From the NCBI GenBank assembly GCA_002245135.1, contig NGBS01000299.1, forward strand, positions 1-64,000: 64,000 nt of DNA, written 5' to 3'. How positions within the stretch are numbered: the first letter of the stretch is position 1; each line of letters begins with the position of its first letter. Shown here one piece after another: positions 1 through 64,000 of the stretch. The notes below the pieces were generated by a model, which made no database searches, was not told the DNA's origin, and saw nothing but the letters and a program-made list of their open reading frames with translations. The DNA comes from Proteromonas lacertae (Eukaryota > Sar > Bigyra > Opalinata > Proteromonadidae). The position numbers were made by a program, and so were the translations under genes.

Positions 1-3000
1 TATTAAATGTAAAAGTGTAGTACAAAAATTAGCAATTGATAAGAAGAAGCCATTTATATATCCCAAACAGAGTTTAGGTCAAGAATGTAATTATTTTACA
101 ATATATACAGGTCTAGTTCCTAATCAATATATGAGTAGATTATTACAATACATATTATCATTAGATGTTATTCAAAATGTCTATTATGTTGGTAATAATG
201 ATAATGATACAATGTTTTTTTTGATATATTTGCTGATGCTTCTAGTGATTATTATTACATCAAAATGACTTATATATAAATGAATCATACAGCTTAAATG
301 TAGATAGAGTTAAATCCAATATATTTTCATATAGGAATAATATAGATGATGTGGTGTTATTATTGTATATTTATCAATTGTAGAAGCTATTCAATTTATG
401 GAAATATGTAGTGATATTAAAATAGACAAATCTAAATGGAATATATTTATAATGAATATAGAGATTGAAGAAATTACTAGTAGTGGTGTATCTTCAGAAA
501 TATTAAATAATATACATATTATTTCTCATTACTTTTCTGATGTAGTTTCTGATGTAAATGAAAAAAACAAAAGAAGTAGTATATCATTATACTGCAGTTG
601 AAAATCCATCTGCCTTGTATATTTCTACATATGTTGGTATAATGTTATTGAAAAATGCAATTGTTGGTATATATGAAAATAGTAACGGCAATATATCAAG
701 TATATATAATTGGGATATACTAAGGAAGAGTATGTATCATAGAACAGTTGAATTTGGTGCAGGAATAATCACATTAGAACCAAATCATCATGTCAATTTA
801 CCTTTTTTCGTAGGGAAATATTCATCAACAGAAAAGAGGTTTATTACTGTTTATTCTAAGTTTGATCATTCTGAAGCAGAGGCTTGGAGTTGGTATTTGC
901 AAGAATATACTGGAAAGCAATGTAATTATGAAGGTAAAGGTGAAATATATGATGTTAAAACCATAAGAATATTATTAGTTGGAAGTATCACTGGTGGAGA
1001 TAGTGAAGAAAATAAGGGTATTGTTGATGTATATCAATTAGTAATTGATGAAGTTAATGAATTAGGAGGAATCAAGGATTTCATCCTAAAAGGTGATATC
1101 TATGATACTCAATCTAATACTAATTATTGTAGTAACTATATACTTCAATATAAAGCAAAATATCATCCATATTTAATACTAGTATCTGCTGAAGAAGAAT
1201 GTATAAAGAAAGTAATAGAGAGTGAAGATGATACATCCTCGTTTTATTTAGTATTAAATCAAGTAAATATTGGTTATTGTAAATCAAATGTTATATTATC
1301 TGGATTTCATCCTACACTTTATGAGAATATTTTAGATGTATTAATAAATAGAGAATATAATAATTATCTGTTAATTGGATCTTCCTATTATCATGTTACA
1401 GGCTTTGTGACTTTGTATTTTAAGAAATACGGATATAAATTCTATGAGCCATTAGTGTTTGATACAAATATAACTAAAGAAAACATTACCGAATATCTAA
1501 ACAAATTCATGTTAACATCACCAAGGAATGAAAGTAACATAATCATATTTGTTGGATATAATCTACAATTCGATGTATTGCAAGAAGTATTAACAAAGTT
1601 GAATCTATCTGAACCATATATGAATGTAATATCATTATATATGTATTATGAGTTAAAGAAAGGCAATATTATTGATTTTGAAGGTGTAACTGGATATAAC
1701 TATCGATCACAAACTAAAGAGAATAAATTATTCATTGAAAATATGCAACAACGTTTAGGTTCAAAAGATGAAATAACAGATGCAATAGAAAGAAGTTATT
1801 CTGCATTTAGATTAATGGTAAAAGCTATGAATGAAAGTTCAGAATTAACATATTTATCAATAAAAGAATCAATATTTAAAGTCAAATATAATTCTCCAGA
1901 AGGGGAAATATCACTTGCAGTGAATCAACAAATGAAAAGAAAAATGATCATTTTTAAAGTAGATAAAAATGATGGTAAAGAAATAATTACATTTCAAACT
2001 GGAAATTATGTAGAACCAATAATATATTACACTATTGATTCAACTTATCCAGTGTGCGATTTTACTGATAAAACGATTGGTGAAAAAGGACTTCCAACTA
2101 CTTATGCAATCGGATTATTATATTCAATGACAGGTGCATGGAAAGGTATTGAAATACAAATATTCCATACGATTCTATTAGGATTATCAGATATAAATGA
2201 AAGAAAATATTTTGGTGATACATATGTTATATATGAATTATATGATACAAAATCAAGTGTAAAAGGTTATGTTGATGGATTTAATTCATTCAAAGCAAAT
2301 GGTAATATTTTGTATGTATTTGGAGGATCAAATCATGAGACATATCAAGCATTACTTCCATTATTCGAAAAGGTTAGAAAAATATTCATTTATACTGGAA
2401 TTAATTATAATACTGAGTGTTATGCTCATACATTTTCAGTTTCAAAACATCCATCACAAATAGCTGAAGCTAGTTTACATTATCTAATAGAATCAACTAC
2501 AAATGTAGTATTATTACATTCTGAGAAATCTGAATATTCTAAAGTGGTCTATAAATGGATTTATAATAGGTTTACTAATGTATCAATGGGGATTATTGGT
2601 AATATAGAGTATACAACAGCTAATTATGCAGTTCATTCAATAAATACAGTATTAAGAAATGGTGGTTATATTTTGAATATATTATCTGATGAAAAAGAGA
2701 ATTTAAATTTCTTTAATGAAATGTGTAAATCAAATCTATTACCAAATAAATACAAGGTTATAAGTGTATTAATAGATGAAAATTTAATACATAAAGTTGA
2801 TAATATGAAATGTATGAAAGGAAATGTGTTGTTAGATACATATTTTGAGTCATTAGGAAATAAAGCATTGAATAAAATTGGTGTTATTAATTTATCAACT
2901 TCATTTAATATTGCATTACATTCCTATTTAGGATCAAATATAAGAATAACAAGTTTACATGAAAGTGCATATTCTGGATTATTAATATGGTCAAATACAA

Positions 3001-5539
3001 TTAGTAAGCTAAGTACAGCAGATCAATATGATATTACCAAAATTATTGGTATATTTACCATATCCAATTCAGTTCCATCGGATTCAGTAGATGTTGAAAA
3101 GAATAATTTACTTTCTAGAAGAATGTATGCTGCTACTGTAACTCCAAATAATCAATTATTAATTGAATATGGTCCAAAAGGTGTATTTTATCCTGAATTG
3201 TTTAATCAATACACTAATACAACAGGATGGTTTTGTGATGTAACAAGAACTAATCAGGAATATAGTTACTATAGTTATCCACTATATATTGCATTTATAC
3301 ATGAAAAAGATGTAGGTGTGAAAACTGAAATATATATGTCATTAGTAGAAGATGCAACAATTAGAGATATTAATGATAATGGTGGTGTATTGAATCATAG
3401 ATTAATTGGTGTTCATTTCTTCCCTTCTAAACATCTAATATTTGCTAAAGCTCGTGAAATTACTCTCAGTAATCAATATCAAATTATAATTGGTTGTATG
3501 ACATCTTATTGCAGAGATGAAGTTAGTAGATATGTTAATAGAAATGATAATGATATGTTATTCATTGATACAGGTAGAGATAATGGCAATGCATGTTATA
3601 GAAAGACAGTTATAACTGGAACAACAATGGCTCAAAAATTACCTTTATTATTGGATTATTTAAACAATGTTGGTATTCATAATATAATAATTATTGGTTT
3701 GAATGATGCTTATTCTGTTATAGAAGCTAATGAGATTTATAATAAGACAATTGATGCTGGTTATAATATTGAAGGAATATTTTATTGTTCGCCATACAAT
3801 AAAGAAGAAATAGCAAAGATTATGTCGAATATTACTGATATTATTAGTAGAATTGGTAGAGTAGGAGTGTTTAATTTATTTGAATCAAATCAGAATCAAG
3901 TTTTAAGCGAATATTTAGTAGCTTTTGGTGCTAGATTTAACGTTTTTAATATGATTTTCTTTAACTTTGAACCATTTGAGTTTACTGATGATATGTTAGT
4001 TCAATTAACAGGATCTTTTGTTGTTTCATCATATTCTACTGTTTTATCTGAAACAACAAGTGATACATTCAGTTATACACTTAGTACAGAATTTACAAAA
4101 TACAGTCAAATGTCTGAAAGTATAGAATCAGCTTATGTAGCAATAAAGTTGTGGGAATCTGCATTAGAATATGCTTCAACACAAACAAAAGAAGAAATAC
4201 CAAGTAGAGCTTATCTTCGTCTGAGTTATTTTAATGTCAGACTTACAGCACCATCTGGAGCAGTAAATGTCCAACATAACAATCATTTATCTAAAAGTGT
4301 AACATTATTTAAAATTAATAATGATAATCTTGATTTAGTAACACCAAGAAAAGGAGTAAAATATTATCCACCTGATATATTATATGGAGTTCAATCTTGC
4401 GATTGTACTTTTGATAAAGATGAATTTGAATATCTATATAATGATGCAATTGGTGCAATAGTAATAGTGTTAGCTGTTATTAACTATCTATTAGCATGCT
4501 TTGTATCAACATTAGTACAATTATATAAACATACAAAAGTAATAGTTAGTGCAAGTCCAGCATTTATTAATTATGCTTTATTTGCATTAGCATTAATTTC
4601 TACTGAAGGATTAATGTTTACATTTAGACCAACAGAGGTTTGGGTTTGTATTGTAAGAGTATGGGGATTAGCATTAAGTATTTTACTCTTATTCAGTATA
4701 ATATTTTCAAAAGCATGGAGAATTAATAAATTATTTAACAATAAGCAATTGGCAAGAGTTAAAATATCTAACAAACAGTTATTACAGATGATTGGTTTGA
4801 TGATGTTTTGTGAATTGGTTTATTTGACAATTTGGTGGGTTGTAGATCAAAGTAAACCTACTTTAAGATTAGGTATTTCTCATTCAAATTTTTTAGAGAA
4901 TGTGTATTTGGTGGAATGCACTCAGAATGATTATTTTGTGTATAATATATTTATATTTATATTTATATTTATTTAAATAGAATTATTCAAGTATTGTTAT
5001 TGTTGTTTTTATTTTGTTATGGTGGTAAATTGGCTTGGAATGTTAGAAATGCTGCTTCTGAATTCAATGAATCAATGTCTTTAGCAATGACAATAGCATT
5101 GATATGTATTGCAGGAATAATTGAAGTTCCATTAAATTACTTAATGATTGATAATCCAGACGTATTATTGATTTTTAGAGGTATTGGAATTGAAATATGC
5201 ACATTATTCATCATAGTGATTCAATTTGGTTCAAAATTGACATATATATGGGTTAATGAAATTAGAACAACAGGAGGATCTTCTTTAAGTGGTCCTACAG
5301 ATAATTCTGGTAAAAGTGGGTCGAAAACAAATCTAGCTTATCAAAGAAATAATGCAAGAAATGCATCAGGAGTAAATTATCCTATTGAACCAGATATATT
5401 GAAGTGTAGTGATTTGACTTTATGTTCATTATCAAATCCAGAGTTATTCTTCTTAGAAGCAACAACTAATAGTTGTATTTGTAAAAACTCTAGAAAAGCA
5501 TCATCAACTTTAATTGCTCAACCACTCAATTGTGTGTAA
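1..5539 (+). CDS. Class C-type 7TM receptor with at least four tandem AmiC/UrtA-like ligand-binding domains (5' end outside window)
   Basis: The readable frame runs 558-4939, then resumes at 4981-5539 after a 41-base intron (4940-4980). The ectodomain repeats a bacterial amide/urea-binding-protein fold. The repeats are recognisable by their C-terminal signature, a P-[ES]-G-x-[IV] strand followed by an NNH/NHH segment, near codons 64-100, 445-470, 860-880 and 1230-1255 of the main frame. The last is APSGAVNVQHNNH. Seven hydrophobic helices follow from about base 4446. TM5 leads into an FNES motif at about 5064, and TM7 ends with FGSKLTYIW, as in GABA-B-like class C receptors. A short Ser/Thr-rich cytoplasmic tail follows. 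Bases 1-557 encode the first domain but are interrupted by several frame breaks at T or A runs (about 225, 285, 380 and 560). It is probably a cell-surface sensor of small amides or amino-acid-like ligands; the ligand is inferred only from fold similarity. Confidence 0.8.
4940..4980 (+). other. 41-base intron in the receptor gene, between TM4 and TM5
   Basis: GT at 4940 and AG at 4980. Splicing in phase 2 joins the codon GT|A and restores the 7TM reading frame (YFV-IIQVLLLL). This is a typical intron for the window: short, T/A only, beginning GTATA and ending AATAG. Confidence 0.8.
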
Positions 5540-5612
5540 ATTAATATGGTATTATTTTGTTTGTTATGGAAATATTTTTTAAGGATAAAAATTATAAAAT
5601 AATTAAAAAAAT

Positions 5613-7343
5613 TCACTCTATTTTATCTTCAATTTTCTTAGATTCTTTTATATAACTAGCATTCTCTAAATCTAATACTGTTTCCTTCATTTTCTCTTTA
5701 TTTGTTAAATCAATACAACATTTCAATCCTATTTTTTCTGCCATTCCATTAACTCTCTTCAAATACTCAATCTTTTGTTCTGGTTTTAATATTGTCATAT
5801 GTCTAACACTTTCCAAAGTAACACAACAATCAGGTTTTAATAAATTCACAATTTCAGGATTATCCAATAAATGAACACTTACATTTGAAAATACGACACG
5901 ATGGAATAAATGATTAAATCTTTTCTTCTTATACATATTATTAAAATCTCCTGTGATGAAAAACACTTTAATATTATCAAATGATTGGATGATTTCTAAA
6001 GCTGTCATTTCAGCTCTTTTTTCTTTCTCTTTTAATAAATCTTCTTCTTCTTCTTCTTTTGTTTCTGTATTTTCTTCTTCTTCCTTTATTGTATTTAATT
6101 TATTAATATTCTCTTTTGGAAGTTCAGGAGTATCTTTACTTGCAGATGGTGGTGTTGGAGTTGATTTATCTTCTCTCATATCCTTAGGTTCTTCATTCTT
6201 TTCATCATCATTCAAACCACTAAATATCTATTAATAACAAATATAATAATAATAATAATATACATCATGTTCTTTTCTCATTTTATAGATTCTACCTGTT
6301 TCAATCTCAGTAAAATAACACAACAAATTATATACACTAACTTCACAACAATTATGTCTCCATTGTTCAGCTCCAGTACCTTTATTCAAAACTAAAAACA
6401 AATCCTTAGCATAATTATTAGACTTATAACAATCAATACCAAATGTAATATAAGGAGAAATAGTAATATCAGTCCATAAACCTCTTCTTAATAACGCTTT
6501 TCCTCTCTCATGACCTTCACAATAAGATATCATTGTTCTATTTGGCTTGTTATAGACTTGATCACCAAATTCAAATCCTATTCCTGTTGTTCTCCATGTC
6601 TTATAAAGTTTCTTATGAATTATACCTGCTGTATCATGCACACCATTCATATTGTAATCCCAATCGATTAGATTAGTTCTATTATCATATCTGTCTCTGT
6701 AGGAATGACGTAATCTGTCATCATATAGTCGTTCTATATCACATGGTATTCTTGAATCGTATGACTTTAATACTTCTTCTATCTCATCTTTTTCTTTATA
6801 TTTTAGACAGGAAAAATCGACAATATCATTAAGAAAACCTTGATTATTGCATAATAGGTTGATTAATGATTTAGATTGTTGATATACATATGATTCAGTT
6901 CTTTCCTACAATTAAATATAGAAACATGAATGTTTATATACTTGTAACAGTATATTTCCATATACTTCTAACCATGTGTTTATTCTAGTTCGAATAGGCA
7001 TTGACCAGTCTGTAGCAATTTGCATCATTAGTAAATCTTTGGTAATTACTTCAATTGGTTTGTCATAAATATAGAAATGAATAGCTTGATTTCCATGCAA
7101 TCTACGCCTTTCAGAAATGGTCTTTAGAATATGTCTAATATCACCTGGTTCTACTAATAAAATATTGTAAGGCTCATCTTCATGCTGTACTATTTAATTG
7201 ATATACTTAATTGGATTATACAAGGGAATTGATTGTACAATTGAGGAGTTTCATATAAATTCATAGCAGGAGAGAACCCCCACATGTGATGTACTCCAAT
7301 ATTTAGATCAGCCTATAGAAATAAACACTTCATCAAATACCAT
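5613..7343 (-). CDS. DNAAF3: Dynein axonemal assembly factor 3 (DNAAF3/PF22 family)
   Basis: DNAAF3 is a cytosolic factor needed to preassemble axonemal dynein arms, so motile flagella are expected. Family landmarks in order: WGFSPAMNLYE near the N terminus, LLVEPGDIRHILKTI, HGNQAIHFYIYD, a WLEVYGNILLQ block, WDYNMN, then WRTTGIGFEF, PNRTMISY and GLWTDITISPYITFGI. A charged, Glu-rich insert precedes the C-terminal VFFITGDFNN domain. The gene has five exons: 7341-7343, 7222-7312, 6942-7189, 6264-6905 and 5613-6227. Exon 1 would be the ATG alone, followed by a 28-base intron. If that intron is not used, translation could begin at the internal Met of HHMWGF. Two CCGTTTC-type boxes lie just upstream at 7361-7383. 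Tail-to-tail with the receptor gene. Confidence 0.9.
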
Positions 7344-7360
7344 TTTAAAAACAAAAATAA

Positions 7361-7383
7361 GAAACGGATTAGTGAAACGGATA
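7361..7383 (-). promoter_or_regulatory. Double YCGTTTC box upstream of DNAAF3
   Basis: On the minus strand, AATCCGTTTC and TATCCGTTTC lie about 20 and 30 bases before the DNAAF3 start. They match the CG-core motif seen upstream of several other genes here. The pair could also serve the divergent ORF at 7396. Confidence 0.45.
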
Positions 7384-7395
7384 GATCTATAAAAA

Positions 7396-7870
7396 ATGCA
7401 TAGAGGAAATGAAGCGTTTATGAAAATAATTAATTCTCCTATAAGTGGTGATGATAATGAAAACGGCCATAATAAGAAGGGAATTAACAAACAAATTGAT
7501 TCTACAAATAATAGCTTAGAAACAACTATCATAAATGATAAAAAAGAATGTGATGATGCTAGCGTAAATAAGAGTAGCAGTGGTGAGATATTTTGTGAGA
7601 AAGAAAGGAATGAAAAAGAAATACCAAGTAACATAACTTCAGCATCAGTAACACCACCAAGAAGTAATTTATTTCCTCCTCCTCCTCCTTCTTCCCCATC
7701 CACAACAAAACCATCAAAACCAAGTAATTTATTTGGTATATCAAATCCATCTACTTCTTCTTCTTTACCTTCTGCTTCATTAAATAGTGGTTTATTTGGG
7801 AATATATCTCAATCAAGAACAATATAAACTTCATTGTTTGGATGATCTCAGCCAACCAATGTTATTTAAT
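7396..7870 (+). pseudogene. FG-rich ORF ending in a decayed Nup98-like N terminus
   Basis: The open frame 7396-7827 encodes 143 residues that are polar at first, then Pro/Ser-rich, with two SNLF segments (the second followed by G) and one GLFG. Directly after its stop, in the same frame, bases 7829-7868 closely match the start of the intact Nup98 gene at 16172-16210. That gene reads TSLFGSPQPNNVFG there; here the frame reads TSLFG-stop-SQPTNVI-stop. The simplest reading is a partial duplicate of the FG-nucleoporin gene that has picked up stop codons. Alternatively, a short FG protein may still be made from 7396-7827. It is divergent from DNAAF3. Confidence 0.55.
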
Positions 7871-8670
7871 AACACAAAAACAAAAATTAAAATTCTTCAA
7901 AGCTTGATAATAGTTTGTGCACGATAAGAATTTTCTAAGTGCTTTTTGTGACTTTAAATAGATTTTTCTCAATAACTATAAGGAATAAAATAGTAAAAAT
8001 TTGTCAAACGATGTATCATGCTTTGAGCTTTATCATAGTATACTTAGTTTCATAATTACCTCTTTCATGTCATTCGTCTGTTTTTGATATGTTACATTAT
8101 AATTGAATAACAACAAACATAAATAATAACATTGATATATTTTTATTTGATTTATATCATTTATTAGCTTTAAAAACTATAATACATCTCGAACTGTACT
8201 GATTTTAAATACCACGTATTTGGCTAATAGGGACTGAAATATGTTAATAAATTTTATACGTAATCACTACCTATATACGATATGTATAGTATAGGAGTAT
8301 TCCAGAAAGGACGATATTAATTTTGACTAGGTAATTGAATGTAATCGTGATATTATGTGATTTTTGATGTATGTGTGTGTAGTTAAATAGAGCCATATTG
8401 CTATTTTTGACTAATTGCTTCTAATTAAGAAGATATCAAAATATTTTTCATACCAGCACTATATGCTGTACTATTATGTTAATCTGAATAGCTAAACCCC
8501 ATAAATACACTGTATAACATATATTATAGATAAATTACTGAATCAATATTCTTCTCCCCTGGAATTCTGTTGCTATTCTAATAAAATAACTATTAAAATA
8601 TAAAAATAACTATAATACTTATATAATCATCTATAATATCTATAAACATAATAACAAATTAAAACATACC

Positions 8671-9705
8671 AGTATAGCTTAACATGCACGTTGCTGATAT
8701 TCTCTGCCTTTCATCGATTAGTACAATGCTAAACAGCTATAATAAAATATAATATACTAAAATAGTTATACTTTTTCTAATTGTAAAATATAATATATAA
8801 ACTGGATGTTTCTACTGTTCTTCACCTGGAATTCTAATGCAATTCATCTAATGATAATATATAAATAAGAATATACTTTGAATTATTGAAATTATATTCA
8901 ATACTCTACTAACAATATATAAATAAGAATAATATACTAATATACTTGTAAGAATATATTCATTTACCTATTATAAAATAATAAAAATAATACTGGATAT
9001 ACTAACTCAATAATACCACTATATACAAATCCACCAAATGTTATTTTCATATAATGGAGTAAAAACTAATAGAGTAAATAATAGATCAAATACTTCTTAA
9101 ATATAGGATTATCATTAACTTGATTCAATAAATACAATGATTGAACTGTTTCTAAATCAATTAATCCAGGAATAACATCAGCTAAATACTCTTGAATTGG
9201 AGATGGTTTAGAAGCTTCCAAGTTTTTTAATTACTATGAATAAATAAAATAAAATCAGAATATTCGTATCATCATACTTAATTTTGGTGTTCTCATCGAA
9301 TGAATTGTTGTAATTACGATATATGTCTTTTCTACAGTTACTGTTTTGGCAACACCTGAAATCACACCAATTCTTGAATAAACATACCTAATAATTCATC
9401 CTAACAAAAATAATTATAAAAAATATACTAATTCATCTTAGCTTCTTCATCATCAGACTTTACTATTTTATATTATAATAACAATTATACTTATTTGTAT
9501 TTGTTGGATTAATCGTTGATGGTAAACTTGGTTTATATTCTAATTATCCTAGTCTGACACCTAATTTAGATAATAAAATATATGATAATTGCTATAATAC
9601 CAATATGCTAAATTAACAGAAATAGTTGAATTTCCTACTACTTATAACTTCAATAATATGTTGTATATCAAAAGTGCCAAATGTATTAGCAAGGTAAGAG
9701 TTTGT
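8671..9705 (-). pseudogene. Decayed multi-exon gene, identity unknown
   Basis: Minus-strand blocks read like real protein: IQEYLADVIPGLIDLETVQ then NQVNDNPIFKKYL (9088-9222), GVAKTVTVEKTYIVITTIHS (about 9295-9372), SDDEEAKM (about 9435-9460), and IDERQRISATCMLSYT (8671-8740). They are separated by short AT-rich gaps, but stop codons and frame breaks prevent a continuous model. I do not recognise the family. It could be a heavily intron-split living gene, but the lack of any open frame above 60 codons favours decay. Confidence 0.35.
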
Positions 9706-10027
9706 ATATGTAGTTGATGAGCTTTAGTAAGACAGACTAAATCAAAGCTGATAGTTGTATTTTTTTCTTCAAATGTTCTTAATTCTTCCCTTAGTTATAA
9801 TATCTTTGATTTTTAATTATTAAAACTTTAATCTAATTAACATATATGATAATATTATACTTCCTTCAACAATTATAATCAATTCCTGCTCTTTGTATTG
9901 TTTTGTCTATTATTTATCTGTAATAACAACACTTGTGCTACCATTGTTATATTCTATATAAAATTATATACTATATATACTCATAACACAACAGAAGAAA
10001 AAAGAATTAATTGTATTTCAAAAATTA

Positions 10028-10037
10028 TATTCGTTTC
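10028..10037 (+). promoter_or_regulatory. TATTCGTTTC box in the gene-poor region
   Basis: Exact match to the motif found before intact genes at 21118 and 49138. Here it precedes only a broken reading frame, which suggests the remnant promoter of a lost gene. Confidence 0.35.
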
Positions 10038-10943
10038 AGTTTTTAAGTTTTGAGAAATTAAATGAATGTATAAGTTTAGATTATTTTTATTATAGTGAAT
10101 AGGTAATAATATATAGTGTACATGTCAATTTGATGTTTGATTCACATAAAGATGGTTGAAATAAATATCCAAGTAAAAATGTGAAGTGAAAGGTGGTTAA
10201 GAGAAAGTAAATATGCAAATTAATCTATTGGCTATAAAAGTTATTGTCTAAAAAATCAAATTTCAATAGATTCAAGGAATTATTTTATATGTGATTGTAT
10301 TTATACTAATGTTACAACAAATTACTATCATGTGAGTAGAATGAGTATAGTAAGTAATTTTTCGACTTGATTATGCAAATTGTGAATATAGGAAGTGAAG
10401 AGAAGAGAGAATATGATAAACCAAAGAGAATATTACAATCTTCCACATGTTTATACTATTAATTCAGTAGTAAATGTTCGAATTGGATTTGTTTCTTATT
10501 TAGGTTGGATATTACAACAACTAAGATAACACCGAATATGTTATATGCAAAAGTATCATTAGCTAATGATTATTTGAATTACAATATTTGTGATTAAAAA
10601 ACTGATGGATTTTGTGAAATAGTGTTATTATAAACTGATATACAGGTAAAGTGAAAGCTTCCTATGCATTTGATGTATGGTTATTATAATAGAAACAGAT
10701 AATGGTGACTAATACTCATTATCCATTATAAATGTAATAATAGATACCTAAGCCACTGACTATTAGTCAGGATAACGATTTTTCCCCCCTTTGGTTTAGG
10801 TAGTTTTTTATTGATGAATTAATTAATATATACAATAATAAGAAAGTAAATATATATTTTTAAACAGACAAACCATCCATCATCATTACATTGTTAAGAT
10901 TTAATGTTATTATAATTAAAATAATCAATTCATATCTACAAAA

Positions 10944-12062
10944 GTGGTTCAATATTACTTAAGACAAAATTTAGATAATAAAAATGAAGATTTTCTTTTC
11001 TATAATAATGAAAAAGATGTCATAATGGATAAAGTAATTGATAACTTTCTATTTCTAGCTTTTATATATTTCAGTAAAGTAATTACTACAAATGTAGAAA
11101 GAAATATACCATTGTTTTATAAGTTAATTGATTGTTATAAAAGAATTAATTATAAATACAGAGGTTATAATAGAGAAATTATATTATCCTCAATTCTATA
11201 AAAGTTTTAATGTAATAAAGGGAAAAACAATCAATTATAATAAAAAAATGGTAAGTAGTATTAATGATATAGATTCTATCAATCCATTTTAATTCAAAAG
11301 AAATTATACTAGTAAAAAATCAGTGGAAGATATGGAATATTTGATTTTCCTTATTATTTAACACAAGTTATAATTGATAGAATATTGTCATATAATTATA
11401 CAATACAAAGTAAAGGATATGTTACAAGAGCAAGTAGAAACAATAAATCATCTGTTATAGAGTTTTTGAAAATTAAAGAAACAATTAATGAAGAATATAG
11501 AAAAGGTAACTACATTTTTCAATACCTGTAGAAGATAAAGTTCATTATATTTCACTAGATGAAATAAATATTGATAGTGTAATGAATAGAGGAAAAAGAA
11601 AAAGAAGAGAAAAAGTAATTAATAAGAAGATACACACAATAATAAAAGAATAGATGTAGATAATAATAATATAATTACGAATATGATGATATTGCAGCAG
11701 ATGGTTATGAAGATGAAACAGATAGTTGTGACAATGATGATAATACTAATGATGAAGATTATAATATTCTTAATATTATAACAAAGAATGACATTTCTAA
11801 TAGAAATAATAATGTATATGATGAAGATAGTAATGATGGAGATGAAATTGAATTAGAAATAATGACTGATGATAGAGATAGTGAATATGAAGGTAGAAAT
11901 GGCGATAGTGATAAAGAAAAATTATTTTTATACTTATACTATTTCTTTCTGAAGAATTCTATATCTCAAGATAAAGTAAATAAGTTATTGAAACAATTAA
12001 ACTCAATAGAAACAATAAAGAATTTACATTTAAAAGAAACATTCAAGCCTTTACGAGATTAA
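10944..12062 (+). pseudogene. Broken ORF with acidic middle; possibly mobile-element derived
   Basis: Pieces of one protein appear in shifting frames. The first is 10944-11201 (contains YKRINYKYRGYNREIILSSIL-like text). Then come basic fragments around 11400-11640. An Asp/Asn-rich stretch from about 11690 leads into 11862-12062, which ends LLKQLNSIETIKNLHLKETF-type text. At least four frame changes or stops separate them. The C-terminal 'SQDKVNKLLKQLNSI' helix vaguely recalls the N-terminal region of large DNA-transposon transposases, but this is weak. I saw no terminal repeats. I regard it as a decayed gene of unknown origin. Confidence 0.4.
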
Positions 12063-12874
12063 TTAGCAAATATAGTCATGTTTAAAGATAATAAAAATGT
12101 TAAAATTACAAATTACAATCAAAATGGTAATATTTGAAATTATAATTAAATTACATTAAAAGATGACAATTACATGTATTTTTACTTCTTTTACTTTTTT
12201 TATTTTCTCACTTTTCTCTTCATATACTAATGAATGTGTATTAATCTCTCTATTATAAATCAAATAAATGAATATTCATTCTGAAGTTATTTGTAATATA
12301 GGTTGCTTATCACTTTTTCTACAATACTACTTAGATGCTGCATACAACACAATATAAATTATATAATTATACGTTTTAACATTAGATATAACTATATAAC
12401 AACTAATTAGAATAGATCTTCAAATTTTGAAATGTCATTTATATACAAGGAGATATTTTCTTAGCTTTACTCACATAGATTTACAATTTATATATTATCT
12501 ATAATAAAAATTCAAGAACTCTATTAAGTCTTCGGTACAAAGTAATTGCCCAGTGTTTGATAGTTTACTAATAGCAAGCGAATTTAGTTATGAAATATTA
12601 CTTAATTTAGAAATATTGTTGGTTCTGTCGAGTTGGAATTTCTATTAAAAGTCTATCTAAAAAGCATTAAAATTTGATATTTTTAATTTATAGCTAAATA
12701 CAAACTTCAACATGTAATTAATAGATGTGTAGAGTATTGGCTTTTTATTCAAACTTAAAGACAATTAAAAAACGAAAAGAAAATGGTGTTAAAGTCAAAA
12801 TTCAACGAGCCCAGCTTGGGTCAAGTATATAAGTCCTATTTGCAAAATAGATTAGAATTCTTATAGTGTGTTCC
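12063..12874. other. Intergenic region before the esterase gene
   Basis: No coding signal. Near its end there is an imperfect palindrome GAGCCCAGCTTGGGTC (about 12808-12821) followed by TATATAAG at 12826-12833, about 45 bases before the esterase start. This may be a core promoter. Confidence 0.4.
12826..12833 (+). promoter_or_regulatory. TATA-like element before the esterase gene
   Basis: TATATAAG placed 42 bases upstream of the ATG at 12875, next to a CCCAGCTTGGG inverted repeat. In such AT-rich DNA this could be chance; position is the only support. Confidence 0.3.
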
Positions 12875-14515
12875 ATGAAATTCATTTATTTGATATTTTG
12901 CTTATCTGTTTGTTTTGCCTCAGAATTCAGATTCTCAACTGCTATTGGAGATCACATGGTTCTTCAAGTATATTTATTATTTCTATTAACTCTGATTTTG
13001 TAGAGAGCTCCCGAAAGAGCAGCAATATGGGGATATGCAGGTATTGATGATGAAGTGAGGGTGAAATTTGATGGAAATGAATATATAGCAAATCGTGAAG
13101 GAAAGTATAACTAAACATTGTTATTTATGAAATTGAATAGTCGTTGGAAAGTGTTATTACCTCCAACCGAAGCATCTAATAAAGTATATGAAATATCAGC
13201 TTCTACAAGTAATGGTGAAACCATTTCAGTTTCAGACATACTATTTGGAGATGTTTGGTTTTGTTCAGGTCAATCTAATATGGAGATGGTACTAAATCAA
13301 GATCGAAACGGTAAAGAGACGATGGCTGAAGCTGGAAATTACACTCAAATTCGATTATTAACAATTTCTCGAGGTTGGGATATTAACAAAACTGTGGATG
13401 ATTTAAGCATATCAGATTATAGACAGTTATGGAGTGTGAACAGTCCTAGTGCTTTAGATGGAGGAAAGACTTTCTCATATTTCAGTGCTGTTTGTTATTA
13501 TTATGGATTAGAATTACATAAAACTCTAAAGATTCCAATTGGATTAGTTTCATCATCCTTTGGTGGAAGTCTTATTGAAGCTTGGTCAACTCCTAACGTT
13601 ATTAATAGTTGTAGTAATATTGCTTGGGAAGGAAACAATGAAGGTAATAAACATCCTGGTGCATTCTTTAACAAGATGATTCATCCTTTATTAAACATGA
13701 CAATAAAAGGAATGATTTGGTATCAAGGCGAAGAGAATGTAAAGTTCAATCCTGGAAATATAAAACACAATGATGGTTATCCATGTTTATTTAGACATTT
13801 TATTGAAGAATATCGAAGATTATGGAGTTTAATTCCAGGAACTACCAATAATAATTTCCCTTTTGGATTTGTTCAGCTCAGTGGATATTGTCCAGGTCCA
13901 AATCATTTGTGTAATAATGATATAGGAGTTGGTAACTTAAGATTTGCTCAAACTGTAGAACAAGGATTTGTTCCTAATAAATATTTACCCAATACATTCA
14001 TGGCAGTATCAATGGATTTGCAAGATCCTTATTCTTCATCTGGTGAAATTCATCCTGGATATAAGAAGATAATAGGAGAAAGATTAGCAATGGGTTCTTT
14101 TCATTATGCGTATGGTTTAAATAGTTATACAAATGGTCCATCTTATGAAAGTTGTGAGATTAATGGTGATGAATTGATTGTAAATTTAACAAGATCAATG
14201 TTTTATGAAGATGAAATCGAGATAAGACACAATTATGGATTTGAAGTGAATGTTGGAAATTCTTCAAATGCAGTATGGAAGAAAGTATCAATAAAAAGCA
14301 ATAAAGATATGAGTGTAGTAGTTGATGTGAAAGGAGTGAAGAATATAGTTGGTTTGAGATATATTTGGAGAGATAACGCTTGTTGTCCAGAATCCTATGA
14401 AGGTAAATCTGGTTTTACTTGTGGTATATTAAACTGTCCATTATATGGTAAACAGTCAAAATTACCAACTCCTGGTTTTATATCTAAAATCGTTGATGGA
14501 GTATGTTTATTATAA
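12875..14515 (+). CDS. Secreted sialate O-acetylesterase-like SGNH hydrolase
   Basis: Predicted to remove O-acetyl groups from sialic acids or other acetylated sugars. Exons are 12875-12967, 13004-13104 and 13141-14515, and the two 36-base introns restore the frame exactly. The product starts with a signal peptide (MKFIYLIFCLSVCFA). It then shows the family blocks: TAIGDHMVLQ and AIWGYA at the start, CSGQSNMEM with the nucleophile Ser in GQSNM (about base 13268), SSFGGSLIEAWS, and GMIWYQGEENV. It also has an EIHPGYKKIIGERLA block whose His is the expected catalytic base. It ends with a beta-rich domain. The length (about 520 residues) fits eukaryotic SIAE. Likely lysosomal or secreted, in an organism that feeds on bacteria or glycoproteins. 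Confidence 0.88.
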
Positions 14516-14641
14516 ACACTTTTGTAAGAAAATTACAGAATTCTTCATTGAATATTTGTTTAAGAGGATGAAAAATAAAAATAACATCGAACTTAACTCA
14601 AACTTATGTTATTTGTAATTTGATTGGATAATGAATTATTG

Positions 14642-15958
14642 ATGAATAAACACAATCTAGATGAGATGTCAGAGAAAGTAGCTGAAATATGTTATTGTAT
14701 GTTCATGTTTTTATTATTTATAGATAATGACGAAGATGTGGAACAAATCAGGTCATTGTATTTGAGAATAACCCATGAGTATTTATTCTCTGTAATTTTT
14801 TATTTATATAGTGAAAAGGATATACTGGATTTGGAAGTGTTCTACAATTCATTTCAAATACCTACACAAGAACTCTATGAAAATATTTTTAGTAAATATA
14901 GTATTTTTGTATATTTTATGATTTAGATAAAATTAGGTGGAACAGTTTCTTTCAAATAGTGTCAATACTCTGCTTTGGAAGGTTAGATTTACTGCTGCCA
15001 TGTATATTTTTGGAGTATATGCTTTATCAATAGTTACAATGCTAATAAATGGCATTTTTTCTAGTGATACATTTATTAATGAAGTATATACGTACTATTC
15101 ACTCTTTTTATATAGAAACAATTTGAAAGATTTATGAGATGTATTGGTTTAGAATCAGAAATAGGCCCATTTCTAAAACATTTTAAATTAAGACTACCAA
15201 TAAGTTATAACATACTACAAACACATCTAGCAGAGTATAACATATTAAAGAATCATTTATATTCAAATCAATCATATTTAAGAAGTTTTATATTTCCAAA
15301 GAGAAAAGCTCAAGAAATAGTGAATAGATATATCAATCTAGAAAGTAGATACAATTATAAAATCACGCACAGAGGACAATCACCTACACAAACATGTTTA
15401 CATAGATTAATGTCTTGTTTTTCTTCAGAAAATAGTATTTATAGTTTAAAAGATTGTGCAAATTTTGATTATGAAGTTCCTATTCCTGATATTGAGAGAA
15501 ATATAACCCAAATTGTTTTCTATTTCCAAATGCTTTTCTTTCCTAATAGTAATATACCATCTAACGACTATCATTTACCAAATCGATCAATTCAAATAAT
15601 TAAGAAGCAAGGATCTACATATTCAATAGCACTAACACCTAGATCTTTTAGTAGAATGAAAAATCATTGTTCATGTGTTAAATTGAATCAGGATTGTTCA
15701 AAATGTTCAAGAGTGTTTGAAAGTTACAGATTTAATTATGATACTTCTGCAAGTTTTATAAATAAAACTGAGTCAAAGTGTCCTATTAAATCTACAGGTA
15801 TATCTTTAGTGAGTAATGATTTTGGAAATAACTATCGCTATAAATCATTTTGTCCTTCAAATTCAATTGTTCCAGAAGAAAAAGTTTGTGAAATAAACGT
15901 TAAAGCTGAATTATATACAGTTTCTCCTAAATCTCCCAAATCACCCAAATGTCAGTAA
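14642..15958 (+). CDS. EF-hand-derived paralogous family, member 1
   Basis: First of nine related genes in the window. At least five introns are inferred from the family pattern. They begin near 14699, 14775, 14891, 15002 and 15088, each 27-36 bases long, starting GTA and ending TAG. Splicing gives LCY-type ICY-Y-NDEDVEQIRSLYLRI, then VFYNSFQIPTQELYENIF, FFQIVSILCFGRLDLLLP, and INEKQFERFMRCIGL. The conserved helical half follows, with a QTCLHRLMSCFS...FDYEVP block and a Ser/Pro-rich tail. The layout resembles a pair of EF-hand lobes followed by a long helix. No good Ca-binding loop is visible. The true start may lie slightly upstream. Function unknown. Confidence 0.6.
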
Positions 15959-16121
15959 ATTGTATTTTTAGATTATTTATTTCTATACATATGCGCATAT
16001 TTGGAATAGTATTATAACACTTTAGTTTTAATTTTTTATTTTTTTTATTTTGGTGTTTCAAAATTTTCATTTCCTAAGAATATCAAGCCGAATAATTAGT
16101 TCAAGCTAAATTCATTTTTAA

Positions 16122-17757
16122 ATGTTTAATAATCGGTCATTCACGTCACCTTCAATAACTACAACATCAACTTCGTTGTTTGGATCACCTCAGCCAAACA
16201 ATGTATTTGGAAATAATAATCAAACTTCAAGTATTTTCGGAAATACCACTTCAAATAATGGTTTATTTGGAGGAACAATCAACAATTCATCATTTAGAGC
16301 AGGTAATAGTAATGCATTTGGAGCAGGTAATAATTCTTTTGGAAGTAATACAAATGGTAGTATTTTTGGTAATAATACTACTCAGAATCCCAGCAGTATA
16401 TTTGGTCAGTCTAACAGTGGAAGTGTATTTGGTTCTAGTTCTAGTAAAGGAACAAATCAATATAATGACACAACTTCAGAATCTTTAGGTAGAAATCCAA
16501 ACTCTTCAAATGTATAAATATTAATTATATCAATTAATAAAAATAAATAGAAAAACAAAGTAAACTGTTCGTTTATAAAACATCATATCTATTTCATGAA
16601 TCAATATGAAAAGAAACCAATAACCTTACTTCGTAGTGAAGATTATGAAATAAACAAATCAAATGGAGGTAATGCAGTTGGTGTTTTAGGTGGTGTAAGT
16701 AATAATAATGTAACAAATGGCTTATTTGGAGGAAATACAACAAGTAATACCTTTGGAAATGGAAGTGGATTATTTGGTGGAAATACAACCAATACAACAA
16801 CAACAGGAGGAGGATTATTTGGAAGTAATAATAATAATTCATCCTTTGGAGGTAATAATGGTGGATTATTTGGTGGAAATACAACCAATACTACAACAAC
16901 AGGAGGAGGATTATTTGGTCAAAATAATACAGCCACAACAACAACAGGATTAGGTGGAGGTTTATTTGGAGGAAATAGTGTATTTGGAGGTAATAACAAC
17001 AACACTAGTACAGGTGGTATATTTGGAGGTGGTATGAATAACACAACAACAACAACAACAGGTGGATTATTTGGTCAAAATAATAATAATAATACATCAG
17101 GAAATGGAGGATTATTTGGTCAGAATAACAAGCCAACTGGTGGTTTATTTGGTGGTGGAATAACTAATACAACATCTAATACTAGTGGTGGGTGGTGGTG
17201 GTGGATTATTTGGAGGAAATACTTCTAACACAACAGGTGGTTTATTTGGTACTCCTACAGCTAATACAACAACAGGAATAGGTGGTGGTTTATTTGGGGG
17301 AAATACAGCAACTACAAATACTACTCCAGGATTTGGTGGAGGTTTGGGTGGTGGTATATTTGGAAGTAATACAGTAAATAATAATCCTATAGGTGGTGGT
17401 GGTGGTTTATTTGGTCAAAATAATACCAATAATAATCCATTAGGAGGAAATACTGGTGGTGGTTTATTTGGTAGTAGCAATACTACAACAGGTGGTGGTT
17501 TATTTGGTCAAAATACTAATACTACAATTGGAGGTGGTGGTTTATTTGGAGGCAATAATAACAACAATGCTAATAAACCAGGTGGATTATTTGGAACTCC
17601 ATCAACTACAACAACAGGGTTAGGTGGTGGTTTGTTTGGAGGTGGTAATACTTCAACCAGTTTATTTGGTGGTAATAATAATAATAATAATAATACTGGA
17701 GGTGGCTTATTTGGTGGAAATACTACTACAGGTTTAGGTGGTGGTTTATTTAGTGGA

Positions 17758-17798
<41 letters not shown>

Positions 17799-20578
17799 GC
17801 CAGGTGGTTTATTTGGTGGTAATACATCAACTGGTTTTGGATTAGGTAGTGGTGGAAGTAGTAGTTTATTTGGTGGCAGTAATAATAGTACAGGTATAGG
17901 AAGTGGATTATTTGGAGGAAATACAAACACTGGTTTAGGAGGAGGTTTATTTAGTCAAAATAATAATAATAATCCATTAGGTGGTGGATTATTTGGTCAA
18001 AACAACAATAATAATAATAATAATCAGAATCAATTAAACTCTCAATTTACAGAACAAATTGTTGATTCATGTAAGAAAGAACCATATACTCAAGGTGAAT
18101 TTGGTTTAGTGAAAATTGGTCAACAAATAGATCATTGTGCTCAAGCAGCTGGTGTTAGTAATACAGCAACAGTAGAGAATACTTCCTTAGCAATAAAACC
18201 AAATACAATTTCATTACCATCTTTACCTTCCCATTCTGCAATCTTATCAAAATCTTTATTTAATCAGAAGAAAACTGATTGTGTAATTGCTCCACCCAGT
18301 ATTATAAATAGATGTAGTAAGATTAAGCAATTAATTATTACTCAACCAGTGAATGATGATGATGAAGGTGATGAAGAAAGAGATTTTATTTCTGATGAAG
18401 TAATTCCTGTTATTAATTCTCCTCATATTTCACCAATTAAACCTGATGAATCTGATTATTATAAGACATTAAGTGAAGATGAATTGAGTAAAGAAGAAAT
18501 AGAAGAGAATGATGATGATGATGATGATGAAAATGATGATAGTAATTATTCTACAACTGAGAGTGAATCGGAAAATGATTCTGTGAAAAGATCAAATCCT
18601 GTCTCACCAATAGTGAAAGCAAAACATCATAAAAGTGATAATGATAGTGATAGTGGAGATAATAAAAATAGAAAGAATAATAGAATTATATCTGATGATT
18701 CTTCAACATCTTCATCATCATCACCTTCTGAAGATGAAGGAGATGATGAAAAGGAAGAAGAAGAAAATAGTGTAGTACCAAAATGTACAAAAGAAGATTA
18801 TATCATATTCCCATCAATTTGTAGTTTAAAATCCAAGACAAAATCACAATTATCATCTATCAGAGACTTTTCAATTTGTCATAAGAATATTGGTAGTATA
18901 TTGTGGTTAGGAAATACAGATGTTAGAAATATTAATATTGATGAAAATGTAATTATTGATTTAGATCAGAATAAAAGACCATTCGTTGAAGTAAAGAGTG
19001 AAAAAGTACCTACACTTAATAAAACAGCTATTGTTACACTGTATCAAATAAAAAAACCTCAGAATGTTGACTTAAACGAGTTTAAGAATAAATTAATGAA
19101 AAGAGCAAAGAAAATGGATGCTACTCATCTTGATTATGATGAAATATCATCTCAATGGAGATTTCAAGTTGAACATTTCAGTAGATATAGTTTTATGGAA
19201 GAAGAAGAAGATGATGATGATATTAATGATAATAGAAATAAAACAACAACAACAACAGTTCATCCAACAGTTAATCCATTTGTAACTTCCAATAATATTA
19301 TTTCAATAATTCCACAACAACAACAACAACAACAACAACAAACATCTACTCTTAGATTCAATAGAAATATTCAACCAAAAGCATCATCATTAGGAATGGA
19401 AGAAGAAGAAGATAATAATAAAAGTCAAATGAATCAATCATCAAATATCTCATTTTCAAATAGACCGCAATTACCAAAAATAGAATTCAATAGATTACCA
19501 ATGAAACAATGTCCATGTTATAACTTATTAAAAGAAGTAGTAGGTGGAGAAATCAATAACGATTCTGTCCATGCATTTTCAGTATATTGTAGAGATAGAA
19601 GCAGACCAGCTTACCTTTCATTTAATAACAAAATTATTTCAATTCAAACAAAGAATTATTCACTTGTTAATTGTTATGCAGTTCCTCAAACACACTCTTT
19701 AGTTAATTACGATGAAATGAAATTGTTATTACATTCATTATTAAATATTACTGAAATACCAAATAATAGTGATGAAGATGATAATAGTTCAAGTAGTAGT
19801 GATTCTGATAATGAAATGAATGGTAATAACTATTACAATAAACCATTTAGATTTGGTCCAATATCCAATGTATATGATTTTCTTTCTGATTATTCATCAT
19901 CATCTTATCCTCCAGTAGTATCTGCAATGTTTTCATTATTATTATCGTTATATCTACCTAGAGATAGTAAGAATGAAATACCTAACTATATTCATGAAGT
20001 ACAACCAAATTCAACAATTACAAATGATTATAATGATGAAGATGAGAATGATGATAATAATGAGAAATTTCAAACTTTATTATATCGTAAAGAAAGAATA
20101 TCCGAATGGTTTATCAGTATAATAACCAATTTAACATTACCAGAACCAGTTAATATATACCAAAAGATATTATACTATTTATTACAGAATGATATAGAAT
20201 CAGCAACTAATGAAGCGTTTAATAATAAAGATTACAATTTATCACTATTATTAAGTCAATTGAATGGAGATATAACAACAACAGCAAGAACAATTGATAA
20301 TAATTCTGATGAAATTACACCAATGAAGTTACAATTGGAATGTTGGAAGAAATATAAAATTATAAATAAAATGAATAAAGATTTATTGAATATTTATTAT
20401 ATATTATCAGGTGAGATACAATTAATACAACTACCATCAAATATTTCAAAGTTACCTTGGATATGTTATGTTGCATTATATTATTGGTATGGTAATAGAA
20501 GTTGTGGAAATTTGTTATTATCATTACAATGTTTTAAGAAATATAATGAATATTTAATACATCCAAATCCATTGTTTT

Positions 20579-20620
<42 letters not shown>

Positions 20621-21051
20621 GGAGAAGAACTTGTATTTTATATCACTTATTATGGTATTATGCTGATGAAAACTATGATATTTGCCATTTATTAGATAAT
20701 TGCAGTATATCTACAAACTCACATGATTATTTATTCACTTGGATCTTATATTATATAATTATAGCAATTAATAATTACGATATTAGTGAAAGTGATTTGA
20801 AGAATCAAGTTTATATTAATAATTCATTAATTGAACAATTAGAAGCTAATGGTTTGTGGGAATGGGCTATTTATGTGGGAAGGTTTAATCAGAAGAGTGA
20901 AATCAGAAGTGTGGTTTGTAGAGAAGTGCTTGAAAGAAATATTCCTGAAGAAATGAATCAAAAATATAAGACAATTAAACAGTTTTTGGAAGAAAATATG
21001 ATAATCAGTTTAGAAGAAGTTGAAAATGCAGAGAGAATGAGTAGATATTAA
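16122..21051 (+). CDS. NUP98: Nup98-Nup96 nucleoporin precursor (one frame break in the FG region)
   Basis: Nuclear pore component. The N terminus is GLFG-rich (SLFGSPQPNNVFG onward). A 39-base intron (16512-16550) leads into a GLEBS-like Rae1/Gle2-binding motif, MNQYEKKPITLLRSEDY, then many GGLFGG/GLFGQN repeats to about 18030. The autoproteolytic domain spans about 18780-19215 and ends with VEHFSRYSF. Cleavage is expected between Phe and Ser of HFS (19174-19182), releasing Nup96. The remainder is acidic and alpha-helical, with WFISIITNL and SLLLSQLNGDI typical of Nup96. A single extra G near 17190 (GGTGGGTGG) switches frame inside the Gly repeats, probably an assembly or slippage indel. Poly-Asn, poly-Gln and Asp/Glu runs are frequent. 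Confidence 0.93.
17758..17799 (+). repeat. (AAT)n microsatellite coding poly-Asn in Nup98
   Basis: An uninterrupted run of AAT triplets encodes about 13 Asn between GLFG repeats. It is in frame and likely length-polymorphic. Confidence 0.9.
19312..19341 (+). repeat. (CAA)n run coding poly-Gln in the Nup96 part
   Basis: Around ten CAA codons lie just after the autoproteolytic site, in the linker before the Nup96 helical domain. Confidence 0.85.
20581..20620 (+). repeat. (AAT)n microsatellite coding poly-Asn in Nup96
   Basis: About 12 AAT codons form a loop between helical segments of the Nup96 domain. In frame. Confidence 0.85.
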
Positions 21052-21083
21052 ATTCTTTTTATTCTTTTTGTTTATTGAAAATA

Positions 21084-21093
21084 TATTCGTTTC
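21084..21093 (+). promoter_or_regulatory. TATTCGTTTC box
   Basis: Lies 25 bases before the ATG at 21118. One of two exact copies placed in front of an intact gene; see also 49063. Confidence 0.45.
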
Positions 21094-21117
21094 GCTAATT
21101 TTTTAGTTTTTTAAAAA

Positions 21118-23322
21118 ATGAATGGCTTCATCATATTTCGTATTAGTAATATTTCTTTAATTATATTTAGTCGTACTGACTATTGTTTTACAGTCAGTAA
21201 CTGCTAAAGAAGTTGAGAGAGTTGGAATGAATATTCTGACTTTAGATGAAGATAAATTATCTTCATTTTATTATGTTGCCAATTACAACACTCATACGCT
21301 GTTCATAGAGAATAATTACCTATATGATATTGAAAGATCAGTTGATTATGTTTATTATGCTGTATTTACAATAAAATCCGAAATAGTTAAGACAGATATA
21401 TTATTTTCTGAAATGACGTTTGTGGAAGATAAAAGCTGGTTTCATTTTTCAGAAAATGATGTTAAAAGATGTTTGGGTTTTGATGTAGAAAAAGATTATG
21501 GTTACAAGTATGTATCAAAGTTTATATTATATGTAGAGAAACTCAAATAAAAGATTTTTGTGAAAAAGCAAATGAAATAGCATATTATTTTAAGAACAGA
21601 ACTCCAAAGATAGAAGCAATAGAAGATGGAAAACTAGTATCTATAGCACCAACTAGTTCAATTGATGTCTATAAATGTATTATAATATATATTCACAAAG
21701 AATTATTTATTATTGTTTTTTTATAGTAAGTAAAGAAGAATTTGAATATAAAACAAAATATAGTTCAAACTGTTATCCTATGCCATTAGAAGGGTTATAT
21801 TGCTATAAGAAAGATAATTCAGGTATATCTTCAGCCATATTCAATGACAATATGATAAGTACAGGATTTGAAGAAAAAATGAAAAGTAGTTCATTTCAAA
21901 TAAAAGATTTGAAATTGAAATATCAAAACAAAGAAGATTACACACTAGTTACAATTCCTGATTATGATAAGGATGTTAGTTTTACATGTTTAGACAAAGA
22001 TTGCAGTTTCATATGTGAAATATCAGATATAGAAAACAATGAAAAATGGTGTAATATGTATGAGAATCCATGTTATAAGAGAATGAATCAAAAGAGTGTA
22101 TATAATGAATTGATACAATCAGTTGAAGATAATTATAAAGAGATTCTTGAGATTGCCAAGATAAAACAATCTATCAGTAATACTTATTCTGGTAAGAATG
22201 TAAATGTAAATATGAAAGAGATTAAATCAGAAGGAAAAGGTTATTATTATGAAGATTTCGTTGAAAGTTATAAAGATGAAAAGGAAATATCATATCCTGG
22301 TTATTATAAAGGGTATTTCATCAATAATAAAATGTTCATTTATATTGAACAGAAAACAGGAAATATTCTGAGTGATCAGAGTGATGTTTATGAAGTGAAA
22401 ATAGTAAAATCTTTAAATGATGCAAACAGTTTTACTCTTTCATCTATTGATGATTTAGATAAAGGTGAAAGTGGAATAGAAAAGCAAAATAAAAGAAATG
22501 GTTTTATGTCTATCAAGTATGTATATATATTAATTTATAATATTGTCATTTAGTGATTCAATAACATATGGACAAGATATAAGTGAATATTTTACAGAAT
22601 ATGTTGGTAATACTTATACTATTAATGATGATAAAGTAACAATACAACATGAAGGAAAAGACAATGTTGAAATTCAATTGAAAGAAATTGATTCATCTTT
22701 ATTACAACAGATATTATCTCAAATTACAAAAGATACAAAACCTCTTCCTGATAGTGATTCAAAATGTTTAGTTAATGATTATAATCTATCAAAAGATAAT
22801 AAAATTCTTAAAGGAAGTGATATAAAGTATCAAAATACATGGTATTCAAATACTATATACAACTCGAGTAAGAATAATGTGAATGGGTATATGTTCTTTG
22901 GAATAGAAGATAATTCTATTGTTGATAAATCTAGATTTTATAGTTATCCTAATGAAAAGGCATTTTCTTATTATACTTATGATGGTTTTGAAGATAAATA
23001 TTTAAAGAGTAGTTTATTCTCATATTTTCACTCATTTGTTGAATTAAATGGTGAAGAATATTCAACATGTAATATTGAGATGAAAAATAAATCTCTAAGT
23101 GAATTGAAGAAAAGTGTTGAAGATTTCAAAGAGTATTTAAAGAAATATGATGAGGATGGGGATGATGATGTTAATATTTCACCTACAACTACATTAGAAG
23201 ATGATAGTAGTAGTGGTAGTGTTCTTCCAACAGATGTTACATCAACTCAAGAAGATGACAGTATTGAATATAGTATATCAACATTTATCGTTATATTAAC
23301 GCTTTCAATTCTATTAGGATAA
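21118..23322 (+). CDS. Secreted, probably GPI-anchored protein of unknown function
   Basis: Five exons: 21118-21139, 21171-21507, 21537-21676, 21727-22516 and 22554-23322. The introns are 29-50 bases, and all junctions keep frame. The product starts with a signal peptide (MNGFIIFLVLTIVLQSVTA). It continues as a mixed, Lys/Glu/Tyr-rich domain with several Cys (for example CYPMPLEGLYC and CLDKDCSFIC). It ends with a Ser/Thr/Asp-rich stem followed by a hydrophobic tail (STFIVILTLSILLG) with no cytoplasmic residues, as expected for a GPI-attachment signal. I recognise no domain. A surface role is inferred only from the termini. A TATTCGTTTC box lies 25 bases upstream. Confidence 0.75.
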
Positions 23323-23494
23323 AATGATATATATTATTTGTGTATTGTTATGTTGTTTTGGTTTAATAAGAATTTTTCAATCAAATAAGTTTGATTAGGT
23401 TCAAGCCTTTTTTGAATTATTGATTGATTCTGATTGATACTGAGTTGATTTTTGAATAATTTTAATTGAATAAAATATAATTGAAAATAATATA

Positions 23495-24943
23495 ATGCAA
23501 AAACGGGTTGTTGTAACCGGACTAGGGTTAGTTACACCGATAGGTATTGGAGTAGATACAGTATGGAAAAATCTACTATCTAATAAATGTGGAATAAAAG
23601 TATTAAATTTTATTATAGAATTCTGTCCTATAGAGGTTGGATGAAAATGAATATAGAAAAATTCCATGCAAGATTGCTGCTATTGTTAATAAAGATGAAA
23701 TATCATATAAGTTCAATAAATCTCAAAGCAGATTTATACAATTTGCATTAATTGCTGCTGAAGAAGCAATAAAAGTATATCAAATATTTTACATTTCATA
23801 TTTAGTCTTCTAAACTAACAAGTATATCACAGAGTGAGTTAGAAAATATTGTATTTTTATATTATCCTAAAAGAACAATTAATATATATATTATAGGGTG
23901 TGTCTGTTGGATCAGGAATGGGATCTTTTCAAGATATAATAGATAATTCAAAGCTGTTAGATAAAGAGAATGGATATCACAAAATATCTCCTTTTTTTGT
24001 TCCAAAGATATTAGTGAATCTAGCTGCAGGTCATATATCTATGAGATATGGCTTTATGGTATTAATAATAGTGGAATATCTATTCATAGGGACCTAATAA
24101 CTGTAGTACAACTGCCTGTGCAACTGGTCTTCATTCAATTTGTGATGGATTTATATCAACTCCTTTTTTTATATATAATTTGTTCATTATTGTTTTACCT
24201 TAATATACTTTTTTTAAAGAATTATACAGAATAATGAAGCAGATATAATGATATGTGGTAGTGCTGAAGCTGTAATAACGCCATTATCAATAGCAGGATT
24301 TTGTAGAAGCAAAAGTATTACTATTCATTCAAATGATAATCCAGAGAAAAGTTCTTGTCCATTTGATAAACATAGAAATGGTTTTGTAATGGGAGAAGGA
24401 AGTGGAATATTGGTACTTGAAGAATACGAACATGCAATAAGGAGAAATGCAAATATTTATTGTGAAATAAAAGGAATAGGTGTTAGTAGTGATGCTTATC
24501 ATATTACAGCTCCAAGACCAGATTCAAAAGGAATATTGTTATCAATGAATAAGGCATTAAAAATGGCAAATATTACAATGAATGAAATTGATTATGTAAA
24601 TGCTCATGCAACTTCTACTGTGTTAGGAGATGAAATAGAATTGAAAGGGATTGATGAGTTAGCTAAAAGAAATAATTCTACTCATAAAGTGTATGTTTCT
24701 TCATTGAAAGGAAATATAGGACATTTGCTAGGTGCAGCAGGATCTGTTGAAACAATTATTACCATTTTATCAATGAAGTATAATACACTACTACCTACAT
24801 ATAATTTGAGAGAAACAAATATCTTTCATCAATATACTGAATTAATAAAAGGAAAATATATTAATCAAGAGTGTAAATGCAGTTTAAAGAATTCCTTTGG
24901 ATTTGGAGGAACAAATGCTTCAATTGTAGTTGCAAAGTGTTAA
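23495..24943 (+). CDS. OXSM: Beta-ketoacyl-ACP synthase II type (mitochondrial OXSM-like)
   Basis: Catalyses the condensing step of type II fatty acid synthesis. In most eukaryotes of this kind that pathway is mitochondrial and feeds lipoate synthesis. The product begins MQKRVVVTGLGLVTPIG. Exons are 23495-23599, 23634-23774, 23806-23850, 23897-24058, 24090-24154 (uncertain) and 24220-24943. The active-site Cys is in STTACATG (about 24100-24123). The two catalytic His are in VNAHATST and KGNIGHLLGAAGS, and the family block GPN, FVMGEGSG and FGFGGTNAS are present. No obvious mitochondrial presequence is seen on this start. The intron between 24152 and 24220 has no GT donor: the sequence reads TTTATATCAAC. 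This is either a non-canonical AT-initial intron or a small sequence error. Confidence 0.9.
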
Positions 24944-25180
24944 TTTATTTCGGTTTAGAACATATATTGAGTTTATAAATAAAATTTTAAAAATGTTACA
25001 GATTGTCATAGTATATTATCTAATATTTACAATAATCTCATAAGAAAACGTAAATTACCCCTAAAAAACAATAATAAATATACAAAATTAAATGATTAAA
25101 TAAATAATAAAGAAATTATTCTCATCAAATTATTATTACATAATATACATCTATTATATGTATTATTCACATATCAACTT

Positions 25181-26325
25181 TTATATATCATCATCAATAG
25201 ATCCAGGAATATTATTATTGTTTAGATTACTTCTATATGAAGCTGTAATGTTTTTATTAAACATTAGTGATGAAGTACTATTTCTTACTTTAGCTGATAA
25301 ATATCTATGACTTGCTCTTAAATGTGATATATTATTATAAGAACCATTATCATACTCTGACATTAATCTATGTGATCCTTTTGCACTCCCTGAATTAATG
25401 CTTGACAATACTTTTGAGGGTCTTAATTGAGGTTCTCTTGGTTTGGTTCTTCTGAATATTTTATTATTCTTTAAAACACTTGGTGATTGTAAACTAAATA
25501 AACTTTTACATTGATTTACACCATTTGCAATTCCTAAAAATTTCTTGAATTTTATATCTCTAGCACTTGGAAATGACTCATAATCAAATCGACGATATTT
25601 CTTTAATTCTAATTTTATACAGAAACAACATGCATATTTGAGTTGTCCATTGTGTTTTTCTTTGTAATTTTCTCTTTGCTCTATTTCATACGGTCGAGAG
25701 AGTATATCTTCCACCTTCTTAGGAGAAAACAACACATCTCTAATTGTTGAACTAATTACTTGTAATAGCGTACAATTGGTGGATGTTGTTAATAACTGTA
25801 TATACAATTCATCAAACGTTAATGTCTTTAATGCAGATAGTTCTGGAGGATAAAGGGAGATTTGAGAGAATATTAATTGGAGTTTCTTGGGAGATATAGC
25901 ATTTTCACTTTCTATTTCTAATTCATGCAGTACAACTATTATAAACAAAAAAAAAAGATAATACATTTCAGCAAATAATTAAAAGGTAAAAATGCAAAGG
26001 CAGATACGTATTGAAAGAATAAATCGAATTGCATTACACCTATTTTATTATAATAAGATTTTAAAATACGAATTTTAATGAAGATGCGTTGGAATATGTT
26101 GGGAGACGGTAAATGAAAGGTTTTCTGAAATAAATTATATGTGATAAATTTTCCTCCTCTAAAATATAATAGACAAAAGAAAATACTTTTCTGTCATTCC
26201 TAAAAAAACTTGATAAATCAACGTTACGTCTGTAAAATTGTCTATAAATGCTAATTAGTAGAATAAATACAACAACAAAGCTGAGCTATTAATCTAGAAT
26301 TGTCATTGAGTTTTATTTCATTCAT
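25181..26325 (-). CDS. EF-hand-derived paralogous family, member 2
   Basis: Minus-strand member. The first exon begins at ATG 26325 (MNEIKLNDNSRLIAQLCC). The next exons read FQKTFHLPSPNIFQRIF and MQFDLFFQYVSAFAFLPFNYLL, which align with the matching exons of members 3 and 4. The main exon (about 25181-25937) carries NAISPKKLQLIFSQISL, a long helix and an RRFDYE block. It ends with a basic Ser/Asn-rich tail and an acidic SIDDDI terminus. Introns are inferred from the shared family positions. The upstream minus-strand element TTATTCGTTT (26371-26380) is a likely promoter box. Function unknown. Confidence 0.6.
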
Positions 26326-26370
26326 AAAAAAATCTAAAAAACTCGGCTTGAGTTCCTTTAATTTAATTTA

Positions 26371-26380
26371 AAACGAATAA
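26371..26380 (-). promoter_or_regulatory. TTATTCGTTT box upstream of family member 2
   Basis: On the minus strand, about 46 bases before the ATG at 26325. Variant of the CG-core motif described for other genes. Confidence 0.35.
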
Positions 26381-26430
26381 ATAACCCAAATCAATGGCAA
26401 TATATTTATAAGATAAATTATAACACAAAA

Positions 26431-27311
26431 TTAATTAATTATTTTTGAATGAGATAAAGCTGAGGAAACACTAGCAATTTCTGTTGTTTGATCCATTTCT
26501 CTGGCAGGGTTAACTATACTTTTAGATTTACTAATTATAGATGCTGGTACACCTACAGCTGTTACATTATCTGGTAGACTCCTCAAAACAACAGAATTAC
26601 TTCCAATCTTCACATTCTTACCTATATTTATATTGCCCAGTATTTTTACACCACATCCAACCATCACATTATTACCAAGTTTTGGATGTCTATCACCTGA
26701 TTCTTTGCCAGTACCTCCCAGTGTTACTTCGTGAAGGAATGAACAATTATCTCCAACGACAGCTGTTTCTCCAATTACTAATCCAGTTGCATGATCTATT
26801 AATATTCCTTTTCCTAATTTTGCTCCTGGATGAATATCTACATTGAAAACTTCACTAATTCTACTTTGAAAACATAAAGCTAATTCTCTTCTATTATGAG
26901 TGTATAAATAATGAGCTATCCTATAACTTTCTAAGGCTAAAAACCCTTTAAAAAATAAAACTTGTAATGGATTTTCACATGCTGGATCTCTTGTACACAC
27001 TGATATTATATCTTCTCGTATTGTATTTGCTAAATCTGAATTCTCTGTTAATATGCTAGTGATTAAATTATGTAAGTGCGAATGATGTAACATGTCATTC
27101 TTGAGTTTATCTGATAAACAGAAGGCAATTGATGATTCAAATGAGTTGTGATATAATATAGTTGAACTAACATAATTAGCTAGTATTGGCTCTTTTGTTA
27201 ACATGATTTCTGCATGATGTCTTATTCTATACATTAAAATGATTAACTTGGTTATATATACAATTGCCATAATATATCTATGCACTGAATTGAATATGAT
27301 GATTGAACTGA
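26431..27311 (-). CDS. cysE: Serine O-acetyltransferase (CysE type)
   Basis: Transfers acetyl from acetyl-CoA to serine, the first step of cysteine synthesis. The main exon (26431-27226) contains the N-terminal helical domain (IRHHAEIMLTKEPILANYV) and IISVCTRDPA. The hexapeptide left-handed beta-helix follows, with VDIHPGAKLGKGILIDHATG, GETAVVGDNC, HEVTLGGTGKESGDRHPKLG and the closing VPASI. The active-site His residues of DIHP and DHATG are present. A 35-base intron (27227-27261) joins an upstream exon reading LWQ into LIRHH, matching the usual W-x-x-I-R start of the family. That exon ends at 27311, and another may lie beyond 27343, so the true start is unresolved. A Ser-rich C-terminal extension of about 30 residues is present. 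CysE is common in bacteria, plants and some protists; bacterial or organellar origin is likely but not shown. Confidence 0.92.
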
Positions 27312-27583
27312 CTATATTATGATAATAAACGAAAATCTATACTGCAATACAACTAGATTGTATATCAATCTGATGAGGTAATGAAAATCCAACTTGTAGG
27401 AATTGAAGGACAATTTGCTAACATGATAATGTATGAAAACAATATATTGTAAACAAGTTTAAAAAACTCTACAAAAATCGTTTTTCCGTTATAAACTTGT
27501 TATGTGAATAAAAACACAAATTTACAATCTTTTTTTTTAATAAAAAATAAAATTTACTAATTTAAAGTTACATTTCAAATGAT

Positions 27584-29121
27584 CTAAGAAAAATCTGGTA
27601 AAGGAGGAGGAGGACGAGGTGGCATTAAAGGACTAATTTTATTATTACGGCCTGCCATGTTAAGCATTTGTCTATTGTATAGAGAGATACTATTCATATC
27701 ATTAGGAGAAAAATCAGCTCTTTTAGATTCAAATGGCGAATTAATTAAAGCATTGTCTTTATTTGAATTAACTGAGTTCTTACACGAATGAATAACTCTC
27801 TGTGACTTTATAAATGGAGAAGTCAATCCATTAGCGCCAGTAGATACAGCACCAACACTATTTCTTTTAACCCTTGTTTTATTACCAAAATCTATCACTA
27901 AATTCACACTATTCTTTTGAGAATTAATACTCTTCTTTAAATAACTACTTGTACCTTTTGGTGTATTAAGATGTTGTTGTTGTTGTTGTTGCTGAAGCTG
28001 CTGTTGTTGCTGTAATTGCAATTGAGCTTGTGATTGTAAATATATATTAGCCATTTTACTACTACCATGAGTGTTATAATTACTGCTATTACTACTGTGA
28101 TTAGCACTTGCACCACTTTTCTTTCGATGATATTTATATCCTAAATCTCTTTCTGAACTTATGGGTGAGGTTGGCAAGTTATTGTTATTGTTGTTGTTAG
28201 TACAACTATTTCTACCAGATCTAGATTTTGGAATAGAATAAAATGTTAAATGTGATTTTAATGTTTTAATAGAGGACGGATTAAATACAATTAATATATT
28301 TTCTAAAAATCTAGATATTACATTCTGACGGTTATAAGATGGTGTTTCATAATCATAATGCATTCTTGTTGGATGGTCTTTTCCACAATGAATTATCTTA
28401 AAACAACAGGGATTAGGAGGTAACTCTCGATACTGTGATTCATACTCTTCTCTTATTTGTATATAATTTGGACGTTCACTGATCTCTTGGTATTTTTCTG
28501 ACAATAATCCACTTCTTATATTTTGTCTGATTTTTAATAGTTTATCATAACTGTGTTTTTGTTGTGCTAGTAATTGGATCAATGAGTTGAAATGGACTGG
28601 ATATTCACTATTATAGATATAAGTATAATATATATATACATTCTTTCACTCTTAGCTACACTGTTATAGAAACTATCTGAACTGATTTCTTTTAAAATAA
28701 CTAAAACATCTTGCTGTGATAAAGGTTGAGTGTAATCAATGTTGAATATAATGCAAATGACTTTTATTATCAACTGAAACGGAAATACAGAAAATACAGA
28801 AGTGATTTGAAAAAAAGAATCCCAAGTCAGTGATTCTATTAGAATATTATACAATAATCTATATACCATATTTTTTAAATATTTCTTTCCACATTTCTTG
28901 AGTATTTAAATGAAAGATTGATAAAAAATTACTCATTGGAACATTTAACACAGTCCTATGTCAAGTTAAAAATACTTTAATACCCTCCTGTCAAATTCAA
29001 GAAATATATGTACAAACTCTGTATTTCTGACTGATTGTCTAAAAAATAGAGTAAAGAGTAATATACAGCAACATATTCGTGCTACAATTTCTGATTCTTC
29101 ATCTATAGTGCACAATTCCAT
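27584..29121 (-). CDS. EF-hand-derived paralogous family, member 3
   Basis: Starts MELCTIDEESEIVARICC at 29121. Splicing of GTAT...TAG introns then gives YNQSEIQSLYIYFLNLTG, NFLSIFHLNTQEMWKEIFKKY, ESLTWDSFFQITSVFSVFPF and QPLSQQDVLVILKEI, the same order of blocks as in members 1, 4 and 9. The large last exon (27584 to about 28580) holds a helical segment (YDKLLKIRQNIRSGLLSEKY), CCFKIIHCGK and MHYDYETP. A long Asn/Ser/Gln-rich tail includes a poly-Gln run (about 27975-28030), and the C terminus is PPRPPPPLPDFS. The Pro-rich end could bind SH3/EVH1/profilin-type partners. That is inference only. Confidence 0.62.
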
Positions 29122-29310
29122 AGCTAAAGCATAATTAAAAAAAATAGTTATATTTGCTTGGCTTGTATTTAAAAGAAAATATGGTCGTTACATCATTTTT
29201 TAATAATCAAAATTTTGCTTCTACAACAAAGAAACCTCTTAAATTCATCAATAAACTTGTTCCATACAAATAAAATAAACAAAATAGAAGAATAATAACA
29301 ATAAGCAGAT

Positions 29311-30860
29311 TTATGGAGTATCAAAAGTTGATTCTTTTGGAGTTGTTGGGGTTTTATTAACTCCTCCTTTCTATAAAATACACTAAATAATGCAATATAT
29401 ACTGTAGCCTTCTTTTTATTACGAAGATTATCATAGAAAGAAGCAATTCTATCCTTCTATATTGAAAATAGTAATTAAAATAAAATACATTTGTATTTGC
29501 TGCAACAGATATTGTCTTCTTACCAACTGTAGTTGTTGTACTGCTAGCCACTTTTGTATCTTTGAATAAAGAATCAATAAAACAATCAGGATCAAGTATA
29601 TAATCATCTTCATCTCTTCTCTATTACATATTAATAATATATATACTGTAGAATTATCTGCAGGAGTTAATGGAGTTGGTGTTCTTGCATTTTCCTCAAT
29701 TTCTAATCTCAAAGTATTCAATTTATCTTCATTATCCCAACCAGAAGGGATAAATATATTTTTAATGTCATTTCTTCCTCTGTAATGATAGTTAAATATA
29801 TTTGGGTAAAATCTATGATATAAATAGGTTTGTAATTGTAATAGATTCATATTGGAACTTTCTTGTATGGAAGTATAACAAACAGCAGCTCGATCTATAA
29901 TAATAATAATAATAATAATAAACAAATATATACATCTATAAGCAGCAGATCTAAGATAATTAGATACAATTTTAGATTTCTGTGGTATACCAACTGATTC
30001 ACAATGTGTACAAATGAAAACAATTGGAATTCCACAATTCTCAAATGAACTATTATCATCATTAGTATCATTTGAAGGAGTTGAAGGATATTCATCCTTA
30101 TTCATACCATCCTGTTGTTGATTTTGTTGTTGTTTTAATGGTGTTGTAGGTGTAGCAATGGGTGTCTCTAATACATTTACTATTGATTGGTTTAATCTAT
30201 TTACAATTATATCATTCTCATCATCTTCGGTTGGTTCTTTATAATTCTTTAAGTATTCTACTATATTTTGCTTGGCTATATTTAATTGTTCTTCAGAGAC
30301 ATTGAATTGCTTATCTAAATGATCCATCCACTATTTTATAGATATAATAATATTATTATATGTTATTTTTTATACAGATTCTATGCTTTTTTGAATTACT
30401 TCAACAGATTTTGTTAAATCAATAACAATTGCAATTATTGACTAAATTACAGGAAAATAAAATAAAATATATACATTGTGTATTGTTGAATCATTAATAT
30501 AAAACAGTAATTGACTTCTTAGACTTTGGTGAGATATTGAGTAAATATTAAGATTGACATCAGGACCTATGAATAGTAATGATATTGTAACAATACCAAT
30601 TGGAGATGAAGATGGGGCTTTTGGATGAATAAGAGGAATAGCTTGATATGCACAAATTAATGGTGTTTTATTCTCTTGATCTTTTTTCTTACGCTGACAA
30701 CCTAAAGCTTTCATGAGTGTTTTCTTACCAACACCCATATCGCCTTAATTGAATAGATAATTACAAATATACCTAACAAAAACAATGTACTTTCCGGCAT
30801 TGTTGATTCTTTAGCAATATCATCTAAAATTGCTGACCACAATGATTTATTTTGATCCAT
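29311..30860 (-). CDS. Cytoplasmic dynein light intermediate chain
   Basis: Subunit that links the dynein motor to cargo adaptors. It begins MDQNKSLWSAILDDIAKES (ATG at 30860), matching the family's W-x-x-I-L start. The Ras-like domain has a P-loop-like GDMGVGKKTL, in which Lys replaces the usual Ser/Thr directly after GK. Later blocks are IIAIVIDLTKSVEV, WMDHLDKQF, CGIPIVFICTHCESV, AVCYTSIQESSNMNLL, FIPSGWDNEDKL and DDYILDP. The C terminus reads RIASFYDNLRNKK then KGGVNKTPTTPKES. Small introns interrupt it, one of them containing an (AAT)n run near 29900. It is head-on with family members on either side. The nucleotide site is probably altered, as often in this family. Confidence 0.85.
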
Positions 30861-30993
30861 TTTATAAAGCTAATCAAGCCAAATAGCTTGCAAATCTTTT
30901 ATGAATAATTCTTGATTTTGTTGTTAATTAGAATGTATAGACCACAATTGCATAATTAAAAGAATAGTAAATACGCATTTATAAATAAAATAA

Positions 30994-32409
30994 TTATTTC
31001 TTCTCCAAAGTTTTGTTAGATTCTTCTTCTTCTAAAATTGGAGGAGTTTGTTCGACACTATTTGGATTTAAATTAGGTTCAGGAGTTGTATCTTCAGCGT
31101 TATTACACACATTTATCAGTTGATCACTTGTATTTACTCCTCTCAACAGTTCCAATGGTGTTTCTAATGCCATAGAATTTTCATACTCTTTTGCTCTTCT
31201 TGCAACTCCCAAACCAGCAACTTGTGTTCTATTACTTGTAGATCTTCTTCTTCTTACTGCATTATTCACATTGTTGTTATTAGGAACACTACCACTATGT
31301 GCGTATAACAATGCTTGGTTAGTATTATGTGGCATTTGTAATGAATTCTTAGATTTGAGTAATGGTGATAATGCACTTATGGAATTGGAGTTTGTTCCAA
31401 TTTCTTTATTTGTGCCATTGTTTATTACAGTATTATTATCTGTCGCATCACTACAAGTACTATGTCTGTATCTACCAATATTACTACTTCCACCATGAGC
31501 TAAAGATTGACCAACTGTTGATGTGGTTCTATTCGTTGAATAGCACCTTTCACTAAATATTATCCGTATATAATCTAACAACATCCTTATTGCTACTACT
31601 CTTTGACTTGCACTTACTTCATAATCAAATTTATCCACATTTTTTGAACAAGTTATAGTGTTATAAATAGTTAAACAAAAATTTCTTTTTGGCAATTTTC
31701 CTCTGTGAGTTTGTTTATATTGTTCTCTATACTCTAATACATTTGGCCTGTCGAGAATTTCATTACTCCTTGAAGCTGAAAATATACTTCTACAAAGATG
31801 TTTACGTATTTTGGTGATTTGAGTATAACATTCTGGATTCTTTTCGATTATTTGTATGAAATCTTGGAGAGTTAAAGGATAAGAAAAGGACTGTTCTTCA
31901 GATATCTTAAATATATAATGTGGATATGCTATTTCATTCATTACAGCATCTACTTCAGCTTTTGTTAATAGATTTCTTGGATCTATTCCTACCAGTATTA
32001 AAATTACTATTTAAATATACAATATTAAATTATTTTATACATTGAACATAGGTTGATAAAGGACTGAATGCAAGAAGAGAATAATACTGGAAGAATGTAT
32101 TCCATTCCATGTGTCCTAATATAAAGATTATTAAATCCCATTAAAAATACTATATTGTTTAAATATTTTCTTTATAAAATAGTAAGATTGAATCTTAAAA
32201 GAAGAAATAAAAGTAGAATAATTTATATAAGGCGATTCCCTATGTTTATTTAGAAAAATAAAAAATACTTGTGGGTATGATTAAGAAAAAAAAGGTAGAT
32301 AGCTCTAATTTCGGTTTCATCATCTAAAAGCATAAAAATAAAGTATACAGCAACATAGTTGAGCCACCATTAAGGATTCTTGATTTAAGACACTACTCTC
32401 AGTGGTCAT
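30994..32409 (-). CDS. EF-hand-derived paralogous family, member 4
   Basis: Starts MTTESSVLNQESLMVAQLCC at 32409. Splicing gives YDDETEIRAIYLFFLNHTHK, ESPYINYSTFISSFKIQSYY, HMEWNTFFQYYSLLAFSPLS and LVILILVGIDPRNLLTKAEV, with introns of 25-35 bases at the same places and phases as member 1. The main exon has a helical block (IIEKNPECYTQITKIRKHLCRS), a Y-REQYKQTH motif, VDKFDYEVS and a long Asn/Ser-rich tail ending in Glu/Lys. The frame can be followed exon by exon without breaks. Confidence 0.65.
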
Positions 32410-32604
32410 TTAAAAAAATAACTTAAAAAATTTGAAGAGCAAAATTCAATTCATTTTATCCTATTTAATTTATATATTTTAATTTGATTTTAAAATGAAT
32501 AAAACGGTAAATTAAAAAACACAAAAAATTCTTTGTTAATCTTCACCAACATACAAATATAAAAGAAGACTAATAAATATATATCTTATTTAATCATGTA
32601 AAAT

Positions 32605-33932
32605 CTATTCAAAGACATCTGCTAAATCATTTGCTTTTAAACTTCCATTTTCACAATCACAGATTTTTGCAGGAACACCTTCATCATAATCTAAACATGA
32701 ATCTAAAGACAATTTTCTAACATCACTCTTCTTATCTGGTGTTGCAAAATCTATCAACATTTTTCTGTTATTCATATCAGGTGTATTTGCTGTAGTATTC
32801 ATTTGAGTTAAACTACAAACAGACCCACCTTTCTTTCTCGCTTTTGAATCAAATATTTTATCTGAAATAATTATCAAACTATTTGCTTTTTTCTTGTTTG
32901 TATCAGATCTTGCAGAATGCATAGAATGTGTAGATTTCAAACTATTTCTCAATGAATTTGTTGCTCTCAATGGTCTTGTACTATAACCATATCTATATCT
33001 CATAGTTGAAACAATTCTTGTGACTTTTTCTACTTTTTCTTCATTAGTAAATGGTTGAAAATCACAACGATATGGATGAGGTCTATTGGTGAACAAAACT
33101 CTTGATAAATGATCAAAGCAGGTTTCTGGGGGTAAATTTACAGCAGTTTCATTCTTTTTAGCCAAATTACAATAGAAATAAATTCTTTGTAATGAAGTTA
33201 AATAAACTTGATGAGTTATCATTCGGTTTATTATTGCTTCTTTTATCAACCTTAGTGGTTTTACTATTTTGGATGTTGTATGAAACTCTTCGAAGAAGCC
33301 AGCTATTGGGACTCTTCTTTCTTTATCTCTTTCTAATGAAATAATCCATTCTTTTAAATAAGTATCATTTGGAATATTACATTTTTGAAGAAAATCTATA
33401 ATCTGGTCTTCTGTGATTGCAAGGTTTGTAAATATTCCACAACAACTTAAAAGTACTTGAAATACCATCATAAAGTCGAAATATACATAAAATAATACAA
33501 ATTCTATAAAATTATCCATAGATATTCTATTCTCTATTAAATAAATAAATGTATAATATACGGCAATATTTAAAATACTGTTCTAATATAGGAAAGCTTT
33601 CTAAACGAAAGTGCTTGTTAAATGATTCTAAAGTAATGTAATTTTCTGTAGAATTTTCATGCCAAATATCTATATATTCTTTTTGTATATCATTTATATC
33701 ATTGTATTGCACTAAAACATAAACATAAAGATATACGACATAAATATCTTGCAATAAGTAAGTTATTCTCAGATAATTTACATATAGTTGTTTTAATTTT
33801 TTTGGGATATGAAAAGGACTTTATTAACTCCAATGATTTCATCTTAGGTCAAAATAAAAAAATAAAAAATACCAACCCATCTTTAGTAGCAATATATGGT
33901 GGACCATTATTTAGACTACTCGAAACATCCAT
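32605..33932 (-). CDS. EF-hand-derived paralogous family, member 5
   Basis: Putative start at 33932 (MDVSSSLNNGPPYIATKDG). Spliced blocks include YNDINDIQKEYIDIWHEN, YITLESFNKHFRLESFPILE, MDNFIEFVLFYVYFDFMMVF and LAITEDQIIDFLQKCNIP. The long helix IVKPLRLIKEAIINRMITHQV follows. Next come PPETCFDHLSRVLF and the family tail motif MRYRYGYSTRPLRATNSLR, then a Ser/Asn/Asp tail. It is divergent from the metzincin gene. The tail motif groups it with members 6-8 even though it sits in the minus-strand array. Confidence 0.62.
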
Positions 33933-33971
33933 ATTCTCTGATAAAAACTAACAACAATTACAAAAAAATAA

Positions 33972-33981
33972 TTATCGTTTC
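33972..33981 (+). promoter_or_regulatory. TTATCGTTTC box upstream of the metzincin gene
   Basis: Between divergent genes, about 120 bases before the metzincin start. Variant of the CG-core motif. Confidence 0.3.
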
Positions 33982-34098
33982 ACATTCAGTTATACAAAAT
34001 TAAAAAGTTTCTTATTCTAACATCAAAATGAAAGAAAAGAGTAAAATGCTTTTTTATGATAGTTCGTGTAACATCAATATTTATCCCAACATATACTT

Positions 34099-37000
34099 AT
34101 GTTATTTTTATTGATTAATTTTATTCTTCAAATGAACAAAAAGCTTGACTTGTCAAACAATTTATTAAAAAGATATTTGATGATATTTATTTTGCTTTTT
34201 CTCTTCTGTCTATCACGTACTGAGCTTGTGACTAATGCTACTGTTGAGATATATTATGATTCTCACGAAGCATTATATCTAAACTATGAACAAGGGTATG
34301 TTAACAAAATTGTGAATCATCACAACTTTAAACTATCTGCTGGTCCTGCCAAGGCTACATTTGATATAAATAATCATGAAATCACATTATTACATTACTT
34401 CCCACAACCTAAGCCGGAAGAAAAGCCAATACTAGGTGCTTATTCACCAATGTACAATAAAGTGTTATATATAGGAGTATTTAGAGGTGCTAATAGAAAG
34501 GATAAGACTAAATGTACTCCAATAGCTAAAGCCAAAGAATATGTGAAATATGTAGATCTAGGTATGAGACTGTGGGGTGCAAACCAATTTAGAATATCTC
34601 AAGGTGATGATTTATATGTTAGTTCCCAATGTTTAGTAATTGATGAATCAATTTATGTAGAAGGCAATTCAGGTACAATTAACAATGAATTGTATAATGC
34701 AGCTGCAAAGATTGATAAAATACCCAAAGTTGCTGTAAGATGGTATGTAAATGATGATTATTTAGGAGGATGGTTAGGTTTAGCAGCTGTTGGTAGTCCA
34801 ATGGTTGTAGCAAATAGAAATTCAAACTATTGGTTAATATGCAAATATAATCCAAGTGTTGAAGATCTAGGTAATGCTAAATTAACAACAATAATGCATG
34901 AGTTTGGTCATAGTACTGGTTTCCACCATGGAGGTACGCAAAACGCTGATGCAACAGGAGTATTTACTACTTTTAATGCAGTTGATAACTATTATGATTG
35001 TGGTAATATAATGGGAAATTGTGCTCCTTGGGATAGAACGATTACTGCTAATCAATATTTTGTTATGATTGTAAGAAGTAAGCCAGAACCGTGGATGTTT
35101 AAATATCCTGAGGAAGGTATTCATAAATATAGATTATATGCATTTGATCATCCGTATTCAAGATATTTCTTAGGTACAAATGTATCATTCCACAATGATA
35201 CTGAAGTGTTTGATGGAATTCCATTTAAATATAACTGTATAGCAATCAGAGTGTTAGTTAATAAAAATATGACCAGTAAATATATAGGAGCAGATGGAAC
35301 ATCTGGTTCAATAATGTTAGAATATAAATGGAATGGTGGAGGAACACAAGGGCCTCAAGAATTTGGTGTGAGAGTAACTTATGGTTTTCATCAAACTGGT
35401 AATTTATTACAAGCAAATTTTGACGGTTTTAAAACCTGGGGAGATAGTGAAATAATGACAGGAGTTGATTATTATCCGTCTGATTTTGATACAGGAACCT
35501 TAAGAATTAGGAGTAACAAAAATACATAGAACAGTATTGAAAGAAGCTAAAGAAATTGAAATAGCTAAAGAAGATAAAAGAAGATATGATGAACCAGGTT
35601 ATGTAGAATTAGAAATTGAATATTTTCCAAATAGGAAACCACCAACATTATCACCTCCCAAAGATTTACCTAATTTCCAAACATCTCCAAGCTTCTTTAA
35701 CTGTAAAAAGAAAGATGATGGTAGTGGTTATACTTGTTCAAGATCTACTACAGCTAGTGGATGGTTTTACTTTATAAATAACGGAAATAGAGATAAGAAT
35801 ATACCAAGATGGTATACAGCAAAAAAGGATGTTATTAGAAACAGAATATCACTTCGTTCTTTTAATGGTAATGATTACTCAAGTACATTATTATGTTATG
35901 GAGATAAAGGTAGGAAATGCATAACAATGAATGTAGAATCAGTAAGTTTCTCAGGTGTTACAAGAAAGAATTATCAAAATGGTAGAGTAACTAGAACTAA
36001 ATCAAATGATGGAAATGCAACAGCTGAAGATTTAGGAAATGCAAATGTAATCTATGGTAGTGGTTTAGAAGTTCCTGAAGGTGGAAGAGCTTATATTACT
36101 GATTTATTTGGTAATGAAAGAGATATAAAAGTAGTTAATAAAGAATTTGTGGAATTATTACCTCCATTAGAAACTGATGGATTTACTGAAGGAGCTGTAG
36201 TAGTAAAAGATAAAAGTGGAAAAGTAACATATTATAATGGTTTTACATTCTATCATCCAGAAAATGGAAATAGAGCAGCAGTTCAATTTAATGATAATGG
36301 TGGATATACATTATCTGCAGCAGTTATGCCAAATGAAAAGTGGTCTACAACAACAACATTATTATATCCAATTACAGTAAAAGCAAATAATTGGTTTACT
36401 TATCCTATCACATATATGAGAGATAATGATTTTGTATTTTTTGATTTTAAAGGGAAAATACCAAGTGGATTAGTAATGACAATTGAATCAGATAATGGTG
36501 AATTTTCAAAAGATTTAAGTGCTTTAGAAGGTTTGAATAGTGCATCATATAAAATTACGTTTTTAGAAATGAATAAAGTAACAGGTGGTTGGGGTGAGAT
36601 CAACAGAGTCAGATTTAATAAAGATGTTCAACTACAGAATATAAGACCAGTATATGCTAGTAAAGTTGGAAATCAAATAACAGCAGTAAAAGCTGTGAAA
36701 GAAAGTTTCAATTTCAATGGTTATAGATACACAGTAGATGTTCCTGCTACTCAAGCAACGTATATTTACAACAAAGTGGATGTAGATATAAATGGTGAAG
36801 AATATACATTTGATAGTTCAACAACTTCTCAAACAGTAAAAAGTATAGAAAAGAAAGGATTAAGCACTTTTGTAATAGTTTTAATAATTTTAGCAGTTGT
36901 AGTTGTATTAGCTGGAATAATCTTTATATATTGTAAAATCAAATCAAAGAATAGAGGAAGTAGTAGAACTTATACACAAAATGCATATTCAAGTAGACCT

Positions 37001-37135
37001 GTTGGTGCTGCATCTACTTATAGACCACCACCTGTTGCTATGGGTGGTACATATGGTCCAAGAGGTACACTTCCACCAAGAGGTCCAGCACCTAGTGGTT
37101 ATGCTGGAGGTTATGCTGGTGGATATAGAAGATAA
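34099..37135 (+). CDS. Membrane-anchored metzincin metalloprotease (gametolysin/M11-like), one frame break
   Basis: A hydrophobic leader lies near the N terminus (MIFILLFLFCLSRT from 34180; in-frame ATGs at 34099 and 34132 are upstream). The zinc site HEFGHSTGFHH is at 34897-34929, with three His in HExxHxxGxxH, followed by a Met-turn-like NIMGNC about 40 residues on. A long extracellular region follows, then a transmembrane helix (FVIVLIILAVVVVLAGIIFIY, near 36868-36930). The cytoplasmic tail is rich in Tyr, Pro and Gly, including RPPPVAMGG and GYAGGYAGG. The frame changes once at about 35515 (ATT AGG A GTA ACA), where deleting one A joins both halves; protein character is continuous across it. 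The M11 assignment rests on the motif and overall look and is moderate; another metzincin family is possible. Confidence 0.7.
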
Positions 37136-37309
37136 TTTTATATTATACTTTATTATGTTTTATATTCATATATTTTTATAAATGTTGAATTCTATTTGTA
37201 AACTCATAAATAAAATAGTTTAAGATATGTACATTAAACATATTCATTTTTTTTAATAAATGCATAAACGACTCTATTTTTAGATTTCATTTTTTAATTT
37301 CATTTTTAT

Positions 37310-40300
37310 ATGAGATTCAATATATTTATTCTCTTTTTAATATTTTCGTTTACAATAGCGAAGCCTGGTGGCAAATCTTTACCTATATGTATGACTGTTA
37401 TATTATTTTTAGGTGCATTTTTCAATGAAGGAAGTGAGTCATCTGAATCTACAACATCTTGGTGTAAAGAAGGGATATTGGTTGAATTAGCAGCTAGAGT
37501 ATGCTTTTTTATCTATAATTGTCAGTCTGCTGTTGAAGTTATCAATAGTAACGATACATTAAACATAGAAATTAATTTTCACGCTCATGATTGTGAAAAC
37601 TGGGAGTATATATTGTATTGTATATTCTGTAAAGAGGGAAATGTTTAAGTGAAGTAGAAAAATCAATAAAATATGACAATCCATGGATAATAATGGGTGC
37701 AGGATCTAGGTATGTTTATTTTAGTTATATTTATTGTTGTCATTATAGTGAAATATCAAAATTTGTTCAATTTTATTGTATGTCATACAATATGAATCAA
37801 ATTGATTATGGTTCAACTGCTTCTGTCTTATCTGATGTGTTTAAATACACCAATTTAGCAAGAGTATCCGTTACAGATAGATATTTAACAGATGCTTTAT
37901 TTGATTTGATATTAAAAATCGGATGGAAATATATAACAATAATAGCAGAGAATTCTGATTATGGTACTTCCAGTTCTGAGATGTTTATTCATACAGCAGA
38001 AAAGAAACAAATTGATTTAGAAATTATAGTATATATAATATATTTAATTATAATTTATTTTTATTAATATAGGGAAGTTATTTAATTGAATCACATGTTA
38101 GTTTACCATACACTGAAGATTCATTAGAAAGAGTGACAAGAATATTACAAAAAATAAAAGAAGGAGAAAGTAGAGTAATTATACTATTTTCACATTCATC
38201 AGTAGCACAAGCAATATTATACAAAGCAAATGAACTTGGATTAATTGGTAAAGGTTGGAGTTGGATATCAACGAAATGGGGTGTTGTAGATACATGGAAA
38301 ATGAGTAATGAAAAATACTCTGAGACAATAAAGCAAGCAATGGAAGGAGTAATTGGTGTATCAGCTACAAAAGGTGACAAAAATTTGTTATATGAAAAGA
38401 TGAAGAATTACAGTGAGAAACATCCTGAAGTAGTCGATGAATTAAAAAGGAAGTGTGATTTAGATGAATTAGTGATTGACACACAAGAGATGACACCAAT
38501 GATATTTTATGCTTATGATACTATTCAAGTAATAGCAGATGCATTTTTAATAAAGTATATTTTGTTATTTTTTATTTATTTACTTTCTAGCAATGATAAT
38601 AAAACCTTCTTTGATTCATTAAAAGATAGAGAATTTCAGGGAATAACAGGATCTATTCGATTCGATAATAGCTTTGATAGAATTAGTACAACAGTTGATG
38701 TAACAAATATGAGAGATGGAAAATTGTATGTTGTTGGTAAATGGAATCCTGATATTATAAGTATTTTTTACTTCTTTTTTTAAATTCTTTAATAGATGGA
38801 ACGATATATAAAGGTTCTGGCACATTTAAGAAGACAGATAAAATATATTATGCAGATAAAACTACAAATATTCCATCAGATCGATTTATAGAAGAAGAAA
38901 GTTCAACTGCTGAATTTTTCACAATTGTTACTTTGTTGTTAGTAACTTCATTAGCATGTGGAGCTGTAATTGAAGAATTTGATATTCATCGATTTCCAGA
39001 AACTGCCGCAGTTGTAATTTTAGGTATTATTACTGGATTGGTAATTCGTTATGGGTTTGGCAAAGGTCTTCAAAGAGTATATAATATATTATTATTGTTA
39101 TTATTATTATTATCAATTAATAGACAGCAATGTTCAACGAAGAATTCTTTTCATTGATTCTTTTACCCATTATTATATTTGAATCAGGTTTTGGTATGAA
39201 GAATAAAGAATTCTTCGTTAAACATATTGGAACAATCTTAGTATATGCTGTAATTGGTGCATTTATGACAGCTATGTTGGTTGGTTCAATGTTATTAATT
39301 CCATTCAATAATAATTGGTTTTCATTTAAATGGAGTATATTTGAAGATTTTTCTTATGGTTCATTAATATCAGCAACAGATCCTGTTTCAACATTAGCAA
39401 TATTTGGATCATTAAAAGTAGAACCAATGTTAAATATGTTAATATTTGGTGAAAGCGTTGTAAATGATGCTGTATCAATTGTATTATTCAAAACATTCAC
39501 TGGATTTATGGTTACTGATATTACAAAAACCGCAATCTTATGGGCAATAGCCAAATTCTTTATTATGTTTATAGGTTCAACTTTAATTGGAATAGTTTTA
39601 GCTATTCTCTGTTCATTAGTTTTAAAAGTTTCTCCTATACACCATCCAGTGTTAGAATCAGCAATTATCTTCCTGGTTTCATATATGTCATTTGAAATAT
39701 GTGAAGCATTAACACTCTCTGGTATTACTTCAAGTGTATTCTGTGGAATTGCTATGAATTATACAGCTAGAAAGAGAATGAGTGTGAAAGGAAAAGAGTT
39801 TAGTTACACAATGTTTAGAATGCTTGCTCAAATATCTGAAACATTTATATTCTTTCAAGTATAATTATATATATATATATAATAGATTGGTTTGAATGTG
39901 TTCTTATATATGGATATTAAAGATGTTCCATTTGGCTTGACTTTCTGGATTTTATTTGAAATTGTTATTATTCGAATATTTATGATTACCTTCCTTACTT
40001 TCTTTGTAAATTTATCTCGTAAGTCTAATAAAATACCTTATAATTATCAAGTGATTCAAATATATGCTGGATTAAGAGGAGCAATTGCTTACTCTTTATC
40101 AGTTTCTTTCCCAAGTCATAATAGACCAACCATTGTTGCGTATTTATATATATATATATATTATGTGATTATATTGTTATAGTGCAACTATGTGGATCAT
40201 TTTATTAACACTATTCATACAAGGATGTAGTACCTATGATATGTTGAAATGGATGAAAATACCACTTGGTGTTGAGTATGTTAAGCCTCCAGAAATGAAG

Positions 40301-40459
40301 CAAGAACATGATCTAAGTGAATTACTTGATGCATATACTCCTAAATCTTTGAAGAAGCTGTTTAGTAAATCATCACGTAGTGTTAATTCATCAAGAAGAA
40401 AAGCTAATGAAGAATATTTATTAGCTGAAGATATGGATGATGAAATAGTATATCAATAA
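37310..40459 (+). CDS. Fusion of an ANF-receptor/class C ligand-binding ectodomain to a CPA1 Na+/H+ exchanger
   Basis: Eleven exons: 37310-37388, 37413-37498, 37526-37605, 37635-37709, 37749-38028, 38073-38554, 38591-38760, 38796-39076, 39124-39858, 39886-40139 and 40183-40459. They sum to 2799 bases: 932 codons plus stop, with no frame break. A signal peptide (MRFNIFILFLIFSFTIA) precedes a venus-flytrap domain: AVEVINSNDTL, IIMGAGSS, QIDYGSTASVLSD, IGWKYITIIAENSDYG, and GKWNPDI at its end. Exon 8 alone carries the last ectodomain strand (GTIYKGSGTF) and the first exchanger helix (FFTIVTLLLVTSLACGA). The exchanger has LLPIIIFESGFGM, SATDPVSTLAIFG, GESVVNDAVSIVLF with the Asn-Asp pair of electroneutral exchangers, and AGLRGAIAYSL. 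The C-terminal tail is short, about 80 residues. It is predicted to couple extracellular ligand binding to Na+/H+ exchange; that coupling is inference. Confidence 0.9.
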
Positions 40460-40530
40460 TAATATGACTTTCTTCATCATTTTAATATTTGTGGGGTAAG
40501 AAAATAATTTTGGAACACCAATATTCAAAA

Positions 40531-43500
40531 TGAATCATGTATGGTGTAAATCTATCAGTTCAATAGAGAAAAAAATATCAGAAAGAGTATCATTGCATTA
40601 TTCTGATCATAGTCTTTGGATTTTCTTAAGAATTTGTGTAGTAATTCTCAAACCATCTTTTCTTGTGAGAAATGTTTAACAAACTTTTCAAATTTATACT
40701 ACAAATACCAACAAAAATCAGTATGTCGAGATTTTATTTTTATCTCTAGGAAAATCCACTCAAACAGATAATTATCGACTATGCTCAGAAATGCTGCGGT
40801 TTAAATAATGAAAATCTCCAAAATCTTCGTGATTTTCTTCAATCTTTAAGAAAATATCCATTTAGGGTAAAATTTCTAAAATCTTATTCACCTAGTTATT
40901 TTTAAAAGATGAAACATTTTATAACTGTATAAAATTGAAGATAGACTATTTAATTTACAACCAAATTGTACTTCAATGGAATGACAAAAATGGTGTTTTA
41001 CTATTGTTTTCTGATTGTAGTGAATTGAGATATTATGTTAGCGTATGTTTTATAAATATCTATAAGCAAATATCAATACCAAAATCAGTATTTAATATCC
41101 TGTCAAAAGGATTAGAGGATAATAAAACAAACGAAATGTTGGAATTATTAATGAATGGTTTTATTTCATTAATGAAATCTACACAATTTAAACATTCAAA
41201 TGAATTTCAATCATTTATAAATGCATTATTCAAAATACAATGTGATATATATATTGATAGTTTACCATTATATGTATTAATATATATATATATATTTGTT
41301 ATTATTTTTAATAATTCTATAGAGTATGAAATTCTTATTAACATGTTCATATTTTGAACCAAGTACATATTCTACTCTTCTTAGAACTGAATTTATTGGT
41401 GAGTATGTATATATATAATATAATATAATGAATAGAGACGTATCAATGAGATGTTTATCAATGTTATGTGATGGTAATATAACGCCATCAGCAGCTGCAA
41501 TTTATGAAATGTTAAAAACGAAAACAATAAATGAAAATCTATTTTATAATGAAGTAATCAATCAGTTTTCATCTAAAAGAGACAGTATAATGAATGGAAT
41601 ATTTGCAGTGACATTTATTTCAATAATAGACTCCTGGTCTAGGAATAATTTGAATGAATTTTTATTTCCTCGTAAATTAATAGATTATGCTCAACATAGA
41701 GGGATTAGTATATTATTATTTGGTGATAATAGTAATAAATATTCTTTTAATGAAATTTATAAAGAAATTCAGAGTATTAAACAGAAATGTGATTCTGGAG
41801 ATGATAATAGAAATCCATATCAATTGTTAGGAGAATATTTCATTACATTAGAGTCAAAAACAAATATTAAGGTATATAGAGATGTTTTATTGAATCTATT
41901 AACAGCTATGAGTATTTATGCAATAAAATCTACAGCGTATAAATTTATATCTTTTTATATATTTCATAGAAAAGAATATCAGTATAAGATTATTAAAGAT
42001 TTATACAACAATTTAACAGCACCATATATAAACAAATATCCAATAATAAATGATGAAGAGTTATATAAAGCATTATTCAAGTTTCATTCATGTTTTAATT
42101 ACCACTTAGATATTGAAGAAGTGTGCTATAAGTGTCAGTTATTAGGAAGTGCTAAGACTGAATTGGTGTTTAATACTCTTATTCAAGGTATAAAAGATGA
42201 ATGGATTCATGATTCTAATGAATCTTCAGTTATGGTTATTAGATTAATACATTTATCAGCTTTTATTAGTAACTATTTGAAAATACATATAAATGATATT
42301 TATGTATTTATAATAATTATATATTTTTAGTTGGTAAATGAATATCTAAATGTAGTTAAACAAGATTTGTATTTACACTCAATTAATCACTTTAATGATC
42401 ATGTTAGTGCTTCTATTCCTGCGTTTAGAGTATATTATAACTTATTGTAATTATTAATGTTTAGATTTTTGTAAAGTATTTAACTTCGGAGAAAAGAGAA
42501 ATATTATTTGCATCATTACAACAATTTACAGTTAAATTTATGTACAAATTTACTCCAAAAGATTTATCAGATTTTAATGATTTATTTGAAGAAGGAGATA
42601 GTGGTTCATCATCTTCTTCTCTTTCTCCAGAACAGTATAAAATCAAAATGATTGACAATACAATTGAACATGATCAACATTTAATGGTATTGAATAATCT
42701 AGAAGGTTCAAATATTAATTATTATTTCGATAATATATTCACATGTGAAAAGTGTTTAGAATGTTATAGAAAATTACCAATTGAAATACAACAAAATCCA
42801 TTAATAGCAACATCCTTAAAACATGTTTTATGTTCAAAGGATGTAGATTTAATAAATCGATGTTTTGATAGTTTATATATATTTCCAATACATATATTAG
42901 TTAAATCAACTGTTCAAGATTATATGAAATCTGGAATAAGAACTTTAGAAAATAATAATTATGTTGCAAAATGGAAGAATAAAGAAACAGGGATGTATAT
43001 TGCGTGTCATAATCAATCATTAAGAGAATATGCATTAATGGTCACTAATATAAAGGAAATAGATTATAGTGGATTGTATGGGTTAATTGATATATTACAA
43101 GATGCAGAATCACCTTATAGAAATTGTATATATATATATATATATTAATCATCTATAGTATATCCTGTGAATAATATTTGGACTTGTCTTGGCTATTTGT
43201 TCAGTTCCTTACATAATCCTTATCCAGTTACTTTTATTGATTTATTAATGAAATGTTTGACACTATTATCATCACCTGTTACTAAATTGATGTGTTTATC
43301 TGTATTATATATTTATTGTATATATTATTTTCTTTAAATAGTCATGTTTTTTCACAAGTTGTTGTATTATCAGTTCATGGTATAATGAAGCTACCTTTCA
43401 GACTCCTGAATTTAAAAGAATGATTGGTAAAGGATTATTATTTTATATTCATCCAGCTAACCATTCACAATTTCCATTCATTGTACATAGATTGAATTTA

Positions 43501-44664
43501 GCATTAGATACTCAATATTATTCAATAAATGAATTGTTTGATACATTATTTAACAATTTATCTCAATATCAAAGAGATGTTTCAACAACAATGTTGTGTT
43601 TATTTATATGGGATTTTGTCAAGTATTTGCTTATTCAATATAATAAACCAATTGATGTAATAAGAGAATCAACAGAATTGTATAAAGCATTACAAGTATA
43701 TGAACCAACTGAAGAAAATAAAATACTATTCTTTTCTTTAAAAGAAACAATTAATCAGATTTGGTTTGATTTGTTTTACGTTTATGAAACTTATTCCTTA
43801 TTGTTGAATAATGATGCTGCTAAAGAATGTATATATATTTTTAATATTATAATTATATTAAAAATATAGTATTTGCTAGAACATTAGGAATAACTGTAAT
43901 AAGGTCATTATCAATTCGTGATAATTTACTGAGAGAAAAAGTATTGTCTGATATTCTACTCAGTCGTATTGCTAAGTATACAGAAATCATGTTATGTAAA
44001 TTACTGTATTATTATTGATTTATTTATTCATTGTATTATTCTATAGACAAAGGTATTCAAACTATCCAAGAAAATACTCATGAAATATACTTGAAATTCA
44101 TAAAATGTTTTATAATAGAAGTAAAAGCATCATTTCCTCAAATATTTTATGATAAAATGAATTTACAAACAATTTTAATGACTTATTTATACGAAAGAAA
44201 TACTCATATAGCATCTACTATAGGAGACCGAATTGTATATTGATTATATATAATGTTATTTTTTTATGTAGATTGTTATTGATGATCAAGAAACACATGA
44301 TGCACATCATAAAATACAATTATTAATAGAGACTTGGGTTAATTCGATGTATGAGATATGGTATACATACGATCTTGACCAATATTTCGCTTTACATTCA
44401 AGAGCTATTGATATTCTACTACAAATATTAGAAAAAAACACAAAAATTGTGCATGCTGCTCACATGAACTATTTGTATGAATTTTTGTGTCAATGTTTTG
44501 AATTTCCTCTTATAACTGCAATGGAAAAGTGGATTGAGGTTCATCTTAAGCTATTCGAACAAATTAAGCAGTATATGACAGAAAAGCAACAAAATAGTAT
44601 AATTGATTTAGTGAAAGAAAAGAAGAAAGTGTGGAAGAATAAATTTCAGATAACATTAGCTTAG
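40531..44664 (+). CDS. Large alpha-helical-repeat protein, unknown (karyopherin- or HEAT-like appearance)
   Basis: A chain of exons separated by 25-60 base GTAT...TAG introns. Clear exon bodies lie near 40750-40866, 40892-41270, 41430-42290, 42331-42430, 42465-43120, 43385-43825, 43872-43990, 44045-44230 and 44275-44664. The protein is a long series of amphipathic helices rich in Leu, Ile, Tyr and Lys, with a Ser-rich loop (SGSSSSSLSPE) near 42600. An early segment, ENPLKQIIIDYAQKCCGL, is followed by LFLKDETFYNCIKLKIDYLI. It ends VWKNKFQITLA at 44664. I recognise no signature. A nuclear transport receptor or scaffold is possible from the look alone. The exact start is uncertain; MNHVWCKSISSIEKK at 40531 is one candidate. 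Confidence 0.5.
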
Positions 44665-44827
44665 AAAATTGTTTCTAATTTAGAACCTTATAATATATAT
44701 AATTACTCCTTTTGAATACGTAATGTGAATTGAGTATAATGGTCATATCTATCTACATAATATCATCCTCAAAATAACATTGAATTTTGTAACGACTAAA
44801 AAAATCAAACTGATTTAATTTTGATAA

Positions 44828-45933
44828 ATGACCGAGAATGTAATTGATGAACTAGTATATATTAGTAATACATTTTGTAAAAATAGCATGATGGATTAGT
44901 ATATTATGAAAAGCACAGAAGTCACAGACCATATGACCATTTACTTGTTCATTTTAATTCAACAACCCTTAGATTACTTGAAAAAATATATGGTATTTTA
45001 ACTAATATGATATTATAGCTAACAACTATGAAGTGAGTGAATGGGAATATTTCTACCTGAAAATTTGGAAAGAAGACCCAACACAAGGTGATGTTGCAGC
45101 AAAAGTTATCTTAGGGAGGTTAGGAGTGCAAGATGTTCCGCTTTTCCAATCTTATTTTGCTCCATTTGGAGGAAGAATAAGTATCTCTCATTTCCTAGAA
45201 TTTATAACTTTATTTACCTTTTTCCATCCAGATCAACTATTGCCACTTAATTTATTCAATGATTCAAGTAAAAAGTAACAGATTTATCACAGAAGATCAG
45301 GTCTTTGTCTTGCTACATTATCTTAAAACTACACCAGATGGTTACCAAACAGTCGGTGTATGGTTATCTGATATAAAAAAGGATGAAAACGGTTTTATAC
45401 CTTTAAATGAATTAACTACTTTACTCTTGAATGAAATGTCAATATTATATATTTTATCAGAGTTAAAATCCAAAATAATAGAAACTATCATTACCTTTGA
45501 GGTATATCAAGGCATAGAACAGAAAAGAATATATTACGATGATTCTCAAATGACTGGTATTAAGCCGCCATCAGAAAGTTGTGTGTCTAGTATGTTGCGA
45601 CAGATGTTTTCTCATTACCCTCCTCCTTATTACTGTTCATATACTTATATACAAAGAGTGAGTATTGAGGATATATTGTTTGTCATAAGACAAAGATTTG
45701 GATATAGTACAAGACCTAATTGTGAATCATCTACTGCTTTACATTCCTCAGTTTCAACCAATAGTCTTAGAGTGTTGAAGAGTGTAGTATCACACGAAAC
45801 ATTAAGAAGTAAATCTCAAGTTAAGCCTTTAAACGTCAAAAAGAGCACAAATAATATGGAAATGAATAATTATTATAAAGTTAGTACAAATAGAATGTTT
45901 CAAGACAATACAAAAATTTCTCCTCTTATGTAA
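44828..45933 (+). CDS. EF-hand-derived paralogous family, member 6 (one frame break)
   Basis: Exon 1 is MTENVIDEL (44828-44854). After a 32-base intron comes HDGLVYYEKHRSHRPYDHLL to LLEKIY, then a 26-base intron and NNYEVSEWEYFYLKIWKED. A degenerate EF loop reads KKDENGFIPLNE: positions 3, 5, 6, 8 and 12 fit an EF-hand, but position 1 is Lys. The helix after it, LKSKIIETIITFEVYQ, resembles the exit helix of EF-hand regulators. The conserved end is PSESCVSSMLRQMFS, then IRQRFGYSTRPN and a Ser/Asn tail. One extra base near 45249 (CCACTTAATTTATTC) breaks the frame where sibling genes read LLPL-IYS. Confidence 0.62.
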
Positions 45934-46075
45934 GCAATTATCAGCATATTAAGAGTAAAATATTAAGTTAATTTATTATGAATTAGTTTTATTAGTTGTT
46001 TTGTCATTTATTAAAGAAAGTGGTTTTTCAAAAACTCAGATCTGGTATTGCTCGTTTTTTAGAAAATCATTTGTT

Positions 46076-47382
46076 ATGGTTGAAGAAAAATTAGACGAAT
46101 ATGTAGATATTTTTTTTCTCTATTTATTATGTATAGATTAATGGTATAGAGTTTTACCAGAAGCATAAGAATAGAAGACCTTACAACTACCTTCTTGTTC
46201 AGTTTAACCCAATCTGCTTGCCTTTTCTTGAAAGAATATATGGTATAGTGAGAATATTTATATTTTGTAGTTAATAATTACGAATTGTCAGAATGGGAGT
46301 ACTTTTATCTGAAAATATGGCAAGAAGACACAAGTCAAAATGATATTAGCGCTTCGCAATTATTAGAGAAATTAAATGTAAGAGGAATACCGATTTTTCA
46401 GAATTATTTCGCTCCTTACAGTATCACTAATTTTTTTAAATTATTTTTTATAGATGGTCGTGTATCTTTATCTATATTTTTGGAATTTATATGTATTTTT
46501 GGATTTTTCACAAATGAACAACTATTACCACTGTTATACTCCATTTCTAATGTAAAAAGTAATAGAGTCATAACAAAAGAACAAATAATTATATTTTTAC
46601 ACTCGCTTAAAGTACCTTTAGATCAATTACAACATATCTCAGTATGGATGGCAGATGTGGAAGATGAAAATGGATTTATACAACTAAACACACTAACATT
46701 ATATATACTAAACGAAAGATTGTTATTTTATTCAATTTATTCAATTCAATCTCAAATCATCGAATTTATAATAACAAGAGATGTATATGTTAGAATCAAT
46801 AGAAGAATGAAGTATTATTCAGATGTAGCAGAACCCAATATCGAGCAACCTCCAGAGTCTTGTCTTAATTATTTACAAAGAATAATTTTTTCAAACAATC
46901 CTCCACCTTTTTTTTTCTCTTATGCACCTTATAATCGTAGATTAAACCCTGAAGATTTGTTGTATGTAATAAGACAAAGATATGGTTATAGTATAAGACC
47001 AAACAGACAAAGTTCGTCAATGTTAAGTTCAAAATCAACTCGAAATAATCATAACAGTAGTATTAATAACATGAATACACTAAATGCAAATTATAAGAAA
47101 ACAACAACAACAGCCAATAGTAGCAGTAACAAAACCACTACTACTGCTACTACATATGGAAATACGTCTTCAATGACAAGGAATTCTCTTCTTGCAGGTT
47201 CAATTAGTTCAAATACTCTTAAAATTGCGAAATCACAAGTTCTGGTTGGTCATTCACCTTATACTAAACATTCTTCAAAATCAACTACTATTGATACTGA
47301 TAAATCTTTTAGAAATAAGACAAATTCAGCTAAAGTAGTTCCGTTAACATATCCAAATGATTGTTTGGAGGTAAAGGATTAA
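46076..47382 (+). CDS. EF-hand-derived paralogous family, member 7
   Basis: Exons: 46076-46102 (MVEEKLDEY), 46137-46242 (INGIEFYQKHKNRRPYNYLL to FLERIY), 46271-46420, and 46454-47382. The intron 46421-46453 is 33 bases and stop-free, so retention would only insert 11 residues; the sibling without it shows it is an intron. Blocks: NNYELSEWEYFYLKIWQED, RVSLSIFLEFICIFGFF, VKSNRVITKEQIIIFLHSL, degenerate EF loop VEDENGFIQLNT, IQSQIIEFIITRDVYVRI, PPESCLNYLQRIIFS and IRQRYGYSIRPNRQSS. A Thr/Ser/Asn-rich tail follows. The frame is intact. This is the best template for the plus-strand subfamily. Confidence 0.7.
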
Positions 47383-47688
47383 TATTTATTTAACATTGTG
47401 TAATAAATGTGTTATTTTTTATTTAATTCATTATGATTTCAATTCTTTTTATTATATAATTGGTGTATTTGTTATATTTGTTGTGTTGGTGTGTTGTTAA
47501 ATAACATTACTCGCTATAGTCTAAAATCCATTGCATATGTGTAATCACCTCACTCTGATGATTCAACTGTTAATGTTAGATATTATATATATTGTACTAA
47601 TATGTATATTAACATTTCATTATCTTTTTTCTACTTTTACACATATTCTTAAAATCAGAAAATAGTTTCGTTTCAAAACTAAAGATTT
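47383..47688. other. Intergenic region between members 7 and 8
   Basis: AT-rich, with no coding signal. Contains the GTTTCGTTTC box at its right edge (separate entry). Confidence 0.6.
47665..47674 (+). promoter_or_regulatory. GTTTCGTTTC box
   Basis: 15 bases before the ATG of family member 8 (47689). Variant of the CG-core motif. Confidence 0.4.
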
Positions 47689-48890
47689 ATGATTTCTGAT
47701 ATTCAGCTACCTCCACTACAGATTTTGGTATGAAATACTATTTAGTTATTAAATAGACCAACAGTTACGAATATTATATCAAACATAAAAGTAATAGACC
47801 AGCAAATTACCTTATAGCTCCAATAGATAAGAATATTTTTACCTTATTCGAAATATTACTGTGTATAAAATATAATATATTTATAATATTTATGTTAGTA
47901 AATAATTATGAGATTTCTGAATGGGAAGCTGTTTATCTTCATATTTGGTCTGAAGATAAAACTAAGCCTTATATATTTGTGGGATCATTCTTAAAATATT
48001 TGAATTGTGAAGATATACCAATACTTAAATCTTATTTTCAGCCATATGAAGGTAAAGTGACAATGACAATATATATAGAGTTTATATGTATTTTTGTATT
48101 TTTATCAAACAAACAATTATTACCTCTCATTCTGTCAATAACAAACGTTTATAGTAACAAAGTTATTTCAGAATTGCAGATTTACAACTTTTTTCATTCA
48201 ATACACATAGATAATGAGACACTTTTAGCTGTTCCAAGTTTGCTATTACACGAAGTAGAAAGAGATCAAAATAATCTAATTTCACTAGTTTCATTCATGA
48301 GATTCCTAGTTACAAATGAAGAATTTCTAAAACCTCTAGCATATGTTAAAAACAGTATTATTGAAAGAGTAATAACTGAAGAAGTATATTATACAATACT
48401 GAGAAGAAAGAAATATTTTGTTGATCAAGTAGAAAAACAAAAGAAGGCAGGTGAAACAATGATCCTTTTGAAATTCCCTCAAGAAAGTTGCATTAGTCAT
48501 ACAATTCGAACGTTATTTAGTGATAAGCCGTATGAATATTACTATGATTATATACCAAAGAATTTTATTAGTAACATAATGGATCGTGATATAAATGACA
48601 ATGAACACGAATCTGCATTTGACGAATATATAACAGTGATAAGAAAGCAATTTGGTTATAGTAATCGACATAATAGCAAGAATAGAAGCCAACTATGTAA
48701 ATCGAATAACAAGCTATTAAGAGAAAGTGGTAGTGAACACAATACGAAATCTCGTTTAACAAAACTTACGATTGATAAAGATGTATTTAGAACATCTCTA
48801 ATAAATGTTGCTTTTTCAGAAAATAGTAATAATATACAAACAGTTCTTTCACCTTTGAAAGCTACTCATACTTCTGTGTTTGATTCTTAA
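47689..48890 (+). CDS. EF-hand-derived paralogous family, member 8
   Basis: Starts MISDIQLPPLQIL. A 28-base intron leads to TNSYEYYIKHKSNRPANYLI and LFEILL, then a further intron to NNYEISEWEAVYLHIWSED. It continues VTMTIYIEFICIFVFL, KVISELQIYNFFHSI, a worn EF loop (ERDQNNLISLVS) and VKNSIIERVITEEVYYTI. The end is PQESCISHTIRTLFS, VIRKQFGYSNRHN and a Lys/Ser/Asn tail. Head-to-tail with members 6, 7 and 9, consistent with local tandem duplication. Frame intact. Confidence 0.68.
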
Positions 48891-49062
48891 TATTGTAATT
48901 TAGTTAGTTGATTATATGTATAATATTTCTAATTTATATCCCATGTGTATATACATGTAAATATTATGTATTATTTAATACAGTATTGTAATCTAAGTAT
49001 TTTATTCATTTTTATTTATATTTCAGTTATATTTTAAAGTTTTATTGTTATTTTAAAAAATA

Positions 49063-49072
49063 TATTCGTTTC
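49063..49072 (+). promoter_or_regulatory. TATTCGTTTC box
   Basis: 66 bases before the ATG of family member 9 at 49138; identical to the boxes at 21084 and 10028. Confidence 0.4.
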
Positions 49073-49137
49073 ACAAAATTAAAGAATTTCGGTTATAAAT
49101 TTATGAAAAGGTACTACTGAGAAAGCTATTTCTTTTC

Positions 49138-50530
49138 ATGAATATCGATATAAATAATATCTATAAACTCTGCTATTGTATTTTTAGCATTTAATATCCT
49201 TTTTATAGTTAATCAGTGTGAAGTGGATAAGATCCATGAAGTGTTTGATAAAATTGCTGACTCGTATTGACAAAATTTTATGGTAATATTACTATTAGAA
49301 ACGGAACTGTCACATTTGAGAAATTTATTACCACATTTAAAATTGACTGCTGTAGTATAATAAGTCAGTATTTTCTGCGATTCAGTATAATATAAAGTTA
49401 TTTTGATAGAAACTATTAATTATGATCAATTTGCTATTCTGGTATGTAGTCTAGGATTCTTAAGAATAGAACAATCACTTCCTAGTATTTAAAATATGAT
49501 GTATTATTTAATAGTACTTATGTTAATATTAAGTGTAAATTATGAAAATAAGATAAATTTAGATAATGCCATAACAATCCTTAAAGATTTTAGCACTACA
49601 GAGTATGTAGAAGAATTCAAAAATAAAAAGAAAGAAGTTTTTCCAATTGAATACAAATACTTCAAACATTACATTAAAACACATCCAAAGTGTCTAGAGA
49701 ATTATGAAATCCTTCGACTAAAGATTGGATATATATTTTTCCCAATAATGCATAGGTTACAAGAAATCTATCATAGAAGAGAGAAAATAGTTATAAAATA
49801 TAAACTAAATAACATTGTTCCAACCCAAATAATACAAAATATTGATGATGAATTAGATAAAGAAGATGAAGAAAATGAATTAAATCTAACGACACCCATT
49901 ATTCGACCTAGAGACTCTGTTAATCTTGTAAAATATCCAAATGAATCATATTGTGAGATTTTCTCTAGGATGATTAACAAAGATCCATATCCTTATAAAT
50001 ATGATTATGAGATGAATATAGATGATGAACAGAATGTATTAAATCTAATCTACAAACAAATGTCAATTGTATTTCTCTTTTTCCAGCCAACAGTTGTCAA
50101 ACGAGAAAATCCATTTATTGAATCAATCAAAAGAGATGGAGAAACCTTTACAGTTACATCTCCTGAAACAATAATGAATAGAAATAGAGAGAAACAATTA
50201 GCCAATCAGCCTTCAAGAAATAGATCACTTGTGACGTCACTATCGACAAGTGATATGGAAGGAGGAGGTTGTTCGTCATCTTCACTGAATCACAAAATAA
50301 ATGGAATTCATATGATCAGACATCATGATAGTTTATTAAATGATAGTAATCAATCCTTTAACCAATCTAGACCAATATCTAACTCAATAGATGGCATACA
50401 TATTGTTGTTAAACCGTCTTCTCTTCACATTAATTCGAATTTACTTTCTGCTAATCCTTCTACAGTAGACTGTCATTCAATTAATACCAAAACTGTAGTA
50501 CCAGAAATTTGTTCATCTGTAGATAGTTAA
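49138..50530 (+). CDS. EF-hand-derived paralogous family, member 9
   Basis: Starts MNIDINNIYKLCY. Four introns of 25-35 bases then join NQCEVDKIHEVFDKIADS, NGTVTFEKFITTFKIDCCSI, INYDQFAILVCSLGFLRIEQ and ILMLILSVNYENKINLD. Intron positions and phases match members 1 and 4, which places it in that subfamily despite lying next to members 6-8. The helical half reads YEILRLKIGYIFFPIMHRLQ. It continues with an acidic insert, CEIFSRMINKDPYPYKYDYE and a Ser/Asn tail. Frame intact with these introns. Confidence 0.66.
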
Positions 50531-50643
50531 ATTATTTTTATTTACTTTATTTTAATATAATAATATTCTAAATTCTATTGTATTTTTTTATTAATTAATG
50601 TTTTGGGTGATTTACATAGAAAAATCCAATTCTTTGTAAATTC

Positions 50644-50653
50644 TATCCGTTTC
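50644..50653 (+). promoter_or_regulatory. TATCCGTTTC box
   Basis: 25 bases before the ATG at 50678 of the aminopeptidase gene; same spacing as at 21084. Confidence 0.42.
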
Positions 50654-50677
50654 ATAGAAAATTCTTTTTATTCTTAA

Positions 50678-52665
50678 ATGTCAATTACTGTATATAGAGC
50701 AAATTTATTTATACATTTAATATAGGATACCGCTACAGTTACTAGAATTGGTGAATTTACTCCAATTCACTATGACATAGACATAAAAATTGATTTCAAG
50801 CAAAGAATGATGTATGGAAACTGCAAAATCCAAATTAAAAAATTAGCTGGAGGTAATGTATTACATTTAGATGTGTTAGATATTGACATTAACAAAATCA
50901 CTCTTAATGATAAAATATTAACATATAAAGTGTTAGATTTTACATCATTTGGTAAGGATTTATGTATTGACTTACCATCAGAAGTGCCAGAAACATTTAC
51001 ACTTCAAATCAGTTATGTTTGTGGAAATGGTCCTGCAATGTGTTGGTTAGTACCAAGTCAAACGGCAGGTAAAAAATATCCATATGTATTCACACAAGGT
51101 GAAAGTTGTTTAAATAGAAGTTTATTTCCATCTTTTGATTCACCAGCTTTTAAAACAACATTCAACTATTCCATTCATGTTGAAAAACCACTTACAGTTG
51201 TTGCAAGTGGTGAATTAAAAGAAGTGAAAGATGATGTAGATGATACTAATTACAGAAGTTATATATTTGAACTTAACTTACCAATTCCATCTTATTTAGT
51301 TGCTTTAGCTGCTGGAAATATCGTTTCAAAGCCAATTGGTCCAAGATCAAGTGTATGGACTGAGCCAGAAATGATCGATGAATGTCAAAAAGAATTTGAT
51401 GAAGTTACAGAAGTATATGTATATTATTATCCAATTAGAAATACTTATCAACAGCTGAAAGATTATTTGGGAAATATAGATGGGGAAAGTATGATATATT
51501 AGTAATGCCACCATCATTTCCTGTATATATAATATATAATATAATAGTTTGGTGGAATGGAAAATCCATTATTAACATTTGTAACTCCTTCTATTATTGC
51601 TGGAGATAAGAGTTTAACTGACACTATTGCTCATGAAATATCACATTCTTGGTTTGGCAATTTAGTCACTAATAACAACTGGGGTGATTTTTGGGTTAAT
51701 GAAGGTTTTACTATGTTTGCAGAAAGAAGAATACTTGAAGAATTATATGGAAAAGTATATTGTTATTTATTTATATATTATTGTAGGCATCAAAAGAATT
51801 ATTTGTCAAAGCATGCTTTGCAGGTCATATTCGTGTATTAGAAACTGATGGATATGATTCAAATGTATCAAAATTAAGACCAACTATTGGAGATGATGCT
51901 TTGAAACCAGAAGAAGTATAATATATATTATAGAAACTATCATTCTTTATATATATATAGACATGTAATCAAGTTCCATATGAGAAAGGTTATGATTGTG
52001 TTTGTTATGTTAAATCACTTGTGACTGAAGATAATAAAGTGTTTGATGATTTTCTTAAATCATATGTTAATCATTTTGAATTTAAAAGTATTTGTGCTGA
52101 AGATTTCTTTAACTATTTCAGAGAATATTTCAAGAATAAAGATATAATCAGTGATGAGAAGATTAATGAATTGTTATATAAAACAGGATTACCAAGCTAT
52201 ATACCAAACACTGATGATTGTAAAGTATTAACAGATGAAGCTGACAGATTGATTGATCTATGGAAAGAAAAAGAAGAAAAAATGGATGTGAAGGATACAG
52301 AATCATACAAAACATGGGTAACTTATGTGAAGATATATTTTATTGAAAAAATATCAAATTTAACATTTAAAAATCCAAATGAAGTATTACCATTATTAGA
52401 TAAGTATTACAAACTCAGTGAAGCAAATTCAGAGTTAAGAATGTTATGGTGTTTAATAATCATTAAATACTCATATGAACCTTATTATGATGTTGTTAAG
52501 AAGTTTATTAAAGGTATAGGAAGAGGTAAATTCGTATTTCCAGTTCATCAAGCAATGGCTGATAATCCAAAGACAAGAAAAATGGGATTAGAAATATTTG
52601 ATGAAACCAAATCCATGCTTCATGCCATTATTATTAACAAATTAAATAAGATCTACAACTTATAA
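50678..52665 (+). CDS. Leukotriene-A4-hydrolase-like M1 aminopeptidase (one frame break)
   Basis: Zinc aminopeptidase of the LTA4H/Rnpep branch; cytosolic peptide trimming is the conserved activity. Exon 1 is only 12 bases (MSIT, 50678-50689). The substrate motif GGMENP is at about 51550. The zinc site [10 protein letters not shown] is followed by the Glu in [12 protein letters not shown]. The tyrosine block VPYEKGYDC and the C-terminal helical domain complete the family pattern (ending [16 protein letters not shown]). Introns lie at 50690-50725, near 51522-51548, near 51756-51786 and near 51920-51960. Around 51478 one base is missing or extra between DYLGN and [14 protein letters not shown], most likely a sequence indel because both sides are well conserved. 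Epoxide hydrolase activity cannot be judged. Confidence 0.9.
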
Positions 52666-52773
52666 TCTCATTATTTTCTTTCTTTCTTTCTCTTTTTAAA
52701 ACAAAACACACATAATGTAACAATTATCGAGTAATTATTATTAGAGATAAACTTAATAAATGTATTAATAAAT

Positions 52774-55567
52774 CTACAACATCTCCATAAAATGAACTAT
52801 TGGTATTCTTTCCAATTCATCATCAATTCTTAATGGTTTTACTACAATTTTGCAGAAAGGTCCAAATAATTGATCATCCACTAATATTGGGAATGATTTG
52901 CCTGTAATCGTGATTTCATCAACATCAAATCTATCTCCAGTCTCAACCATCATCTTTCTAATACTAACATAATCATCTTTACCTTTAACAACCAAACTTA
53001 ATGGGAATTTAGGAGAAAATTCAATCATATGACAATGTAAAGATGGATCTGTTGGTTTGGTATGATTATACATATGATCTTCTGGATTTGGCATATTAGA
53101 AATAACAATTCTAGTATAAGACTTTTCTTCAAGACCACTATAACCATCTTCTTGTAAATATTCAACTTTAACTTTTCCAGTTGAAAAGTATTGTGACTTT
53201 TGAAATCCCACTTTTGTTAAATTATCTAAATAATCACTACTTGGTTTTCCATATTCAGCAACTGTTCCTGTAATTGATCCTAATTCTACTCTTGTCAAAA
53301 AGGGAATAACAATGTCAGATTGTTCTTTTTCTGGATTAGTTTTCCAACATTTTACTTTAAATAATTGATAAAGCGAAACATATTGAGGTGATTGAAATAA
53401 TACTTTCATTTGATTCAATTGTGCCAATTCAGGATTTTCTGCTGAAGCATATTTCTCAGGATTTGTTGGTATTTTGGAATTAATAATACTTGGAATAATT
53501 GGAACTGATGTAAACAATGTATAAAATGTTCTTCTGTATATTTTATCAGTCATTGCTAAATATTGTGCTAAATAATTACATCCATTTGGTAATATTATGA
53601 ATCTATAATCAATAGCTAAAGACTTTTACATCTTCTAATATTCTGTACATACAGTAAGAAGTCACCATTTTGTGTATAATTTCATTATCACCATAATAAC
53701 AGATATTCAATGAAGGTAATGAATGATTTGGTTGATTTAAGTATTGAGGTATTTCTAACTGTGCTATGTTAGATAGATAAACTAACATATTAACAGCTGT
53801 ATCACAATATTGAGAGAATCTTTTATAGTCTGAAGGATTACATAAGATATTTAACTCATTTTTTAATGAATTCAACAAATCTAACAAAAGATAAGATATA
53901 GATATATTAAAATATACTGTAAAATTCACATGGCTTTAATATAGTTAATGGATCAACAGCTGTTTGCATATTTAATTTACTATTTATACATTATAATAAT
54001 AAAAATAACTTCAAATATACTCTGTTTTTATTGGTATAAGAGTAGTTGATTCAACCACTTTGTATTTAGTACTTTTATCTTTTTGAATGATTTTATCAAT
54101 ATACATTTTATGACTCTTTTTTCTTTCTTCTTCAGCTTCTTTTGGTGAAGATCTAATAAACATAATAATAAACAATAATAATATACTTTTCTAAACTTTC
54201 AAGTTCATTCTTTCTAATATCATTAATAATCTCACATATTGAATTAAAATCTAAAGTATTAAGAGCTATTTGAAGACTTGGAGTTATATCATAAAATATT
54301 GATAAATAATCTATTAATATTTTATTATATATAATATAATACGTTCAATCATTTGACTAACACATTCTTTCATATAATTCATATATTGAATACCAGATGT
54401 TATGTTATTATTCAACAATAGAGAATATTGTACAGTTGTTTGAAAGTTTGGTATATTATGAAATATATGGAATGTGTTTTGCAATAAACATCCATTCATT
54501 GTAAATGATATTTTATCTGGAGATGATAATGTTTCATAATATGGACTTAGTAATATTTGATTATGAAATATAACATCATGAACTGCATATCCTTCATCTG
54601 AAATTTCATTATGAAGTAATTCTATGAATTCAGTAAGTTGAACATTGTTTTTGAAAGATTCTTTGGATAACAATGGATTTAATATATCATTGATTTGATT
54701 TAACACTCCTTCTGGGTAATAAGGTGTCTATAAATAATAATAATAATAATATTTATACAGCCAAAAACATATCATGAAATAATGTCAAACAGATTGGTAA
54801 TTCATTTTGAGATTTAATACCATTCTAATATTATATTTTTGTAAATATATTTATTAATTATATACATTTATTTGCTCAATGTTCTCTTTAGCTTTTTCAA
54901 TCACATTTGACCATAATAATTCTATTTCATTGTTGTTCTGTAAAGACCAAATTATATAGAAAAATGGATAATAATTCAAATCTAAATTGATATATGAATA
55001 TATTTTATACAATAAGGTTCTACATCAGGATATGTTTCAGTGATAAATGTTGGTCCAGATGAATATTCGAAATAATCAGAAACTGATTGTGGAATCAACA
55101 TTTTTGGATCACTAGCACTTTTGATGTAGTACATCAGTATATGATCGATGAACTGATCTTCCTTTTCTTCATTACGAGTTTTCAACCAATTTGAAATAGC
55201 TAAAGCGAATGGCGGAGAAGATGCATTAATCTTTACAAATAAAGACAAATATTGTAGTGTAAATGCTATTGAGAGTAATGTCTTCTGTGTCATAGTAGAT
55301 TCATCTTCAACAGTATTCTCATTCCATAACAACAACACTTTATTGACAAGAAAAGCAGCATATTTGGCAGCAACATCTGGATCTTCCAAATTTTTCCAAA
55401 AGTCGATAAAGTCTTCATCTTTTAGACGAGATGTATCAACTTTTGACTTTGCTTCAAAATCAAAAACTCTTTCACATAGTTCCAAACTAATTCCAAGTTT
55501 TTCGTTCTATTTAAGTTATAATATACCCATTTTAGAATTATCATACTTGCTTTAAGGCTTTGGACAT
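52774..55567 (-). CDS. Multi-exon protein of unknown function with long helical N-terminal half
   Basis: Begins MSKALKQ at 55567, then after a 42-base intron NEKLGISLELCERVFDFE. About seven exons follow, with spans of helical sequence such as WKNLEDPDVAAKYAAFLVNK and LNQINDILNPLLSKESFKNN. There is a charged KEAEERKKSHK segment near 54130. The last exon (52774-53553) is beta-rich and reads VELGSITGTVAEYG, HCHMIEFSPKFPLSLVVKG and GPFCKIVVKPLRIDDELE, ending VHFMEML. I recognise no family. It shares a very short bidirectional promoter (19 bases between starts) with the TPR gene at 55586. Confidence 0.6.
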
Positions 55568-55585
55568 AAAATCTTTCTTTTTAGT

Positions 55586-58500
55586 ATGTTTGATTACTCT
55601 CAAATCAAGCCGTCATCAAGCAAAAAATTCAAATTTGATTTAAAAATTGTACTTTTCTTGATGAGCGAAGTGAATATTGTGAATATTAAATCTCCTAATG
55701 TATTTACAGCTCAAAATTCAATTAATTTAATGAGGAGTATTAATGTTAGTTACCTTTTTAGCGTCATTACGAAATGCAACAAAATACTATGTAGATAATT
55801 GTAATACTGAATCATTGGACATATGTAGAAAAATCTACCAACTAGATCCAGAGAATATAGAGAATTTGTTTTTAATAGTCGCTAATAATTTAGCAATAAA
55901 AGATTCAGATCAAGCAATATATTATGCAAAGCAGATAATCCAATTAAATCCTAATTCTGGAGGTATAATAATAATTTAATAATTATTTGTTAATAGAAGC
56001 ATATCACAATTTAGGAAACGCATATTGTCAAAAAAGACAGTTCAATGAGGCTATATTTTGTTATAATAAATCGAATTGAAATCAATCCATTTTATATAAA
56101 CTCGTATTACATTTATCTAGTTATTTCATTATAGATATAGAAATATTGTTGTTGTTTATTTGTCACTAGGAGATATTAGTAATGCAATTAAATCATATGA
56201 AACAGTAATAGATATTTACCCTCATCCATCTGTGTATTGTGATATTGGTTTTCTATACAATAAAATTGTATATTTTTAATACATATTTTTATTTTTTATT
56301 TTTATATAGAATAATAAACAAAAAGCAAAATATTACTTATATGAATGTATAAAATGTAATAAAGATTGTTTATATGCTTACAATTTGCTTGGAATTATTC
56401 TATTTGAAGAAGATCACTTCACTGAATGTCTAGATGTATTATTTCACTCTTATCATCAAAATAACAACAATATTGACACTTTAATCAATATGGGGAATGT
56501 TTATCAAGTATATATCAATATTAATATATGATGATTATTATTATTTAATAAAATAGAAATTAAATCAATTTGACAATGCTATTACATTCTACACTAAAGC
56601 TATGCAATTAGATCCTTCCAATTGGTTAATTTATAATAATATTGGTAGTTGTCATTATCATCAAGGTAATTACAACATAGCAGAGGAAATGTACTTTAAA
56701 GCAATAGAGTGTAATAAAGAGTGTAGTATTATTTACAATAACTTGGGGAATTTATATAAAGAATTGGATAGAAATAAAGAAGCTTTGGAATATTATTATC
56801 TTTGGTTTGAAGTTACAATGAAAATGATATGGATTGTTATAATAATATTGGTAACTTATTTAGAGTATGATAATATATATATATATATCATAGAAATTAA
56901 ATAAAAATAATGAAGCATTAAAGAGTTATTTGTTTGCACATAATCACAATCCTCATAATATAACATACATGAGAAATATTGCAATAATATATAATGAGAT
57001 GAATATGTTGAATGAAGCTTATAATATGTATATAAAGATACTAAAAGTACAACCAAAGAACTATGAAATATATACTGAAATTGGTGATATATATTATTCA
57101 ATACATAAATATGAAGAAGCGTTTATATTCTATGATAAATCAATGAATATAAATCCAAATAAATACAGCATAAGGAAAATAGTTCCAATATTCAGAAATC
57201 TATCAAAATATAGTGAAGGGATAGAATATTGTTTAAAATATTCAAATAATTATGAACATTCACCAATATTGCTAATATCATTAACACAATTATATCTGGA
57301 TATTGCTGATTATAGTGAATATAATAAGTGTATTTTTATTATTATTATTAATTTGTAATAGATTTGAATAGAATATTTCCTTTTATTGAGAATGAAATGA
57401 CAAATTTAGAAATACTTCCAACAATGGATTCTTCAAATTTATCCTTGCTTTATACTTTAGATAATTCATTATTAAGTGAAATATATAGAAGATATTGTCA
57501 GAATTATATACATTTAACACAAAAACCAGATAGTAATGATGATATACGAAAGAGCAATAAAATAGTTGAAAAAAAGAAAGAAAATATCATCATAATTGGT
57601 TATATTACATCAGAATTAGATGATCAATTCATTTTATATTTAATATATCATATACTCAATAATCATGATAAAACAAAATGCAAAGTCATTTTCTTTACAA
57701 CCAACAGATTAGAACCAAGTCAGTATAATGATAAGTTATTTATAAAAGAGAAATGTCATGAATATATATCATTATATTCAAATGATGCAGAATTCAATTC
57801 AAATATTGTAAAATCTCATAAAGTATCTATTCTTATTCATATTGGTATATCTTTAACACATCAAATTGGAATGATATTTGCATATCATCCTTGTCCAATT
57901 CAAGTATCTTATATGAATAATTTTATTACTCATTCTAATTCTATTTTTCAATATCTTTTATCTTCTCCTTCTATTATCATAACTGATGATGAATCACAGT
58001 TCATAAATTTACCATCCTATATTCCATTTATACCATATTATAACAACAATAAAACTAGAAATGAATTAAGAAAAGCATTAAATCTAAATACAGATAAACT
58101 AATACTTGGATGTTATTCAACCTACAATTTAATCACCATTGAAGTTTTACATATTTGGTTCAAACTATTGAAAAGTTCAAAGAATATATTATTATTACTG
58201 ATAAAATATAATAACGAAGGCGCAATAAACATTTTAAAAGAAGCTACAAACTATGAAGTAAATGATCAGGTGTTATTTCTACCTCCAATAAATAATAATA
58301 ATGAAAGTGAAATGGTTTATTATTATTGTAAATTGATTGATATTTATATGGATACTACATTAGGCTATTAATTATTCATATTTATTTGGTTTATTTCAAT
58401 GTTTTTGTCCAATAATATCAGTGACAGGAAAGAATATAAACACTCAAATCATTTGGAGTATGTATAAATTATTGGATATAAAAGATTTACAGCTATACAC

Positions 58501-58666
58501 AATGTTAGAATATTATGAAAAAGCATTATACTTTTCACAGAACTACAGAGCTCTTAATGAACTAAGGAATTTGATTGAAATACAAATTACGAAGAATCAT
58601 ACTGAAATTTTGATTCAGAATTGGATAAAAATATTGGAACTAAAAATAATATCATTTTGTAAATAA
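55586..58666 (+). CDS. TPR protein with degraded O-GlcNAc-transferase-like C-terminal domain (frame breaks; possible pseudogene)
   Basis: Many exons encode TPR units with typical NLGNAY/NNIGSCHYHQGNYNIAEE/NNLGNLYKELDRNKEALEYY spacing, up to about 57350. The C-terminal part (57364-58666) resembles OGT: IIIIGYITSELDDQF, HPCPIQVSYMNNF, IITDDESQF, LILGCYSTYNLITIEVLHIW, VLFLPPI and IDIYMDTTLGY. The CNGHTTG-type donor-binding loop expected after the last is replaced by YNYSYLFG. Single-base breaks occur near 56073, 56805 and 58372. Either the gene is decaying, or the assembly is poor here and the protein is an inactive or divergent homologue. It is divergent from the unknown gene at 55567. Confidence 0.6.
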
Positions 58667-58739
58667 TATTTATGAATTGTTTATGGATTTAAAAAAAACA
58701 TAAATTATACAAAAAAAAACTCATTCATTAAATAAATAT

Positions 58740-59429
58740 TTAATATATTCCATATATTTTATCTTTATTGTTTGGATCAACTACTATTTCTGGTATTTTA
58801 CAAGAATCAATGATATTATCAATTATATGCTCTGGAACATCAAATAGTTTTGCGAAATATGCAGAATTATATTTATTAGAATCTTCATTATTCAATTTGA
58901 ACATTTGCATGAACTATAAATATATAAAAACATCAAATACTTGATCTTTGGTTAATGTACCTGGTTCTTCACTAATTTTACCTGGATTCAATTCATTCAT
59001 ATATTGTATTTTTGGTTTTGGCTTTTGTATTGGTTGGAATGGGAATAATTCTTCTTTAGCATTTTCATCTTTTGCTAATTCAGAATATGTTTCAAGTATA
59101 TTATCATCTGTTGCTATTAGATTCTCCAATTCACCTTTTTCAATATCTGCAAACAGTTTATCTTCAGTAATATCTAAACCTTTAATATTTTGTTTTGCTT
59201 TAGATTTTATTTCCCCTAATTTATGTATATTTCTGACTAACTCATCATTTTTTAATACTATATAATGTTAATGTAATGAAAATACTAACATCTGGTGGAA
59301 TAGTCTTTGGCAATCTACTTATTATTTTCTCTATTCAAAAGATATATCCAAACATGATAAAATACGCCTAGTAGCAACAGCTTTAGCTGGCGGTACTCTT
59401 CTAATAACCTTTCCTAAATCATTACCCAT
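58740..59429 (-). CDS. Probable complex I assembly factor NDUFAF4-like
   Basis: Starts MGNDLGKVIRRVPPAKAV at 59429, similar to the MG-x-x-x-R-x-x-R start of NDUFAF4. It continues ISRLPKTIPPD, KNDELVRNIHKLGEIKS and NELNPGKISEEPGTLTKDQV. The C-terminal half, a helix then AKLFDVPEHIIDNIIDSCK and PEIV, fits the family's C-terminal region. A 28-base intron lies near 59250-59275, and another near 58910-58935. The frame breaks once near 59335 (ATATCTTTTGAATAG). If correct, it implies respiratory complex I. The match is recognised by pattern only. Confidence 0.5.
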
Positions 59430-59603
59430 CAAGCCAAATACTTGTAAACAAACTAATGACAAGCTTTTTGTCATTTAATGCATTTAGTTTTTTCTACACA
59501 TATAACCAATCAGTATGATTTATCTTAGATAATTATGCATCTTTATCTTCTCTTTTTGCTACTCTATACATTATTTCATTCATACTAATCTTTTATAGCA
59601 AAA

Positions 59604-62287
59604 ATGCAGGATTCAGAAGGAGACAATACTAAAAAAACGGAAACATTAGCTGATGATATTCCTCCAGCCCCATCGACTGAAGACACAGAGAATATTGTAA
59701 ATGCTAGTGAAGAAGGTAAGAAAAAGAAGAAGAAGAATAAGAAGGATGATAAAAAGAAAGACACAAAGGAGGACAAAATGTCCAAACAAAGAGCAGCACT
59801 TGTAGAAAAGATTAAGAGAGAACAAGAGGAAAAAGCCAAAGCTGATGCTGAAGCTAAAGCCAAAAGAGAAGAAGAGGAAAGAAGGATAAAAGAAGAAGAA
59901 GAGCGTATAAAAAGAGAAAAAGAAGAAGCAGCAAGAAAGAAAAGAGAATTAAAAGAGAAAAAAATAGCTGAAGGAACATATCTAACAGCTGCACAAAAGA
60001 AGAAGAAAGCACAACAAGAAGCAGCTTTAAAAAGAATGCAAATGGCTTCAAATTGTATATATATATTCTATATCATTGAATAGTACTTGTACCACAATTC
60101 AATAAATCTGATTCAACAGATAATAATAGTAACAATAAAACAGATTCAAAAACACCAAATCAATCACAACAACAATCACAATCACAATCACAAGCACAAC
60201 AACAACACCAATCAAAAGTAAAGAAAAACAAGCCAAAGCCAAAAGAAAAACAAGAAACAACTGTCAATGTAGAACAAGAAGTTAAACCAAATGAACCAGT
60301 AAACTTATTAGATGAAATAGATTTGTCTAATTGGGATGAAGACGATACACTTTTAGAAGATGATACAGCAGCCAAATTAGAGAAATTAAACTTAGAAAAT
60401 AAAGGATCAAAAGATGATGAGGAAAGTGAAGATGATGAAGATAGTAATAGACCAAAAGATAAATATAGATCACCTATCTCTGTTATTATGGGACATGTTG
60501 ATACAGGTAAGACAACAATGTTAGATACAATACGAAATAGTCATGTACAACAAGGAGAAGCTGGTGGTATTACTCAACAAATTGGTGCAACATTTTTCCC
60601 CCGAAAATATTTATATGAAACTTATACATGTAAAGTGAAAGATGTGATTGAGCAAACTGATGATATTCCTGGATTATTGGTAATTGATACACCTGGACAT
60701 GAATCATTTACTAATCTACGATCTAGAGGTACTGATTTATGTGATGTAGCTATATTAGTGGTGGATATAATGCATGGATTAGAACAACAAACTTTAGAAT
60801 CATTGGAACTATTAAAACAGAAGAATACTCCATTTATTGTAGCATTGAATAAGATTGATAGAATGTATCAATGGAAAAAACATTCTCATGCTGCATTCCA
60901 TGACACATTTAAACAACAACCAAAACATACTCAAGAAGAGTTTGAAAAACGTGTAAAAGAAACAATTACTGCATTTATGGAGAAAGGATATAATGCTGCT
61001 TTATATTATGAAAACAAGAGTCCTGAAGATACAATTAATTTAGTTCCAACATCAGCAGTTACTGGTGAAGGAGTTCCAGATTTAATATCGTTGTTATTAT
61101 TAATGGCAAGGAAGAAAGTAAATAAGAAATTAGAATATAGAGATGAATTACAAGCTAATATAATGGAAGTAAATGTAGTAGCAGGACATGGTGCCACAAT
61201 TGATGTATTGTTAGTGAATGGAAAATTGAGTATTGGTGATACAATTGTAGTTTGTGGATTTAATGGTCCAATAGTAACAACCATTAGAGCGTTATTAACA
61301 CCAGAACCGTTGAAGGAAATTAGAATCAAAACTCCTTACCAACATCATAAAGTTATATATGGAGCAATGAGTGTAAAGATATCTGCTTCTGATTTAGATG
61401 ATGCTATTGCTGGTACTTCATTATTTGTATGTGAAAATCCAGAAGATCCAGATGAATTAGATGAATTAAAAGATGATGTAATGGAAGAGTATGATAGTTT
61501 GAAGAAGAGATTGACTAAATGTGATGAAGGTGTTTATGTACAAGCTTCTACTTTAGGTGCTTTAGAAGCATTGATAGAGTTTTTATCAACTTTAACACCA
61601 CCAATTCCAATAGCTAATTTTGGTGTTGGTCCTATTCATAAACGTGATATTATTCAAGCTTCAGTTATGCTTGAGAAACGAAAAGAGTTTGCAACAATAT
61701 TAGCATTTGATGTGAAGTTAGATAAAGATGCAGATGAGTATGCCAAACAGGTTGGTGTAAAGATATTTACTGCTGATATTATATACCATTTATTTGACTC
61801 ATTTACCAAGTATCTAGAAGAGATAGAAACATCTAAGAAAGCCTCTATAAAGAGTGATACTGTATTCCCATGTTTATTATCATTTGAAGAAAGAAATGTA
61901 TTTAGAAATAAAGATCCACTTGTTATTGGTGTAAGTGTAGTTAGAGGAATTCTTAAAACTGGAACTCCTATATTTGCTTATAAGAAAGATGAAACTGGTG
62001 GTGGCAAAAGAATTATTAGTTTGGGACGTGTTGCTTCTATTGAAGTGAATCATAAACAAGTGAATAACATACGTCCTGGAGGTAATGATGTTGCAATTAG
62101 TATAAATTCTACTAATGAAGAAGAACATCATGTTATGTATGGTAGACAGTTTGATAATACATATGCATTATATAGTAAGATTAGTAGAACTACCATTGAT
62201 TGTTTGAAAGACCATTATAGAGGTGAGATGCTTCCTGATGATTGGAAATTGATTATGGAATTAAAGAATATATTGGATATTATATAA
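59604..62287 (+). CDS. EIF5B: Translation initiation factor eIF5B
   Basis: Universally conserved GTPase that joins ribosomal subunits. Exons are 59604-60054 and 60084-62287; the intron is 29 bases (60055-60083). The N-terminal third is highly charged and repetitive (Lys/Glu coiled regions, then Gln/Ser runs) as usual for eukaryotes. G motifs: GHVDTGKTT, IDTPGHESF, NKIDRM and a TSAVTGEG block. Domain II to IV landmarks are VNVVAGHGATIDVLL, EGVYVQASTLGALEALIEF, ILAFDVKLDKDADEYA, IIYHLFDSFTKY and ISRTTIDCLKDHYR. It ends LMELKNILDII. Full length, frame intact. Confidence 0.97.
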
Positions 62288-62352
62288 ATAATACGAATGA
62301 AAGACAAATACAAACTGAATTAATTATTTTTTTCTATTTTTTTGTTATTTCC

Positions 62353-63281
62353 TTAATTTTTGAGGGTTTTTGGATTTGTATCTAATGTATTTGGCATTGG
62401 ATTACCAAATTTATTCTCAAAAATAACCTGATCTATTATAATTAATGATATGTAATGATACTTGGTAGATATCTTGCTGATTCAAACACATGAGCATCTG
62501 GAGCAGCATATCCTACAGCACAAACAGTAGAAACTTGATATCCAGGTGGAACATTAAATACATTTGCTAATTTATCTTTCATTAAACCAGCCATGACCAA
62601 TGTTGCTAATCCATAAGCAGTACATAAATTTATAAATGATCCAATTACTAAACCAACATTTTCTTCAGCATACGCAAGAGAAGGAATATTCATATTCTTT
62701 GGAAGATTTTTCATACATATATTTGGTGGAAATACATTTTGAACTATAATATCAATGTATATAATATTATTAATAATAATTATACAAAATGTAACTTGCT
62801 TATCTATTTTTTCTTGAGGAGTATTTGATCTTTTCAACATTTTTTCATATATATCTAAATTTTGACATGGATCTATAATTAATTTACTTAAATATATCAA
62901 ATACTAGTATCACATAAAAAAGTGACAAAGGCTGAAGCATTTTTTGTTGAAGTTGAATTACCTCCAGCCAAACATTTTCTAACTTCATCTTTCATAGTTT
63001 TATCTCTTGTAACAATAATACGATATGGTTGTATATTCATACTGGTGCACATTCTCTAAATATGTTACTAATAACTTATACTTGTGAATATCCTAATATT
63101 CTTTCTAAATGACCTTCTTCAATAGGTTTATCAATAAATTTTCTACAACTGAATCTAGAAGAAGCTATTCTTTCAGCTACCACTCCCATTTCTGGCTATA
63201 AATTGATGAAATAATAAACATTGGTTATACAATCTTTGAAACAGTGGAAAATGACGTTTTAAATAGATATCTACTTAGCAT
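62353..63281 (-). CDS. Mitochondrially targeted nitroreductase-family flavoprotein
   Basis: FMN-dependent NAD(P)H oxidoreductase family. Six exons: 63231-63281, 63082-63195, 62905-63055, 62786-62872, 62462-62743 and 62353-62432. Introns are 26-42 bases, all phases agree, and the product is 254 residues. Exon 1 encodes MLSRYLFKTSFSTVSKI, a classic basic, acid-free mitochondrial presequence. Family blocks: ERIASSRFSCRKFIDKPI, RILGYSQRMCTSMNIQPYRI, ENVGLVIGSFINLCTAYGLA, VPPGYQVSTVCAVGYAAPD and a C-terminal arm. The presequence sits in its own exon, which fits exon-mediated gain of targeting. Substrate unknown. Convergent with eIF5B. Confidence 0.88.
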
Positions 63282-63385
63282 TTCAAAAAACAAAAATGTA
63301 TTTCTAAATTATAGTCCGTTTTTATGTCTTTTTTGGGTGTAGGAAAAATACAAAACTTTTCGTTATTAATTTATTATTTTTAAAA

Positions 63386-63796
63386 ATGCTCATGAAATAT
63401 TTATTTATTTTAGCATTATTGATGTGCTGTTGTAGGAGCGATGGGAGACTGTACGATTGATCATATTAATATCTCTATAGAAACGATGAATTGTGTTCTT
63501 ATGAAATGGTTGAAAAATCAGCTGAAACAGTTTTTTCTTACTTAGAGAATAACTTGGATACAATACAGAGCATATTGATGTTATTTTCACAATATGAACC
63601 TTTAGATTACTTGAATGCTAGTTCGAAGGATGTTACATTTCAAAAATGTGGTAATATAGAGGATAATTCTTACGAAAACGAATGGTTTGAGTATAATAAT
63701 ATTTCAATTATTCAACAAAAGAATAATTCAGCTATTTTTGATGAAGAATTATTCGAACAGTTATACACCAAAGTAGCGTTGCAGATAAAAGGATAG
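63386..63796 (+). CDS. Small secreted protein, unknown (may continue downstream)
   Basis: Starts MLMKYLFILALLMCCCRSDG, a signal peptide. A 30-base intron (63451-63480) joins LNDELCSYEMVEKSAETVFS. The mature part is acidic, with NNLDTIQSILMLFSQYEPLD and a Cys in FQKCGNIED. It ends QIKG at a stop at 63794. Beyond, 63855-63905 reads PGSHGIVVILGDENPML before another GTATAT...TAG intron, so the gene may have further exons past the window edge. No family recognised. Confidence 0.5.
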
Positions 63797-64000
63797 TATT
63801 TTTTATAATAGTTATGCTTTTTTATTAGTTTATTTGTTGTTAATTATGCAGTTCCAGGAAGTCATGGAATCGTTGTTATTCTTGGTGATGAGAATCCTAT
63901 GTTGGGTATATATATATATATAATTTTATTAATAGTCCGATTTGCATATGAATATTACACTAGAGACTATATTTGTGGTGTAAAAACAAATATGTATAAA
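63797..64000. other. Window end, possible further exon
   Basis: A short coding-like block (PGSHGIVVILGDENP, about 63855-63905) lies between intron-like AT tracts. Whether it belongs to the gene at 63386 or to a new gene cannot be settled here. Confidence 0.3.

Follow-up and report, generated by a model that had tools for sequence, protein, structure and literature searches.

The gene at positions 37310 to 40459 (forward strand) of the window, by which we mean the whole stretch of 64,000 nucleotides of Proteromonas lacertae DNA that was analysed, is a true fusion of a venus-flytrap domain with a Na+/H+ exchanger. Flytrap-exchangers of this type are a conserved family and not a one-off, and the family is apparently undescribed. 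Judging from the sequences compared here, we lean towards regarding its members as ligand-modulated receptor-exchangers, in which the flytrap is docked by a fixed linker on TM1 of the exchanger.

Gene structure and domain composition

We spliced the gene by hand at ten short introns, which gave a translation without internal stop. Splicing and translation bore out the coordinates, the 11 exons and the junction exon 38796-39076 of the original prediction, while the length of 932 codons given there had to be corrected to 930 amino acids plus stop, that is 931 codons. All ten introns start with GTAT, end with AG and measure 24-47 nt; their GC content is 0.146 compared to 0.296 in the exons. Blastocystis introns are of similar shortness, around 32 nt (PMC3129679). 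The features of the gene are as follows.

37310..40459, forward strand: whole gene, 11 exons, 930 amino acids plus stop (spliced by eye, translated)
37310-37388, 37413-37498, 37526-37614, 37650-37709, 37749-38028, 38073-38554, forward strand: exons 1-6
38591-38760, 38796-39076, 39124-39858, 39886-40139, 40183-40459, forward strand: exons 7-11
37310..37363, forward strand: signal-peptide-like hydrophobic N-terminus, residues ~1-18 (hydropathy peak at residues 3-21, 1.58)
37481..38884, introns included, forward strand: flytrap, ANF_receptor residues 50-400 with the end extended to P-x-D-R 442-445
38796..39076, forward strand: junction exon 8, residues 416-509, a single open frame that runs from the flytrap end over a short linker through TM1 and TM2
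38885..38899, forward strand: flytrap-TM1 linker, residues 446-450
38900..40252, introns included, forward strand: CPA1 exchanger, TM1 residues 451-477 (hydropathy), Na_H_Exchanger 475-862
39376..39384, forward strand: TDP motif, D595 identical in 14/14 members
39463..39468, forward strand: ND motif, N623 and D624 identical in 14/14
40069..40083, forward strand: GLRGA motif, R818 identical in 14/14
40262..40456, forward strand: C-terminal tail of ~65 residues (translation), presumably cytosolic by NHE topology; length and sequence vary among relatives

An ANF_receptor domain and a complete CPA1 exchanger had been predicted in a single frame, and both were recovered with Pfam scores so far above the cut-offs that chance is excluded: PF01094 covers residues 50-400 (E 2.4e-43, 149 bits, cut-off 25.4) and PF00999 residues 475-862 (E 3.9e-52, 177.8 bits, cut-off 26.2). 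The protein also scored 319.3 bits with NCBIfam TIGR00840 (b_cpa1), above the cut-off of 251.25, and TIGR00831 (a_cpa1) stayed below its own cut-off.

Elsewhere in the window, the region 34072-37135 (forward strand) contains a metalloprotease-like frame with HEFGHSTGFHH (Reprolysin_3 just under its cut-off) and, after it, a second frame that overlaps the first, has a membrane anchor and gave no match in Pfam; the two are probably one gene. Frame clusters at 25181-33582 (reverse strand) and 45208-50530 (forward strand) include several frames with a common motif like RQR[FY]GYS.RPN; two of the frames were scanned and gave no Pfam match, and the clusters possibly represent a lineage-specific family. 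Nucleoporin-like frames with GLFG repeats lie at 16551-21051 (forward strand), and 558-4976 (forward strand), perhaps extending to ~5539, holds a gene that resembles class C GPCRs in combining a 7tm_3 domain with flytrap-like stretches, of which there are three (PF13433/PF13458).

Evidence for a single fused gene

Exon 8 opens with the last strand of the flytrap, the conserved end of which is IYYADKTTNIPSDR, and continues directly into TM1. The first in-frame methionine after residue 400 is residue 512, past TM1 and TM2, and exon 8 holds none; a separate start for an exchanger gene therefore does not fit. These observations uphold the original view that the junction lies inside one exon and does not mark a misjoined neighbour, as does the recurrence of the same architecture in a collinear paralogue and 12 other database proteins (see below).

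An exon model could misjoin two adjacent genes, and an intron does lie between the end of the Pfam flytrap (residue 400, exon 7) and exon 8. However, since the flytrap's last strand and TM1 share exon 8 without an in-frame methionine, and since the domain order is the same in the paralogue and the 12 database proteins, such an error is hardly conceivable. It is also countered by P0001 (1042 aa, 3129 nt with stop), for which the longest listed contig has 3188 bases, so that introns would barely fit.

The paralogue and other genes of the host genome

The paralogue lies on contig C992 at 124971-121861 (minus strand) and encodes 919 aa in 11 exons with the same domain order; it is 40% identical to the window protein over 876 residues. 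Position and phase are identical for three introns of the two genes, those at window residues 27 and 55 in the N-terminal flytrap half and that at residue 839 in the exchanger half. Another three have matching phases and lie within 10 columns of each other, and four disagree. Since intron positions are shared in both halves, the ancestor of this duplication was most likely already fused.

In the genome of the host, 50.2 Mb in 1181 contigs, there are at least 14 exchanger matches and at least 31 flytrap matches; of the three best flytrap matches, one is the C992 gene and the other two are exons of the window gene. Eight regions around exchanger matches were compared with the window and C992 flytraps, and only that of C992 matched at E 1 or better. 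Thus, two genes carry the fusion, beside several ordinary exchangers. Two exchanger matches, on contigs C721 and C752, scored identically and may represent two haplotypes or a duplication in the assembly. Many other flytrap matches fall within open frames of more than 2000 codons. On contig C158, triose-phosphate isomerase and GAPDH are joined in one 567-codon frame (L060, L063), a fusion that is a typical stramenopile trait.

Related proteins in databases

A database search with the exchanger half (residues 440-930) scored 8000 candidates and returned 198 matches, of which the best 120 were examined. The pairing of PF01094 and PF00999, for which a search had been proposed as a check, was found in at least 12 further proteins among these best 120 of 198 matches, all of them within the best 15. 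They are at most 44% identical to the window protein over the exchanger half. 'NhaP-type Na+/H+ or K+/H+ antiporter' is the label of three of them and 'sodium/hydrogen exchanger 8' that of one; P0002 is a EukProt record, named in the manner of predictions made from transcripts, and the other 11 come from sources labelled lgn, ena, jgi or ncbi. The family appears to live in protists. A fresh Pfam scan detected both domains in all 14 aligned members, window and C992 proteins included, with ANF_receptor at E 0.001 or better.

The original prediction knew of no described exchanger with such a receptor domain. In agreement with this, a search of open-licence papers found no description of a flytrap-exchanger protein; the domain pair itself, however, is already present in databases, in proteins that are unnamed or carry the label of plain antiporters. 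The one paper found with both PF01094 and PF00999 (PMC3534327) assigns them to different groups of C. elegans proteins.

Searches by other routes returned little. A full-length single-protein search with the window protein gave no matches, and an alignment-based search returned only an insect flytrap-kinase protein (P0121) and a plant glutamate receptor. In our opinion, both failed because the words used for searching were drawn from the flytrap, the half that changes fast. Among viral contigs, 57 stretches fit a pattern and none encoded a relative, and on prokaryote genome contigs seven loci gave matches confined to residues 442-880, the exchanger half.

The exchanger half

Among solved chains, NHE9, NHE6, NHE3 and NHE1 are nearest to the exchanger half. 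The six ion-path residues that were compared (D595, E619, N623, D624, R784 and R818) are identical in the 14 members, and the TDP, ND and GLRGA ion-pathway motifs named in the original prediction of a complete CPA1 exchanger are accordingly in place, with D595, N623, D624 and R818 kept in every member. The ND motif is typical of electroneutral exchangers, and we take the window protein's exchanger to be of this kind. By domain and residues, the protein can be assigned to the CPA1/SLC9 Na+/H+ exchanger family, and exchange activity is predicted.

It resembles SLC9/CPA1 exchangers (NHE, NHX) in its complete exchanger domain, its ND and GLRGA motifs and its TIGR00840 score above the cut-off. In contrast to it, 108 of the 120 listed matches have no precomputed ANF_receptor domain. 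In the trees described below, a single clade, away from the named NHE3, NHE7, NHE9 and NHX1 rows, takes in the fusion rows. The sperm Na+/H+ exchanger SLC9C1, whose chain matched the exchanger half more weakly (E about 1e-21), is likewise an exchanger fused to regulatory modules, namely a voltage sensor and a cyclic-nucleotide domain. Pfam gave no match to either of these in the 14 fusion members, and the added module of the window protein would, unlike those of SLC9C1, be extracellular and N-terminal. Eight fusion proteins (P0003, P0004, P0006, P0008, P0010, P0012, P0013 and P0015) carry a long hydrophilic insert in an exchanger loop, which is possibly regulatory and is absent from the window protein.

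The flytrap half and its candidate ligand

Solved chains of mGluR8, mGluR6, mGluR7 and other mGluRs are nearest to the flytrap, which is also close in sequence to T1R3 and GABA-B2 chains; the profile of the fusion family matches GLR3.4 and GluN1 chains. For the binding pocket, we considered five positions that we take to be the glutamate contacts of mGluRs (in mGluR1 numbering S165, T188, D208, Y236 and the Asp before a conserved Trp). The window protein has the mGluR8 residue at four of them, the S165-, T188-, D208- and Y236-like positions. At the fifth, where 11 of the 14 members have D/E, MAFFT places K against the Asp, although the alignment is unsure at this point, HMMER putting the neighbouring T, not K, opposite the mGluR8 Asp. 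The C992 paralogue has all five mGluR8 residues in the MAFFT placement, and its D against the K of the window protein would predict that the two flytraps differ in specificity.

Across the family, the S165-like position is S/T in 8 of the 12 members with a residue there, the T188-like position T in 10/14 and the D208-like position D in 11/14; Tyr occurs at the Y236-like position in only 6/14. Most members with a residue thus keep mGluR-like letters at four of the five pocket columns. This partial conservation suggests an alpha-amino acid or similar zwitterion as the most likely ligand and favours a specificity that differs between family members, both of which we offer as leads only.

Alternatively, the flytrap may read extracellular cations or pH and feed back to the exchanger on its ionic surroundings; in the calcium-sensing receptor, a flytrap senses Ca2+. 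Such a sensor would suit an ion exchanger and would be compatible with the fixed linker described below, but the mGluR-type amino-acid contacts at four of five positions of the window protein speak against it, and we consider it unlikely.

The likeness to class C GPCRs (mGluR, GABA-B, calcium-sensing) extends from the flytrap, similar to those of mGluR, T1R3 and GABA-B2, to its attachment, since the linker between flytrap and membrane part is short, as it is in GABA-B. The effector of the window protein, however, is a transporter, and the Pfam scan found no 7tm_3 domain in any of the 14 fusion members. As in ionotropic glutamate receptors, an N-terminal flytrap sits on an ion-moving membrane protein, here with an exchanger in place of the pore. 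Ligand-gated channel, kinase and cyclase domains had no Pfam match among the 14 members, in which the scan matched only PF00999, PF01094 and, in 5/14, PF13458. Venus kinase receptors also have a flytrap fused to a non-GPCR effector, which in their case is a kinase across a single TM as opposed to a multi-TM exchanger.

Family history

In a tree of the 120 rows, the 15 fusion-labelled rows fell within one clade of 23 (SH-aLRT 99). A second tree of 39 of these rows gave a clade of 20 (support 100/98) that includes four rows without flytrap, P0016 (Triparma), P0017, P0080 and P0093. An exclusive clade of fusions was weakly rejected (p-AU 0.041), so that the fusion label needs three changes. Our reading is one gain with losses of the flytrap; repeated gain is possible. 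P0005 (both trees) and P0067 (39-row tree) were scored as fusions on account of a flytrap tail in their N-termini, where Pfam did not call ANF_receptor. Three rows of the larger clade without a Pfam flytrap were omitted from the 39-row tree, P0011 because it begins inside the exchanger and P0102 and P0113 for their long branches, while P0067 was retained despite a long branch. NHE1 is absent from both trees.

As to the site of action, the protein may be a lumenal sensor in an internal membrane, such as that of an endosome or a digestive vacuole, and link the pH of the lumen to the solutes in it, for instance to amino acids set free by digestion. Its nearest solved relatives NHE9 and NHE6 are endosomal, which agrees with such a role. 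In the trees, however, the fusion rows stand apart from the animal NHE7/NHE9 rows and from the bird NHE3 row alike, so that kinship does not reveal the location. Overall, a lumenal sensor seems possible, if rather unlikely.

Conservation of the junction and coupling of the two halves

The 14 members of the alignment (A1) were the 12 database proteins, the window protein and the C992 paralogue. Their halves meet at a P-x-D-R motif, in which P442 and D444 are identical in 14/14 and R445 in 13/14. From this motif through the end of TM1 there are no indels in any member, and a hydrophobic segment starts at most 6 residues after R445 in all of them; a loop elsewhere in the same alignment varies by more than 100 residues. 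The identity distances of the flytrap and exchanger halves correlate (Mantel r 0.871, 0 of 9999 permutations as high), with a mean identity of 0.25 in the faster-diverging flytrap and 0.43 in the exchanger. Trees of the two halves concur in joining window and C992, then P0001, then P0002, and conflict at P0007; in the flytrap tree, only 3 of 11 branches are well supported. Both the rigidity of the junction and the way in which the halves co-vary support a coupling of flytrap and exchanger.

Ligand control is put in question by relatives inside the fusion clade that lack a flytrap and by pocket residues that vary in the family. Together with the faster divergence of the flytrap, these would be in line with a dimerisation, folding or sorting module that acts without ligand control. 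Such a module appears improbable to us, given a junction and linker free of indels in 14/14 while the other loop varies so widely, and given the mGluR-like letters that most members keep at four of five pocket columns.

Proposed mechanism

In the ligand-modulated receptor-exchanger that we favour, the flytrap would face the outside (or a lumen), docked via the fixed short linker on TM1. Since NHEs and class C flytraps are both dimers, the protein is probably a homodimer. The flytrap would bind a small ligand, for which an alpha-amino acid or similar zwitterion is the most likely candidate, and closure and re-orientation of the flytrap pair would move TM1 via the fixed linker. This movement may raise or lower Na+/H+ exchange and would thereby act directly on pH or Na+, with no G protein involved. 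A ligand-gated switch without G protein had been part of the original prediction, which agrees with the lack of 7tm_3 in 14/14, the fixed linker and the partial amino-acid pocket signature, whereas the gating itself is what we infer.

Significance

Flytraps drive GPCRs, cyclases, kinases and channels. From the sequence comparisons, we tentatively suggest that the flytrap-exchangers might constitute a new receptor class of exchangers, on which an amino acid or similar ligand acts as a direct gate via the flytrap, and by which several lineages of single-celled eukaryotes would convert a chemical signal into pH or Na+ without a G protein. If this is true, a secondary transporter as direct flytrap effector would be a new kind of output, and an exchanger would act as a receptor. 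With a junction that is conserved and rigid, the idea can be tested in existing NHE assays. Such a protein would also let single-celled organisms connect nutrient sensing directly with pH.
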